NCBI GenBank assembly: GCA_948567375.1
Contig: OX419759.1
Span: 101,303 to 165,302, forward strand
Length of the DNA: 64,000 bases
Reading direction: 5' to 3'
Origin: Lunularia cruciata
Taxonomy: Eukaryota > Streptophyta > Marchantiopsida > Lunulariales > Lunulariaceae
Shown here one piece after another: positions 1 through 64,000 of this stretch. Numbering within the stretch: the stretch's first letter is position 1; each line of letters starts with the position of its first letter. The notes under the pieces were generated by a model. It searched no databases and was not told where the DNA came from. It saw only the letters and a program-made list of their open reading frames with translations. The position numbers were made by a program, and so were the translations under genes.

Positions 1-23
1 TGAAAACTTAGTCCGGGGGTAAA
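1..23 (+). other. Polypurine tract at 3' end of a family D element
   Basis: The bases just before the LTR start include a G-run (GTCCGGGGGTAAA), which is what a plus-strand priming polypurine tract looks like. It implies that a family D LTR element ends here and that its interior lies to the left of the window. Confidence 0.5.
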
Positions 24-702
24 TGTAACACCCATTTGTGCATGTGTGTGGTATTGTGATATTTAGCTTGGTATTACAAGTACTTAAGAGATATTATTTA
101 TATAGAGATAAAGGATGGTTCTATATTAGTCATGGTTAGCTAAAGTTAGTCATAGCTAAGATAGATGGGACCTTACTTTAGAGGAAGTAGAAAAGATGAG
201 CACCACTATTTTGGATTTTAGTGTGTTGACTTGGTATTATTCCTAGGTGTTTGGCTTTGGGGAAAGAGTTGAGAACTCTTGGGCCCGCAAGCCTTTTTGT
301 TTTGGATTCTTCTTTAGTCCAAGGATAGCCCATGTGAAGGAATCCTTGCTTTAGTGGTTGGGTCAAGATAAGGGGAATATGCCCATGTGAATGGATATTC
401 CTTTCTACTTTTTGACTTTAGTTGACTTTTAGTCTAGTAACTTGAGTTACTACGGTAATTAGTAACTTTGGTACGTAACTATTTCACAAGTATATAAACA
501 AGGAGTGAGGAGGTACTCATCATCCTTTCATTTGCAACTATCTCTCTCTCATTGAGTTCTCTAGTGAGCAATGTCTTGAGTCTTGGAGTGTTAGCCTTGG
601 AGGAGTATGATGGAGTTGGGGTTCCTTGCCTTCTTAGTCCATGGTGCGCTACCATAATAGCCATCAGAGGTTCATCCTGAGTGAGAGACAGGCCGGCTCA
701 CA
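24..702 (+). repeat. Family D LTR, probable 3' LTR
   Basis: The 679 bp segment starts TGTAACACCC and ends GGCTCACA, has a TATA box (TATATAAA, 491-498), and is repeated with clear divergence at 38293-38980. The shared boundaries of the two copies define the LTR. The polypurine tract to its left suggests a 3' LTR. No coding part of family D is visible in the window, so copia versus gypsy cannot be decided. It is followed with no gap by family A sequence at 703. Confidence 0.75.
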
Positions 703-1216
703 GGTCAGACTTCCTCAGTCTTTCACACTATATGAGGCATTGCAGATGACATCCATGGTTCCTAGACGTCCTAGTGTAGGTGTGGTAGGTGGTGATGGAG
801 TACCTGATGGAGTACTTGCTAGTCAGCCACCTGCTACTACACAGACTGAGTCTAGCAAGATGTTGGGGGCGGCTCAGCTGATTATGCGGCATCCTTTATT
901 TTCAGCTAGTTACATGTTTACATTGGGAGTTGACCCAGCCCTAGTATTCCGGTTGGCTGCCACGTTGTGTGAGAGTAGGGATGGTGCAGTTCCTACTACT
1001 AGAGCAGAGGTGGTTGGTAGTGGAGCTGACTTGGTTGAGGAGCATGGGATCCGTTCAGCGACCAGTGGTTTATTGCAGGCAACAGCGGCTAGACTGGAGG
1101 AGTTGCCAGCTAGACCGGCCTTTGAGAGAGCGCGGTTTACACCTGGTGTTGTCCTATTGGATAACCATAGGGGGATTTTTTGTTTGGTAGGATCTTCAAG
1201 GAAGGTCTATACACCG
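703..1216 (+). pseudogene. Family A gag C-terminal / spacer region
   Basis: Coding-like sequence matches, in its first 110 bases, the region just downstream of the gag zinc knuckles in the minus-strand A copy (near 51130-51240). The rest, up to the protease, has no recognisable domain. It is rich in Ala, Glu and Arg. Assigned to the gag-protease spacer by position only. Confidence 0.4.
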
Positions 1217-1530
1217 TAGAGAGTCTTGTTAGACTCTGGTGCGCAGCCCCTTATGTTAGGGAAGGCTGCAGTTGTCGGTCTGGAGTTACGGAAGACCGAT
1301 GTGGAGAGGTGTCCATGTTAGATCTAGACATCTCTAGGTGGTGGTTAGACATAGTACATCATACGTGGAGAGCTTGTTGTCCAGGTTCAGCCTGGTCATC
1401 CGACTGATAGCTCGGTGGTGAGAGCTCAGGCTATTGCGATGATAGCTGAGTCATATGATGTGCTAGTTGGGGGAGCAGTGTTATACCCTATGGGTTTCAA
1501 CATTGACTATTGGGAGGAGACAACCTCTTA
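1217..1530 (+). pseudogene. Family A retroviral-type aspartic protease
   Basis: The translated stretch VLLDSGAQPLML carries the D-S-G-A active-site signature of retropepsins in a hydrophobic context, as in Ty3/gypsy proteases that cut Gag-Pol. About 80 residues later comes a segment VLVGGAVLYPMGF that could correspond to the second half of the fold. It lies between gag and the methyltransferase, the usual place for PR in Ty3/gypsy. Part of a fossil element. Confidence 0.6.
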
Positions 1531-1939
1531 TAGACCTGGATGGCAGTCTGGTGAGGGGGGTATGTCGCCTACCAGTATGCTTCAGTAGTGGCAATCTTGG
1601 CTCACTACAGTCCGGGACCATGGCAGCATCAGTTTTAGCTTTCAGCGGTGCAGTTACTTGGCCTGGTGACTTGTTGGAGGGGAACGCCCATGCAGAGGAT
1701 ACTCCAATACCAAAGGAGATCACTCGGCTTTGGAGTACAAGTGGGATTGTTCCATCCACCTTGGATGTTCCATTGTGGAGTTTAGAGGAGGCATTGCAGC
1801 AGCATGCAGATCAGTTGGTGCAGCAGGCTTGGAGTGGAGCCTTCGTACCATCAGGGGATGAGTGTGAGGATGAGCCTCCAGAGGCGATTGCTTTGACACC
1901 TCTGGATACCACACTCATTGCTTGGCAGTATCCAGTAGA

Positions 1940-2960
1940 GGAGATATGCCTATTGGAGTTGTTTGGTGGGATCAGTACCGGACTAGCTGCGGTGTTACAG
2001 GTGGGTATTCAAGTACAGAGGTACTTGTATGTAGAGAGAGATGAGACTGCTAGGCAAGTCTCTCTACATCATGTACATCATGTGTCACACTTGGCCTATC
2101 GGTATCCAGAGTTATTACCAATGTCAGCAGTAAGAGGTTACCAGAAGGCCTTACCAGGAGACATTTCCTTACTGGGGGCGCATGACCTAGAGAGACATGG
2201 GCCTATTCACTTGGTGATTTCTGGATGGCCATGTCAGGGACATACACGTGCGGGCCGCGGTTTGGGTCTTCAGGATCCTCGTTTTGGTGTGTTTTGGGAG
2301 ATGTTACGGATACTATGACATCTCCAAGTTCATCTGTCTGTTTCTCCAGCTTACCTTTTGGAGAACGTTCCTTTGATAGGTGATTCTCGCACTAGAGTGG
2401 TGGCGAGTACACATCAGGTCCATTCTTAGATGGGACCTATTGTATTGTTAGATGCAGCCAGAGTGGGATCATGGGCTCATCGTCTTTGCCTTTGGTGGAC
2501 AAACCTTTTACCCAGAGAGGTTCTACAGCGTAGTTATGATGGGATTCAACGACTTGACCACATTCTTGTTGATGATATCTTGGATACTGGGCGTCCAAGA
2601 TATCATCAACAATCAAGACAGTGGTAGTGGCTGATAGGTCACCTATGGCAGTGGTGAACCTAGTTGGACAGCCTAGAGCTGCATTTCCCACACTCATGAG
2701 TTTCCCAGGCTCTCATGCTTTTTGAGAGGGAGGACCTGGACTTGTTTGGGACTCACAGTTACAGCAGTTGGTGGAGCCCAAAGCTGATGAGAGAGAGTGG
2801 GCGATGGGTTTTCGCACCGGTATTACCGCTGTTCTAGCAGTGTCAGAGGCATCCAGGCATCAGGTGTTAGGTCAGGCTATGGACCTGAACTGTTTGACCT
2901 GGATTGTGAGCCTTGGTTTGGCAAAGCAGCGTAGGATGCGCTTGATAGGCATCACTACTT
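1940..2960 (+). pseudogene. Cytosine-5 DNA methyltransferase domain inside family A pol
   Basis: Conserved C5-methyltransferase motifs occur in the right order. Motif I (SAM binding) is LELFGGISTGLAAVL near 1951-1995, followed by GIQVQRYLYVERD, which resembles the DNMT3/DRM stretch after motif I. Motif IV with the catalytic Pro-Cys is SGWPCQGH near 2218-2241. Motif VI is LLENVPL near 2355-2375. Motif VIII is WAHRLCLWWTNLLP near 2473-2514. Motif IX/X is a MGF-T-G-IT block near 2800 and LGQAMDLN near 2870-2890. The class is known to transfer methyl from SAM to cytosine C5 in DNA. By eye the overall shape is nearer DNMT3/DRM than DNMT1/CMT, but motif IV is not typical of either. It sits between protease and RT. 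Part of a fossil element; a second copy at 50170-51135 (-) has the same motifs. Confidence 0.85.
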
Positions 2961-3480
2961 GGACACTTGTGAGCCCTGTGCCTATCGAGACGATTCAAGT
3001 ACATGATGGGGGCAATGGACCAAGTGGACATGGTATTCTTGGGACACATTTAGTAGCTACTAGGGAGAGTGGTCTACTTGGAGTCCATCCAGGTGAGCGT
3101 GGGCTACTTGGATTACACCCTTGGTCCACATGGGATGCAGCTAGAGGACGTGTGGAGCTTGCAGTCAGAGTGGAGGGAGTTTTTCACACAGAGGTTGGGA
3201 CCTCTAGTGGTCGAGAGCATGACACTATTGCTCCCAAGGGCCCAGTGTAGTAGCCAATCAGTACGTCTTCCACTCCTACTACAGTTACAGAGGATACTTG
3301 GGAGCCAGATCTTGGACCCAAGCTTACTGGAGAGGAAAGACGGAGGGTTTGGAGGTTCTTGAGGAGTCACACGAGTTGTTTTGCCTTCAGTATGAAGGAT
3401 TTGGGTGCTCTGAAGGGACCTGGTATACGGATTGAGCTGACTAGCGACACACCTATTTCCCGACGTGCTTATTGATATAG
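2961..3480 (+). other. Family A methyltransferase-RT linker
   Basis: The coding-like linker includes short internal repeats of the type GLLGVHPGERGLLGLHP near 3070-3125, and ends just before the RT region. No known domain is recognised. The minus-strand A copy has the same linker with the same repeats near 49960-50060. Confidence 0.5.
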
Positions 3481-3484
3481 TAAT

Positions 3485-4760
3485 ATGGAGAGGACATTGA
3501 TTCAGAGCCGGAGTAGTGACCTTTTTGAGGCTGGTTTGGTGGAGATTTCACATGGAGAGTATGCATCAGCGACAGTGATGCCAGCCAAGAAGGATATGCA
3601 TGGAAACTATACAAATAGGCGGATGTGTGGAGATTACCATCCTATCAATCGACAGACCAGGGCTGATCGGTATGCCATGCCTACACCGGAGGAGATTTTT
3701 GATGCGATTGGGCATGCAAAGGTCTTCAATACTTTGGATCTTCGAGCAGATATCATCAGTTGCTGATTAGGGAGGAAGATAAGTCCAAGACAACATTTTG
3801 GGCTATTGATCCTAACGGCAAGGATGTGTTATATCAGTGGAGGTTCTTACCATTTGGGTTGAAGAACGCTCTTGCTGAGTTCCAGAGGGTCATGGATAGG
3901 ATCCTAGCTGGATTGGATTTTGCTCGGTGTTATATTGATGACATTTTGGTCTATAGCACTATTGTGGAGGAGCATGAGAGACAATTGTTGGAGGTGTTTG
4001 AGAGGTTGAGATCTCATGGACTCAAACTACATCCTGGGAAGTGTAGGTTCTTCTACGAGCAGGTTGAGTATTTGGGTCACACTATCTACCCCGGAGGACT
4101 TGGTGTTTAGCAGACCAAGGTGGAGGCTATTGCATGTGTTCCTCGGCCTACGGATGTGAGCAGAGTGTGAGCATTCCTTGGGTTGGCAAACTTCTATTGC
4201 CGCTATGTTAGAGGATTTAGTGCCATTGCCAAGGCCTTGACGAAGCTGACCAAGCTTACACAAGAGTGGTGTTGGGGAGATGAGCAGGAGAGAGCTTTTA
4301 TAGAGCTCAAGGAGAGGTTGACATCTGCTCCTATTTTGAGGAGACCGATCAAGGGACGACCATTTCAAGTTCACACTGATTGGAGTATGTTGGGGCTTGG
4401 AGCGGTGCTCACCCAGCATGATGATGAGGAGAAGGAGTTTGTGGTGGCCTATGCTAGTCGCTCCAACAATTCAGCGGGGGCAAAGTATAGTTCATATGAG
4501 GGAGAGTGCTTGGCAGCAGTTTGGGCAGTAGCACATTTTCGATGTTACCTATTTGGTAACCCCTTCACTCTCATCACTGATCATCAGCCGCTGAAGTGGT
4601 TGATGGAGTCTGACAAGCTTTCAGGGAAGCTTGCATGATGGGCTCTGATTTTACAGGAGTATGATTTCACGGTTGTTCATAGACCTGGAGTGGTGAACCG
4701 TGATGCAGATGAGTTGAGTAGAAACCCATGTCCCAGCCAGCAGGATCAGACCGGAGCACG
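3485..4760 (+). pseudogene. Family A reverse transcriptase and RNase H
   Basis: RT copies the element RNA into DNA and RNase H removes the RNA. Visible RT features are the palm catalytic motif YIDDILVYS near 3931-3957, the thumb-like segment with FYEQVEYLGHTIYP near 4050-4095, and the upstream fingers block with CGDYHPINRQT near 3628-3660. RNase H follows with FQVHTDWSMLGLGAVL near 4363-4410, YSSYEGECLAAVWAV near 4486-4530, and an ITDHQPLKWL block near 4573-4602. The type is Ty3/gypsy. Part of a fossil element. Confidence 0.85.
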
Positions 4761-5084
4761 TTGGCATGGTGAGACAGATGAGGAGATGGTGCCAGGTTGG
4801 CATGCATTGGCCTTTCTGTGTATATTTGCAGAGGCTTTGGTGGTATCTCTCTCAGCGCATACAGGAGGAGTTATTGAGGTCACAGATCCAAAGAGTGAAG
4901 ATATTGGTACAGTTCAGCAAGACATTCATGATGATGTCTTAGTGATGGACTATCTTTGCACTGGTGTTGTGGGTGGCACATTGAGGCCAAGGAGAGAGAC
5001 CGTGTTCTTCAGCAAGCTAGATGGTTCAGATTGGAGGGTAGACACCTTTTGCGTGTATGGGAGGATGGTAGAGTGCGAGTAGTA

Positions 5085-6016
5085 CCACTTCCATCATAGA
5101 GACCACAGTTGGTCCGTCATGCTCATGAGGAGCTAGGACATTTTGGAGTAAAGCGTACATATAGCTTACTCCAGAGTCATATTGGTGGCGCGGTATGCAG
5201 ACCGAGGTACAGCAGTTTGTTGCTAGATGTATGGTTTGTGACCAAGTTAGAGCATCATTCAATGCTCCTACGCCACAGTTACATCCATTACCTATCATGG
5301 GATTGGGTTACCGTTGGAGTTTAGACTTTGCCGGACCTTTACCGTTGACTGTGAGACATCATCGGTATGTTTTGGTGAGGGTGGAGCACTTCTCCAAGTG
5401 GAATGAGTTGGTGGCACTTCCTGACAAGTCTAGTGAAGGGACGGCTTACTCGTTCCTAGATCGAGTTCTTAGTCATTTTGGTGCACCAGCTGAGGTTTTG
5501 ACTGATCAGGGTACAGAGTTCTTGGGGGAGTTTCAAGTCTTGTGTGACAAGGCTTTGATTGATCATCGTACGACATCCCGAGATCACCTTGAGGCAGATG
5601 GCTTAGGAGAGAGAGTGGTTCAGACGGTGAAGAGAGGATTGCGAAAGTATGGTTTGCAAAGAGGCCACTTGGGAGATTGGGATCTCCAGTTACCTTGGTT
5701 GGCCATGGGCTATCGGTTCAGCCGGCAAGCCTCCTTAGCATCCTTCTCTCCATACTTTCTACTCTATGGACGAGATCCAGATTTACCTGCAGCCATTCGT
5801 CAAGATGCTACTGTAGTTTTGGACTTGGATGACCCCAATGTATGGATGAGCGCATGTTCTCAACGGGCAGAGATCTTTCGGAGAGTGATGTCGATGGCTT
5901 TTGAGAACTTGGCGATTGCTCAGCATAGAGATACTTTATGCTATGCTACCATTCGAGGAGGAGGTTATAGACCCTCAATCCGTCAATTTCATCTAGGTAA
6001 CTATGTATATCTATAG
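5085..6016 (+). pseudogene. Family A DDE integrase
   Basis: Integrase joins element cDNA ends to host DNA. The N-terminal HHCC zinc domain is visible (HAHEELGHFG near 5120-5149, then CMVCDQV near 5227-5247). The catalytic core shows WSLDFAGPLP (first Asp, near 5315), LTDQGTEF (second Asp, near 5498-5521) and a segment with EADGL (Glu, near 5590). The C-terminal part includes the basic, GKGD-like region near 5980. It is followed directly by the PHD finger where chromoviruses carry a chromodomain. Part of a fossil element. Confidence 0.85.
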
Positions 6017-6059
6017 CAGACAGCACCGACGACACTTGATGTTTCTACAGGCCGCACTA

Positions 6060-6360
6060 TCTAGAGAGTGCGCGAGATTTTGCCATCTGGAGTCCTTGTG
6101 TTAGAAGGACGTGATGGTGTTGTTTGGAAGGATCATGTGCCCAATTGTGCGCCATGCCACCTCCCAAACATTGATGGTACTATGGACCCAAGCTTGGCAC
6201 TTGTACGTGCAGGCTTGAGGTGTATGTTATGTGGCTCTTCTGGTGGAGTTGCTACTATGTTAGTGTGTGATAGCTATTCGAGAGGATGGCATATGGCATG
6301 TATGACTCCTCCCCTCATGGTGGTTCCTCAGGGATAGTGGTCATGTCCTAGATGTACTTG
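6060..6360 (+). pseudogene. PHD zinc finger at the C-terminus of family A pol
   Basis: The segment starting at about 6224 has the PHD pattern: CMLC, a spacer, a second cysteine pair around LVCD, then WHMAC with its His and Cys, the typical MTPPL--VPQG turn, and a final CPRC. In the other copies (40662-40796 and 46735-46874) the same finger reads with the canonical W before the last cysteine pair. PHD fingers typically bind the histone H3 tail, often by its lysine-4 methylation state. A preceding block with LEGRDGVVWKDHV and NCAPCHLPN may be a small zinc or SH3-like lead-in. Its place after integrase suggests a targeting role like the chromodomain in chromoviruses; that is inference. Confidence 0.8.
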
Positions 6361-6518
6361 ACCTATAGCTAGTTCATTCTTTATATGGTATAGATTGCAG
6401 ACAGGCGACTAACGATGGGGCTCCATAGCACCCGGCCTCCTGATCTTTGCCCATTAGAGGGTATACCATATACTTAGAGTAGATGGCTATCTGGAGTTAG
6501 AGGGACCTAACCGCCAGC

Positions 6519-6529
6519 TAGGGGGGCGA
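6519..6529 (+). other. Polypurine tract of family A copy 1
   Basis: TAGGGGGGCGA lies immediately before TGTGGCACTT at 6531. It is conserved in the copy at 40958-40967 and, inverted, at 46562-46574. It marks the plus-strand primer and shows that, in terms of reverse transcription, the 3' repeat begins with segment B1 rather than with segment A. Confidence 0.6.
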
Positions 6530-6530
6530 T

Positions 6531-7193
6531 TGTGGCACTTTAGAGTCTATGTATGACTTATGTGTGAGTTGTGCTTCTATAGTGTATGATGTTGATAGCA
6601 ATGCATGTTGTGTAGCGATGTATATACGCACGACAGCTGTCACGCCATTTGTAGTTCCGCATCTAGTTGCTCGGACACTGGAGTTCCAGTGATAGTAGTT
6701 AGAGTTATTCTAGTAGTTTCTCAAGGACTACTTTCCGACAGTCTGATTTGGTGTTCGGGGTACTGACTTCACGGTGGGGCCCACCGTCACTTTGCACCAT
6801 TTGCACCGTCGAGTGTGCCGTCAGCGGGACCGTTAGGGTTCCAGTGCTAGCTCAAGTCCAGAGGGGTATAGTTTCGAAGTGAGCACCAGAGAGCTCACTT
6901 CTCTGATGTTGAGCCTTCGAGTTCCTGGCTATGGTGGACAGAGGCCGGTGAGCGTCACCTAGATTCTCTATGCTTGAGTGGGTGTGGTTAGACTGTAATC
7001 AGTGCCCAGTTGTTGGCAGTTTATAGAGTGACAGATCAAGTACTGATCTGAGTTGAGTTGAGTTGAGAATGTTAAGCAATCTGATTATTGTGGCACTTTA
7101 GAGTCTATGTATGACTTATGTGTGAGTTGTGCTTCTATAGTGTATGATGTTGACAGCGATGTATGTTGTGTAGCGATGTATATACGCACGACA
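6531..7193 (+). repeat. Family A 3' terminal repeats, order B1-A2-B2
   Basis: Segment B (105 bp, TGTGGCACTT to GCACGACA) occurs at 6531-6635 and again, nearly identical, at 7089-7193. Between them lies segment A (6638-7087, TGTCACGCC to CTGATTA) with a 2 bp GC spacer on its left. The same B-A-B layout ends the copy at 39583-41636 and, inverted, the copy at 45904-54669. The outer end GACA is the insertion boundary in every case. Confidence 0.8.
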
Positions 7194-7690
7194 AGGTAAG
7201 GAGAACAAAGGTAGTCCAAAGAATGAGATTATAGACTCCCATGACAGACAAAGAGTCAAAGGGAGAGATGGAGTCAAAGTCTTTGGAATTAGAGGACAAA
7301 GAAGCAGAGTTAGCTTGACAGAGCAACGAGTCCGGAAGCGATGGCAAACCCAAAGTACAACAGTTGGACGAAGAAGAACAAGAACTTCAAGAAGAAATTG
7401 ATCAAATCAGGGAAGGAGAGTTGCCAAGTTTAGAATTGTTTGGGCAAGAAGAAGATATGCCAGTTGAAGATCCGACTCAGGATTGGAAGAAGTGGGAGAC
7501 TTGAGGAAGAAGGAAGTGGATGTCATTCACTTGGAGGATGAGGAAAGTTCAGGCAAAGACAACATGTTATCAATCCGAAGATCCCAACTTTGGGTGCAAA
7601 CTTAACTGAATGAGGTTGAAGGTAAAGAGGAAGAAAGAGAAGAGGGTTGTGAAGGAATGAAGTATATTCAAGAGGCAGTGTGTCCATTAC
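7194..7690 (+). pseudogene. Family C U3 coding-like fragment
   Basis: The acidic, Lys/Glu-rich sequence contains a translated stretch EEVDVIHLEDEESS-like followed by RRSQLW, which matches the segment with DEDEESS and RRSRLWG in the minus-strand C piece near 15770-15870. It is a fragment of the coding-like U3 of the family C LTR, adjoining the end of family A copy 1. Confidence 0.5.
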
Positions 7691-8850
7691 AAATCAACTT
7701 GTCTTAAGCCTTTAAGATGAGATCATTGTTCTTAAGAGCAAGGAAAGAATACAAAGAAGACAAAATAAAGGCAATCACAAAGATCACCTTTGTCATCTTC
7801 AAGTTAGAGTAGCTGCTCTTCCTTGTTTCCATCATCTTCATCAAAAGATGAGAAAGCTTGAAGGAAGGAACAACAAGGGCAAAGGAGGTCAAAAGTAGTT
7901 TTTTTAAAGACCTCTACAAAGGCAAATAGCAAGTTGTAGGAGTTAGTCAAGGACTTCAATGAATTTAAAGTCCAAATGGTTAGAGGAAAGGAACTAAGAC
8001 AACCTCCATCTTATGCATGTCCTAACATTTGGTGTACTATTGGTGGCAATATTAGCCATGCAAACACTAAATGCTTAACCATTATCATCATAATAAGTTT
8101 TAGCCTTGGCTTGGAAGAGTTAAGAAAAGAAGCCTTGGATTGGCTATCGTTGAGGAAGGAGGCTGGCCAGACCTTGAGGTACTTTGAGTAGAAATAAGGT
8201 CAAGTAAATAAGAAAATAAGAAAAATAAATAAGGCAAAATAAATAAGAATATCTTGTCTTTGGATTCAGTTCCTTCCTTGGATTGAAACACCAAGTGTAT
8301 TTTCCCAAGGAGATCCTCTGAAGGGAAAAGAAACAACAAAAGAAATTGAACTCCAATGTAGCTCAACCTACAAAGATCCTTGAGTTATCTGAGAAGCCAA
8401 GTGGTTTCTCACTATCCTTTACAATGGATATTCCAAGAGAAGTTGAAGACTAACTTCAAGAGGAGCTTAAGAAAGAACGTCTTCAAGGTATGGATGAAAA
8501 TAAAAATTTGGGAGAAACTTTCCTAGTTACAATTTTGAAGCATGCAAAGGAACAAGAAGTAAAGTAAGGTCTTTCAGAGGAAATACTTCCAAAGAGTGGT
8601 GCTTGTAAAGGAATAGAGCATGTTGGATAAGAGGCAAAGAAAGGCTAAATCCTTACTTTGTGTACTTTAATACAACATTGATGTGGATCTAGCATCTACA
8701 AAGGGTGATTGTTACCTTCAAAAGATTGTGAGAGAACAACAAGTTGTTTAAAAGATAACTTTCCATGGCCTTAAAATGAGTGCAATAAATGAAGCAAAAG
8801 GAATTACTCATTATATATCATTTTGAATAGGAAGAGTTTAGAAGTCAATG
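7691..8850 (+). pseudogene. Family C gag-like remnant with zinc knuckle
   Basis: Around 8008-8070 the translation gives a CCHC-like stretch (C-P-N-I-W-C, then GGNISHANTKC) resembling the gag knuckle of the minus-strand C element near 34280. The rest is Lys-rich, low-complexity coding-like DNA without a further recognisable domain. Old and much decayed. Confidence 0.4.
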
Positions 8851-9974
8851 GACTACTATTCTATAACAACTTTATCAATCTGCAAATCCAAAATGACAAA
8901 CCACCTCCATCTTTGCCTCTTCGCATCTCAAATCTACTACAATCCAATCCAATGTTTATCTTGGCTTTGGCTTCTAAACCTGATTTAACTTCAATTATAT
9001 CCTACACTTTGGATTTATCAAGTACTATTAGTTCTTCTGCCACTTCTATCATCTTTTCAGTTTGAACTGAAATTGAAATCATGAAATTGAAATCTATCTA
9101 CATTCTTATTCTCTAACCCAATCTCTTCTAATGTCTCAAGTAACTTTGCCAAAGACACTTGCACTCCTACCTCTCTTACTTTTCACATAGCCCCTGCATT
9201 TAATTCACTACAAAGTGCATCTAACTTTTATCTAATTAAATCTAGTTTGAGGAAGACATTGTTTCCTACTTCTACAAGTTTCCTATCTATGTGATGCTTA
9301 GGTGAATCAATAACTTGTTCATCTCAACATCCTTCACCTTTCTCTTCCTAGTCTCCAGCACCATCAACTTCAACTCATGCAACCTAGCTTCCTCTTACTG
9401 AACTTCAGCCATAGTACTAAGCATCACTCTTACTTTCACAATCACTTCTATTTTTGTCCCTGACTTACTCTTCATTTTGTGCCTTCCTCTCTACTTACAA
9501 ATCCTCCCGATACATATATAACTCAACTTCAAAGTCCGCTTTCAGAGCTTCCTTCTCCTTCACATTTTGACCAAGTCGAGCTTCCATGCTTCTGATCAAC
9601 CTTCTCAACCTTTCTTCTTCTTGACTTCTTACTGTGAATTCACATTGCCAAGCTTGATCCTTCTCTGCTACCTTCAACTTTAAACTCTCCATTTTTTGCT
9701 CCATTACTGCTGTTATGGCCTTCAAATGTATGACTTCAACTTGGGCTTCATTGAGTTCCACTTGCAATTTCTCAGTTAGAGTCTTTTGTTTGTTCATTCT
9801 TCAACTTGCTTTTGAAGCTCATTGCCTTGCTTCACAAATTCTTCTTGCAGATTATCAAAACTCTTCCTCCAAAGTACTGCATCCACCTAAAGTACTTTGG
9901 CTTCCTCTTCTCTTTGGTTTAACTTCTTTTTCAATACTGAGATTGCTTCACTCCAATTTCTTGCTAATTGTAGC
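8851..9974 (-). repeat. Family C LTR fragment (minus strand), left part
   Basis: The minus strand encodes a long coiled-coil region (9495-9797, heptad-rich Glu/Lys/Leu) matching the end of the C U3 coding-like region seen at 62737-63117. The family B copy at 9980-15621 splits this LTR; it continues at 15627. Confidence 0.65.
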
Positions 9975-9979
9975 TCATC
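9975..9979. other. Target-site duplication TCATC of family B copy
   Basis: TCATC stands directly before the 5' LTR and again at 15622-15626 directly after the 3' LTR. This five-base duplication is typical for plant Ty3/gypsy integrase. Confidence 0.9.
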
Positions 9980-10401
9980 TGTAACAATATGGAGTTTAGT
10001 GACGAAGTTAGTCGGGCTTACGAAGTAGAGAATAAGACAAAATAGCCTAGAATATTCTAGAAGCATCTAAGAAGCTTCTTAGGAAGCTTCCCAACTAGTT
10101 AACTTGCGCCCTAAGCAGGTAGCTTCTAGAAGGAAGCTTCTAGAAGCTTCTAACTAGCTTAGCTTGCACGCCAAGTAGGCGGCTTCTAGAAGGAAGCTTC
10201 TTGAGAAGCTTCCTAGTTAACTTGGCTTGCACTCCAAGAAAGCGGCTCAAGGAAACTTCTTGAGAAGCTTCAAGGGTCTTGTATGCTACCTATAAATACC
10301 AAGGCTGAAGCTCATGCTAGGATTCGGAGTTTTCCCTCATTCAAGTGTCCCAATGTGAGCTTCCATTCTCCTATTTCTCTCCTCGGTTTTGGTCTTTTAC
10401 A
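9980..10401 (+). repeat. Family B 5' LTR
   Basis: Starts TGTAACAATATGG, ends GGTCTTTTACA. A TATA box (TATAAATA, 10291-10298) lies downstream of a dense cluster of GAA/TTC modules (10056-10270). The primer-binding site follows at once. Confidence 0.95.
10056..10270 (+). promoter_or_regulatory. Cluster of heat-shock-element-like modules in B LTR
   Basis: Many alternating GAA and TTC modules with 2 bp spacing lie upstream of the TATA box. The best array is GAAGCTTCTAGAAGCTTC at 10133-10150, a perfect palindrome of four contiguous modules (nGAAnnTTCnnGAAnnTTCn). The same 18-mer is present at 15353-15370, 45253-45270 and 59236-59253. Heat-shock factors are known to bind at least three such modules. 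Heat-inducible transcription is an inference from the motif. Confidence 0.6.
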
Positions 10402-10402
10402 T

Positions 10403-10417
10403 TGGTATCAGAGCAGG
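10403..10417 (+). other. Primer-binding site, initiator tRNA-Met type
   Basis: TGGTATCAGAGCAGG starts one base after the 5' LTR. This is the usual plant LTR-retrotransposon site complementary to the 3' end of initiator tRNA-Met. The minus-strand B copy has it at 58967-58981. Confidence 0.9.
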
Positions 10418-10672
10418 AATGGAATGGATGGAATTTATGGACCACCAAATCCACTTCCGCCAAACCATTGGGAATTTCATGTCCAGATATTACCAAAGCA
10501 TCGTTTCACACAATTCATCACCTCACGCTTTGGGCAGGATTTTCTACATATGATCACCGTGTCAGAGGAACCCTTGATACTTCCAGTTGTAACTTATGGA
10601 GAACGGTGGACTTGTTGTATCTACGTGTTAATCAACTAGATAAATTGCAAGTAGTGGAATAGAGTAGTAGCG

Positions 10673-11590
10673 ATGGCAGCAATACCGGATATTATCCTTG
10701 CAATGCAACAACAAATCAAGCATCTTACTCGATTGTTGGATGAACAAGACCAACAACGACAAGAACAGATAGAAAGAGCGCCAGTTCGAGATGGAGAAGA
10801 TTACATTTGATTTCCAAAACCCAAGGTGTTTGAAGGCAAGAATCTTCCAGGCACAGTGAAGAATTTTGTGTTTGACTGTGAACGTTACTTTGAAGCCACC
10901 AATCTTCAAGACGAGCGGAAACAAATTCTCTTGGCTTCTAGCCAATTGGATGGAGTGGCAAAACTTTGGTGGCGATTCCGAGTAGAAAGAGCTGAACGAC
11001 AAATTGTTAGACCAATTTTTACATGGGCAGAATTCAAGGATGCAATACTTGGTCGATTTCAGACTATAAATGCCACCCGAGCTGCATGAGATAAATTGGC
11101 GGAGTTGAGGCAGATTGGCTCAGTGAGAAGCTACATCACACAATTTCAGAATATTATCATGCAAATTCCAGATATCCAAGAAGGTGAAGTTCTGGATCGA
11201 TTTGTGCGAGGATTGAAGTCACGAACCAGATTGGAGGTGACCATGCAAGAGCCATAGAATGTAGAACAAGCCATGCAATTGGCTGAGCGTTTTGATTCCT
11301 TAGTTGCGACAACTTGGTCTTGACCTTGACCTACACAAAACCCACCAGTACCACGAGTGGAAGAACCGGTACCAATGGAGATTGATGCTATCCAACGAAG
11401 ACTACTTGGCACAGCAGATAGAGAAAGATTACGACAAAATGGAGGTTGTTTTTATTGTCGCCAGTTGGGGCATCACATTGCTGAATGTCCACTCAAGAAT
11501 GGACGACCTCGACAAGTTGCCCAAGTGGAGGTTGTGGAGCGGAATGATCAGGGAAACGAGGAATCCCAGTAGGAGATTTCGAGCCGCCTA
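10673..11590 (+). pseudogene. Family B gag
   Basis: Gag forms the virus-like particle. The frame starts at ATG 10673 with a coiled, Gln-rich N-terminus, then a retrotransposon gag core (FPKPKVFEGK near 10812, LDGVAKLWWRF near 10948-10980, FTWAEFKDAILGRF near 11018-11060, IQEGEVLDRFVRGL near 11177-11215). One CCHC knuckle, CFYCRQLGHHIAEC, lies near 11446-11487. Protease follows. Part of a fossil element. Confidence 0.85.
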
Positions 11591-11598
11591 CTGGGAGC

Positions 11599-12033
11599 TT
11601 GATTAGTTCCAATGGGATTGAAGGCTCGACCTATGCAAGTTTGCTTCACTTGCAAGGTATGATATCTAATCGGGGTTGTAGAATTTTGGTTGATTCTGGA
11701 AGTTCAGAGAATTGTATGTCTATGCAAGTAGCAAAGGAATTGGGTATTCCTATCAAGCCAGTGATTGGAAGTAGTTTGATGATGGCGAATGGTAGAAAGG
11801 GTTCTGCATTCCGCACCTTGCATCCTGTTACCTTCAAGATTGGGAAGGAGTATTTGGAGTGTATGAGGTTTGTAGTGGCACCTCTACACTATGATATCAT
11901 TCTGGATCTACCTTGGCTTGAATGTCATAAGGTTCAATTTGATTGGACCCGACACCAAATTCAAGTACAACACCAAGGTAGGAATTTCCGATTAGGTTGT
12001 CTGGCACCTCTGAGTAAGACACCTAAGAATAGT
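11599..12033 (+). pseudogene. Family B aspartic protease
   Basis: The stretch ILVDSGSSENCMS near 11682-11720 is the retropepsin D-S-G motif. A second hydrophobic block with YDIILDLPWLE near 11890-11920 matches the late part of the fold. It processes Gag-Pol. It lies between the gag knuckle and the three 60 bp repeats. Confidence 0.85.
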
Positions 12034-12213
12034 TAGTCCCAAGATGGGAAGTTTGTCGAGAAGGTAGCCATAGAGCGAATCTGGAAGGGAGATGAGTCCC
12101 AAGATGGGAAGTTTGCCAGGAAGGCAACCATGGAGCAAGCTTGGAAGAGAGATGAGTCCCTAGAAGGGAAGTTTGTTAATGAAGCAGCCATAGAGCAAGC
12201 TTTGGAGGAAGAT
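12034..12213 (+). repeat. Three 60 bp tandem repeats between PR and RT in family B
   Basis: The unit beginning AGTCCC(A/T)AGA(T/A)GGGAAG recurs at 12034, 12094 and 12154, a period of exactly 60 bp, encoding a 20-residue repeat of the type [15 protein letters not shown]. The minus-strand B copy has the corresponding array at 57160-57350. It probably forms a flexible charged linker in Gag-Pol. Confidence 0.8.
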
Positions 12214-12249
12214 AAGTCTGTATTCATAGTGTGGATCAAGCCGATTGCA

Positions 12250-13690
12250 CAAGAACAATCTGAGGAGGGCCAAGTGCCACATCAAGCGACGGTTGATCGG
12301 ATAGTTCAAGAGTTTGTAGATGTGTTTCCGGATGATCTGCCAAAGGGATTACCCTCTGATCGAGGTATGCCCTTCAAGATCAAGTTATTGCCAGGGAGTA
12401 CTCTAGTGAGTAGACCAATCTATCGGCTCTCACCAAAGGAGTTGGAGGAGTTGCGAACAACACTCACAGAGTTGTTGGAGAAGGATTTCATACGACATAG
12501 TACCTCTCCTTGGGAAGCACCGGTACTATTTGTTCCAAAGAAGGATGGAGGACTTCGTTTCTGTATTGATTACCGTGGGCTCAATAAGCAAACCGTGAAG
12601 AATGCATATCCCTTGCCTCGGATTGATGACTTGCTTGATCAATTAAGTGGAGCACGATACTTTTCCAAGCTAGATCTTCGTAGCGGCTATTGGCAAATTC
12701 CTATTGAAGGAGAGGACGTGAAAAAGACTGCCTTTCGTACAAGGTATGGACATTTTGAGTGGAGAGTTCTACCTTTCGGACTCACTAATGCTCCTGCAGT
12801 CTTCATGGATCAGATGCATTGGGTGTTGGAGGGGCTATTGGATCAGTCTGTGGTAGTGTTCTTAGATGATATCTTAATCTATAGTAGGACAGAGGCAGAA
12901 CACATGAATCATGTGCAAGAAGTCCTAAGACGACTACGACAGTGGAAATTTTACTGCAAGAAGTCAAAGTGTGCTTTTTGGCAAAAGGAGGTTACCTTCT
13001 TGGGTCATAAGATCTCATCAGAGGGGATCAAGATGGAAGAAGAGAAGATCAAGGCCATTACTGATTGGCCTACCCCGAAGGATGCTACCAAAGTACGAGC
13101 GTTCAACGGATTGGCCAGTTTTTACCGACGGTTCATCCACTATTATGCTCACGTGGCTGCACCATTGACTGACCTCTTGGGAAAGAACTCGAGCTTCCAA
13201 TGGACCACCAAGCATGAAGAAGCATTCCAAAAGTTAAAGCATATGGTGTCTTCAAGACCCATTCTTCAACCATATGATCCTCAACTACCTTGTGTGGTTG
13301 ATTTTGATGCTTCTAACTTTGCAATTGGAGCTGTGTTGCAACAAGAATTTCCAGATGGACTACATCCTATTGCCTTTGTGTCTCGCCGACTAAATACAGC
13401 TGAAAGAAATTACTCTGCTCGAGATCGGGAACAACTTGCAATGGTATATGCCACCAAGGTATGGAGGCATTATCTCTTGGGGAAACAAGTGATCATGCGA
13501 ACTGATCACAAGCCATTGTTGCAGACCTTACACCTAGAGTACATGAAGAGTCGACATCATCGATGGGAAGAGCAACTCCAATTGTTCGACATCAAACTTG
13601 AGTACAAACCAGGTCGGTTCCATGTCATCCCTGATGCTCTATCACGACGACCTGATTTGAAGTCTCTTCCTCTCATCGCGGCAGCAATTA
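12250..13690 (+). pseudogene. Family B reverse transcriptase and RNase H
   Basis: RT begins with the typical [16 protein letters not shown] region near 12400, has [17 protein letters not shown] near 12520-12570, and the palm motif [11 protein letters not shown] near 12853-12885. The connection contains KVTFLGH-type text near 13000. RNase H shows [16 protein letters not shown] near 13293-13340, [14 protein letters not shown] near 13411-13452 and a DHKPLLQTL block near 13504-13530, ending with an [12 protein letters not shown] block near 13618-13653. All are standard Ty3/gypsy signatures. Confidence 0.95.
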
Positions 13691-14950
13691 CTACGGCATC
13701 AATTGATCCCAAGATTCATAACGAGTTTCGGTTAGCCCTACAGCAAGATCCCTTCTTCCAAATGGTACACGGTCGTCTAACAGCACGCGACAAGGAGTAC
13801 AACACCTTCTCCTTCAAGGAAGGCCTTTTATTCCATGCAGACCAGATCTATGTTCCAACCAAAGGTGATTTTCGACTTGTGCGCCTTCAAGAAGCCCATG
13901 ATTTACCAATAGCTGGTCACATGGGAGTGGACAAGACCTTGGGCACCCTCCAATGCCAATGGTGGTGGCCCAACATGACACAAGATGTTCGAGACTTTGT
14001 CCAATCATGTGAGAGTTGCCAACGGAACAAGGCCAACAACCAGAAGCCGAGTGGACTCCTTCAACCACTCACCATTCCATCCGCTTGTTGGGAGCATGTG
14101 AGCTTGGATCTCATCACATCCTTGCCAAAGACAAAACAAGGACACACCGCAATTGTGGTGTTTGTGGATAAGCTTAGTAAGCAAATCCACTTGGCACCAA
14201 CTTGTGATACCGTGGATGCTCCAACCTTTAGCACAAATCTACTTCGACAATGTCTTCAAGCATCATGGGATGCCACGTGTACTCATCTCCGACCGTGATC
14301 CTCAATTTACCGGGAAGTTTTGGCAAGCACTCTTCCAAATACTCGGCACCAAGCTTGCTTTGTCCACGGCCTATCATCCTCAAACTGATGGACAAACCGA
14401 ACGGGCCAATCGTACATTGGAGGATATGTTGCGGGCATTTGTCAATGTCCACCATACCAACTGGGATGAATGTCTTGCAGCTGCAGAATTTGCCTACAAC
14501 AATTCCAAACAGGCAAGCACTGGATTTTCTCCCTTCTTTCTCAATTTTAGCCAAGATCCGCTTGTTCCAGATTCTCTTCTTGCTCCCCCTCCCTCTCAGG
14601 TTCCTCATACTTCTACATTCTTGACCACTATATCCCAATCTCTCCAACAAGCCAAATCTCACCTCCTTGTTGCTCAGAATTGCCAAAAACAATATGCAGA
14701 CCATCATCGTCGTGATCTCACCTTTGAAGTTGGTGATAAAGTCATGCTATCCTCTAGTAACCTCCCTCTCCCACTTGATACCCAAGTTCGTAAACTTGCT
14801 CCTAATTGGATAGGACCCTTTGATATCACCCACATTATCTCTCCTGTTGCTTATTGTCTTGCCTTACCTTGTCACATGCGTATCCATCATGTCTTTCATA
14901 TTTCCAAGTTGAAACCCTTTGTTCCTAACCCTTCTTCCTTTTCCTCTTGA
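13691..14950 (+). pseudogene. Family B integrase
   Basis: The HHCC zinc domain is visible: [15 protein letters not shown] near 13898-13942, and CESCQRNK near 14009-14032. The core has [11 protein letters not shown] (first Asp), [14 protein letters not shown] (second Asp, near 14282-14325) and HPQTDGQTERANRTLE (Glu, near 14370-14420). The C-terminal GPF/Y-like segment is LAPNWIGPFDI near 14795-14828. It joins the cDNA to the host; a chromodomain follows. Confidence 0.9.
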
Positions 14951-14984
14951 GTCCAACCTCCCCCTCTTCTTGTCCCTATCAATG

Positions 14985-15145
14985 ATCATGAGGAGTACGA
15001 AGTTGATCGTATCCTTGCGCGTCGCTATATTCAACGAGGCCGTCACCAACATACGGAGTACAAGGTCCTTTGGAAAGGGTATCCCCTTCATGATGCTACA
15101 TGGGAACCTCTTTCTCACCTCCAGAATGCACAGATGGCCATCAAG
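14985..15145 (+). pseudogene. Chromodomain of family B pol
   Basis: Translation gives EYEVDRILARRY, a polar loop, EYKVLWKGYP, then ATWEPLSHL: the classic chromodomain pattern with the aromatic residues (Y, W, W) in place. In chromoviruses this module follows integrase and binds methylated histone H3 to guide integration. Confidence 0.9.
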
Positions 15146-15183
15146 GAATTCGAAGCTTCACTGGCAACGAGGACGTCACCAAC

Positions 15184-15199
15184 TAGCGGCGGGGGAATA
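15184..15199 (+). other. Polypurine tract of family B
   Basis: AGCGGCGGGGGAATAT lies directly before the 3' LTR. It is the plus-strand primer. The minus-strand copy has the complement at 45425-45440. Confidence 0.8.
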
Positions 15200-15621
15200 T
15201 GTAACAATATGGAGTTTAGTGACGAAGTTAGTCGGGCTTATGAAGTAGAGAATAAGACAAAATAGCCTAGAATATTCTAGAAGCATCTAAGAAGCTTCTT
15301 AGGAAGCTTCCCAACTAGTTAACTTGCGCCCTAAGCAGGTAGCTTCTAGAAGGAAGCTTCTAGAAGCTTCTAACTAGCTTAGCTTGCACGCCAAGTAGGC
15401 GGCTTCTAGAAGGAAGCTTCTTGAGAAGCTTCCTAGTTAACTTGGCTTGCACTCCAAGAAAGCGGCTCAAGGAAACTTCTTGAGAAGCTTCAAGGGTCTT
15501 GTATGCTACCTATAAATACCAAGGCCGAAGCTCATGCTAGGATTCGGAGTTTTCCCTCATTCAAGTGTCCCAATATGAGCTTCCATTCTCCTATTTCTCT
15601 CCTCGGTTTTGGTCTTTTACA
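15200..15621 (+). repeat. Family B 3' LTR
   Basis: It is 422 bp, identical to the 5' LTR except for three transitions. It carries the same GAA/TTC arrays and TATA box, and is followed by the target duplication TCATC. Confidence 0.95.
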
Positions 15622-15626
15622 TCATC

Positions 15627-17592
15627 CTTCACTTCAGGATGATCTTTCTTCAGCTTTGCCTTTTGTTTCTACAACTGCAATAGCAACAAACATAAAATTT
15701 TTAGCAAGTACACTATTTCACCAACAACCTCCACTTTGTCATTGTCTTTGTACTCAACTTCAACATCCTCTTCTTCTAGTGGTGCCTTACCCCAAAGTCT
15801 TGATCTTCTCACCTTTACAGTAACTTCTTTTGAGCTTTCTTCGTCTTCATCAACTTTAATCACTTTGCTTGGTCCTGTAGGTGCAAGTTGTAGACTTATC
15901 TTTGATCTTGTCCCTTGCTGGAATACCACTCTTGGCTCTTCTTCTCTGTGTTCTTCTATCTCAACCGCTGGCAATTCCAAATAGGGAATGTCTCCACCTT
16001 CCATATGATCAATTGCCGCATGGAATTCCCGATCTTCTTCCTCAGCCTTTTTCTCCACCATCTGCTCAACTTTGGGTGCTCCATCACTCTCATTGCTAGA
16101 CTCTCCACTCTGCAAGGTGATTTTTGCCTCTTCCCCTTCCTCTGAGTTTTTTGACTTATGCTCGGGTTCTCCTTCTTACTCTTCTCTTGATGACGGGTCC
16201 TGTAGTACTACTTTGTACTTTGGGTCTAATCTTCTTGTGTTCCATGGATGCATTGGTGATACCATTTGTTCAGGTTGGTTCCACTTCTTCAACTTTGGAA
16301 TGGTCACCACCACTTTCTTTTTCTGTCCCATCTTGGCAAAGTGGTCATCGCTACCTCTAATCTGCCAGATGTACTGTTGCTCTTTTGCATCAGCTTCTCT
16401 CTACAAATCTGGGTGAAAATGAGAGATCATATGTAGTTTCCTTGCTCAACTCAAAAAATTCAACCCAAGGTAGCCATGTGTTGCAAATGGTATGAAATAA
16501 TGAGGTGACAATTTGTCTATCTAGTTCCAAATCATTTGCCTTGTTCACTGGTGAAAACACTTTGCCCAATTCAACAGTTCTCCTACAAACATTTGATGAA
16601 AGAACACCGCATGGTGCTTCATTACATAAGAGGTTCTCTTGGGCTTGAAGATCACCATCACCCCTTCTAACAATACTTCACCTTATTGGGTGCCAGTATG
16701 TTTCCGCCTTGTAGCCATTCTTCATACATGAAGCACTAAAGTAATTGTGCATTTTTGTAGTCTCTTTTGCAGACTCTCCCTTCCCATAAAATGTGGCTCT
16801 AGACTCCTCACCAGCCTCCTTCCCTAGGACTAATCCCCAATCTAACTCTGTCCATTGAGCTAGATTGCCTCTCTTTCCTGCTTCCTCAAGACGAGCTTCA
16901 CAATTACTTGTAGCTATTTCTACCATGAAACTTGGAAAACTCAAGTTCCAATATGAGGCTAGAAAGATGATACAAAGTCTACTCAAGACTTCAATCCTTG
17001 CTAAAACATCTAATCTTTGAACCACAAGATTGCTCACTATGAGTGAATGACTCTTCTTCCCACCCCTCATTGGCATCATGTGATCTCTAACTCTAGGCCG
17101 TTGGGAAAATATTCCCTTGCTTGGATGCAAAATCCTCACTCCCTAAGGATTCTTGAAATTAAACTCTTGGTTGGCTTTGTGATACGCATTCCCTTGGGAC
17201 AATTACTCAGTGGCACATGATACTTGCATGCTATTTCAAAAATTCCTCAACAAAGTCTTAACCTTATAGTGTTACAATGTGTTGTCATTCCTCAATCACT
17301 ATCAGTTTTATCTCACTCACAACTTAGTTATTTTCTTGATTGGCAAGCCCAAAGGAAAGTTGTTATTGTATCTTTGCATTAGGTTTATCACCCCAAGGCA
17401 AAGTTTCCTTACTTTGGTTTAACACCTAACAAATCTGATACGAGTTGTCCTTCTCTTGACATGAAGTAAGCTTCTTTAAGTCTAACCCAAAGACAATTTT
17501 TTTCTTTCTTTGCCCATTTGGTTCCAATTCAATTGCAGCCATACACTTGTTTTTTAAACATGATAAACCCAAAAAATCTAGGTACCATAGTC
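15627..17592 (-). repeat. Family C LTR (minus strand), right part with LTR start
   Basis: It continues the LTR split by family B. The minus strand encodes the U3 coding-like region: an acidic part (15669-16115) and the part with LDVLARIEVLSRL and FPSFMVEIA and KRGNLAQWTELDW (16678-17139). The LTR start, in the form TGGTACCTAGATTTTTTGGG, lies near 17592 on the minus strand and resembles the start at 60571. No polypurine tract is visible beyond it, so the join at 17593 is a rearrangement. Confidence 0.65.
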
Positions 17593-20100
17593 ATATGGTG
17601 CATGTGTAATTGTAGATTGGTACCAACACAAAATGAAGTATGAAGATACAAAAGTAGCAAGCCAAAAGATGTGTAGAATGTCCTTGAAGAAGATCCTTCA
17701 CTTGGGAGAAACTAAATCTTTTGGTGAAGGTTTCACCAAAGAATCTTTAGGCAAATCATCAAATACATATTTGGATGACATTGAGGTGAATTAACTCAAG
17801 TGTTACAAAGTTGAAGTTATAGAGAAGGTTTGATGCTTAGTTGAAGAAGTAAAACCAACAAGCAATTGAAAAACTCTACACTCTTAGAAGTAAGCCATGT
17901 CAAGCTTGTGGAATGCATAATTAATCCCAATGATTGGCAATATGTAGTTATAGTAAAAGAGAAGATTTTAAAGATATCCAAGCATATCTCTTTAGCAAAA
18001 TATGAAGGTATATTTAGTTATTTGATGAAAATCAGCATTTCTTTGCATAGAAGATAAAAAATATGCCAATTATTCCTTGACCATATGGGAAACTTCACAT
18101 TGATCTAGTAGGGGGAGCAAAACCTATTTTTTAGAGACAATATAGATTGTATCCAAAGTACTCACTTTTGGTAAAAAGTGAAAGTATCTTTGAAATGATA
18201 TAATTTTTTTAATTCTCAATAGCAAATGGATTTCTCCAATAGTCATCATACCCAAGAAAAAGATAAGTACAATTTGCATCTGTCAAATTTAGGAAAAAAT
18301 TTAGTGACCAAGAAAGATCATCACCCTTTGCCTTTTACGGATGCTATTCTTGACCAAGTTGCCAAACGTGCCTACTATAGTTTCTTAGGTGGGATTTTTG
18401 GATACCATCAAGGATCTATTTTTGAAGAAGAGAAAGACATGACCAACTTCAAAGAAAATTGGGGGACTTACCCTTAACAAATATCTTTTGGTTTAAGCAA
18501 CACACTTGACACTTTTCAACAAATGATGAATGGAATATTCAAAGACTTGTCAAATTTTTTTGGAGATTTTCATCGACAACACTTGTATCTTTGACTAAGA
18601 GAAGACCTTTTTCACTTCTTTAGCAACATTTTTTGGATGCCATAACATAAGGTTATCCCTATATTTAGAGAAATGTTTCTTTGTATGACCAAGGGAATCT
18701 TGTTGGAGCATTGTTTTGGGCAGGGGTATTGAGGTGGATGTTGGAAAAGTGAAAATTATCAATTCCTATTTGAAGCTCCAAAAAACGTAACAGAGATTCA
18801 TGCCTTTCTTAGCCATGTTCATTGAAAAATATTCATTAAAAATTATGCTATATTGGTGGCATCTCTTACAAAGTTGCTTAAAAAGGCCAATGAGTATTTG
18901 TGGATGAAAGACCAAGATGATGGCTTTGCTATGTTGAAACCAAGTTGTTGGAAGCACCAATTATGCATGTTGCTGATTGGGGACAAAAAATTCATGTATA
19001 CATGGATAATTTGTGAATGGCTATGGGGGTAGTAGCCAAAAGCACAACAATAAAAAAAATTATCCTATATACTTCACCAATAGGTAGTTGTTAGTTCCAA
19101 AAAAGAATAAGTCAATAATATTAAGAGAGGCATTAGGCATGGTTTAGGGTAAGGATTTCAGTATTAACTCCTTGGATATGAATTTATGTTTCATACCAAC
19201 CATTACATGTTGCAACACTTAGCAAAGAAAGGAAAGCAAACCTATCAGGTGTGATAGCATGCTAGATCTTACTTCTACAAGAATATGCTTATATTGTGCA
19301 AGTGTGGATGGGAGCTCATCATAGTAACATTGACCTTCTCTAAAGAATAGAAACCAAAAAGTAATACAAATATCTAAAGGGAAATTTTCTTGATGAGGAA
19401 TTGTTCTAATAGACAACATCCCAAAGGACAAGGTACTTGGACAAATATCACTACCTTTGTACCTTGTAATTTCCAAAAGATATGGATCCAAAGCTATGAG
19501 CTGCTTTCATTTATAATGGGATTGAACTTGCTACAGAGCAACATCTTATTTAAGATGGGTGCCAAAAAATTCCTATGATATCAAAGGGTTAATTTAGTCA
19601 TTACATGTACAAGCTTCAAGCAACCATTATACACTTACAAACACTATGAAGAAATCTTAACAATTGTTGGTTGATGTGGTATAGAGACATGGACAAGTAC
19701 ATCAAGAATGTAAAGCATAACAATGGATTGAAAAACAAACACCTTCTGCTCCATGGTCATTGCGACCAATTTTTCCATTAGTTCCTTTTAAAAAATGGGG
19801 AATTGACTTTGTGAGGACAATTCAACTTGCTACAAAGACCACAAAAGAGATGTATATCTTGATATCTTGATATGTTAGAGAAAAATATGAAAGTTATATG
19901 AAAGATATAAAAGGGTATATCTTGAGAGACTATTGCACAAAGATGGTCAAAGCATAAGGATTCCAAAAGAATGATGCAAAATGAGTTGTAGAATTCTTTT
20001 TCTATGACATCATTGTATATTATAGGTTTCCTTTGGAATTGGTGAGCATGATTATTCTCATTCTTGAGCATAATCATTACTACACATTCATAACTTGGAA
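17593..20100 (+). pseudogene. Family C pol remnant (RT, RNase H and integrase)
   Basis: The decayed Ty3/gypsy pol is of Tat/Athila-like type. Around 18320-18480 the text HPLPFTDAILDQVA and YYSFLGGIFGYHQ is the RT fingers-palm region, and FGLSNTLDTFQQMMNGIFKD follows near 18490-18550. An integrase-core-like GIDFVRTIQLATK occurs near 19797-19838. The upstream part (17593-18200) is Lys-rich with no clear domain. Broken in many places, so this is among the oldest pieces in the window. Confidence 0.6.
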
Positions 20101-21651
20101 ATGGGCTCTCAAAAGTTCAAAAGAATGGGGAAAAATGTATTTTCTTTTATAAAGGTAACTACTTTAAGCAAGAATGGTCAATCCCAAGTACATAGATTAA
20201 CTCTTACAGCCAAAACCAGCAATAGCTCAGTCCATGTATCCAATGATTATGTTGAGTAAGTGAATTTGCTTACAAATATTAATTATCTAAATTAAAGTTC
20301 TCCCATTCTCCCATTCATAAAAATCAATAATAAAAGCATCAGTTGACCCCTATTCAAGGGTACAAGCTCTCTTATATACAAATGTCTAACCCAAAAAGAA
20401 ATTCTATCCCTCCTAACAACAATCTACTTGTGGCCACCATCTCCTTTGCCTACCACCATAATAAATGCCCTATGGCTCCTATCTATATGTTCTCTTTTTA
20501 CTTAATTTACATTCCTTGACATAGTCAGAATGAAGCCATATCTTTAATTACTACTTGTTGCTTACTACTATGAGTTCACATAGGATCAAATCCTACACTC
20601 TAACAAGTTAGCCTATAGTTAACTTTTCCTATACATTCTATAGGATGTTAGGATCCCACAATGCATCTTCATCCTGCATGCAAATGATAGTTGCCACTTT
20701 CAAACTTTAGCCTTTTTGTGCCTCTTCATTGCCCTTTCCCAAGTCCTTTCACTATAGACAAGCCTCCTAGTGCTACCTCTTCTTCTTGCCCTTATTTTCC
20801 CAAGGAAAGAATTTGTTCCACATTAAATAGTACATTCCTATCCAATCTCTCTCTTGGTAGTCATTGAATTATGAAATCCACATGTGCTAACTCTAGAGTC
20901 CTTCTAGGCAACATCACCACATGTTGGCTTATGCAAGAGATACATGAAAACTATTTTTTTGATCTCTTGGTGGACAAGGATGAAGTACTATCCTCTTTGA
21001 CATCACCTAAAGCATCTAGTGTTACATATGCGTTGTGAATTTGTAATACATAACCATTCAAAAAAGTATGGGATCCCTAGTTGGGCACCATTGCAACCAA
21101 CAATTTCTAGCATTTCTATGGTATTCCAAACTCCTATTAGACATCTTCCTATAATTGGCCAACTATGTGTGTTGCATCTTCCTATATGTTAGATGGCGGA
21201 TTGTGTTTGACTAAGGTACTTTAAGGTCCAACCTTTCCTTGATGTGTTCCTTTTAAACCTTTAGGAATAGAATCCAATGGTGCAAGAAGACTTGCTCCTT
21301 CCATATCTACCACTATAGCAATAGTTGGTATAGGACCTTGGATACTCGATGATAACCAACATATTAAGGTGTTTATGGGGACCATTATTTTTGCATGGGC
21401 CTGAAAATAGACATCTATAGGTGGAATGTTATTGTGTCTAAGTACATAATGGAAATCATCATGTATGGTTACTAGAATTTGGGGATCCCTTACTTGGATT
21501 TTCCAATTTGGGCAATATTATATTGGAAGTCCTTTGACTATGGGCTTTATTCTTCTCAAAGATATATCCAATAGCCACATCACCATTAGAGTCATTCTCA
21601 TCTTAATAGATGTTTGAGTCATATCCCTTGTTTTGGCATTTGATCATGCAC
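20101..21651. other. Mostly unassigned, AT-rich region
   Basis: Apart from an LTR-like segment at 20250-20605, I recognise nothing here. The minus strand of about 20900-21450 has open stretches with no known domain. No host exon structure is evident. It may be the remains of another LTR element. Confidence 0.4.
20250..20605 (-). repeat. Possible solo LTR of an unassigned family
   Basis: On the minus strand the segment runs from TGTTAGAGTGTAGGATTTG to CTTACTCAACA (356 bp, TG...CA ends) with a TATA-like TTGTATATAAGAG. Flanking five-mers GATTA and AGTTA are not identical, so an exact target duplication is not shown. It has the size and shape of a copia-type LTR, but there is no second copy in the window. 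Confidence 0.35.
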
Positions 21652-22040
21652 GCACTGTGGTGCCCACATTTTTTGTTTTTTTTGTTTATTAGCATTTGGA
21701 GAAGAAGTAAGCAAAGAAAGCTGAATTGCAAAAGAAGGAATGGACAGGAGTGCCTTCGGAGGAAATCCAAAGAAGTAGACTTCGGATCCAATGATAGAGG
21801 TACTTAGGAGAGGAGTACAAAGAAAGAAGTCCAAAGAGCATCATCTTCGGATCAGAAAGCAAGGTCCGATATAAAGACCATCTAAACTTAGAAAGTGGCA
21901 AGAAAATACACTTCAAGAAATGGCAGAGGCAGAAGAAGCATGTCTTGATAGTGACAAGACAACAACATGCAGAAGAAGAGGAAGTCAATTTTGAAACCGA
22001 CTAAAGAATAATTACAATTTGGGGTAATATAAAATTACGA

Positions 22041-24330
22041 TTGTGCAAGGACAAGTTGAATATGTCAAGTAGATTTCCTATCCCTTTGAGTAGTTGTCCT
22101 ATAGCAATGCGTGTCAGGAAGCCAATTGAGAGTGAAATTTTCCAAAATCTAGAAGGGGTTAGAGTGTCTCGTCAAGGAGAAGGAATAGTTTTCCAGTGCC
22201 AAAGAACAAGAGATCAGATCATGGCAAAGAAGGTCACAAATGCTCTGGCAATGCAAAGTTTCACAATTTGTAGGTTGGATGTTGTAGCAAGAATTGAAGT
22301 CTTGAATAGACTTCATATTACTTTCCTAGCATGAAACTGGAATTTCAGTTTCCCAGGAGTCATGGCAGAGATAGCTGCTAGTAATTGCAAGGAAGGCCCC
22401 AAAGTCAAGGGAAAGAGAGGAAATCTGGCTCAATGGACTGAGTTGGATTGGATTAGTGTTGGGGAAGGAGCAGGAGAACCGATAGGGATCACCTTCTATC
22501 AAAAGTGTGATGTTGGAGAGGAGACGGCAGACATACACAATTTGTTCTTTGCTCTACGCACAACAAATGGTTAAGAGTGGAGTCCTATCAAGACCCAATT
22601 AAATGAAGTATCATGGGGACAATAATGGCTATGTTCAAACCAGAACAAACAACTTACATGAACATGTAGCAGGCGGTCTTTTTCCACCAGATGTTTGTAG
22701 GAGTGATGGTGAACTGGGCAAAGTGATTTTACCAACAAACAAAGCAGATGGTAGTCAATTGGAGGACACATTCACCTCCACATTATTTTGCACCGTTTGC
22801 AACACACTTCTACTCCAAGTTGAACTTGCTGCCAGCAGAGGAGAAGCAACGCATGGTGTCACATTTGTATCTTGATTTGAGATGGGAAGCAAATGAAGAA
22901 GAGCAACAATATATGGCACACCTGCAAGCCAATGATGATCACTTCTTGAGGACGGGACAATGGAAGATGGAAGAAGTCACAAGCCCAAAGAAGAAGAAGA
23001 AGCGCAATAAACCCAAAGAAGCAAAGTCACCTCCAACACAAAGGAAGACCCGAAGAATAGTTATGCAGAGTAAGAAGATGGTGAAAGAAGCACTGTCAAA
23101 AACTGAGTCTGAAAGGGAGATAGAGTCTTGAGGAGAGGACTCAAAGAAGACAAAATCACTTTACAAAGTGAGGAATCTGGAAGTGAGAGTGAGGCTGAAC
23201 ACGAGGTTCAGCAATCGGTTGGAGTGAGTGAAGCTTGTCATGCAATGATTGACAATGTACTAGGAAAGATGAATCATTACGTAGCCCTGGTTGTGGAAGA
23301 GAAGGGGGCTGAAAGACAAAAGGAGTACCCTACAGGGCCAAGTTCAATAGGCAAGGAAGAAGGAAGCTCGGAAGTAGTGTCTTTGAACATACAAAGATTG
23401 CGACTATGGTAGAAGGAGCCGATGGAAGAGGTGAAGTACAAAGATGGGGCCAAAGACAAAGAGAACTTTGGAAGAATACAATATCTATCGGTGGTTTTCA
23501 CTCCATTGTTGGAACTGTTGAAGGAGCACCAGAAGGTAATGCCCCAAGATTGTATGAAGGTGACAAATGAGTTGAAGGTGGTAAAGTATTTGCTGGTTGA
23601 AGTGAAGGGTTTGCAAGAGCATGTAACCCAAAGAGACAAGGAAGTTGAAGAACTTTGGGTAGATGTAGTCTTGAAGAAGAAGACTTTTGAGAAGTTGTAA
23701 GAGAGTTTTGAGTCAAGAGGTAAGGAAATGTAGAAGCAAGCCAAAGAATTGAAAGAGTAGGCAATGTTGCTGACCAAGATGAAAGAGGAGGTCAGTGATG
23801 TGTGCATCGAGAGTATTCATGTGAAGGCGATGGCTGCAATAATGGAGCAGGAGTTAGAGAGAGTTGGCAGTCACGCATTGAGAAGAAGAAAGATTGTGCA
23901 AGCTTGTACAAAGTGCTGAGTTATAGAGTTCTTAGTATGCGGAGGAGGAGAAGATGCTTGCTGTTGAGTACAAAGATGAGTTGAAAATGTACGGCAAAGA
24001 GTTGAAGGCAGAGTGATCTTGAGGTTATGAGTCGGAATCAGTAGGAGAAGTTGCAGGAAAGTTGCAAGCAATCTTGAGCATAGAGGCAAATGAAGGTTGG
24101 AAGAAGCACGTCTACACAAGTTAAAGTTGCTTGTGCAGGAAAATTGGAAGACAAAAGCCAAAGATGTGGATATGAACACTTTAGTGATCCGATTAAGGGA
24201 GTGAGTAGTTCTGAAGATGTTAGAGGTAGGAGACAATGTGAGTCTCAAATTATATTTAGTCAAGTCTGAGTTAAAGAGACTAAGGAGTAGTGGACAAAGG
24301 AGAATCTGATGTTGCAAAAGTAGGAATTCA
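22041..24330 (+). pseudogene. Coding-like U3 region in family C solo LTR
   Basis: I do not recognise the protein family. Parts in order: a basic N-terminal part; a block with LDVVARIEVLNRLHITFLA and FPGVMAEIAASNC and KRGNLAQWTELDW near 22270-22455; a Lys/Glu-rich part near 22880-23300; and a long heptad-rich coiled coil near 23430-24150. The same order and wording recur in all other C LTR pieces in the window, in both orientations. Broken in several places. Confidence 0.6.
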
Positions 24331-24397
24331 TGTGTCTTCGGACTTGTTATTTGACACATTAGAGAAGAGTGGGTTGGGAGATAAGGAAGTAGATAGA

Positions 24398-25130
24398 TAC
24401 CAAGAGCTAGCTATATGATCTAGATGTGAAATTTGGTTTGGTAACATCTAGAATGATGTTATACATGATGGTCAAAATAGATAAGATAGAAGTATCACCA
24501 AAAGAGTACTTCTACTAATAGGGCAAAAACCAAAATAGACTTGAGAACCTTAGAACCAATAGCTAGACATATGATTTAAAGGTGAGAATTGGTTTGGTAA
24601 CATCTGGAAGAATATTACACATGATGGACTAAACAGATCAGAAAGAGGTATCACCAAAAGGGGACTTCTACTAATAGAGTAGGAACCAAAATATGTCTGA
24701 AATCTTTAAAGGCAATTTTGGAGGCCTAAACGGATGAATTAGGACTTGAAAATGTGCAGATTCCTCCCCCACAAGATGTGAGGTTGGCCTTCTCTCCCCC
24801 CTTCTTTGTCTCATTGAGAGCTTTCCAATGGTACCTTACGTGATTTTGAGATTCCTATAGGAAGATTCCCTTAAAGATTCCCTTCAGTCAAAGCTTGTTT
24901 GACCAACCAGATAGGACCTAGACCAGACATGTCACCCATCCAAGTAAGTAATCCAAGGGTGGATCTTGCTGACATGTCACCTATTTGTGTCCCTAATCAT
25001 ATGGTGGAGCTTCCTTGGAGGAGATCCTCTTTGTCTATATAATAAAGAGAAGGTGCTCCTTTGGGGCATCGATTGTTTGAGTGTGCAATCTATGTTTTCT
25101 CTCTTCTCTTGTCCTCAAAGCATTACAGAT
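24398..25130 (+). other. Insert with flanking long direct repeats inside the C solo LTR
   Basis: About 70 bp around TTATTTGACACATTAGAGAAGAGTGGG is present on both sides (24330-24397 and 25131-25201). Other C LTRs (63115-63185) have it once. The insert holds two tandem units of about 155-165 bp starting TAGCTA (24408 and 24561) that share the text TTGGTTTGGTAACATCT, and a TATA-like TCTATATAATAAAG at 25034-25047 near its right end. It may be a U3 variant duplication or an LTR-like element. No coding potential is seen. Confidence 0.5.
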
Positions 25131-26138
25131 TTATGTGTCTTTGGATGTGTTATTTGACACATTAGAGAAGAGTGGGTCGGGAGATAAGGAAGAAGATAGA
25201 TTACCCATGATCTAAATTGTAGTTCCTAGTGTAGAAGTAGTAGAAATACTGAAGAAGTTGGTAGTGATAGATATACCTCAAGAAGGAGAAGTAATAGGAA
25301 GATCATCGGGTTTGAAAGCCAATGAGGTAGACATCGGATCAAGGTAGAAATAGTTTTGAGATTTGAAGAGGCAGATATGAAGAAGTGCAATGTCAATTTG
25401 GATCTGTAGGGTAAGAAGAGTTGTTGTAGAACAGTATAGTTGATAACTATTGTTTGCTTCACTATTTAAGAGTGGCATGCGTAGTGAACTATTGTTCAAT
25501 ATTCATATTTTTGAAGATAGATAAAGTGAAGTGCTATTTTCAGTGCTTGTTGCTTGAGCTTAATTCCGAGTGTCAACTTTGTGTTTGTGTTTGTGAGTGT
25601 GTGGAGAAATTCAAAGTGCAAGTCAAGCTTGTTGGATGTTGGATTCCGTAACCTTGATCTTCATTCTATGTGTTTGATCCTAAGTGAAGTGCAATCAGAG
25701 CAATGCCTTGTTAGAGGTATTGGAGTGTTTGTAGTATTATGCATTTGTGAGTGCAGTGTGAAGTTGATGTGAAACAATTTTGATTGAGGAAGTTGTGCCT
25801 TCATTGGAAGGGTGGAACACAATTTTGAGCCAAAGTCATTTTTGCAGTGAAGTGCCGTCTTTGGGAGAATCTAAATCATCACAATCAAGATTTATTTAGA
25901 TAGAATTTGCTATGTTGTGATTATGGGAGTGTGCATTCTTGACAAGTTGTCAAGATTTTGAGCTTGTAACTCTCTTTTGGGTGTGGTTTCTACCTAAGAG
26001 ATTAAAGACGCAACCAAGAAGAACTACATTGTGACATTTGACTTTGTATTTAGACATTTTTGACCTGTATCTCTACGGGAATGAACTTTATTTACCTGAT
26101 TACCGCAAAAGTGATATTTGCCGGGTTGTCACATGCAC

Positions 26139-26835
26139 TTAAGGCCTTGTAAATCAAGGATTAGTTGAAGGTATTACTCCTTAATGATGGGACATGCTTC
26201 TCAAATATTGCAAAGGAGACATCTACAAAATGGTTGGAAATAGTTTGCATTCTTTCTCCCAAATGATCCAAGGCTATCTTAAGCTCTTAAATGATGTGGT
26301 TGATGTGCACCTTTTGAGTGTCTGGATTAGAGTTGATGATGGCATTAAAAGCACCTTTTAACCTTAGATCCTTGTGGATCTGGTCAATTTCCTTATTGGC
26401 TACTTAGAGCACCTTGATGTATTCCCTTGCAACATAATTAAGGTTTTATGACCAACCCTCTATTCACTAACTTTAGACATCTAACAAAACATCTCAAAGT
26501 GAAGTATAAGAGGTAAAAAGCTACGTATATCAACTTGTGGAGATGCTCCAATGAGACATCTTGTTGCAATATTAACTTTGTTATTACAACTTGGTCTTCA
26601 CCAAGTCCCAAAACTTAATCCCATATGCCCAAATCATGGAAAATTGCTCTATATCAAGCTTGGTTTTTAAGTTTACATGCCAATTGATTGTTGCTCTCAT
26701 ATGGTGTATGGAAAGGTCAAATTGGCAAATACAGTTGGCAAATACACACGCAAGGTTGATACTCAAAATTAAGATCAAGCAATGAGCATTGCAAACTTGA
26801 TAGTTATATAACTCCCTAAATTTTTTCTAACCATT
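26139..26835 (-). other. Unassigned, weakly coding-like region
   Basis: The minus strand of 26160-26420 has an amphipathic, Ile/Lys-rich reading that could be part of a family C gag or coiled-coil protein. I cannot anchor it to a known domain. Confidence 0.3.
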
Positions 26836-29500
26836 TTACCAACCTACAGATCCAAAATGACAATACACCTCTTCATAATTTGCCTCTTTTTATCTCAAAA
26901 TTGTCCTAATCTGATCCAATGTCTACCTTCACTTGGGCTTCCAAACCCAAGGAAAGTACCTTCATCTCTTGAACTTTGGGCCTATCTAATTGTACTAACT
27001 CCTTTGCTATTTCTACTACCTCTTCACTACAAACTACAATTTCACTAGTGGGTAACTTATCTAACTTGTTATCTTCCAACCCACTCTTCTTTAAAGTGTC
27101 AAATGTCAACTCCGAAGACACCTGCACTCCTATCTCTATTACTTTGGGTCTGATATGTACAATATTCCAACGACTTTCTAACTCTAACTTAATCAACCCG
27201 AGTTTGATAGAAATGTTATTCTCTACATCTAACATCTTCCTATCAACCCAAGTCCTAATACTATTCCACAAGGCATTCAAGTCCTTGTTCTTTGCATTCT
27301 CACTACGCATCTTTTGCACTAGCAATTGCAATTTGTGTAAACATGATTCCTCCATTCTCACTTTGGCTTTCGTGGTTTACATTGCCTTCAATTCCATGAT
27401 TGCTGCTTCAAGTGGGTCCTTTGATTGCTTCCTTTGTTGTTCTTCCTCCATCACAACTTTGGTGAGTTTCTACTCCTCCTCAAACTCTGCTATGTGATCC
27501 TCCAATTCTTTCACATACTAGTCAATCTTTGCCTCTAACATCTGCACCAGATCTCTTAGCCTTTCTTCTTCATGATCTTGCTTAGCCAATTCTTGCTGCC
27601 ACGCTGTTGTCTTCTCTTCTACCTTTTGGCAAAATGTGTCAACCTCTTCTTCCTTAGCTTCCACCATTACCTTGCCATTCTCTTGCTCCGCCTTCACTTT
27701 GGCTTGTACTTCTCCACTCAAAGTCTTTCTTGTGTAACCTCCTTCACTTTCATTGCCAACTCTCTCCCATGTTTCTCAAACTTCTCTTGCAGATTCTCCT
27801 TGATCTTCTTCTGCAACATTGCATCTACTTGCAAAATTTCCCTTTCCTCTTCTCCTCTACTGAGGCTCTCATGCAACTTTCAATTTTCAGTCTCTAATCT
27901 CTCCAGCACCTACAACACCATTTGTATGTCGGGATGTCTGCTTTGCATCTCCTTCTTCTTCTGCATCTACAATAACAATGGACAAACCATATCTCAAAGA
28001 TACTCTATTCCCACACATCTTGTTTCTTCCACTACCTTCTCTTCAATGGTTGCAATGATCGGGCACCTCCCTTTTGAGTCCAATGTCTTAATACAAAGTC
28101 AAGATCTTTTGTATTGTCAATGATCTCTCATCCTCTAAACTCTCTTCATCATCCTGATTGATGACCTACAAGGCCGTCTTTGCACCTTCTCCTTCTAGCG
28201 TGTACTGCCTCGGCTCCGCCACCAATCCTCCTTTTGCCTCAATTGCTAACTTGGCCATAATTTCTTCTTCTTCATCCTTTCGCTCAATTTCTTCTTGTGA
28301 TGACATCTCCTTCTCTTGATCTTGCTGCACCTCAGGTTCACCCTCGCTCTCTTCACTAGACTCTTCACTATGTAGGATTAACTCCACCTCTTCTTCCTTC
28401 GATCCCTCCAATGCAGATTCTGCTTCTTCTGATTTCACTTCCTCTACAAGTGCAATCTTTTGGACTTGCTTCCCTTCTCTCTGCCTAATTCTTCTTAATT
28501 TTTGGGGCTGCATTGGCAAGCTCTCCACCTTGGGTCTCCTTCTCTTCTTCTTGCTTGGAAAGGGCACAACCATTTTCCAATCTTGTCCCATTCTTGTATA
28601 ATGATCGTCATTATTTCTCAATTACTCAATGTACTATCACTACTCATAATCGGCTTCTTGTCACAAATCAGGATAGAAATATGAGATGATCTTCTTCTCT
28701 CTTTACTGCTTAACCGGTTCAACCCAAGGTAGAAGTGTGCTGCAAAAGGCACGAACTAATGTGTTGGTGTCATTGTCCTCCAATTCAACACCATCTTCCT
28801 TGTTTGCTGATAAAAGCACTTTGCCTAGTTGATTGGTTCTCCTACAAACATCTTGTGGAATAACACCACCTACTGCTTCATCATGTAGGTGGTGCACTCA
28901 GACTTGAACATTGCCATCATTGCACTTACAATGCTTCTTCACACCGGGTCTTGATACGTCTCCACCTTATACCCATTCTTCATGCGCTTTGAGGTGAGCA
29001 AATCTTTGATCTCTTGGGTTTCTTCTGCAACTTCTCCCTTCCCCAAGAATGTGGCCTCATGCTCCTCTCCACTTTCTCTTCCTAGCACCAACCTCCAATC
29101 CAACTTTGTCCATCAAGTTGGAATCCCTCTCTTCCCCACTATCGCTGGCCCATGTACACATTTACTAGCCGTGATCTCTACCATGAAATTTGGAAAACTC
29201 AGGTTCCAATTCCATGCAAGGAAAGTGATGCAAACTTTACTAAGAGCTTTGATGTGAGCCATCACATCTAACCTCCTAACTATTTGGTTTCTTGTTGTAT
29301 GATGGGGTTCATGATTCCTATCATTCTACTCTCCTTTGTGATGTGCTTCTGCAAGATAATTCTCCCGTCTCTTGGACATGCAACTCTCAATTCCTTTGAA
29401 TTCTTCACAACTTCACTCACTACCATTCTTCTACCCTATTCTCCCTCAAGACGGCTCCGCAAAGGCAAAGGAAAGTCACTTGTCCTTCATCTTATTCTTG
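26836..29500 (-). repeat. Family C LTR U3 piece (minus strand)
   Basis: The minus strand carries the full series of the C U3 coding-like region: from about 29470 down, the RRLDVMAHIKALSK and NLSFPNFMVEITAS and PTWWTKLDWRL parts (29300-29080), the MMKQ and HKMFVGEPIN and FAAHFYLGLN parts (28900-28700), an acidic part (28621-28166), and coiled coils (27721-27518, 27361-26906). It is one of the more complete copies of this region. Confidence 0.65.
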
Positions 29501-29697
29501 ATTCAAAACCTGACTTTATAGTCCAATATTTCTCAATCATTCTTCAAAAGATTTTCTATAGAGAAATGACACCTTGTGGGTCACATGGGTGTACCAGCTC
29601 TGAGCTTTCTTTTGGAGCAAACTTGGGAAAATTCTCAATCGATCCGCCGAGTCATGCTCCTTGTTAGCAAATGAGATGACTTCAAATTCTTTGATGA
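29501..29697 (-). pseudogene. Family C gag fragment
   Basis: The minus strand gives EFIKEFEVISFANKEHDSAD and IFPSLLQKKAQSWYTH, matching the gag at 34930-35118 (-) of the neighbouring C element and resembling the retrotransposon gag core (the LW/SWY region). It directly adjoins the 3' tail of the LINE. Confidence 0.6.
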
Positions 29698-30962
29698 ATT
29701 CAATGAAACAATGAAACAATGAAATATAAAGCCCGAAAGACCCAAAGAGTCAAAAGGCTGGAAACACAATACAAAACACATGAAATGTGAGCCTAGGCAA
29801 GGGCCTAGGGCATCGGACCAATTTGTAACAAATTGGTCCGATGTAAAGTAACTTCTGTCATGTACTTCCCTAATGCTAAAGCTTCAACCTGTAAGAGAGT
29901 TGAGAAGTCACTGCAAGTAATCTGATGTCTAACTCTAATCTGCATGTAACAAGGGCAATCAACAAACACATGATGCTCATCCTCAACTTTGCTCATAATA
30001 CACAATTTGCAAAGTCGCATGGAGTGCTCTATCTGCTGCCAACGTCCTTGTTCTACTTCTAGTCTATGAGAACTAGTTCTATATTGAGCGATAACATGTC
30101 TCAATGAAGTAGAAATCCTAGCCAAGAGATAATCTTGCTCACAATACACCAACATAGGATTTACAAACTGCTGATAGAACACCATCTTGGTACCGGGTTG
30201 CTGCCATAAGCGAAGTAAAAATTGCTCCTTGATCACCTCTCGAAGTGCAATAGGCTCCAATCTCCAATGTCGCTCAGAAACATTCCACCTTGTGGCCCAT
30301 GCAATCAGATCTGTATACCAACCGACAGATAGAGTGGCACAAAAAGCTTGGTAGGGAAGTCTCTCATGCTCCATGGACCTCACCTTAGTGGGATATGTGA
30401 TAGCTAAAAACAAAGCTTCAGCCTCAAGAGGTAAAAATCCTGTTTCAGCAAGCAGGAATACATAAGGAGTTTGAGTCCTCACCCCAAGTTCATCACACAA
30501 AAACAATTTCTGAACTTTCTCCACCTTTTGCCACCATGTCTTATTAGTACCTGGACCCCAAATCTGAGCACCATAGAGAACCACCGGCTGCACAAGAGAT
30601 CTGAACAGCACCTTCTTCAACTCCCATGTGGTGAGGTGAGCAAGTCTACTGCGGTTCATGAGTGAATACAAAGCTCTAAAGCCTGCATTGATTCTCATCT
30701 TCACACAAGTAGACCAACTATAGTCATGAGAAAACTCAAGGCCCAAGTACTTATAAGAAGAAACCTGCTCCAATTGCTGTCCATCAAAAAAGAAAGGTGT
30801 GACACCTTTAGAACCCACCACAATGACCTTGGACTTGTCAAGGTTCACTTCCATCTTTGTTTGATTGCAAAAGCAAAGTAGAGAATCCAACAGCTTCTGT
30901 AAACTCTGTGGATTTGTGGAGAGAAGCACTACATCATCTGCATAAAGGAGTGCATGCATGCA
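29698..30962 (-). mobile_element. 5'-truncated LINE (non-LTR retrotransposon)
   Basis: One minus-strand frame of 384 codons (30959-29805) begins at the RT catalytic motif LLYADDVVLLS and runs to a stop with no interruption. It continues through the thumb (YKYLGLEFSHDYSW, LYGAQIWGP) to a C-terminal zinc-binding segment CKLCIMSKVEDEHHVF--CP, as in plant LINE proteins with a zf-RVT end. Everything upstream of the palm motif is missing, the usual result of incomplete target-primed reverse transcription. The 3' end has a 16 bp hairpin overlapping the stop region and a short tail of three 8-mers (TTTCATTG) instead of poly(A). The unbroken frame suggests it is younger than its surroundings. Confidence 0.85.
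29811..29843. repeat. Perfect 16 bp inverted repeat at LINE 3' end
   Basis: CATCGGACCAATTTGT and its exact complement ACAAATTGGTCCGATG are separated by one base. The hairpin covers the last codons of the LINE frame. A second small palindrome (CCTAGGC/GCCTAGG) lies just beyond at 29792-29809. It may be the RNA structure recognised by the LINE reverse transcriptase. Confidence 0.75.
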
Positions 30963-31250
30963 CTTCTCCTATCACCATCAATTTCTAATGCTTGTGCCTT
31001 AGCCATTTTTTGTGCGGTATTGTTCTTGAATTTCCAACCAAAAGAAATTTGTTACTTTTTCTTCACATCGGGTTGATCACCCCGAGGTAAAGTCTCCTTA
31101 CTTTGGGTTAAACTTTGACAAAGCAAAGACAAAATTCTTCTCCTTCTGATGCTATTTGGGTTCAATATGACTTTATCTGTACACTTCTTCTTCAAAATAG
31201 AACAAAACTTAAAAAAACAAAAAATGTGAGTACCACATGAATGCACCTCC
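30963..31250 (-). repeat. Family C LTR start (minus strand)
   Basis: On the minus strand the sequence starts TGTGGTACTCACATTTTTTG near 31236 and resembles the LTR start at 60571-60640, including the AAGAAGAAGTGTA stretch. The LINE boundary lies at about 30962. Confidence 0.6.
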
Positions 31251-31255
31251 AAATT

Positions 31256-31675
31256 ACTTCATACCATTCATAGTTCATCTTTATTTGGGGTTGAATATTC
31301 TCAATGTGGAGGAGAAAGAGGTGATGGTATCACATTTCCTCCCAAATCTTCATTGAGAGGGAGATGCAGATGAATGACTATATATCCTGATGATTCAAGA
31401 AGGAGATGATCACTTTTCCAAGACAAGATGTGAGAAGGTAATGGAACTTACCATTCCAAAGGCAAAGAAGAGGAGTCAACTCATGGAGATTGCATCATTT
31501 AGTTCAACCAAGAAAAACTTGGAGGCTAAACCCAAGGCATGAGGTGGTGGTGGACGTGTCATTGAGAGCAAAGTTTGAAGGCAAATTTTGGTCCAAGTGT
31601 GAGGACTTAGAGGAAGAGGAAGATTAACTCACACTACAAAGTGGAAGTCGAGCAAGAGTGAAGGAGCCTAAGGTC
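31256..31675 (+). repeat. Family C LTR fragment, plus orientation
   Basis: Matches the C U3 around 61506-61890 (text GGGTTGAATNTTCTCAATGTGG and ACTCACACTACAAAGTGG). It is head to head with the minus-strand LTR start at 31236 and butts against the minus-strand RT at about 31676, so the locus is rearranged. Confidence 0.5.
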
Positions 31676-34600
31676 TAGTAGTTGGCAGAAAAAGTGTGTG
31701 TAATATCCAACATGTCCCAAGAAAGCTCTCAGCTCCCAACTGTTTTTAGGAGATTCTAAAGCTGAGATTACTTTCACCATCTCAACATCAACTTCAATAC
31801 CTTGGCTTGAAACCCAATGCCCCAACAAAATTCCCTCCTTCATTGCAAAGAAGTATTTCTTTGGATGCAATGAAAAATTGGCAAACCAACACCTTTCAAC
31901 AGTTTGGCAAAGGTAATCTAGATGTACCTTTCTTTGGCTAAACACACCAAAATCATCAATGAAAACTTCCACAATCTTTTGCAAAAAGTCTTTTAAAATT
32001 GCATTCATCATCCATTGGAAAGCAGCAAGAGCATCACACAACCTAAATAGCATTTGATTGTAAGCAAATGTGCCCCTATTGGTAGTGAATGAAGTCTTAT
32101 CCTTATTTCTTCTTGAATGGATACTTGATTATAGCTTGAAATCCATCAAATAAAATTGTAGCAAGAATGACCAACTATTTGATCTAAAATAGTATCTTTA
32201 AAAGGGAAAAGATGATGATCATTCCTTGTGACTGCATTAAGTTTGCAAAAATCTTGTCACATTCAAAATTTTTGTGTCTTCTTCTTTGAAACAAGGACAA
32301 TAGGAGAAACCCATTCACTTCTCAAGATTGGAACAATTATTCAGGCCTCTAAGTACTTTCACTACGAGTGAGTACTTTGGGTTTAGGAAATACTATCTTT
32401 GCAAAATCAGAACTACATCTTCAATGAGATCAATTTGATGCACTCTAACTTTTCTTTGAATGCATAAATTTTGATAAATAGACTCGGAAAATATATCATG
32501 GTACTCAATAAAGAAGAGAATGTATCATACCAACTCTTTTGGAGTTAATGCCTTGGATATTTTCAAAAGTTTCCTTCTTCCAGGATTACATTGGGTTGAT
32601 GACTCCTTAAACATTACTTACTTGGCTCAAATTGAGTCAAATGGAGTTTTGACCCACTTCCTCCAGATCACTTGTACTTGAGGTGACATCATATGGATCT
32701 TCTTTGACCTCTACCTTGTAGCATTCCAAGTAATTGACTTGGACTTCTTCCTTTGAGTCTTCTAAAGACTGAGACAATAAAACATTGGATTTGTCATCAT
32801 CTCCTAACAAATACATCTCTCTAAGGTAGAAGACCTTTGTCCAACTCACCATCACCAACTTCTAATCTTTGGATGTGATGTCCTTAAACCTCAATTGTTG
32901 CTAGTGCAATTCCACACCAACTTGAGCACTATACATCCAACCAACAATGAGTAACTATATTTGGTCATTGATCTCAACACAATGTAGTTTGGTTCCTATG
33001 ATTGTGATTGTATTAGACAACATATCCAAATTTAGTCTCTTGGTCTAATCCGCAAATTTCAAAATTCAAGGTATGGGCTCAAACATGTGATACTCCAATC
33101 AATGTGCGGTATCCTTTGTCATGATATTCATGCCAGAATTGGAGTCAATGGGTACCAAGGTGATCATGCAACTCGTGATCTCCGTATCTACTTCAGAAGA
33201 TTCCAAATCTTCTTGTTCAACACAATATATGGTAGGCAAGTCTTTCTTAGTCATCACCCCTACTTTCTTGAGGGCCAAACTCAACTGCTTTTTGTATAAC
33301 TTATTGTCCTCCCGCAATTGCTTAAATGTTACATTGGCTTGCATGGACACCAAACATGCCACAATATTAGATTGTGGTACTCCTCCCAACTTTACCTTCT
33401 CTCCCCTATCTGACTTTACTTCAAGTTGCTTTATAATGGTGTTGGATTACTGGTGGTCTTGACCCAAAGTACGTTGGGTTTACCTTGGCTTGAATGAAAT
33501 CCTCAACTTCAGATTGAATGTCAGCCACAAAAATTGGGTCCTCCTCCAAGTGAATTTACCAAGTTCTTTGCATTACCTCTTGAACTTCCTTCTACAATGC
33601 TTTTGTGTTGGTTTTTGCCAAGATTTTCTTTTCTTTTGTAGATAGGATTGACTTAGGCCAAAGTCTCTTTGCCTTTTTGAGGATGAAGTAATGCTTACTT
33701 CTTTGCGATCATGCTTCTTCTTCCGAGAGCATGTCTCAGCTCTTAACACATCAAGGTCTGGCCATTCCCCTTTTGGGGCTGGACTACCCTCTTGAGGCCT
33801 CTCTTCCTCAAGAGTTATGCAATTCAATGGTATCTTCTTTCAACTATACTGCAGCTTGCTTGGTTGGAGTCTGCACATATCTAACCGGAGGCTTTGGGTT
33901 TGGTGGTTGAGGGCATTGATTCCCAACATGGCCTCAACCTTTACAGTTCCAGAAAAGTGGAACATACCTTATATGACACCTTAGCTTAGAACAATTGGGA
34001 GACCAATGGCCCATAGAGCCATAGTTGTAACATGCATCTAATGCAATATTTTGAGGGTAATTTTGGTTACCTATCAACATCCTTTGTTAGGGAGCATTGT
34101 TGTTGTACTCTCTTGATCCATTCTTGGGACCTTGATATGAGGTACTCACTTGGGGTTGTACCTCTTAAGTCTGGTACACTACTTCTTCACCTTGTTTTGG
34201 TCCCAAATTGGAACCCAATCAATCTGCTACATTGGTAATACAATTCTTGTTAAACACTCCATGTTGGCATGACCCGACTTGCCACACTTAGTACACCACA
34301 CATTTGGTCTTCCAAATGCAAGGGGTTTTCTTCATCCTTGGATCAATCATTTGGATCTTAAAGTCCACAAGGGAGTCTCTAGTTTAGCATCTATCTTTCT
34401 GATGCCTTTAGCTAGAGGAATCAATACCTTCTTCGCTTTCTATTTCTATTTGTCTTTACATCTTCTTCTAATTCCAAAGAAGAACTAGAGGATGTAGAGG
34501 ATTCTTTTGAAGAAGGAGAGGTATTGCAAGAAGCTCTTTGTCTAGGCTTCTTGCCATTCTTTTGCCGGTTTCTTTTGTTATTGGCTGAATGAGAGTGAGC

Positions 34601-35809
34601 CACCTTGTATTTGGCAATGTGCTTGAGCACTTTTTCCATGGAAGATACATTCCTCTCCTTGGCAAAATTACAAATCTTTGGTGACAATCCATAAAGGAAC
34701 TAGGTAATGGGTTAGGCATTGGAGTAACCCACCATATTATATTGCTTTGGTACTTAGTTCAACAAAGCCATGAACCAATTGCTTAGAGTAGTCTCTCAAC
34801 TTCTCATTTTTACCTTGGCCCAAGTCATTGAGTGCACAAAGACACTTGTATCATAATCAACTTCCCAAAATTGTTCCAAGAAGTTCTCCCGAAATTAGAG
34901 AATGGTTGGTTGGCTTTAACCGCTCTAGGTTACATGCATATACCAGCTCCAGGCATTTGGAGTAGACTTGGGAAAATTTTCAGCCTATCTATAGAGTCAT
35001 GCTCCTTATTGATAAAGGAGATCACTTCAAACTCCTTGATAAATTCATCAAGTTCTTCATCATGTTCAATCCCCTTATACTTTTGGTAAGCTTGTTTGGT
35101 AATAAGGAGAGATGACATGTTGTAAGATTGAATGAGGTGTTACGGTGGTAATGAACTTGGTTGACCTAAGGTACTAGCCAATGATTGTGCTTTAGATTCA
35201 AGCCAAGGGTCCCAAGGTACCAAATTCAACATTGGTTCTTCATCAAGAGGTACTTCAATTGGTGGTACTTCAACTTCAACTTGAGTATGAGGAAGAGGGT
35301 CAATATCGTCAAATTGCTCTTCAAGATCCCAACAAACTATTTGGGGGATTGTGTGTAAGATATTGACACTCCTCTGCAGTCAAGATTTATGTTGTCTTCT
35401 CATGAATCAAATCCTTCAAGTAACGAGCTCCGTTGACAATTTTGGGAGAAGTAGATGTGCTATATTGCAGCAAATATGTTTGTCTACTCGCATCTTTCTT
35501 TCTTTTGGGCTGAGGGAGTGTAAAGTAGTCTTGCCACCTAAATTCTTGTTTCTTCTTTATGAGTGCTAACAAGGCTTCTTGAACTTTGTAAAAAAGTTGG
35601 AGACCAATGTTTCCTTCTTAGATGCTTCAATATTGGTTGGCTCTTTTGGCATTCTTCTCCTTCATGTTGTAAAGTTCTTTTTATGAGCCCTCTCCTCTCA
35701 TTGTTCTCTCAATGCAAACATTCATATTTGATGGATATTCAACTTTCAATTTGGCTTTGTATTCTTCTACTCCCAAGATTTGTATCCCCAATAGTGTCAC
35801 CAAAAATCA
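31676..35809 (-). mobile_element. Family C (Tat/Athila-like Ty3/gypsy) interior, minus strand
   Basis: Read from the primer site at 35809 downward: gag (35330-33840) with EFIKEFEVISFINKEHDSID and two zinc knuckles (CTKCGKSGHANMEC-like near 34280 and CWNCKGWGHVGNQC-like near 33940), protease (about 33190-33000, motif PIDSNSGMNIM), and RT (about 32350-31690: WVSPIVLVSKKK, HLFPFKDTILDQIV, VFIDDFGVFSQ, AFLGHVGYYTHFF). RNase H and integrase are not seen before the sequence switches to other C material at 31675. Broken in many places. Confidence 0.75.
35783..35809 (-). other. Primer-binding region of family C
   Basis: On the minus strand, directly after the LTR end TTGTCATA, the text is TTTTTGGTGACACTATTGGG, a weathered form of the TTTGGCGCCGTTGCCGGGGA stretch that follows the 5' LTR in plant Tat/Athila-type elements. 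It marks 35810 as the end of the 5' LTR. Confidence 0.6.
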
Positions 35810-38292
35810 TATGACAATTCAACAAGTATCACTTTTAGGGTAATCAATAAGATTTCATTCATTCCCATAGAGATATTGGTAAAAAATAGTCAAATAAAAA
35901 GTTAAGGTCACCAATCAATTCTTCTTGATTGCATCTTCAAGCTCTTGGGTAGTAACTACACCCAAAAGAGAGAAACAAGCGCTCAATTTGTAATCTTGTC
36001 ACAAGGCAACAACAACCATAATAATAATTCTTTAAACACTTTTCAATTCAATCTTGATTGTGATGTTTCAATTTTCCCAAAGTAGGCTACTTCACCACAA
36101 AATGACTTTGCCTTGGAATTATATTCTACCCCTCCAATGAAGGCACAACTTCCTCAATCAAAGTTTCTTTGCATCAATCCAACAATTTGATCACAAATGC
36201 AAAATATTACCTACACTACAATTCCTCACAGATTTGTGAAGGCATTGCCTTAATTACACTCCACTCAGGATCAAACACATAGAATGGGAATCAAAGTTGT
36301 AAAATCCAACATCTAACACACTCAAACTTGCAATTTGAACTTCTCTAAACACTTACAAACACAAACACAAGATGCATACTCTAAATTTAGCTAAAATAAC
36401 AAGCATTGAGTTACAACACTTTGGTTTAATCAACTTTGAAGTTATAGTATTGAATAAAATGCCTCACTACAAATGCTCCTTTAAATAGGTAGAGCACTCA
36501 AAAATTATCTAACTACATACCATTTCAATTGCTACTTTACAAATCTCCGTACCCAAAGTGTCACTCCACCTCTTTATATCTTACAATTGGTAGTACTCCA
36601 ATATGATGTCTACTTTTAATTCAACTTCTACACTCAATCTAGCTACAATCATTTCCTTCACTTTGGACTCATCTACTTCTTCTTATTCCATCACATCTCT
36701 AATCTAGGCTAAAACTAAAATCATCAATCTACTAACTAAATTCTCTCTTTCTCTATTCTAACTTCTTGAGTGAACTCAAGAAACTCACTTGGAGATAGTT
36801 GTAGTCTTACTTCAGTTCCTTGGCCTCTAGTTCCTACTTTCAAATCACTACAAAGTTCATCTAATTCTGATCTTACAATATCTAATCTGAGACATACATT
36901 CTCTCCTACTTCAATGACCTTCCTATCTACTCAATCTCAAACACAAATCAAAAGATTATTCATATCCACGTCCTTTATCTTCCTCTTCCTCATCTCTTGC
37001 ACTAACAACTTCATTGCATTCTTGCATCTTGCAACTTCTCTTTGCAGTCTTGCATCTTCCAACTTCACTTCTGCTTTTGTACTTAACATTGCCTTTACTC
37101 TCCCAATGACTTCTCTTATTGATTTTGATGCATTCTTTGGAATTATCTTCCCTTGATTCCTCTCTACTTCAAACTCAGCTTGATACATTTTCAACTCCTC
37201 CTTCAATGTCCACTTCTCCTCCTCATAGCAGACAATCTATGCCTCTACTTTCTTCATCAGATCCCACAATCTCTCTTCTTCTCTACTCCTACTTGCCAAT
37301 TCATGTTGCCAAGCCTTATCTTTATCTAATGCACTTAATCCCATTCTCTCCAATTCTAGTTCCATAATGACCGTGATGGCCTTGGACTTCATTGCTCCCA
37401 AATGTGTATCCTTGAATTCTGCCATTAGCCTCTCCAATGCCATATTCTTCTCCTTCAATACTTCTTGGCGCTTAATAATACTGCCTTGCTCCTTGAAACT
37501 CTCTTGCAAATCCTTCAATCACTTGTCCTAAACCACTACATCAACCTAAAGTACTACAACTTCTTCCTCTCCTTGGATTGATCTTTTCTTCATCTACAAC
37601 TCTTCTCCCTTAGATAATGCACTACTTGCAACCCATTTTTCACCTCTTTATGATCTTTCTTGAATTCCTTCTTTATCTTCTACAATTGTGATAGTAAAGG
37701 ACATACAACCTTCACTAGATAATCTACTCCCCTAAACTCTTCTGCATCGTTATCTTCAGCTTGAGTGGGCCCTTGTTCTATTGGTGCTTTACCTCAAAGT
37801 CTTGATCTTCTCACCTTCAATGTAACATCCTCCAAGCTTTCTTTCTCTTCCACAACTTGGCTCATTCTTGCAGTTGCAACATACAAATTCTGCTTTGATC
37901 TCCCTCTTCTTGGGAACACCAATATTGGCTCTTCTTCTCTCTCCTTTGGAATATCTTCCTTAGGCAACTCTAGATACCTACCATTTCTTCCTTCCATATG
38001 ATTGATTTTGGCATGAAACTCCCATTCTTCTTCTTCAACGACCTCTTTCACCAATTTGCTAAATTGTGGGCTTGCCTTCACTTCCATTGCTTGATTCCTC
38101 TTCTACAAAGTGAGCTCATATTCTTCTTCTTCTTTCCAGTCCTTGCCCTTGGACTCTACTTTGCCTTCTGAATCTACTCCTGAAGATAGGTTTGCTATTG
38201 CCATCTCATGCCTTGAGTTCAATCTTGGGTCTTCCTTTGCTAAACTAGTGAGACCACCTCCTTAGGTAGACTTTGGTTCTTCAACCTTAGCA
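35810..38292 (-). repeat. Family C 5' LTR (minus strand), partial
   Basis: The minus strand carries, from left to right reversed: the LTR end, a TATA-like TATTTAAA near 36480-36487, then the U3 coding-like region including coiled coils (37518-36937) and the acidic block ending in LKVRRSRL (38087-37794). It stops at 38292 where a family D LTR begins. Because the coding-like region lies upstream of the primer site here and downstream of the polypurine tract at 60571, it belongs to the LTR itself. Confidence 0.7.
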
Positions 38293-38980
38293 TGTAATAC
38301 CCATTTGTGCATGTATATACTATTGTGCTATTTAGTTTTGTATTATAAGTACTTGAGAGATATTATTTATATCAAGATAAAGGATGGTTCTACATTAGTC
38401 ATGATTAACTAAATTTTGTTGTAGCTAAGATAGAAAGGACCTTACTTTAGAGGAAGTAGAAAAGATGAGCACCACTACCTTGGATTCTAGTGTATTGACT
38501 TGGTATTATTCTTAGTTTTTTGGCTTTGAGGAAAGAGTTCAGAACTCTTGGACCCACAAGCCATTTTTTTTTGGATTCTTCTATAGTCCAAGGATATCCC
38601 ATGTGAAAGAATCCTTGACTAAGTGGTTGGATCAAGATAAGACTACATGCTCAGGGTAATATTCCCATGAGTATGGATATTCCTTTAGACTTTTGATGTG
38701 ATTTTATTTTTAGCCTAGTAACTTGAGTTACTCCAATAATTAGTAACTTTGGTTTGTAACTATTTCACAAGTATATAAACTAAGGGTGAGGAAGTACTCA
38801 TCATCCTTTCATTTGCAACTACCTATCTCTCATTGAGTCCTAGTGAGCAATGGTTTGAGTCTTGGAGTGTTAGTATGGAGGAGGATGATGGAGTTGGAGT
38901 TCCTTGCCTTCTTAGTCCATGGTGCGCTACCATAATAGCCATCATAGATTCATCTTGAGTGAAAGATAAACCTGCTCACA
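38293..38980 (+). repeat. Family D LTR, second copy
   Basis: The 688 bp segment starts TGTAATACCC and ends CTGCTCACA, aligned along its whole length with 24-702 at a level I judge by eye to be 85-90 percent. A TATA box is present (38771-38780). No clear target duplication or primer site is seen, so whether it is a solo, 5' or 3' LTR is open. Confidence 0.7.
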
Positions 38981-39582
38981 TTCTTGGTTCTATTGCCAAG
39001 ACCTATCTAGAAGGCAAGATAATGTTCCACATACAATTCTATATTAGATAGAAGAAGGCTATGAGAGTTCACTTGGAAAGAACATTAGGGGAGGAGAGAG
39101 TTGAACTTATGCTAGAAAACCAAGATCATTTTTGTACCGAGTAGTTCATTATGATGTCTTTGAGGTGATTTTGTACATCTTGTATACATGAGAGGATTTG
39201 GAGAGATTGTGTGAAGTGGATTGCAAGTTTTGGAGATTATAGTGATTTTGTGCAAAACCTCAAGTTTGAGATCTAGTCTTGAAATTTTCTTAAAAGATAG
39301 CTTGAATTATAAGGTAGGACACTTAAAATTATTGTAAGGAATGCTACACGCATTGAGCTAGAATTTTGAAAGATAATCAGGTAAATTGTTGCAATAAATT
39401 GTATGTTCTTTGGAATTTTATACAAAATTTTGCCATTTCTTCATTTTTCATTGGATTTTTTGGGACTTTGCAAGAAAATTTAGTGCATAGGTTTCTACCT
39501 TTTGGGTCAAGAATTAGAGAGATTATTCTTGCACAAGAAGTTATGAGTTTTTAAAGTAAGGGGTGGTTTTCAAACCAAATCT
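38981..39582. other. Unassigned segment between D LTR and family A
   Basis: AT-rich. A short plus-strand reading (SIAKTYLEGKIMFHIQFYIR) at the left end looks coding-like, but I cannot place it. It may be the interior of family D. Confidence 0.3.
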
Positions 39583-39669
39583 GGAGTAAAGCGTACATAT
39601 AGCTTACTCCAGAGTCATTATTGGTGGCGCGGTATGCAGACTGGGGTACAATAGTTTGTTGCCAGATGT

Positions 39670-40440
39670 ATGGTTTGTGACCGAGTTAGAGCATCATTCA
39701 ATGCTCCTATGCCACAGTTACATCCATTACCTATCATGGGATTGGGTTACCGTTGGAGTTTGGACTTCGCCGGAAGTTTACCCCTGACTGTGAGACATCA
39801 TCGGTACGTTTTGGTGATGGTGGAGCACTTCTCCAAGTGGATTGAGTTGGTGGCACTTCCTGACAAGTCTAGTGAAGGGACAGCTTACTTGTTCCTGGAT
39901 CGAGTTCTTAGTCATTTTGGTGCACCAACTGAGGTTTTGACTGATCAGGGTACAGAGTTCTTGGGGGAGTTTCAGGTCTTGTGTGACAAGGCTTTGATTG
40001 ATCATCGTACAACATCTCGAGATCACCCTGAGGCAGATGGCTTAGCAAAGAGAGTGGTTCAGACGGTGAAGAGAGGATTGCAAAAGTATGGTTTGCAGAG
40101 AGGCCACTTGGGAGATTGGGATCTCCAGTTACCTTGGTTGGCCATGGGCTATCGGTTCAGCCGGCAAGCCTCCTTAGCATCCTTCTCTCCATACTTTCTA
40201 CTCTATGGATGAGATCTAGATTTACATGCAACCATTCGTCAAGATGCTACTGTAGTTTTGGACTTGGATGACCCCAATGTATGGATAAGCGCATGTTCTT
40301 AGCGGGCAGAGATCTTTCGGAGAGTGATGCCGATGGCTTTTGAGAACTTGGCGATTGCTCAACATAGAGATACTTTATGCTATGCTACCATTCGAGGAGG
40401 AGGTTATAGACCCTCAATCCGTCGATTTCATCCAGGTGAC
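39670..40440 (+). pseudogene. Family A integrase core (fragment X)
   Basis: The DDE core reads as in copy 1, with both aspartates (DFAG; TDQGTEF) and the glutamate (PEADGL) visible, followed by the C-terminal region with RRFHPGDYVYLQQ near 40420-40455. Its function would be strand transfer of cDNA ends. Part of a fossil element. Confidence 0.8.
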
Positions 40441-40517
40441 TATGTATATCTACAACAGACAACACCGACGACACTTGATGTTTCTACAGGCCGCACTATC
40501 TTGAGAGTGGTGAGACT

Positions 40518-40799
40518 TTGCCATCTGGAGTCCTTTTGTTAGAAGGACGTGATGGTGTTGTTTGGAAGGATCATGTGCGCAATTGTGCGCCATGTCACCT
40601 CCCAAACATTGATGGTACTATGGACCCAAGCTTGGCACTTGTACGTGCAGGCTTGAGGTGTATGTTATGTGGCTCTTCTGGTGGAGCTACTACTATGTTA
40701 GTGTGTTATAGCTGTTCGAGAGGATGGCATATGGCATGTATGACTCCTCCCCTCACGGCGGTTCCTCAGGGACAGTGGTTATGTCCTAGATGTACTTGA
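40518..40799 (+). pseudogene. PHD finger (fragment X)
   Basis: This copy shows the complete spacing of a PHD finger: CMLCGSSGG, a hydrophobic LVC pair, GWHMACMTPPL, VPQGQWLCPRC. It is one of three copies in the window, which supports it being a genuine family A module and not a chance capture in one insertion. Confidence 0.8.
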
Positions 40800-40968
40800 C
40801 CTATAGCTAGTTCATTCTTTATATGGTATAGATTGCAGACAGGCAACTAACAATGGGGCTCCATAGCACCCGGCCTCTTGATCTTTGCCCATTAGAGGGT
40901 ATACCATATACTTAGAGTAGGTGGCTATCTGGGGTTAGAGGGACCTAACCGCCAGCTAGGAGGGCGAT

Positions 40969-41636
40969 TGTGGCACTTTAGAGTCTATGTATGACTTATG
41001 TGTGTGTTGTGCTTCTATAGTGTATGATGTTGACAGCGATGTATGTTGTGTAGCAATGTATATACGCACGACAGCTATCACGCCATTTGTAGTTCCGCAT
41101 CTAGCTGCTTGGACACTGGAGTTCCAATGATAGTAGTTAGAGTTATTCTAGTAGTTTCTCAGGAACTACTTTCCGATAGTCTGATTTGGTGTTTGGGGTA
41201 TTGACTTCATGGTGGGGCCTACCATCACTTTGCACCGTTCGCACCGTCGAGTGTGCCGTTAGCGGGACCGTTAGGGTTCCAGTGCTAGCTCGAGTCCAGG
41301 GGGGTATAGTTTCAAAGTGAGCTCTAGAGAGCTCACTTTTCTGATGTTGAGCCTTCGAGTTCCTGGCTATGGTGGACAGAGGCCGGCGAGCATCACCTGG
41401 ATTCTATATGCTTGAGTGGGTGTGGCTTGACTGTAATCAATGCCCAGTTGTTGGCAGTTTATAAAGTGATAGATCAAGTTCTGATCTGAGTTGAGTTGAG
41501 TTGAGTTGAAAGTGTTAAGCAATCTGAATATTGTGGCACTTTAGAGTCTATGTATGACTTATGTGTGTGTTGTGCTTCTATAGTGTATGATGTTGACAGC
41601 GATGTGTGTTGTGTAGCGATGTATATACGCACAACA
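40969..41636 (+). repeat. Family A 3' terminal repeats B1-A2-B2 (fragment X)
   Basis: B1 40969-41073 and B2 41532-41636 are each 105 bp; A2 lies between them with a 2 bp GC spacer, as in copy 1. Confidence 0.8.
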
Positions 41637-43916
41637 CCACCCACACTACTCGAGCTAGAACTTGTAGGTACAGCCGATCTACTCCTGGCCACCAAGCTTG
41701 AAGTGATGGAGACATAGTGTGGAGACCAATACTGTCTCCATAACTCAATCTCCTACAAATGAGCTCTCCTGAACTCATGGTAATCATCCATCGGCGGACC
41801 CTCCAGATGCTGAAACAACCCCTTCCATGCCATGAAGGGTGTGAACAAAGTTGGGTTCCGCATCTGCTGTAGATCACACCAACTATCAAACTCCTGGATG
41901 AGGTCATCCAACTCAATGGTACCCACTATACCAGAGTAACGCCTAGGGCCTTTGGAGGCCCCATAAATCTCGTCCATGTCCCACAAAAACGGTGCGGACA
42001 CACCAAGTGCATTCGCAACTGAATCAGCTCCTATGTCGAACTCCAACTCAGAGTCAATCTCCTCCCTCACTGGGACCTCAGATACAGGCTGATACCGAGC
42101 ACCACTCCGAGTAAACCCATTGCATACTGCAGGGCTAACTCCTCTAGAATCTCCAAAGAACTCCATCGTGACAAAGTAACCACAACAGCAAACCCGAACC
42201 ACCAACTGCAACCGCAAGTCGCAACCGCAAGTGCCCCACCAAGTGCCAACACCACCACATGCCAACACGAACTAAACACCACCCACTAATGTAACTCTAA
42301 CCAAGATAACTACACTAGGGGAAGGGCAACCTATAACCTACCATCATAACACGCACTCTCATGGTCTGCAAGTCATCACTTCCTGCCTCACCAGAGTGAA
42401 ACAAAGGTAGTATGACTGGTCATCACTCCAGCCTCACCACTGAGAGCACACCAGAGCACCAACGCTCAAAAGTCAAGGCACCTCACACAAACGTGGTGCA
42501 CAAACAGGAAGCAAAGAATGGAGGGGATCCAATCACAAGAAATCTAAACAAAAACCTTCCATCTCATAACACAACACAGGACTGACTCTGCCACCATTTG
42601 GCATTTGACATAAGAGTTGTTCGTATCTAAGTCCTAAGCTACCAGGATCACCAAGAATGGGATCAAATTGCCTCTCCTAGCCAAAGCTACATGTGTATAG
42701 ATAACAATGGCGTAGTCACTAGGACAACAAGTGAGGGTGGACCAGTTGGCTAGGGCACCACTCTAGGAACAAGAGATCTAGGGGTCAAACCCTGTTGCAT
42801 ATAATCTAGCAAGAAAGGCAGATTTTGCCAACCAAAGACCAAGATCTACTCTAAACTAGCTAGTCTCACGCCAGCAAGTTGACTTGCTGGCCCTTCTAGC
42901 CCTATGCCTCAAAGCCTCTAAAGGCCCAAATGAGGCCTTTCTTGTTGCCACTTCGAACCTCCTCTAAAATTGGCGAAACTTCTCCAAATCTGTGAAAGTC
43001 CTCCAAACTAGCGAAAGTCTCCAAATCTGGCCAAACAGCGAAAACTCCTCCAAATCTGACGTAAACCTTAAAGATGGCTGTCTGCCAAATCCCCCGCTAA
43101 CTTTACACTCGAGCCAAATTGACAAAATGGGTTTTTCCAAATCACAATTTCATAGAAAGAGCTTCCCAACTCCACCTTCAATTTGACTTTCTGAGCCCAA
43201 CTCGCAACAAATTGGTCATGCCTTCACCTCCTGAGCTCAAAATCACAACATTGCTCAAAAATTGCTCCTTCTTTGCTCGAAATTTGGCCAACACTTCCGC
43301 ACACCGTCCGCCTAACTGTCAAATCTACATCACTTGAACGAGCTTCTGCACACTAGGGATACATAGAACTTGAATCGAGCTACCACTATCCACCGAGCTT
43401 GGAGATACCACCAACACTCAACGTTCCTGCACCCGATTTCCACCTGACTTCACTTCTCTGATGTAATCAGATTGCTTACCACTCTCAACTCAACTCAACT
43501 CAACTCAGATCAGTACTTGATTTGTCACTCTATAAACTGCCAACAACTGGGCATGATTACAATCAAGCCACACCCACTTAAGCATAGAGAATCCAGGTGA
43601 TGCTCGCCGGCCTTTGTCCACCATAGCCAGGAACTCGAAGGCTCAACATCAAAGAAGTGAGCTCTCTGGAGCTCACTTCGAAACTATACCCCCTGGACTT
43701 GAGCTAGCACTGGAACCCTAACGGTCCCGCTGACGGCACACTCGACGGTGCGAACGGTGCAAAGTGATGGTGGGCCCCACCGTGAAGTCAGTAGCCCGAA
43801 CACCAAATCAGACTGTCGGAAAGTAGTCCCTGAGAAACTACTAGAATAACTCTAACTACTCTCACTAGAACTTGAGTGTCCAAGCAACTAGATGCAGAAC
43901 TACAAATGGTGTGATA
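41637..43916 (-). mobile_element. Family A fragment Y: 5' repeat, leader and gag start
   Basis: On the minus strand, from 43916 down: segment A1 (43916-43462), a noncoding leader (43461-42280), and gag (42268-41640; IYGASKGPRRYSGIVGTIEL and PTLFTPFMAWKGLFQHLEG). It matches 54669-52360. The A1 end at 43916 is the same as in the full copy at 54669, and beyond it lies family C U3. Confidence 0.8.
42735..42800 (+). other. tRNA-like / SINE-head-like sequence in family A leader
   Basis: On the plus strand (antisense to the element), GTTGGCTAGGGCACC resembles a Pol III A box. About 35 bases later, GGGGTCAAACCC resembles a B box. The wording is like tRNA-derived SINE heads of plants. The same stretch is at 53428-53493. 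Confidence 0.45.
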
Positions 43917-44877
43917 AGGAAGAGAATAATGTGAAGTTGGAGGACGAGGTATTTGAGCGAGAGGAGAAGAAGATTATGATTTAGAGGGGAGTTCGGTCAA
44001 GGCACAAGGCAAACTGTGAAGCGGGTCTGAGCAAGGCAAGGGAAGAGGAGAATGCTAGTTTGGGAAGTGAAGCATCTATTCCGATACGACAACTACAGAG
44101 AAGAAGTTAAGTATCAGGAGAAGAAGAGGTAAAGAAGGAGATCACTCTGCAGGTGGAAGTAGTTGCGAGTGATGGAGTGGAGTACCTGCGAGAAGTTGTG
44201 TGCCCGTTGTTAGTGAAGCTAGAGCACAAGAACATGGAGATGCAGTCGAAGTGTCCAGAGGTAAAGACTATGTGCAGGTATTAGCAAGATAGGAAGAAGA
44301 GAACTCAAAGTTGAAGAAGAGTATAATCTGAGGTGAGGAGGAAAGGGAAATACTGCAAGTGGATGCAGTAGTGCAGAGTCAAGTGATTGAGAACTTGAAG
44401 AAAGAAGTGAGGTATTGAGAGGAACTTGTGAAGTAGAGTGACATAGCGAGGGAAAGACAAGTAGCTGAGTACAAAATCTTGAAGTAGAAGTTTGCTGATT
44501 CAAGACTAGAAATTATCCATGCTATGGCGAGGGTAGCAAAGAAGGAACAAGAGCTCAATAGAGTGATGGAGAGTGTAGAAGAGAAGAAGCAACTGTGGCA
44601 ACGGGAGTTGACAATGAGATATAGGGAATAAGAGAGATTACAAGAGTTACTTTGTAATCAGGAGGAGAAGGTTGTGCAAAAGGAGAAGGGGAAGGAAACT
44701 AAGAAAGCCGAGTTTGAGGCAGAATTGGCAATGTATAGGGAAGATTGGCTTGCAGATTGGGAGCGTGAAAGGAAGATGAGATTGGAGCCATTGAAGGAGA
44801 TTGTAATCAGGATGAATGCAATGATGAGTATAGAGGCCAATGTTTGTATTAAAGAGACAAGGCTGCACGAATTGAAG
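43917..44877 (+). repeat. Family C U3 piece, plus orientation
   Basis: Closely similar to 61975-62910, including the GTACCTGCGAGAAGTTGTGT text and the coiled-coil reading ELAMYREDWLADWERERKM near 44710. It ends exactly where the telomere repeats start. Confidence 0.75.
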
Positions 44878-44905
44878 TTTAGGGTTTAGGGTTTAGGGTT
44901 TAGGG
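44878..44905 (+). repeat. Interstitial telomere repeat (TTTAGGG)4
   Basis: There are four perfect units of the plant telomere repeat. The left side is family C U3, which in other copies continues with unrelated sequence, so the repeats mark a break that was healed. The units are G-rich on the plus strand. Confidence 0.9.
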
Positions 44906-44994
44906 TAGTCTTTCTCAGGAAAATGGGGCCGTACTAGCTCAAACACAACATTCTATTCAAGATGCACAAAGACAAAGTACTGTAGCGATGCTTG

Positions 44995-44999
44995 GAGTC
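44995..44999. other. Target-site duplication GAGTC of minus-strand family B
   Basis: GAGTC is present directly outside both LTRs (44995-44999 and 59408-59412), which proves that 45000-59407 is one insertion despite the nested element. Confidence 0.9.
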
Positions 45000-45424
45000 T
45001 GTAAACGACCAAAACCGAGGAGTGAAGTAGGAGAATGGAAACTTACATTAGGACACTTGAATGAGGGAAAACTCCAAATGCCTAGCATGAGCTTTGGCTT
45101 TGGTATTTATAGGTAGCATACAAGGCCCTTGAGAAGCTTCTAAAGAAGCTTCTCAAGCCGCTTTTATAGAGTGCAAGCCAAGTTCACTAGGAAGCTTCTC
45201 AAGAAGCTTCCTTCTAGAAGCCGCCTACTTGGCGTGCAAGCTAAGCTAGTTGGAAGCTTCTAGAAGCTTCCTTCTCTAAACTACTTAGTTAAGGTGCAAG
45301 CTAAGCTAACCGGGAAGCTTCCCAAGAAGCTTCCTAGATACTTCCGGAATATTCTAGGCTAATTTGTCTTATGTGCTACTTTGTGAGCCTGACTGACTTT
45401 GTCGCTAAACTCCATATGTTTACA
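45000..45424 (-). repeat. Family B 3' LTR (older copy)
   Basis: Ends TGTAAACGACC...TGTTTACA on the plus strand. It contains the 18 bp GAA/TTC palindrome at 45253-45270 and the TATA box. Confidence 0.9.
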
Positions 45425-45488
45425 TTTTCCCCCGCTGCTAGTTGGTGACGTCCTCGTCGCTAGTGAAGCTTCAAATTCTTGGATGGCC

Positions 45489-45903
45489 GTTTATGCATTG
45501 TGGAGGTGAGAAAGAGGTTCCCAGGTGGCATCATGAAGGGGATACCCTTTCCAAAGGACCTTGTACTCAGTATGTTGGCGACGGCCTCGTTGAATGTGGC
45601 GATGCGCAAGGATACGATCAACTTTGTACTCCTCATGATCATTGATAGGGATAGGAAGAGGGGGAGGTTGGACTCAAGAGGAAAAAGAAGAGGGGTTAGG
45701 AACAAAGGGTTTCAACTTGGAAACATGAAAGATAGGATGGATACGCATGTGACAAGGCAAGGCAAGACGATAAGCAACAGGAGAGACAATTTGGGTGATA
45801 TCAAAGGGTCCTATCCAATTAGGGGCAAGTTTACAAACTTGGGTATCAAGTGGGACAGGGAGGTTACTAGAGGATAGCATGACTTTATCACTGACTTCAA
45901 AGG
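45489..45903 (-). pseudogene. Family B integrase C-terminus and chromodomain (older copy)
   Basis: The minus strand reads VCKLAPNWIGPFDITQIV (near 45840-45790), then the chromodomain (EYKVDRILAH, EYKVLWKGYP, ATWEPLSHL) near 45645-45489. It is separated from the rest of pol by the nested family A element. Confidence 0.8.
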
Positions 45904-46561
45904 TGTCGTGCGTATATACATCGCTACACAACATACATCGCTGTCAACATCATACACTATAGAAACACAACTCACACATAAGTCATACATAGACTCTAAA
46001 GTGCCACAATAATCAGATTGCTTAACATTTTCAACTCAACTCAACTCAGATCAGTACTTGATCTATCACTCTATAGACTGCCAACAACTGGGTAATCAGC
46101 TGGGCACTGATTACAGTCAAGCCACACCCACTTAAGCATAGAGAATCCAAGTGACGCTTGCCGGCCTCTGTCCACCATAGCCAAGAACTCGAAGGCTCAA
46201 CATCAGAGAAGTGAGCTCTCTGGAGCTCACTTCAAAACTTTACCCCCCTGGACTCGAGCTAGCACTGGAACCCTAATGGTCCCGCTAACGGCACACTCGA
46301 CGGTGCAAACGGTGCAAAGTGACGGTGGGCCCCACCATGAAGTCAGAACCCCGAACACCAAATCAGACTGTTGGAAAGTAGTCCCTGAGAAACAACTAGA
46401 ATAACTCTAACTACTATCACTGGAACTCCAGTGTCCAAGTTACTAGATGCACAACTACAAATGGCGTGACAACTGTCGTGCGTATATACATCGCTGTCAA
46501 CATCATACACTATAGAAACACAACTCACACATAAGTCATACATAGACTCTAAAGTGCCACA
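45904..46561 (-). repeat. Family A 3' terminal repeats B1-A2-B2 (longest copy)
   Basis: Inverted: B2 45904-46008, A2 46010-46471, 2 bp spacer, B1 46474-46561. The polypurine tract complement TCGCCCCCCTAGC follows at 46562. Confidence 0.8.
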
Positions 46562-46730
46562 ATCGCCCCCCTAGCTGGCGGTTAGGTCTCTCTAACTCCA
46601 GATAGCCATCTACTCTAAGTATATGGTATACCCTCTAATGGGCAAAGATCAGGAGGCCGGGTGCTATGGAGCCCCATCGTTAGTCGCCTGTCTGCAATCT
46701 ATACCATTTAAAGAATGAACTAGCTATAGG

Positions 46731-47030
46731 TCAAGTACATCTAGGACATAACCACTGTCCCTGAGGAACCACCGTGAGGGGAGGAGTCATACATGCCATA
46801 TGCCATCCTCTCAAACAGCTATCACACACTAACATAATAGCAGCTCTACCAGAAGAGCCACATAACATACACCTCAAGCCTGCACGTACAAGTGCCAAGC
46901 TTGGGTCCATAGTACCATCAATGTTTAGGAGGTGGCATGGCGCACAATTGTGCACATGATCCTTCCAAACAACACCATCACGTCCTTCTAACACAAGGAC
47001 TCCAGATGGCAAAATCTTGCGCACTCTCAT
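46731..47030 (-). pseudogene. PHD finger (longest family A copy)
   Basis: One 99-codon frame holds the lead-in LEGRDGVVWKDHV and the complete PHD finger (CMLCGSSGR, LVCDSC, GWHMACMTPPL, VPQGQWLCPRC), followed by a stop. The Cys4-His-Cys3 spacing is standard. It terminates the polyprotein. Confidence 0.85.
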
Positions 47031-47105
47031 GATAGTGCGGCCTATAGAAACATCAAGTGTCGTTGGTGCTATCTGCTGTAGATATACATAGTCGCCTGGA
47101 TGAAG

Positions 47106-48404
47106 TCAACAGATCAAGGGTCTATAACCTCCTCCTCGAATGGTAGCATAGCGTAAAGTATCTCTATGCTGAGCAATCGCCAAGTTCTCAAAGGCCATCG
47201 GCATCACTCTCCGAAAGATCTCTGCCCGTTGAGAACATGCGCTCATCCACACATTGGGGTCATCCAAGTCCAAAACTACAGTAGCATCTCGACGAATGGT
47301 TGTAGGTAAATCTGGATCTTGTCCATAGAGTAGAAAGTATGGAGAGAAGGATGCTAAGGAGGCTTGCCGGCTGAACTGATAGCCCATGGCCAACCAAGGT
47401 AACTGGAGATCCCAATCTCCCAAGTGGCCTCTCTGCAAACCATACTTTTGCAATCCTCTCTTCACCGTCTGAACCACTCTCTCTGCTAAGCCATCTGCCT
47501 CAGGGTGATCTCGGGATGTAGTACGATGATCAATCAAAGCCTTGTCACACAAGACCTGAAACTCTCCCAAGAACTCTGTACCTTGATCAGTCAAAACCTC
47601 AGCTGGTGCACCAAAATGACTAAGAACTCGATCCAAGAACGAGTTAGTTGTCCCTTCACTAGACTTGTCAGGAAGTGCCACCAACTCAATCCACTTGGAG
47701 AAGTGCTCCACCATCACCAAAACATACCGATGATGTCTCACAGTCAGCGGTAAAGGTCCGACAAAGTCCAAACTCCAATGGTAACCCAATCCCATGATAG
47801 GTAATGGATGTAACTGTGGCGTAGGAGCATTGAATGATGCTCTAACTCGGTCACAAACCATACATCTGGCAACAAACTGCTGTACCTCGGTCTGCATACC
47901 GCGCCACCAATAATGACTCTGGAGTAAGCTATATGTACACTTTACTCCAAAATGTCCTAGCTCCTCATGAGCATGACGGACCAACTGTGGTCTCTGTGAT
48001 GGAAGTGGTACTACTCGCACTCTACCATCCTCCCATACACGCAAAAGGTGTCTACCCTCCAATCTGAACCGTCTAGCTTGCTGAAGAACACAGTCTCTCT
48101 CCTTGGCCCCAACTGTGCCACCCACAACACTAGTGCAAAGATAATCCATCACTAAGACATCATCATGAATGTCTCGCTGAACTGTACCAATATCTTCACT
48201 CTCTGGATCTGTGACCTCAATAACTCCTCTTGTATGCGCTGAGAGAGATACCACCAAAGTCTCTGCAAATATACACAGAAAGGCCAATGCATGCCAACCT
48301 GGCACCATCTCCTCATTTGTCTCACCATGCCAACGTGCTCCGGTCTGATCCTGCTGGCTGGGACATGGGTTTCTACTCAACCCATCTGCATCACGGTTCA
48401 CCAC
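47106..48404 (-). pseudogene. Family A RNase H end and integrase (longest copy)
   Basis: This 432-codon frame starts at the end of RNase H (NRDADGLSRNPC). The integrase zinc domain follows (HAHEELGHFGVK about 47980; CMVCDRV about 47865-47845), then the core with SLDFVGPLP, LTDQGTEF and HPEADGLAERV, and the C-terminal region. It is the clearest family A integrase in the window and confirms a DDE enzyme, not a tyrosine recombinase. Confidence 0.9.
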
Positions 48405-48499
48405 TCCAGGTTTGTGAATAACCGTGAAATCATACTCCTGTAAAATCAGAGCCCATCATGCAAGCTTCCCTGAAAGCTTGTCGGACTCCATCAACCACT

Positions 48500-49735
48500 T
48501 CAGCGGTTGATGATCAGTGATGAGAGTGAAGGGGTTACCAATAGGTAACATAAAAAATGTGCTACTGCCCAAACTGCTGCCAAGCACTCTCCCTCATATG
48601 AACTATACTTTGCCTCCGCTGAATTGTTGGAGCGACTAGCATAGGCCACCACAAACTCCTTCTCCTCATCATCATGCTGGGTGAGCACCGCTCCAAGCCC
48701 CAACATACTCCAATCAGTGTGAACTTGAAATGGTCGTCCCTTGATCGGTCTCCTCAAAATAGGAGCAGATGTCAACCTCTCCTTGAGCTCTACAAAAGCT
48801 CTCTCCTGCTCATCTCCCCAACACCACTCCTATGTAAGCTTGGTCAACTTCGTCAAGGCCTTGGTAATGGCACTAAATCCTCTAACATAGCGGCGATAGA
48901 AGTTTGCCAACCCAAGGAATGCTCACACTCTGCTCACATCCGTAGGCCGAGGAATACGTGCAATAGCCTCCACCTTGGTCTGTTGGACACCAAGTCCTCC
49001 GGGGTAGATAGTGTGACCCAAATACTCAACCTGCTCGTGGAAGAACCTACACTTCCCAGGATGTAGTTTGAGTCCATGAGATCTCAACCTCTCAAACACC
49101 TCCAACAACTGTCTCTCATGCTCCTCCACAGTAGTGCTATAGACCAAAATGTCATCAATATAACACCGAGCAAAATCCAATCTAGCTAGGATCCTATCCA
49201 TGACCCTCTGGAACTCAGCAGGAGCGTTCTTCATCCCAAATGGTAAGAACCTCCACTGATATAACACATCCTTACCGTGAGGATCAATAGCCCAAAATGT
49301 TGTCTTGGACTTATCTTCCTCCCTGATCGGCAACTCATGATATCCTGCTCGAAGATCCAAAGTACTGAAGACCTTTGCATGCCCAATTGCATCAAAAATC
49401 TCCTCCGGTGTAGGCATGGCATACCGATCAGTCCTGGTTTGTCAGTTGATAGGACGGTAATATCCACACATCCGCCTATCTGTATAGTTGCCATGCATAT
49501 CCTTCTTGGCTGGCATCACTGTCGCTGATGCATACTCTCCATGTGAAATCTCTACCAAACCAGCCTCAAAAAGGTCACTACTCCGGCTCTGAATCAATGT
49601 CCTCTCCATATCACTATATCGATAAGGACGTCGGAAAATAGGTGTGTCGCTAGTCAGCTCAATCCGTATACTAGGTCCCTTCAGAGCACCCAAATCCTTC
49701 ATACTGAAGGCAAAACAACTCGTGTGACTCCTCAA
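48500..49735 (-). pseudogene. Family A reverse transcriptase and RNase H (longest copy)
   Basis: RT blocks include MPTPEEIFDAIGHAKVFSTL near 49417-49358, WRFLPFGMKNAPAEFQRVMD near 49260, YIDDILVYSTT near 49160-49130 and FHEQVEYLGHTIYPG near 49050. RNase H reads FQVHTDWSMLGLG and YSSYEGECLAAVWAV near 48740-48570. Typical Ty3/gypsy. Confidence 0.9.
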
Positions 49736-50169
49736 GAACCTCCAAACCCTCCACCCTAAACCCTCTCCAGTAAGCTTGGGTCAAAGATCTGGCTCCCAAG
49801 TATCCTCTGTAACTGTAGTAGGAGTGGAAGACATACTGACTGGCTGCTACACTGGGCCCTTGGGAGCAATAGTGTCATGCTCCCGACCACTAGAGGTCCC
49901 AACCTCTGTGTGAGAAACTCCCTCCACTCTGGCTGCAAGCTCCACACATCCTTTGGCTGCATCCCATGTGGACCAAGGGTGTAATCCAAGTAGCCCACGC
50001 TCATATGGATGGACTCCAAGTACACCACTCTCCCTAGTAGCTACTGGATGTGTCCCAAGAATACCATGTCCACTCGGTCCATCGCCCCCAGCATGTGCCT
50101 GAATCGTCTCGATAGGCACAGGGCTCACAAGTGTCCAAGTGGTGATGCCTATCAAGCGCATCCTACGCT

Positions 50170-51135
50170 GCTCTGCCAAGCCAAGGCTCACAATCCAGGT
50201 CAAAGAGTTCAAGTCCATAGCCTGACCTAGCACCTGACGCTTGGATGCCTCTGACACTGCTGGAACAGCAGTAATACCGGTGCAAAAACCCATCGCCCGC
50301 TCTCTCTCATCAGCATTGGGCTCCACCAACTGCTGTAACTGTGAGTCCCAAACAAGTCTATGTCCTCCCTCTTGAAAAGCATGAGAGCCTGGGAAACTCA
50401 TGAGTGTGGGAAATGCAGCTCTAGGCTGTCCAACTAGGTTCACCACTGCCATAGGTGACCTATCAGCCACTACCACTGTCTGAGACTGACGTCCAACATC
50501 CAAGATATCATCAACAAGAATGTGGTCTAGTCGCTGAATCCCATCATAACTACGTTGTAGAACCTCTTTGGGTAAAAGGTTCGTCCACCAAAGATGAAGA
50601 CGATGAGCCCATGATCCCATTCTGGCTGCATCTAACAATACAGCAGGTCCCATCCAAGAATGGACCTGATGTGTACTCGCCACCACTCTAGTGCAAGAAT
50701 CACCCATCAAAGGAACATTCTCCAAAAGGTAAGCTGGAGAAACATACTAATGAACCTGGAGATGTCATAATATCCGTAACATCTCCCGAAACACACCAGA
50801 ACAAGGATCCTGAAGACCCAAACCGCGGCCCGCACGTATATGTCCCTGACATGGCCATCCAGAAATCACCAAGTGAACAGGCCCATGTCTCTCTAGGTCA
50901 TGCGCCCTCAGTAAGGAAATGTCTCCTAGTAAGGCCTTCTGGTAACCTCTGACTGCTGACATCGGTAATAACTCCGGATACTGATAGGCCAAGTGTGCCA
51001 CATGATGTAGAGAGACTCGCCTAGCAATCTCATCTCTCTCTACATACAAGTACCTCTGTACTCGGATACCCGCCTGTAACACCATAGCTAGTCCGGTGCA
51101 GATCCCACCAAACAACTCCAATAGACATATCCCCT
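50170..51135 (-). pseudogene. Cytosine-5 DNA methyltransferase domain (longest family A copy)
   Basis: A second copy has the same motif order as 1940-2960: motif I LLELFGGICTGLAMVL (about 51127-51080), GIRVQRYLYVERDE, motif IV ISGWPCQGH (about 50870), motif VI LENVPLMGD (about 50725-50700), motif VIII WAHRLHLWWTNLLP (about 50610-50570), and motif IX/X DERERAMGFCTGIT (about 50310-50270) and LGQAMDLNSLTWI (about 50235-50195). The 120-residue span between VIII and IX is where a target-recognition region lies in this class. Two copies with the same extent show that the domain is a stable part of family A. Part of a fossil element. Confidence 0.85.
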
Positions 51136-51369
51136 CCATCACCACCTACCACACCTGCACTGGGACGTCTAGGAACCATGGATGTCGTCTGCAATGCCTC
51201 AGATAGCGTGAAAGACTGGGGAAGTCTGACCTGTCTCCGAACCTCTCCTCTTTGTGGGTCCAATTCCACTGATGCTCCTCTAGGCTCTGGAGCACGTACT
51301 GCACTCCTAGTCACTAATGCAGATGCATCCACCTGTGCTGCTCCGCACATGAAGTCCAAAGCATCTCTA

Positions 51370-52926
51370 TCACCAGCATATGGTGGAAGCCTCAGCACCC
51401 GAATCTGATCTCCTTTGAGCAATAGCCATACTACCCAATCTTTGCTCCAACTGCTCAATCCGAGTAGCCATAGTTGTGTCAGAAGTAAGGGCATGTACTG
51501 CACCTCTACTAGGTGTAGATCCTCTACTACCACCTTGTCCTCCATGAACTGGAGCTCCTCTACTACCTGCCATAGCAGCCCTACCACCCTGTAACTTAGG
51601 GTGTAGGTCAAAACACCGGTCACTAGTGTGACCAAATCTGTGGCAATGCTCACACTGCCTCTGTGCTGGCTGTGATGCACCAGAGGTATCAGGTCCGCTG
51701 CCCTGAGTACACACTCTCCTATGGTAAGGTCCACCACAAGTCCAACAAGCAACACCACCACTCACTGGCTGCTGCTGACCCGAAAATGAGGGTAAGGGTC
51801 TAACTCCACTAGGCCCCCCACTCGCTCCATAGGATCTAGGCTGTCCACCCTATCCTCAAAAAGCAACAGGGCGTGGTGCACTCTACTGCACTCTAGAAGC
51901 AGTCACAGCCGTGGATGAGGTCTCCCTACCAAATCCAGATGTCACCACTCTCTCCTCCACCATGTTGAGCTCAATACGCTCAGCCAAACCAAAGACTACT
52001 GCCAAAGTGGGCAAAGTAGCCTGCAATAACGTAGCATCACGAACTCTATGTCGCAACTCCCTGTCCAATATCCCATACCAAAACTGGACTGCCTGGGCCT
52101 CAGTAACTCCCTGAGTGAAACTGATCAGCCGCCTCATGCGAGTGTATGCCTCACGTAGGCTCTCTCCAGCCTTCCGCTAGAACGCCTGCAAGCTCCTCAG
52201 CTTGTCAATCCGCACTCCTTGGTAGTTCTGCCTCAAACATAGAAAGAACTCAACCATGGGGTTAAACCCCGGTACCACACCACCTCCTGCAGTGGTATCT
52301 CCACTCATAGTAGCACTATCTCCAACTAGTGCACCTCCACTAGCTCCACTAACACTACTCGAGCTAGAACTCGTGGGTACAGCCGATCTACTCCTGGCCA
52401 CCGAGCCTGAAGTGATGGAGACATAGTGTGGAGACCAATATTGTCTCCATAACTCAATCTCCTCCAAATGAGCTCTCTTGAACTCATGGTAGTCATCCAT
52501 TGGCGGACCCTCCAGATGTTGAAACAACTCCTTCCATGCCATGAAGGGTGTGAACAAAGTCGGGTTCCGCATCTGCTGCAGATCACACCAACTATCGAAC
52601 TCCTGGATGAAGTCATCCAACTCAATGGTACCCACTGTACCAGAGTAACGCCTAGGGCCTTTGGAGGCCCCATAAATCTCGTCTATGTCCCACAACAACG
52701 GTGCGGACACACCAAGTGCACTCTCAACTAAATCAGCTCCTGTGTCGAACTCCAACTCAGAGTCAATCTCCTCCCTCATTGGGACCTGAGATACAGGCTG
52801 ATACCGAGCACCACTCCGAGTAAACCCACTACGTACTGTAGGGCTAACTCCTTTGGAATCTCCAAAGAACTCCGTCGTGACCATGTAACTGCAACAACAA
52901 ACCCAAACCACCAACTGCAACCGCAA
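51370..52926 (-). pseudogene. Family A gag with two zinc knuckles
   Basis: The N-terminal 250 residues hold a gag core (FIQEFDSWCDLQQMRNP, FTPFMAWKELFQHLEGPP), a Ser-rich linker, then an LTR-gag-like helical part (SFTQGVTEAQAVQFWYGIL; RELRHRVRD near 52060). Two knuckles follow: CWTCGGPYHRRVC (51747-51709) and CEHCHRFGHTSDRC (51654-51613), then a Gly/Arg-rich tail and a short coiled coil with RIEQLEQRLGSMAIAQ. The role is particle assembly and RNA binding. Confidence 0.75.
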
Positions 52927-54217
52927 GTCGCAACCGCAAGTACCCCACCAAGTGCCAACACCAACTAAACACCACCCACTAATGTAACTCTAACCGAGAT
53001 AACTACACTAGGGGAAGGGCAACCTGTAACCTGCCATCATAACACGCACTCTCATGGTCTACAGGTCATCACTTCCTGCCTCACCGGAGAGAAACACAAG
53101 TAGTCTGACTAGTCATCACTCCAGCCTCACCATCGAGAGCACACCAAAGCACCAACGCTCAAAGGTCAGGGCACCTCACACAAACGTGGTGCACAAACAG
53201 GAAGCAGAGAATGGAGGGGATCCAATCACAAGAAATCTAAACAAAAACCCTCCATCTCATAACACAACACGGGACTGACTCTGCCACCATTTGGCATTTG
53301 ACATAAGAGTAGTTCGTATCTAAGTCCTAAGCTACCAGGATCACCAAGAATGGGATCAAACTGCCTCTCCTTGCCAAAGCTACAGGTGTATAGATAACAG
53401 TGGCGCAGTCACTAGGACAACAAGTGAGGGTGGACCAGTTGGCTAGGGCACCAGTCTAGGAACAAGAGATCTAGGGGTCAAACCCTATTGTGCACAATCT
53501 AGCAGGAAAGGCAGATTTTGCCAACCAATGACCAAGATCTACTCTAAACTAGCTAGCCTCACGCCAGCAAGCTGGCTTGCTGGCCCTTCGTAGCCTCTCA
53601 TAGCACACAGCCCTATGCCTTGAAGCCTCAAAATGCCGAAATTCAGCCAAATGAGGCCTTTCTTGTTGCCACTTTGAACCTCCTCCAAAATTGGCAAAAC
53701 TTCTCCAAATCTGTGAAAGTCCTCCAAACTAGCGAAACTTCTCCAAATCTGGCCAAACAGCGAAACTCCTCCAATTCTGGCCCAAAATCTGACGTAAATC
53801 TGATGTAAAATCTGACGTAAACCCTAAAGATGGATGTCCGCCAAATCCCCCGCTAACTTTCCACTAGAGCCAAATTGACAAAACGGGTTTTTCCAAATCA
53901 CAATTTCATGAGAAGAGCTTTCCAACTCCACCTTCAATTTGATTTTTTGAGCCCAACTTGCAGAAAATTGGTCTTGCCTTCACCTCCTGAGCTCAAAATG
54001 ACAACACTGCTCAAAAATTGCTCCTTCTTTGCTCAAAATTTGGCCAGCGCTTCCGCACACCATCCGCCTAACTGCCAAATCTGCATCAGCTGAACGAGCT
54101 TCTACACACTAGAGAAACACAAAACTTGAATCGAGCTACCACGATCCACCAAGCTTGGAGATACCACCAACACTCAACGTTCCTGTACCCGATTTCCCCC
54201 TAACTTCACTTCTCTGA
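52927..54217 (-). other. Family A noncoding leader (longest copy)
   Basis: About 1.3 kb lies between segment A1 and gag with no long frame. Just after A1 the text ATCAGAGAAG resembles the core of a tRNA-Met primer site. It contains the SINE-head-like stretch at 53428-53493 on the other strand. The same leader is in fragment Y (42280-43461). Confidence 0.6.
53428..53493 (+). other. tRNA-like / SINE-head-like sequence in family A leader (longest copy)
   Basis: A-box-like AGTTGGCTAGGGCA (53437-53450) and B-box-like GGGGTCAAACCCT (53474-53486) have spacing as in tRNA genes. No full cloverleaf is apparent. It lies antisense to the element. Confidence 0.45.
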
Positions 54218-54669
54218 TGTAATCAGATTGCTTAACACATTCAACTCAACTCAACTTAGATCAGTACTTGATCTGTCACTCTATAAACTGCCAACAACTG
54301 GGCACTGATTACAGTCAAGCCACACCCACTCAAGCATAGAGAATCCAGGTGACGCTCGCCGGCCTCTGTCCACCATAGCCAGGAACTCGAAGGCTCAACA
54401 TCAGAGAAGTGAGCTCTCTGGAGCTCACTTCAAAACTATACCCCCTTGGACTTGAGCTAGCACTGGAACCATAACGGTCCCGCTGACGGCACACTCAACG
54501 GTGCGAATGGTGCAAAGTGACGGTGGGCCCCACCGTGAAGTCAGTACCCTGAACACCAAATCAGATTGTCGGAAAGTAGTCCCTAAGAAACTACTAGAAT
54601 AACTCTAACTACTATCACTGGAACTCTAGTGTCCGAGCAACTAGATGCGGAACTACAAATGGCATGACA
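54218..54669 (-). repeat. Family A segment A1 (5' terminal repeat)
   Basis: On the minus strand TGTCATGCC to CTGATTACA, 452 bp. It lacks segment B on either side, unlike the 3' end. The outer end is the insertion point in family B. Confidence 0.8.
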
Positions 54670-55735
54670 AAGGTGAGATCTCGATGATGGTGGTCCGCAT
54701 ATTGTTTTTGGCGATTCTGAGCAACAAGGGGGCGAGACTTGGCTTGTTGGAGAGATTGGGATATAATGGTCAAAAATGTGGAAGTATGAGGAACCTGAGA
54801 TGGAAGGGGAGCAAGAAGAGAATCTGGAACAAGCGGATCTTGGCCAAAATTGAGAAAGAAAGGAGAGAATCCGGTGCTTGCTTGTTTGGAATTGTTGTAG
54901 GCAAATTCGGCAGTGAAAAGACATTCATCCCAATTGGTATGGTGGACATTGACAAAGGCACGCAACATATCCTCCAATGTACGATTTGCACGTTTGGTTT
55001 GTCCATTAGTTTGAGGATGATAGGCCGTGGACAAAGCAAGCTCGGTGCCGAGTATCTGAAAGAGTGCTTGCCAAAACTTCCCGGTAAAGCAAGGATCACG
55101 GTCGGAGATGAGTACACGTGGCATTCCATAATGCTTGAAGATATTGTCGAAGTAGATTTGCGCTAAGGTTGGAGCATCCACGGTATGACAGGTTGGTGCC
55201 AAGTGGATTTGCTTACTAAGCTTATCCTCAAACACCACGATGGCGGTGTGTCCTTGTTTTGTCTTTGGCAAGGATGTGATGAGATCCAAGCTCACATGCT
55301 CCCAACGAGCTGATGGAATGGCAAGGGTTGAAGAAGTCCACCCGGCTTTTGGTTGCTGGCCTTGTTAGGTTGGCAACTCTCACACAATCGGACAAATTCT
55401 CAAACATCTCGTGTCATGTTGGGCCACCACCATTGATGTTGGAGGGTACCCAAGGTCTTGTCCACACCCATGTGACCAGCAATGGGTTAATCATGGGCTT
55501 CTTGAAGGCGCACAAGTCAAAGATCACCTTTGGCTGGAACATAGATCCGGTCAACATGGCATAGAAGGCCTTCCTTGAAGGAGAAGGTGTTGTACTCCTT
55601 GTCACTTGTTGTTAGCCGACCATGTACCATTTGTAAGAAGGGATCTTGCTGTAGAGCTAACCAAAACTCGTTATGAATCTTGGGATCAATTGACACTGTC
55701 GTAATTGCTACCGTGATGAGAGGAAGAGACTTCAA
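54670..55735 (-). pseudogene. Family B integrase, main part (older copy)
   Basis: The minus strand shows the zinc domain region (55500-55300) and the core with [24 protein letters not shown] and HPQTNGQTKRANRTLE (55295-54850). The frame is then cut by the nested family A element. Confidence 0.85.
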
Positions 55736-55739
55736 ATCA

Positions 55740-57100
55740 GGTCATCGTGATAGAGCATCAGGGATGACCGACTGGTTTGTACTCAAGTTTGATGTCAAAC
55801 AATTGGAGTTGCTCTTCCCATCGATGATGTTGACTCTTCATGTGCTCTAGGTGTAAGGTCTACAACAATGGCTTATGATCAGTTTGCATGAGCACTTGTT
55901 TCCCCAAGAGATAATGCTTCCATACCTTGGTGGCATATACCATTGCAAGTTGTTCCCGATCTCAAGCAGAGTAATTTCTTTCAGCTGTATTTAGTCGGCG
56001 AGACACAAAGGCAATAGGATGTAGTCCATCTGGAAATTCTTGTTGCAACACAACTCCAATTGCAAAGTTAGAAGTATCAAAATCAACCACACAAGGTAGT
56101 TGAGGATCATATGGTTGAAGAATGGGTCTTGAAGACACCATATGCTTTAACTTTTGGAATGCTTCTTCATGCTTGGTGGTCCATTAGAAGCTCGAGTTCT
56201 TTCCCAAGAGGTCAATCAATGGTGCAGCCACGTGAGCATAATAGTGGATGAACTGTCGGTAAAAACTGGCCAATCCATTGAATGCTTGTACTTTGGTAGC
56301 ATCCTTTAGAGTAGGCCAATCAGTAATGGCCTTGATCTTCTCTTCTTCCATCTTGATCCCCTCTAAATGAGATCTTATGACCCAAGAAGGTAACCTCCTT
56401 CTGCCAAAAAGCACACTTTGACTTCTTGTAGTAAAATTTCCACTGTTGTAGTCGTCTTAGGACTTCTCGCACATGATTCTTGTGTTTTGCCTCTGTCCTA
56501 CTATAGATGAAGATATCATCTAAGAACACTTCCACGGACTGATCCAATAGTCCCTCCAACACCTGATGCATCTGATCCATGAAGACTGCTGGAGCATTAG
56601 TGAGTCCAAAAGGTAGAACTCTCCACTCAAAATGTCCATACCTTGTGCGAAAGGCAGTCTTTTGCACGTCCTCTCCTTCAATAGGAATTTGTCAATAGCC
56701 TCTACAAATATCTAGCTTGGAAAAGTAGCATGCTCCACTTAATTGATCAAGCAAGTCATCAATCCAAGGCAAGGGATATGCATTCTTCACGGTTTGCTTA
56801 TTGAGCCCACGGTAGTCAATACATAAACAAAGTCTTCCATCCTTCTTTGGAACAAATAGTACCGGTGCTCCCCACAGAGAGGTACTATGTCGTATGAAAT
56901 CCTTCTCCAACAACTCTGTAAGTGTTGTTCGCAACTCCTCCAACTCCTTTGGTGAGAGCCGATAGATTGGTCTACTCACTAGAGTACTCTCTGGCAATAA
57001 CTCAATCTTGAAGGGCATACCTCAATTAGAGGGTAATCCCTTTGGCAGATCATCCGGAAACACATTTGCAAACTCCTAAACTATCCAATCAACCGTTGCT
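55740..57100 (-). pseudogene. Family B reverse transcriptase and RNase H (older copy)
   Basis: RT blocks include [16 protein letters not shown] (near 56985), [10 protein letters not shown] (near 56860) and VEVFLDDIFIYSRT (near 56540-56500). RNase H text, a VVDFDTSNFAIGVVLQQEF-like block, lies near 56090-56035. Closely similar to 12250-13690. Confidence 0.85.
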
Positions 57101-57431
57101 TGATGTGGCACCTGGCCCTCCTCAAATTGTTCTTGTGCAATCGGCTTGATCCACACCATGAATACAGACTTATCTTCCTCCAAAGCTTGCTCTATGGCTG
57201 CTTCATTAACAAACTTCTCTTCTAGGGACTCATCTCTCTTCCAAGCTTGCTCCATGGTTGCTTTCTTGGCAAACTACCCATCTTGGGACTCATCTCCCTT
57301 CCAGATTTGCTCTATGGCTACCTTCTCAAAAACTTCACATCTTGGGACTGACTATTCTTAGGTGTCTTACTCAAAGGTGCCAAACAACCTAATCGGAAAT
57401 TCCTACCTTGGTGTTGTACTTGAATTTGACG

Positions 57432-57785
57432 TCAGGTCCAATCAAATTGAACCTTATGACATTCAAGCCAAGGTAGACCCAAAATGATATCATAGTGTAG
57501 AGGTGCCACTACAAACCTCACACACTCCAAATACTCCTTCCCAATCTTGAAGGTAACACAATGCGAGGTGCGGATTGCAGAACCTTTTCTACCATCCGCC
57601 ATCATCAAACTACTTCCAATCACTGGCTTGATAAGAATACCCAATTCCTTTGCTACTTGCATAAATATGCAATTCTTTGAACTTCCAGAATCAACCAAAA
57701 TCCTACAACCCCAATTAGATATTGTACCTTGCAAGTGAAGCAAACTTGCATAGGTTGAGCCTTCAATCCCATTGGAACTAATCAA
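57432..57785 (-). pseudogene. Family B aspartic protease (older copy)
   Basis: ILVDSGSSKNCIFM near 57700 is the D-S-G active site, and YDIILGLPWLECH near 57490 is the second conserved block. The 60 bp tandem repeats (57160-57350) follow as in the younger copy. Confidence 0.85.
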
Positions 57786-57811
57786 GCTCCCAGTAGGCGG
57801 CTCAAAATCTC

Positions 57812-58711
57812 CTATTGGGATTCTTCGTTTCCCTGATCATTCTGTTCCACAAACTCCATCTGGGCAACTTGTCGAGGTCGCCCATTCCTAAGTGGACATT
57901 TAGCAATGTGATGTCCAACTTGGCAACAATAAAAGCAACCTCCATTTTGTCGTAATCTTTCTCTATCTGCTGTGCCAAGTGGTCTTCGTTGGATAGCAAT
58001 AATCTCCATTGGTACCAGTTCTTCCACTCGTGGTACTGGTAGGTTTTGTGTCGGTCAAGATCAAGACCAAGTTGTCGCAACTAAGGAATCAAAACGCTCA
58101 GCCAATTGCATGGCATCTTCTATGTTCTGTGGCTCTTGCATGGTCACCTCCAATCTGGTTTGTGACTTCAATCCTTGCACAAATCAATCCAAAACTTCAC
58201 CTTCTTGGATATCTGGAATTTGCATGATGATATTCTGAAATTGTGTGATGTAGCTTTTCACTGAGCCAATCTGCCTCAACTCTGCCAATTTATCTCGTGC
58301 AGCTCGGGTGGCATTTATAGTTTGAAATCGGCCAAGTATTGCATCCTTGAATTCTGCCCATGTCAAAATTGGTGTAATAATTTGTTGTTCAGCTCTTTGT
58401 ACTCAGAATCGCCACCAAAGTTTTGCCACGCCATCCAACTGACTAGAAGCCAAGAGAATTTGTTTCCGCTCGTCTTGAAGATTGGTAGCTTCAAAGTAAT
58501 ATTCATAATCAAACAAAAAATTCTCCACTGTGCCAGGAAGATTCTTGCCTTCAAACACCTTGGGTTTTGGAAATCAAGTGTGATCTTCTCCATCTTGAAC
58601 TGGCGCTCTATCTATCTGTTCTTGTCGTTGTTGGTCTTGTTCATCCAATAATCAAGTAAGATGCTCGATTTGTTGTTGCATTGCAAGGATAATATCCGAT
58701 ATTGCCGCCAT
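57812..58711 (-). pseudogene. Family B gag (older copy)
   Basis: It starts with the ATG complement at 58711. The gag core reads TWAEFKDAILGRFQTINATR (58363-58304) and IPDIQEGEVLD (58216-58184), and the knuckle CFYCCQVGHHIAKC (near 57935-57895). Confidence 0.8.
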
Positions 58712-58982
58712 CGCTACTACTCTATTCCACTACCCTCAATTTATCTAGTTGATTAACAGATAGATACAACACATCCACCGTTCTCCATAAGTTACAATTG
58801 GAAGTATCAAGGGTTCCTTTGCCACGGTGATCATATGTAGAAAATCCTGCCCAAAGCGTGAGGTGATAAATTGTGTGAAATCATGCTTTGGTAATATCTG
58901 GACATGAAAGTCCCAATGGTTTGGCGGAAGTGAATTTGGTGGTCCATAAATTCCATCCATCCCATTCTTGCTCTGATACCAA

Positions 58983-59407
58983 TGTAAAAGACCAAAACCG
59001 AGGAGCGAAATAGGAGAATGGAAACTCACATTAGGACACTTGAATGAGGGAAAACTCCAAATGCCTAGCATGAGCTTTGGCTTTGGTATTTATAGGTAGC
59101 ATACAAGGCCCTTGAGAAGTTTCTCAAGAAGCTTTTCAAGCCGCTTTTATAGAGTGCAAGCCAAGTTAACTAGGAAGCTTCTCAAGAAGCTTCCTTCTAG
59201 AAGTCGCCTACTTGGCGTGCAAGCTAAGCTAGTTGGAAGCTTCTAGAAGCTTCCTTCTAGAAGCTACTTACTTAAGGTGCAAGCTAAGCTAACCGGGAAG
59301 GTTCCCAAGAAGCTTCCTAGATACTTCTGGAATATTCTAGGCTAATTTGTCTTATGTGCTACTTTGTGAGCCTGACTAACTTCGTCGCTAAACTCCATAT
59401 TGTTACA
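58983..59407 (-). repeat. Family B 5' LTR (older copy)
   Basis: 425 bp, TGTAAAAGACC...TATTGTTACA on the plus strand. The GAA/TTC palindrome lies at 59236-59253. The primer-site complement (CTGATACCA) adjoins it on the left. Confidence 0.9.
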
Positions 59408-59412
59408 GAGTC

Positions 59413-60560
59413 ATACAAAGTAGGAGGAGTGATTGAATCTTTACACTCCAAAGCATTGGGAGGACACTATGCCCTGTAGAATACTGTAAAGAAGATTCTT
59501 TTGGCAAGGTATTGGTGGCCTACAATGTACAAAGACATGCATGCTCATATCCAAAGCTGTGATGCTTGTCAAAGAACGGGGAAGCCGATGGCTACTTCTC
59601 AATGGCCTTTGAGACCAATTCTGCCTTTGGCCCCATTTGAGAAATGAGGAATTGATTTTGTGGGTCCCATTCAACCAGTGACCCAAGTCACAAGAAAGTG
59701 ATACATTTTGGTTTGCACTGACTATGCTACCAAGATGGTCAAAGCTGAAGCAACTCGTAGAGATGATGCCAAAACTATGGCAGAATTCTTCTTTCAAAAC
59801 ATCATCTCCCGATATGGGTGTCCTCTGGAATTGGTCAGTGACTGAGGGACATATTTTTTGAACTTTGTAATGGAGGCACTAACCAAGTACTTTCAGATTA
59901 AACATCGGATGACGACTCCTTATAACCCAAAAGCAAATTGCTTAACAGAAAAGGCGAATGGGTTACTTTGCAAAATTTTGAATAAGGTGACTGTCAATTA
60001 TGCTTATGACTGGGATACAAAATTACCAGCCGCGTTGTGGGCATATCAAATGACAGAAAAGATTACAACCAAACAAACTCCATACTTCTTGACATATGGC
60101 TTGCATCCCATACTACCAGTTGAAGTATTTCAAGTACTGACATATCGGATTCTTTGTGAAGAACAAATAACGGAGGAAGAAAGCCAAGATCTTCGGATTC
60201 ATCAACTTATGTGGTTAGAAGAGAAAAGAGATGATGCAATACAAACCATGAAGGAAGTACAAGCGCAGAGGAAAGTCATGCACGATAAGCATATCAAGCA
60301 TGTGGTTGTGTGCAACAGAGATTTGGTTTTGTTATACAACAATTGCCAAATATTTTTTTTAGGCAAGTTGCATTTGAGATGGATGAGGCCTTATCGAGTT
60401 CTTCATCATAATGAAAATAGGTCCATGCAGCTTGTAGACTTGGAGGGCAATCCTTTTGCCACTCGAGTAAATGGGTGGAGAGTTTGGAGATATTGGACCA
60501 TAGACTCGGAACTCTCTAAGACACCTGAGGTCTATGTTCATGGGGATGCTCACATTTGAG
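59413..60560 (+). pseudogene. Family C integrase
   Basis: The HHCC zinc domain shows LHSKALGGHYAL near 59438-59475 and CDACQRTGK near 59560-59586. The core has GIDFVGPIQP near 59650-59680, an LVSD-GTYF block near 59835, and YNPKANCLTEKANGLL near 59921-59970, followed by TPYFLTYGLHPILPVE near 60078-60125. The C-terminal part extends to 60558 (WRVWRYWTIDSE). The type is Tat/Athila-like Ty3/gypsy. The left side was split by the insertion of family B. Confidence 0.85.
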
Positions 60561-60570
60561 GGAGGGGGTA
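60558..60570 (+). other. Polypurine tract of family C
   Basis: GAGGGAGGGGGTA lies directly before TGTGGTACCC and right after the integrase frame, fixing the start of the 3' LTR at 60571. Confidence 0.8.
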
Positions 60571-63500
60571 TGTGGTACCCACAATTTTTATTTTTTTCAA
60601 GATGGAGAAGAAGAAGTGTATAGAGAAGTCGGATTGCACCTGTATGGCCAAAGAGGGCAAAGAAAAGAGTCTTCAGGATGAAACCCAAGGTAACGTGGCT
60701 TTGGGTCATAAGGCAAACTACTCGGACTTGCCCTATCAGCATACAACCCAAAGTAAGAAGTCTTTGTATGGGGGGGAGCTCAACTTTTCTTTGGAGCAAG
60801 AAATTCAAGAAGGGACCGTTCAAAAACCGGCGGTCATAAGTGTGAAGTACACTTGACAGTGATAGGTGCATGCAAGAGGTGTGATTTCTTGGTAGAAACT
60901 TGAATTGAAGAGAGACAAAGAAGGCACGATGCTACAAGAATTGGGCTGATGACAAAGCAATGTTGAGCAATTTTCCTTTGTTGTTGAGGAGTTGTCTTGC
61001 ATGAGATCAGGGGAAGGGAAGTAGAGTTGAAGATGCGCTAGTGTGTAGAGGAGAATTTGAGAGAGTTAACCCAAGAGATAGTGAGGAAGCAAGAAAGATG
61101 GGAGAGAGAAAGAAGAACTCCAAATTTGTAGTGAGAAATCATGCAATTTGGAGGTTAGAAAAGGTACTCAGAAGAGAGGCAGGCACGGAGCAGGGTGCCA
61201 CATTCTTGGGGAAGGGAGAGGTAGCCAAAGAAACCCCAAAAGTGAGGGATGCCTTCTCTTCAAAGAGGACAAAGAGTGGGTATAAAGTAGAGAGTTACAA
61301 AGATCCGGTCAAGAGAGGGATTATGAGTGCTCTCATGGCAATCTTGAAGCCGAAGAGAACGACTTATGTGATGAAACACCAAGCGGTGTTGTTCCATAAG
61401 ATGTTTGCAGGAGAACCCATCAACTAGGCAAGGTGCTTCCACAGGAGAACAAGGCAGATGGTGTGGAATTTGTGGGATAAGTCGCCTCCACACTACATCG
61501 TGCCATTTGCAGCACATTTCTACCTCGGGTTGAATTTGCTCAATGTGGCTGAGAGCAGCAGAATGGTGTCTCACTTTCATCCCGACTTGAGAAAGGAAGT
61601 TGACACAGAGGAGCAACAATATTCTTCAAATCCAAAGTAGTGATGAGTACTACGCGCAGACGAGGAAGATTGCATAGGTAGAAGTAAGTACTCCAAAGTC
61701 AAAGAAGCGGAGTCAACGAGGAGAAGGTAAAGACGTAGAGAAGATGAGACCTCGGAAGACCAGGAGAGGAAACTCAAGGAAAGGTATGGTGGTGATTGTG
61801 TCATCGGAAGAAGACTTGGAGGGCAAAGCCGAGTGCAAATCCGAAGACTCGGAACATGAGGAAGAACCGAAGCTCACACTACAAAGTGGGGATATGAGTA
61901 GTGATAGTGATGAAGGTGGGAAGATGACGTCGGTACCTGCAGAAGAAGAAGAATTTTGGGTGGAGCTAGAGGAAGAGAATAATGCAAAGTTGGAGGATGA
62001 GGTACCCAAGCCGGAGGAGAAGAAGATTACGATTTAGAGAGGAGTTCAATCAAGGCGTAAGGCAAAGTGTGAAGCGGGTCCAAGCAAGGCAAGGGAAGAG
62101 GAGAATGCTTGTTCGAGAAGTGAAGCATCTATTCTGATATGACGACTGCAAAGAAGAAGGCAAGTATCAGGAGAAGAAGAGGTTAAGAAGGAGATCATTC
62201 CGCAGGTTGAAGTAGTTGCAAATGATGGAGTGGAGTACCTGCGAGAAGTTGTGTGCCCGTTGTTAGTGAAGCTAGAGCACAAGAAGAGGGAGATGCAATT
62301 GAAGTGTCCGGAGGTGAAGACTGTGTTGCGGGTATTAGCAAGACTGGAAGAAGAGAACTCGGAGTTGAAGAAGAGTATAATCTAAGGTGAGGAGGAAAGG
62401 GAAATACTACGACTGGATGAAGTAGTGCAGAGTTAAGTGATTAAGAACTTGAAGAGAGAAGCAAGGTATTGAGAGGAACTTGTGAAGCAAAGTGACACAG
62501 CAAGGGAAAGACAAGTAGCTGAGTATGAAATCTTGAAGCAGCAGTTTGTTGATTCAAGATTAGAAATTATCCATGTTATGGTGAGGGTAGCAGAGAAGTA
62601 ACAAGAGCTTGATAGAGTGATGGAGAGTGTAGAAGAGAAGAAGCAATTGTGGCAATGGGAGTTGACAGTGAGATATAGGGAAGAAGAGAGATTATGAGAG
62701 TTACTTTGTAATCAGGAGGAGAAGCAGAAGGAAACTGTGAAAGCCGAGATCGAGGCAGAATTGGCAATGTACAAGGAAGATTGGCTTGCAGATTGGGAGC
62801 GTGAAAGGAAGATGAGATTAGAGCCATTGAAGGAGATCGTAATCAAGATGAACGCGATGCTGAGTACAGAGGCCAGTGTTTGTATTGAAGAGACAAGGCT
62901 ACACGAGTTGAAGTTGTTGGTGCAGGAGACGAGGAGGAGACATATGAAGGATACAGATTTGAATGCATTGTTAATTAGTCTCAAAACTCATGTAGATAGG
63001 AAAATATTAGAAGTAGAAGATAATATCACAATTAGATTAGATTTGGTAAAGTTGGAGATAGATAAACTTTGGAAAGATGTTAGAGCAAAACCTGAAGTAG
63101 ATGAAGTAGGAGTGTAGATGTCTTTGGAGTTACCATTGGAGACATTAGAGAAGAGTGGGTCAAAAGATAAGGAGTTAGATAGATCACCCACTAGTGAAAT
63201 GTCAGATCAGGAAAGAGAACTTTTAGATCTAGTAGAATAGGTGGGAATTATGAAACCCGAGGACAGAGCAATAGGAAGTAAAGTTACTTCGGGTTTGGGT
63301 TTGAAAGCCAAAGAAGAAGTAGACATTGGATCGGATTAGTAACCAATTTGAGATTGGAATTGGCAGATATGAAGAGGTGTATTGTCATTTCAGATCTGCA
63401 GGTTTGTAGAGTCATAAGGAAGAGGTACATTAGGAAGATAATTTTTGATTGTCTCACTATTTAAGAGTGGCATTTGCAGTCTTATGTTGTTCAATGCTCA

Positions 63501-64000
63501 TAATTTTGAGAATAGATAAATCAAAGTGATGTGAAGCAATGCTCGTTGCTTGAGCTTGATTTTGAGTATCAACATTGTGATTGTGCTTCTGAGTGTGTAG
63601 AGAAATTTGAAGTGCAAGTCAATGTGCTTGTTGGATGTTGGATTCCGCAGCCTTGATCTTCATTCTGTGTGTTTGATCCTGAGTGAAGTGCAATCAGAGC
63701 AATGCCTTGAGAGATTTGAGAGGAATTGTAGTGTTGGTAGCATTCTACATTTGTGAGTGTAGTGCAATGTTGATGTGAAGCAATTTTGATCAAGGAAGTT
63801 GTGCCTTCAGTGGAGAGGTGGAACATAATTCTGAGACAAAGTTGTTTTGCAGTGAAGTGCTATTTTTGGGAGAGCTTGAATCATCACAATCAAGATTGTT
63901 TGGAAAGAATTGATGGAGTTGTGATTAAGGAGTGTAAATTTGTGACAAAACTGAGAATCAGTGCTTGTTACTCTCTTCTGGGTGTGGTTTCTACCTAAGA
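60571..64000 (+). repeat. Family C 3' LTR, running off the window
   Basis: Starts TGTGGTACCCACA. The last bases (GGTGTGGTTTCTACCTAAGA) match the solo LTR at about 25980-25999, where 134 bp remain to the LTR end, so the full LTR would be about 3.56 kb. TATA-like TATTTAAG is at 63458-63465, near the end, so the long stretch before it is U3. Confidence 0.8.
61041..63240 (+). pseudogene. Coding-like U3 region of family C 3' LTR
   Basis: No known family. Parts: a basic segment (61041-61427) with ESYKDPVKRGIMSALMAI and QAVLFHKMFAGEPIN; a block with YIVPFAAHFYLGLNLL (61500-61545); an acidic block (61744-62037); and a long coiled coil (62200-63117; ELAMYKEDWLADWERERKM, RKILEVEDNITIRLDLVKLE). In the full-length RNA this would sit downstream of integrase, where env-like or accessory frames of other elements lie. 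It is present in every C LTR here with the same order. Broken in several places. Confidence 0.6.

Follow-up and report, generated by a model that had tools for sequence, protein, structure and literature searches.

A split-repeat Ty3/gypsy retrotransposon family with a DNMT3-like methyltransferase and a PHD finger in the liverwort Lunularia cruciata

RESULTS

Retrotransposon copies in the window

The window, i.e., the whole stretch of 64,000 nucleotides of Lunularia cruciata contig OX419759.1 that was analyzed, contains three copies (A, B, and C) and one fragment (D) of a retrotransposon family that encodes a cytosine-5 (C5) DNA methyltransferase (MTase) in copies A and B. The features identified, including protease (PR), reverse transcriptase (RT), RNase H, and integrase, are the following.

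Copy A
1220..1585 (+), pieces 1220-1318 and 1355-1585: aspartic protease (LLDSGAQPLMLGK); own PR profile, E 2.7e-11 and 1.7e-8
1944..2960 (+): C5 MTase motifs I-X; motif reading and own profile; stops at 2316, 2427, and 2723, frame change near 2576-2624
3248..3253 (+): stop TAG TAG, then CCA, between MTase and RT
3476..4635 (+): RT (3476-4107, two frames) and RNase H (4171-4635); domain profiles
5165..6013 (+): integrase core (rve); Pfam PF00665, 1e-10, and own profile
6065..6334 (+): PHD finger, partly decayed; own profile 2.3e-14, Pfam 0.00022, below cut-off
6531..7193 (+): 3' end, with B1 6531-6635, GC, A2 6638-7088, and B2 7089-7193

Copy B
54670-54673 (5' side) and 45900..45903 (3' side) (-): target-site duplication CCTT, 4 bp; E1 empty site
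54219..54669 (-): 5' end, repeat A1 (TGTC...); repeat comparison
51373..52989 (-): gag with CCHC knuckles, broken; identity to Marchantia P0170 gag
50150..51145 (-): C5 MTase motifs I-X, single frame with two stops; motifs, DNMT3A match, homologues, and own profile
49841..49849 (-): stop TAG, then CAGCCA, between MTase and RT; frame reading
48459..49780 (-): RT (49780-48926) and RNase H (48829-48459); own profiles
47109..48455 (-): integrase, H2C2 and rve; Pfam 2e-17 and 1e-13, and own profile
46734..47105 (-): PHD finger; Pfam PF00628, 7.9e-11, above cut-off
45904..46561 (-): 3' end, with B1 46561-46474, A2 46471-46009, and B2 46008-45904 (...GACA)

Copy C
39547-40209 (+): integrase; domain profiles; no MTase in copy C (39547..41636)
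40479-40796 (+): PHD finger; Pfam 4.5e-11
40969-41636 (+): 3' end, B1-A2-B2

Fragment D
41637..43916 (-): 5' repeat A1 (43916-43463) and the region behind it; matches the 5' part of B

The original prediction described a Ty3/gypsy family in which an MTase is placed between the protease and the RT. Both parts of this claim hold for copy A, where the protease is followed by the MTase, RT, RNase H, and an rve integrase; the protease region of copy A (801-1937) is missing from copy B. No recombinase family, and hence no DIRS tyrosine recombinase, was detected in the pieces scanned with Pfam, and an rve integrase was present instead. No MTase was found in copy C (38292-41636), in which segment 38981-39581 precedes the integrase and has no counterpart in any other copy.

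Copies A, B, and C all carry a PHD finger after the integrase, a feature absent from the original prediction. The best solved chains for the copy C piece, as judged by sequence, were histone methyltransferase 2D, CHD4, and an MLL3 homologue. In the C-terminal pieces of these three copies, Pfam detected PHD-type fingers and no chromodomain.

Elsewhere in the window, a tandem pair (156 nt, 79% identical) is located at 24399-24710.

Motifs and decay of the methyltransferase

The MTase extends over 1944-2960 (+) in copy A and over 51145-50150 (-) in copy B. As had been claimed, motifs I, IV, VI, VIII, and IX/X of C5 MTases occur in the right order in both copies; the motifs are LLELFGGI (I), ISGWPCQGH (IV, with the predicted Pro-Cys), LLENVP (VI), AHR (VIII), and MGF and LGQAMDLN (IX/X). 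Copy A is divided into the open pieces 1467-2315, 2319-2426, 2430-2624, 2576-2722 (frame change), and 2726-3247, and copy B into 50768-51145 and 49850-50746. Both retain the Pro-Cys of motif IV with its catalytic Cys, the Glu and Asn of motif VI, and the His of motif VIII. The last Arg of motif VIII is gone in both, being Cys in A and His in B. Both MTase copies of the window are dead.

We determined residue counts in an alignment of 201 rows, counting at each position the rows that have a residue there. The catalytic Cys was conserved in 103/109 relatives, the motif VI Glu and Asn in 119/129 and 124/129, and the motif VIII His and last Arg in 141/151 and 129/149, respectively.

Identity of the methyltransferase

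The original prediction was to be judged by a Pfam PF00145 search of each segment. Matches were obtained for the first piece of A (E 0.0017) and the N half of B (E 0.028), both below the curated cut-off, and none for the other four of the six MTase pieces searched, so that this test, taken literally, would have failed the claim. TIGR00675 similarly matched two of four pieces below its cut-off (E 5.8e-5 and 0.0032). Pfam and NCBIfam searches of single pieces are thus too weak to decide. Against the Protein Data Bank (PDB), the N half of B matched DNMT3A (E 7.5e-5), and no MTase was matched by the C half. In a protein collection, the 1e-3 threshold was passed by 49 of 53 candidates when the N half was the query (best E 3.7e-47) and by 140 of 3733 when it was the C half (best E 1.9e-93). 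Fourteen of the 19 relatives rescanned were above the Pfam MTase cut-off (7/9 in one scan and 7/10 in a second).

We subsequently used an MTase profile of 45 relatives that includes no row from the window, the relatives themselves having been found with window pieces. This profile matched seven open pieces of A and B (E-values from 2.2e-10 to 3.3e-114); the rest of the 64-kb window gave no match at E 1e-3. As a control, the six profiles used gave 0 matches in 12,460 shuffled segments. Among solved structures, the 45-relative profile matched DNMT3A with E 8.8e-19. The match covers motifs I-VIII and is joined by a weak second segment at IX-X. Other chains included 4onj, which we take to be a DRM (2.4e-9), DRM2 (1.1e-7), HhaI (1.4e-4), and tRNA-type MTases (0.0014-0.0035). 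The corresponding bit scores were 70.7 for DNMT3A, 34-40 for the DRM chains, and 24 for HhaI. Taken together, the DNMT3A match and homologues with E-values down to 1.9e-93 confirm the claim of a C5 MTase.

High scores were also obtained with phage enzymes. Three phage MTases, of 389 phage records with a match, reached 52.4-62.8 bits when scored with a profile from that alignment, and phrog_116 scored 84.9 bits against relative P0059. DNMT3 enzymes are thus one candidate donor among others.

The surroundings of motif I had been described as DNMT3/DRM-like. In plant DRM enzymes, motifs VI-X are placed ahead of motifs I-V. This rearranged order was not found, since the motifs run from I to X in both copies, and the MTase is therefore DNMT3-like and not DRM-like; only the first half of that description stands.

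Element ends and split repeats

The window also contains E1 (9977-15622, +), a Ty3-like element without MTase. Its plain 426-bp LTRs differ at 4/426 sites, and a long frame at 12037-14295 encodes RT, RNase H, and H2C2. E1 is a recent insertion. E2 is an older copy of E1 that is split by element B into 59409-54668 and 45905-45000 (-).

Element B is a nested insertion in E2, and the homologous site is unoccupied in E1 (14717 onward), which provides the exact ends of element B: the flank CCTT, TGTC...GACA, and again the flank CCTT. Because it interrupts E2, element B is younger than E2. The 3' end, B1-A2-B2, recurs with different flanks in A, B, and C, and the 5' end, consisting of A only, is found in B and D. 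The family thus lacks the matching LTRs at both ends that are typical of Ty3/gypsy elements and has DIRS-type split direct repeats (A-ORFs-B-A-B), of which both ends are seen in B, the 3' end in A and C, and the 5' end in D. These split repeats are combined with an rve integrase, TG...CA ends, and a 4-bp target duplication.

At the B1-A2 junction, copy A has the sequence GACA-GC-TGTC, from which B and C each deviate by a single base; it resembles two ends of the element fused with an additional dinucleotide between them. A purine-rich run lies four bases ahead of B1 (GGGGGG; GGAGGG in C). We infer from this sequence that the integrated form would correspond to a two-LTR circle opened at the B1-A2 junction.

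Within element B, repeat A1 diverges from A2 at 32/450 sites; the LTRs of the older E2 differ at 19/425. The divergence of A1 and A2 exceeds what nesting predicts for repeats that were identical at insertion, and, although few sites are concerned, the two may not have been identical then.

Segment 23-702 was considered as an LTR of copy A and discarded, as it is common only to 38292-38980 and is not part of element B. Both segments begin with TGTAA[CT]ACCC, are 86% identical, and lie on the 5' sides of copies A and C.

Relatives in liverworts, Sphagnum, and metagenomes

The named matches among those listed were from Marchantia polymorpha, Marchantia paleacea, Riccia sorocarpa, Calypogeia fissa, and Sphagnum. 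No Klebsormidium name occurred among the matches listed, most of which were metagenome proteins, and the absence of other plants is for the same reason not evidence. The wider relative search scored only the 8000 candidates with the most shared words. Scans of viral contigs with the queries P0059, A2, P0189, P0224, and P0229 gave no relatives, nor did one scan of genome contigs with query A2.

In a tree of 69 rows, copy B was placed inside a 20-row clade with Marchantia, Sphagnum, and Calypogeia (support 100/100); the program issued a long-branch warning for this tree, and its root rests on one long bacterial branch. The row most similar to the copy B MTase was Calypogeia P0173, with 69% identity over 330 columns. 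The similarity extends to other domains. M. polymorpha P0170 is a 1278-amino-acid gene model joining gag, PR, and MTase, to which the gag of copy B is 62, 72, and 47% identical in three pieces and the protease of copy A 66 and 60% in two. In relative P0189, Pfam detected CCHC, PR, and MTase in one protein. For the RT of copy B, identity is 77% with Marchantia P0185 and 59% with P0229. Close relatives in liverworts and Sphagnum indicate that the MTase element is not an oddity of one genome. Some relatives are labelled cytosine-5 methyltransferases in UniRef, and the M. polymorpha predicted proteins Mp_4g09160, Mp_8g17980, and Mp_6g11220 carry the NCBI label hypothetical.

A single RT clade of MTase carriers was also considered and is not supported, since the RT of the MTase-free E1 (38%, 123 bits) outscores five MTase carriers.

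Domain order in long relatives

The profiles used to scan 74 long relatives each represented a single domain and had been made from members of this group itself. In 71 of the 74, the MTase is accompanied by one or more further retroelement domains, and 3 show the MTase alone. The protease precedes the MTase in 42/74, the MTase precedes the RT with no protease seen in 7/74, and MTase and integrase alone, with or without a PHD finger, were found in 6/74. Among the 42 protease-first relatives, 36 have no RT after the MTase, some of these being partial models or cut contigs, and in 6 a single gene model continues past the MTase to include RT, RNase H, or integrase. A PHD finger was detected in 15/74. 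Pfam, applied to 12 of the 74, contradicted no domain call and missed some, such as the MTase of P0202.

In the remaining arrangement, the MTase is located behind RNase H (16/74, 12 of them with the integrase next). This order is seen in some metagenomic relatives, for example in P0211, P0217, P0219, and P0224, often with integrase and PHD finger following. The 13 such rows in the tree, 3 of the 16 being too short, all fall in one 18-row clade (99/96), which indicates that the MTase moved once or that this group captured its MTase separately.

The stop between methyltransferase and RT

The MTase frame of copy B ends with GTG-TAG-CAG-CCA, and the same frame continues into the RT. UAG-CARYYA is the leaky-stop context of tobamoviruses. 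By arithmetic, one stop in 512 would show this context by chance; it was seen in copy B only, and the window contains three TAGCARYYA sites, both strands counted and the copy B site included. The 36 relatives that end after PR and MTase fit a stop at this position, and the 6 run-on relatives either have no stop or are gene models drawn across one.

DISCUSSION

Comparison with known elements

MTases of this kind have been reported in dinoflagellate LINE and DIRS elements and in a Klebsormidium Gypsy element, as far as the available text of PMC5890265 shows; PMC12344493, in the part available, repeats streptophytes and dinoflagellates as hosts. In yeast, CG activity was described for the DIRS enzymes and none for the LINE and KnitGypsy enzymes, a result called inconclusive in the same text of PMC5890265. 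By its description there, KnitGypsy-Dnmt3 of Klebsormidium nitens (de Mendoza 2018, PMC5890265) is, like the family in the window, a Gypsy element with a DNMT3-type, unrearranged MTase, and according to the Fig. 4 legend its repeats are arranged as in DIRS, again as in the window. It differs in that its DNMT is described as part of the Pol ORF (PMC5890265), whereas the MTase of the window's relatives closes a gag-PR protein. The term PHD occurs 0 times in the main text of PMC5890265. SymbioDIRS-Dnmt3 of dinoflagellates also combines a DNMT3 domain and split repeats in a retroelement but has, in the text available, a tyrosine recombinase and another host lineage, in contrast to the rve integrase found here (PMC5890265).

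Predicted proteins of M. polymorpha, Sphagnum, and Calypogeia share the PR-MTase order, with frames longer than those of the window. Chromoviruses, i.e., Ty3/gypsy elements with a chromodomain, also place a chromatin reader behind the integrase; the window family differs from them by a PHD finger instead of a chromodomain, an added MTase, and split repeats where chromoviruses have plain LTRs. Gypsy polyproteins with chromodomain and Tudor readers are described in PMC12477816, in the portion available, and neither a C5 MTase nor a PHD finger is mentioned for any Gypsy element in the available portions of PMC9516144, PMC9985172, PMC6317226, and PMC12477816.

A literature search that reached few subscription journals yielded no description of MTase-bearing Gypsy elements in bryophytes and no paper describing Mp_4g09160, Mp_8g17980, Mp_6g11220, or the Sphagnum and Calypogeia proteins. 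In the literature found, so far as its text was available, the only green-plant precedent is the alga Klebsormidium. The window family represents the type of element known from KnitGypsy-Dnmt3, and its MTase has close relatives in liverworts and Sphagnum.

How the element may work

The original prediction held that the enzyme may hide the element's cDNA, methylate host DNA, or limit the element itself. What the window shows, namely the domains and the order in which they occur, the motifs, repeats, target duplication, and stop context, is accommodated by a proposal that we regard as having even chances of being correct. The first frame would end at the leaky UAG, giving mostly Gag-PR-MTase, and a minority of products would read through into RT-RNase H-integrase-PHD. 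The MTase would thereby be made at Gag-like levels and be packaged into particles, where it would methylate the element's own double-stranded cDNA prior to integration, and the new copy would arrive marked as silent DNA. The PHD finger borne by the integrase would tether the complex to a chosen chromatin state, as thought for the chromodomains of chromoviruses. We infer packaging, read-through, cDNA as the substrate, and tethering from several observations. Gag, PR, and MTase are joined in one protein in P0170 and P0189; 36/74 long relatives, some of them partial, have PR and MTase without RT; in copy B, the RT is in frame after the stop; most relatives retain the catalytic residues; a PHD finger is present in copies A, B, and C; and insertion is of the integrase type (rve, TG...CA ends, 4-bp duplication). 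DIRS-borne DNMT3 domains, moreover, methylate CG de novo in yeast, according to the available text of PMC5890265. Against the proposal are the dead copies of the window, the missing selection signal in the A-B comparison of the MTase, C-to-T differences that are matched in the MTase-free pair E1/E2, the 6/42 run-on relatives, the leaky context in one copy, and the lack of yeast activity of the Klebsormidium Gypsy DNMT, called inconclusive in that text (PMC5890265).

A footprint of self-methylation was sought in C-to-T differences. Between A and B, these affect 49/418 CG, 59/705 CHG, and 68/3148 CHH sites. The footprint was rejected because the MTase-free pair E1/E2 shows the same (CG 74/439, CHG 52/454, CHH 117/3254). 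Most simply, the pattern reflects host methylation of both pairs.

The MTase could instead act on host chromatin, near the landing site or broadly, and alter the host methylome or limit transposition. DNMT3 enzymes normally act on chromatin, the PHD finger suggests nucleosome contact, and at least 12/74 relatives have the MTase directly ahead of the integrase; such self-restraint was also raised in the available text of PMC5890265. In 42/74, however, the MTase comes directly after the protease and is remote from integrase and PHD finger, an arrangement more in keeping with a function within the particle. We regard action on host chromatin as rather unlikely.

The ratio dN/dS of the MTase between A and B was 0.62, not below the off-frame controls (0.44 and 0.52), and there is thus no sign of selection since the A-B split. 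Together with the missing catalytic Cys in 6/109 relatives, this would be expected of a catalytically idle passenger or binding module. We consider such an idle domain improbable, given that catalytic residues are mostly kept in an alignment that includes relatives of 32-45% identity and both positions of the domain.

Particles of this type package mainly RNA as their nucleic acid, and the MTase is weakly similar to tRNA-type C5 MTases (E 0.0014 to 0.0035). It is nevertheless very improbable that it acts on RNA in the manner of Dnmt2, be it the genomic RNA of the element or the primer tRNA, as DNMT3A matches far better (8.8e-19). Chance motif matches without a real MTase, suggested by Pfam scores below cut-off on pieces, are already refuted by homologues at 3.7e-47 and 1.9e-93, by the 14/19 relatives above the Pfam cut-off, and by the DNMT3A match at 8.8e-19.

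Implications

Methylation of the element's own cDNA from a leaky-stop Gag-PR-MTase, our preferred reading, can be extended to a lineage across green plants. Such a lineage would carry a writer (the DNMT3-like MTase, made at Gag level via the leaky stop) and a reader (the PHD finger), would methylate its own cDNA, and would use its rve integrase to open a two-LTR circle at GACA-GC-TGTC. We advance this wider picture as a speculation that is probably not correct in full. If true, the circle would account for the A ... B-A-B arrangement and for the absence of GC from the termini, and a retroviral integrase would be joined to a DIRS-like life cycle. The combination of split repeats and an rve integrase also bears on how such elements copy and insert.

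DNA methylation is a main plant defence against such elements, and an element that keeps a DNMT3-like enzyme is therefore paradoxical: the enzyme usually used to silence such elements is part of one. With gag-PR-MTase gene models present in the genetic model M. polymorpha, the old question of why an element would methylate DNA becomes directly testable.
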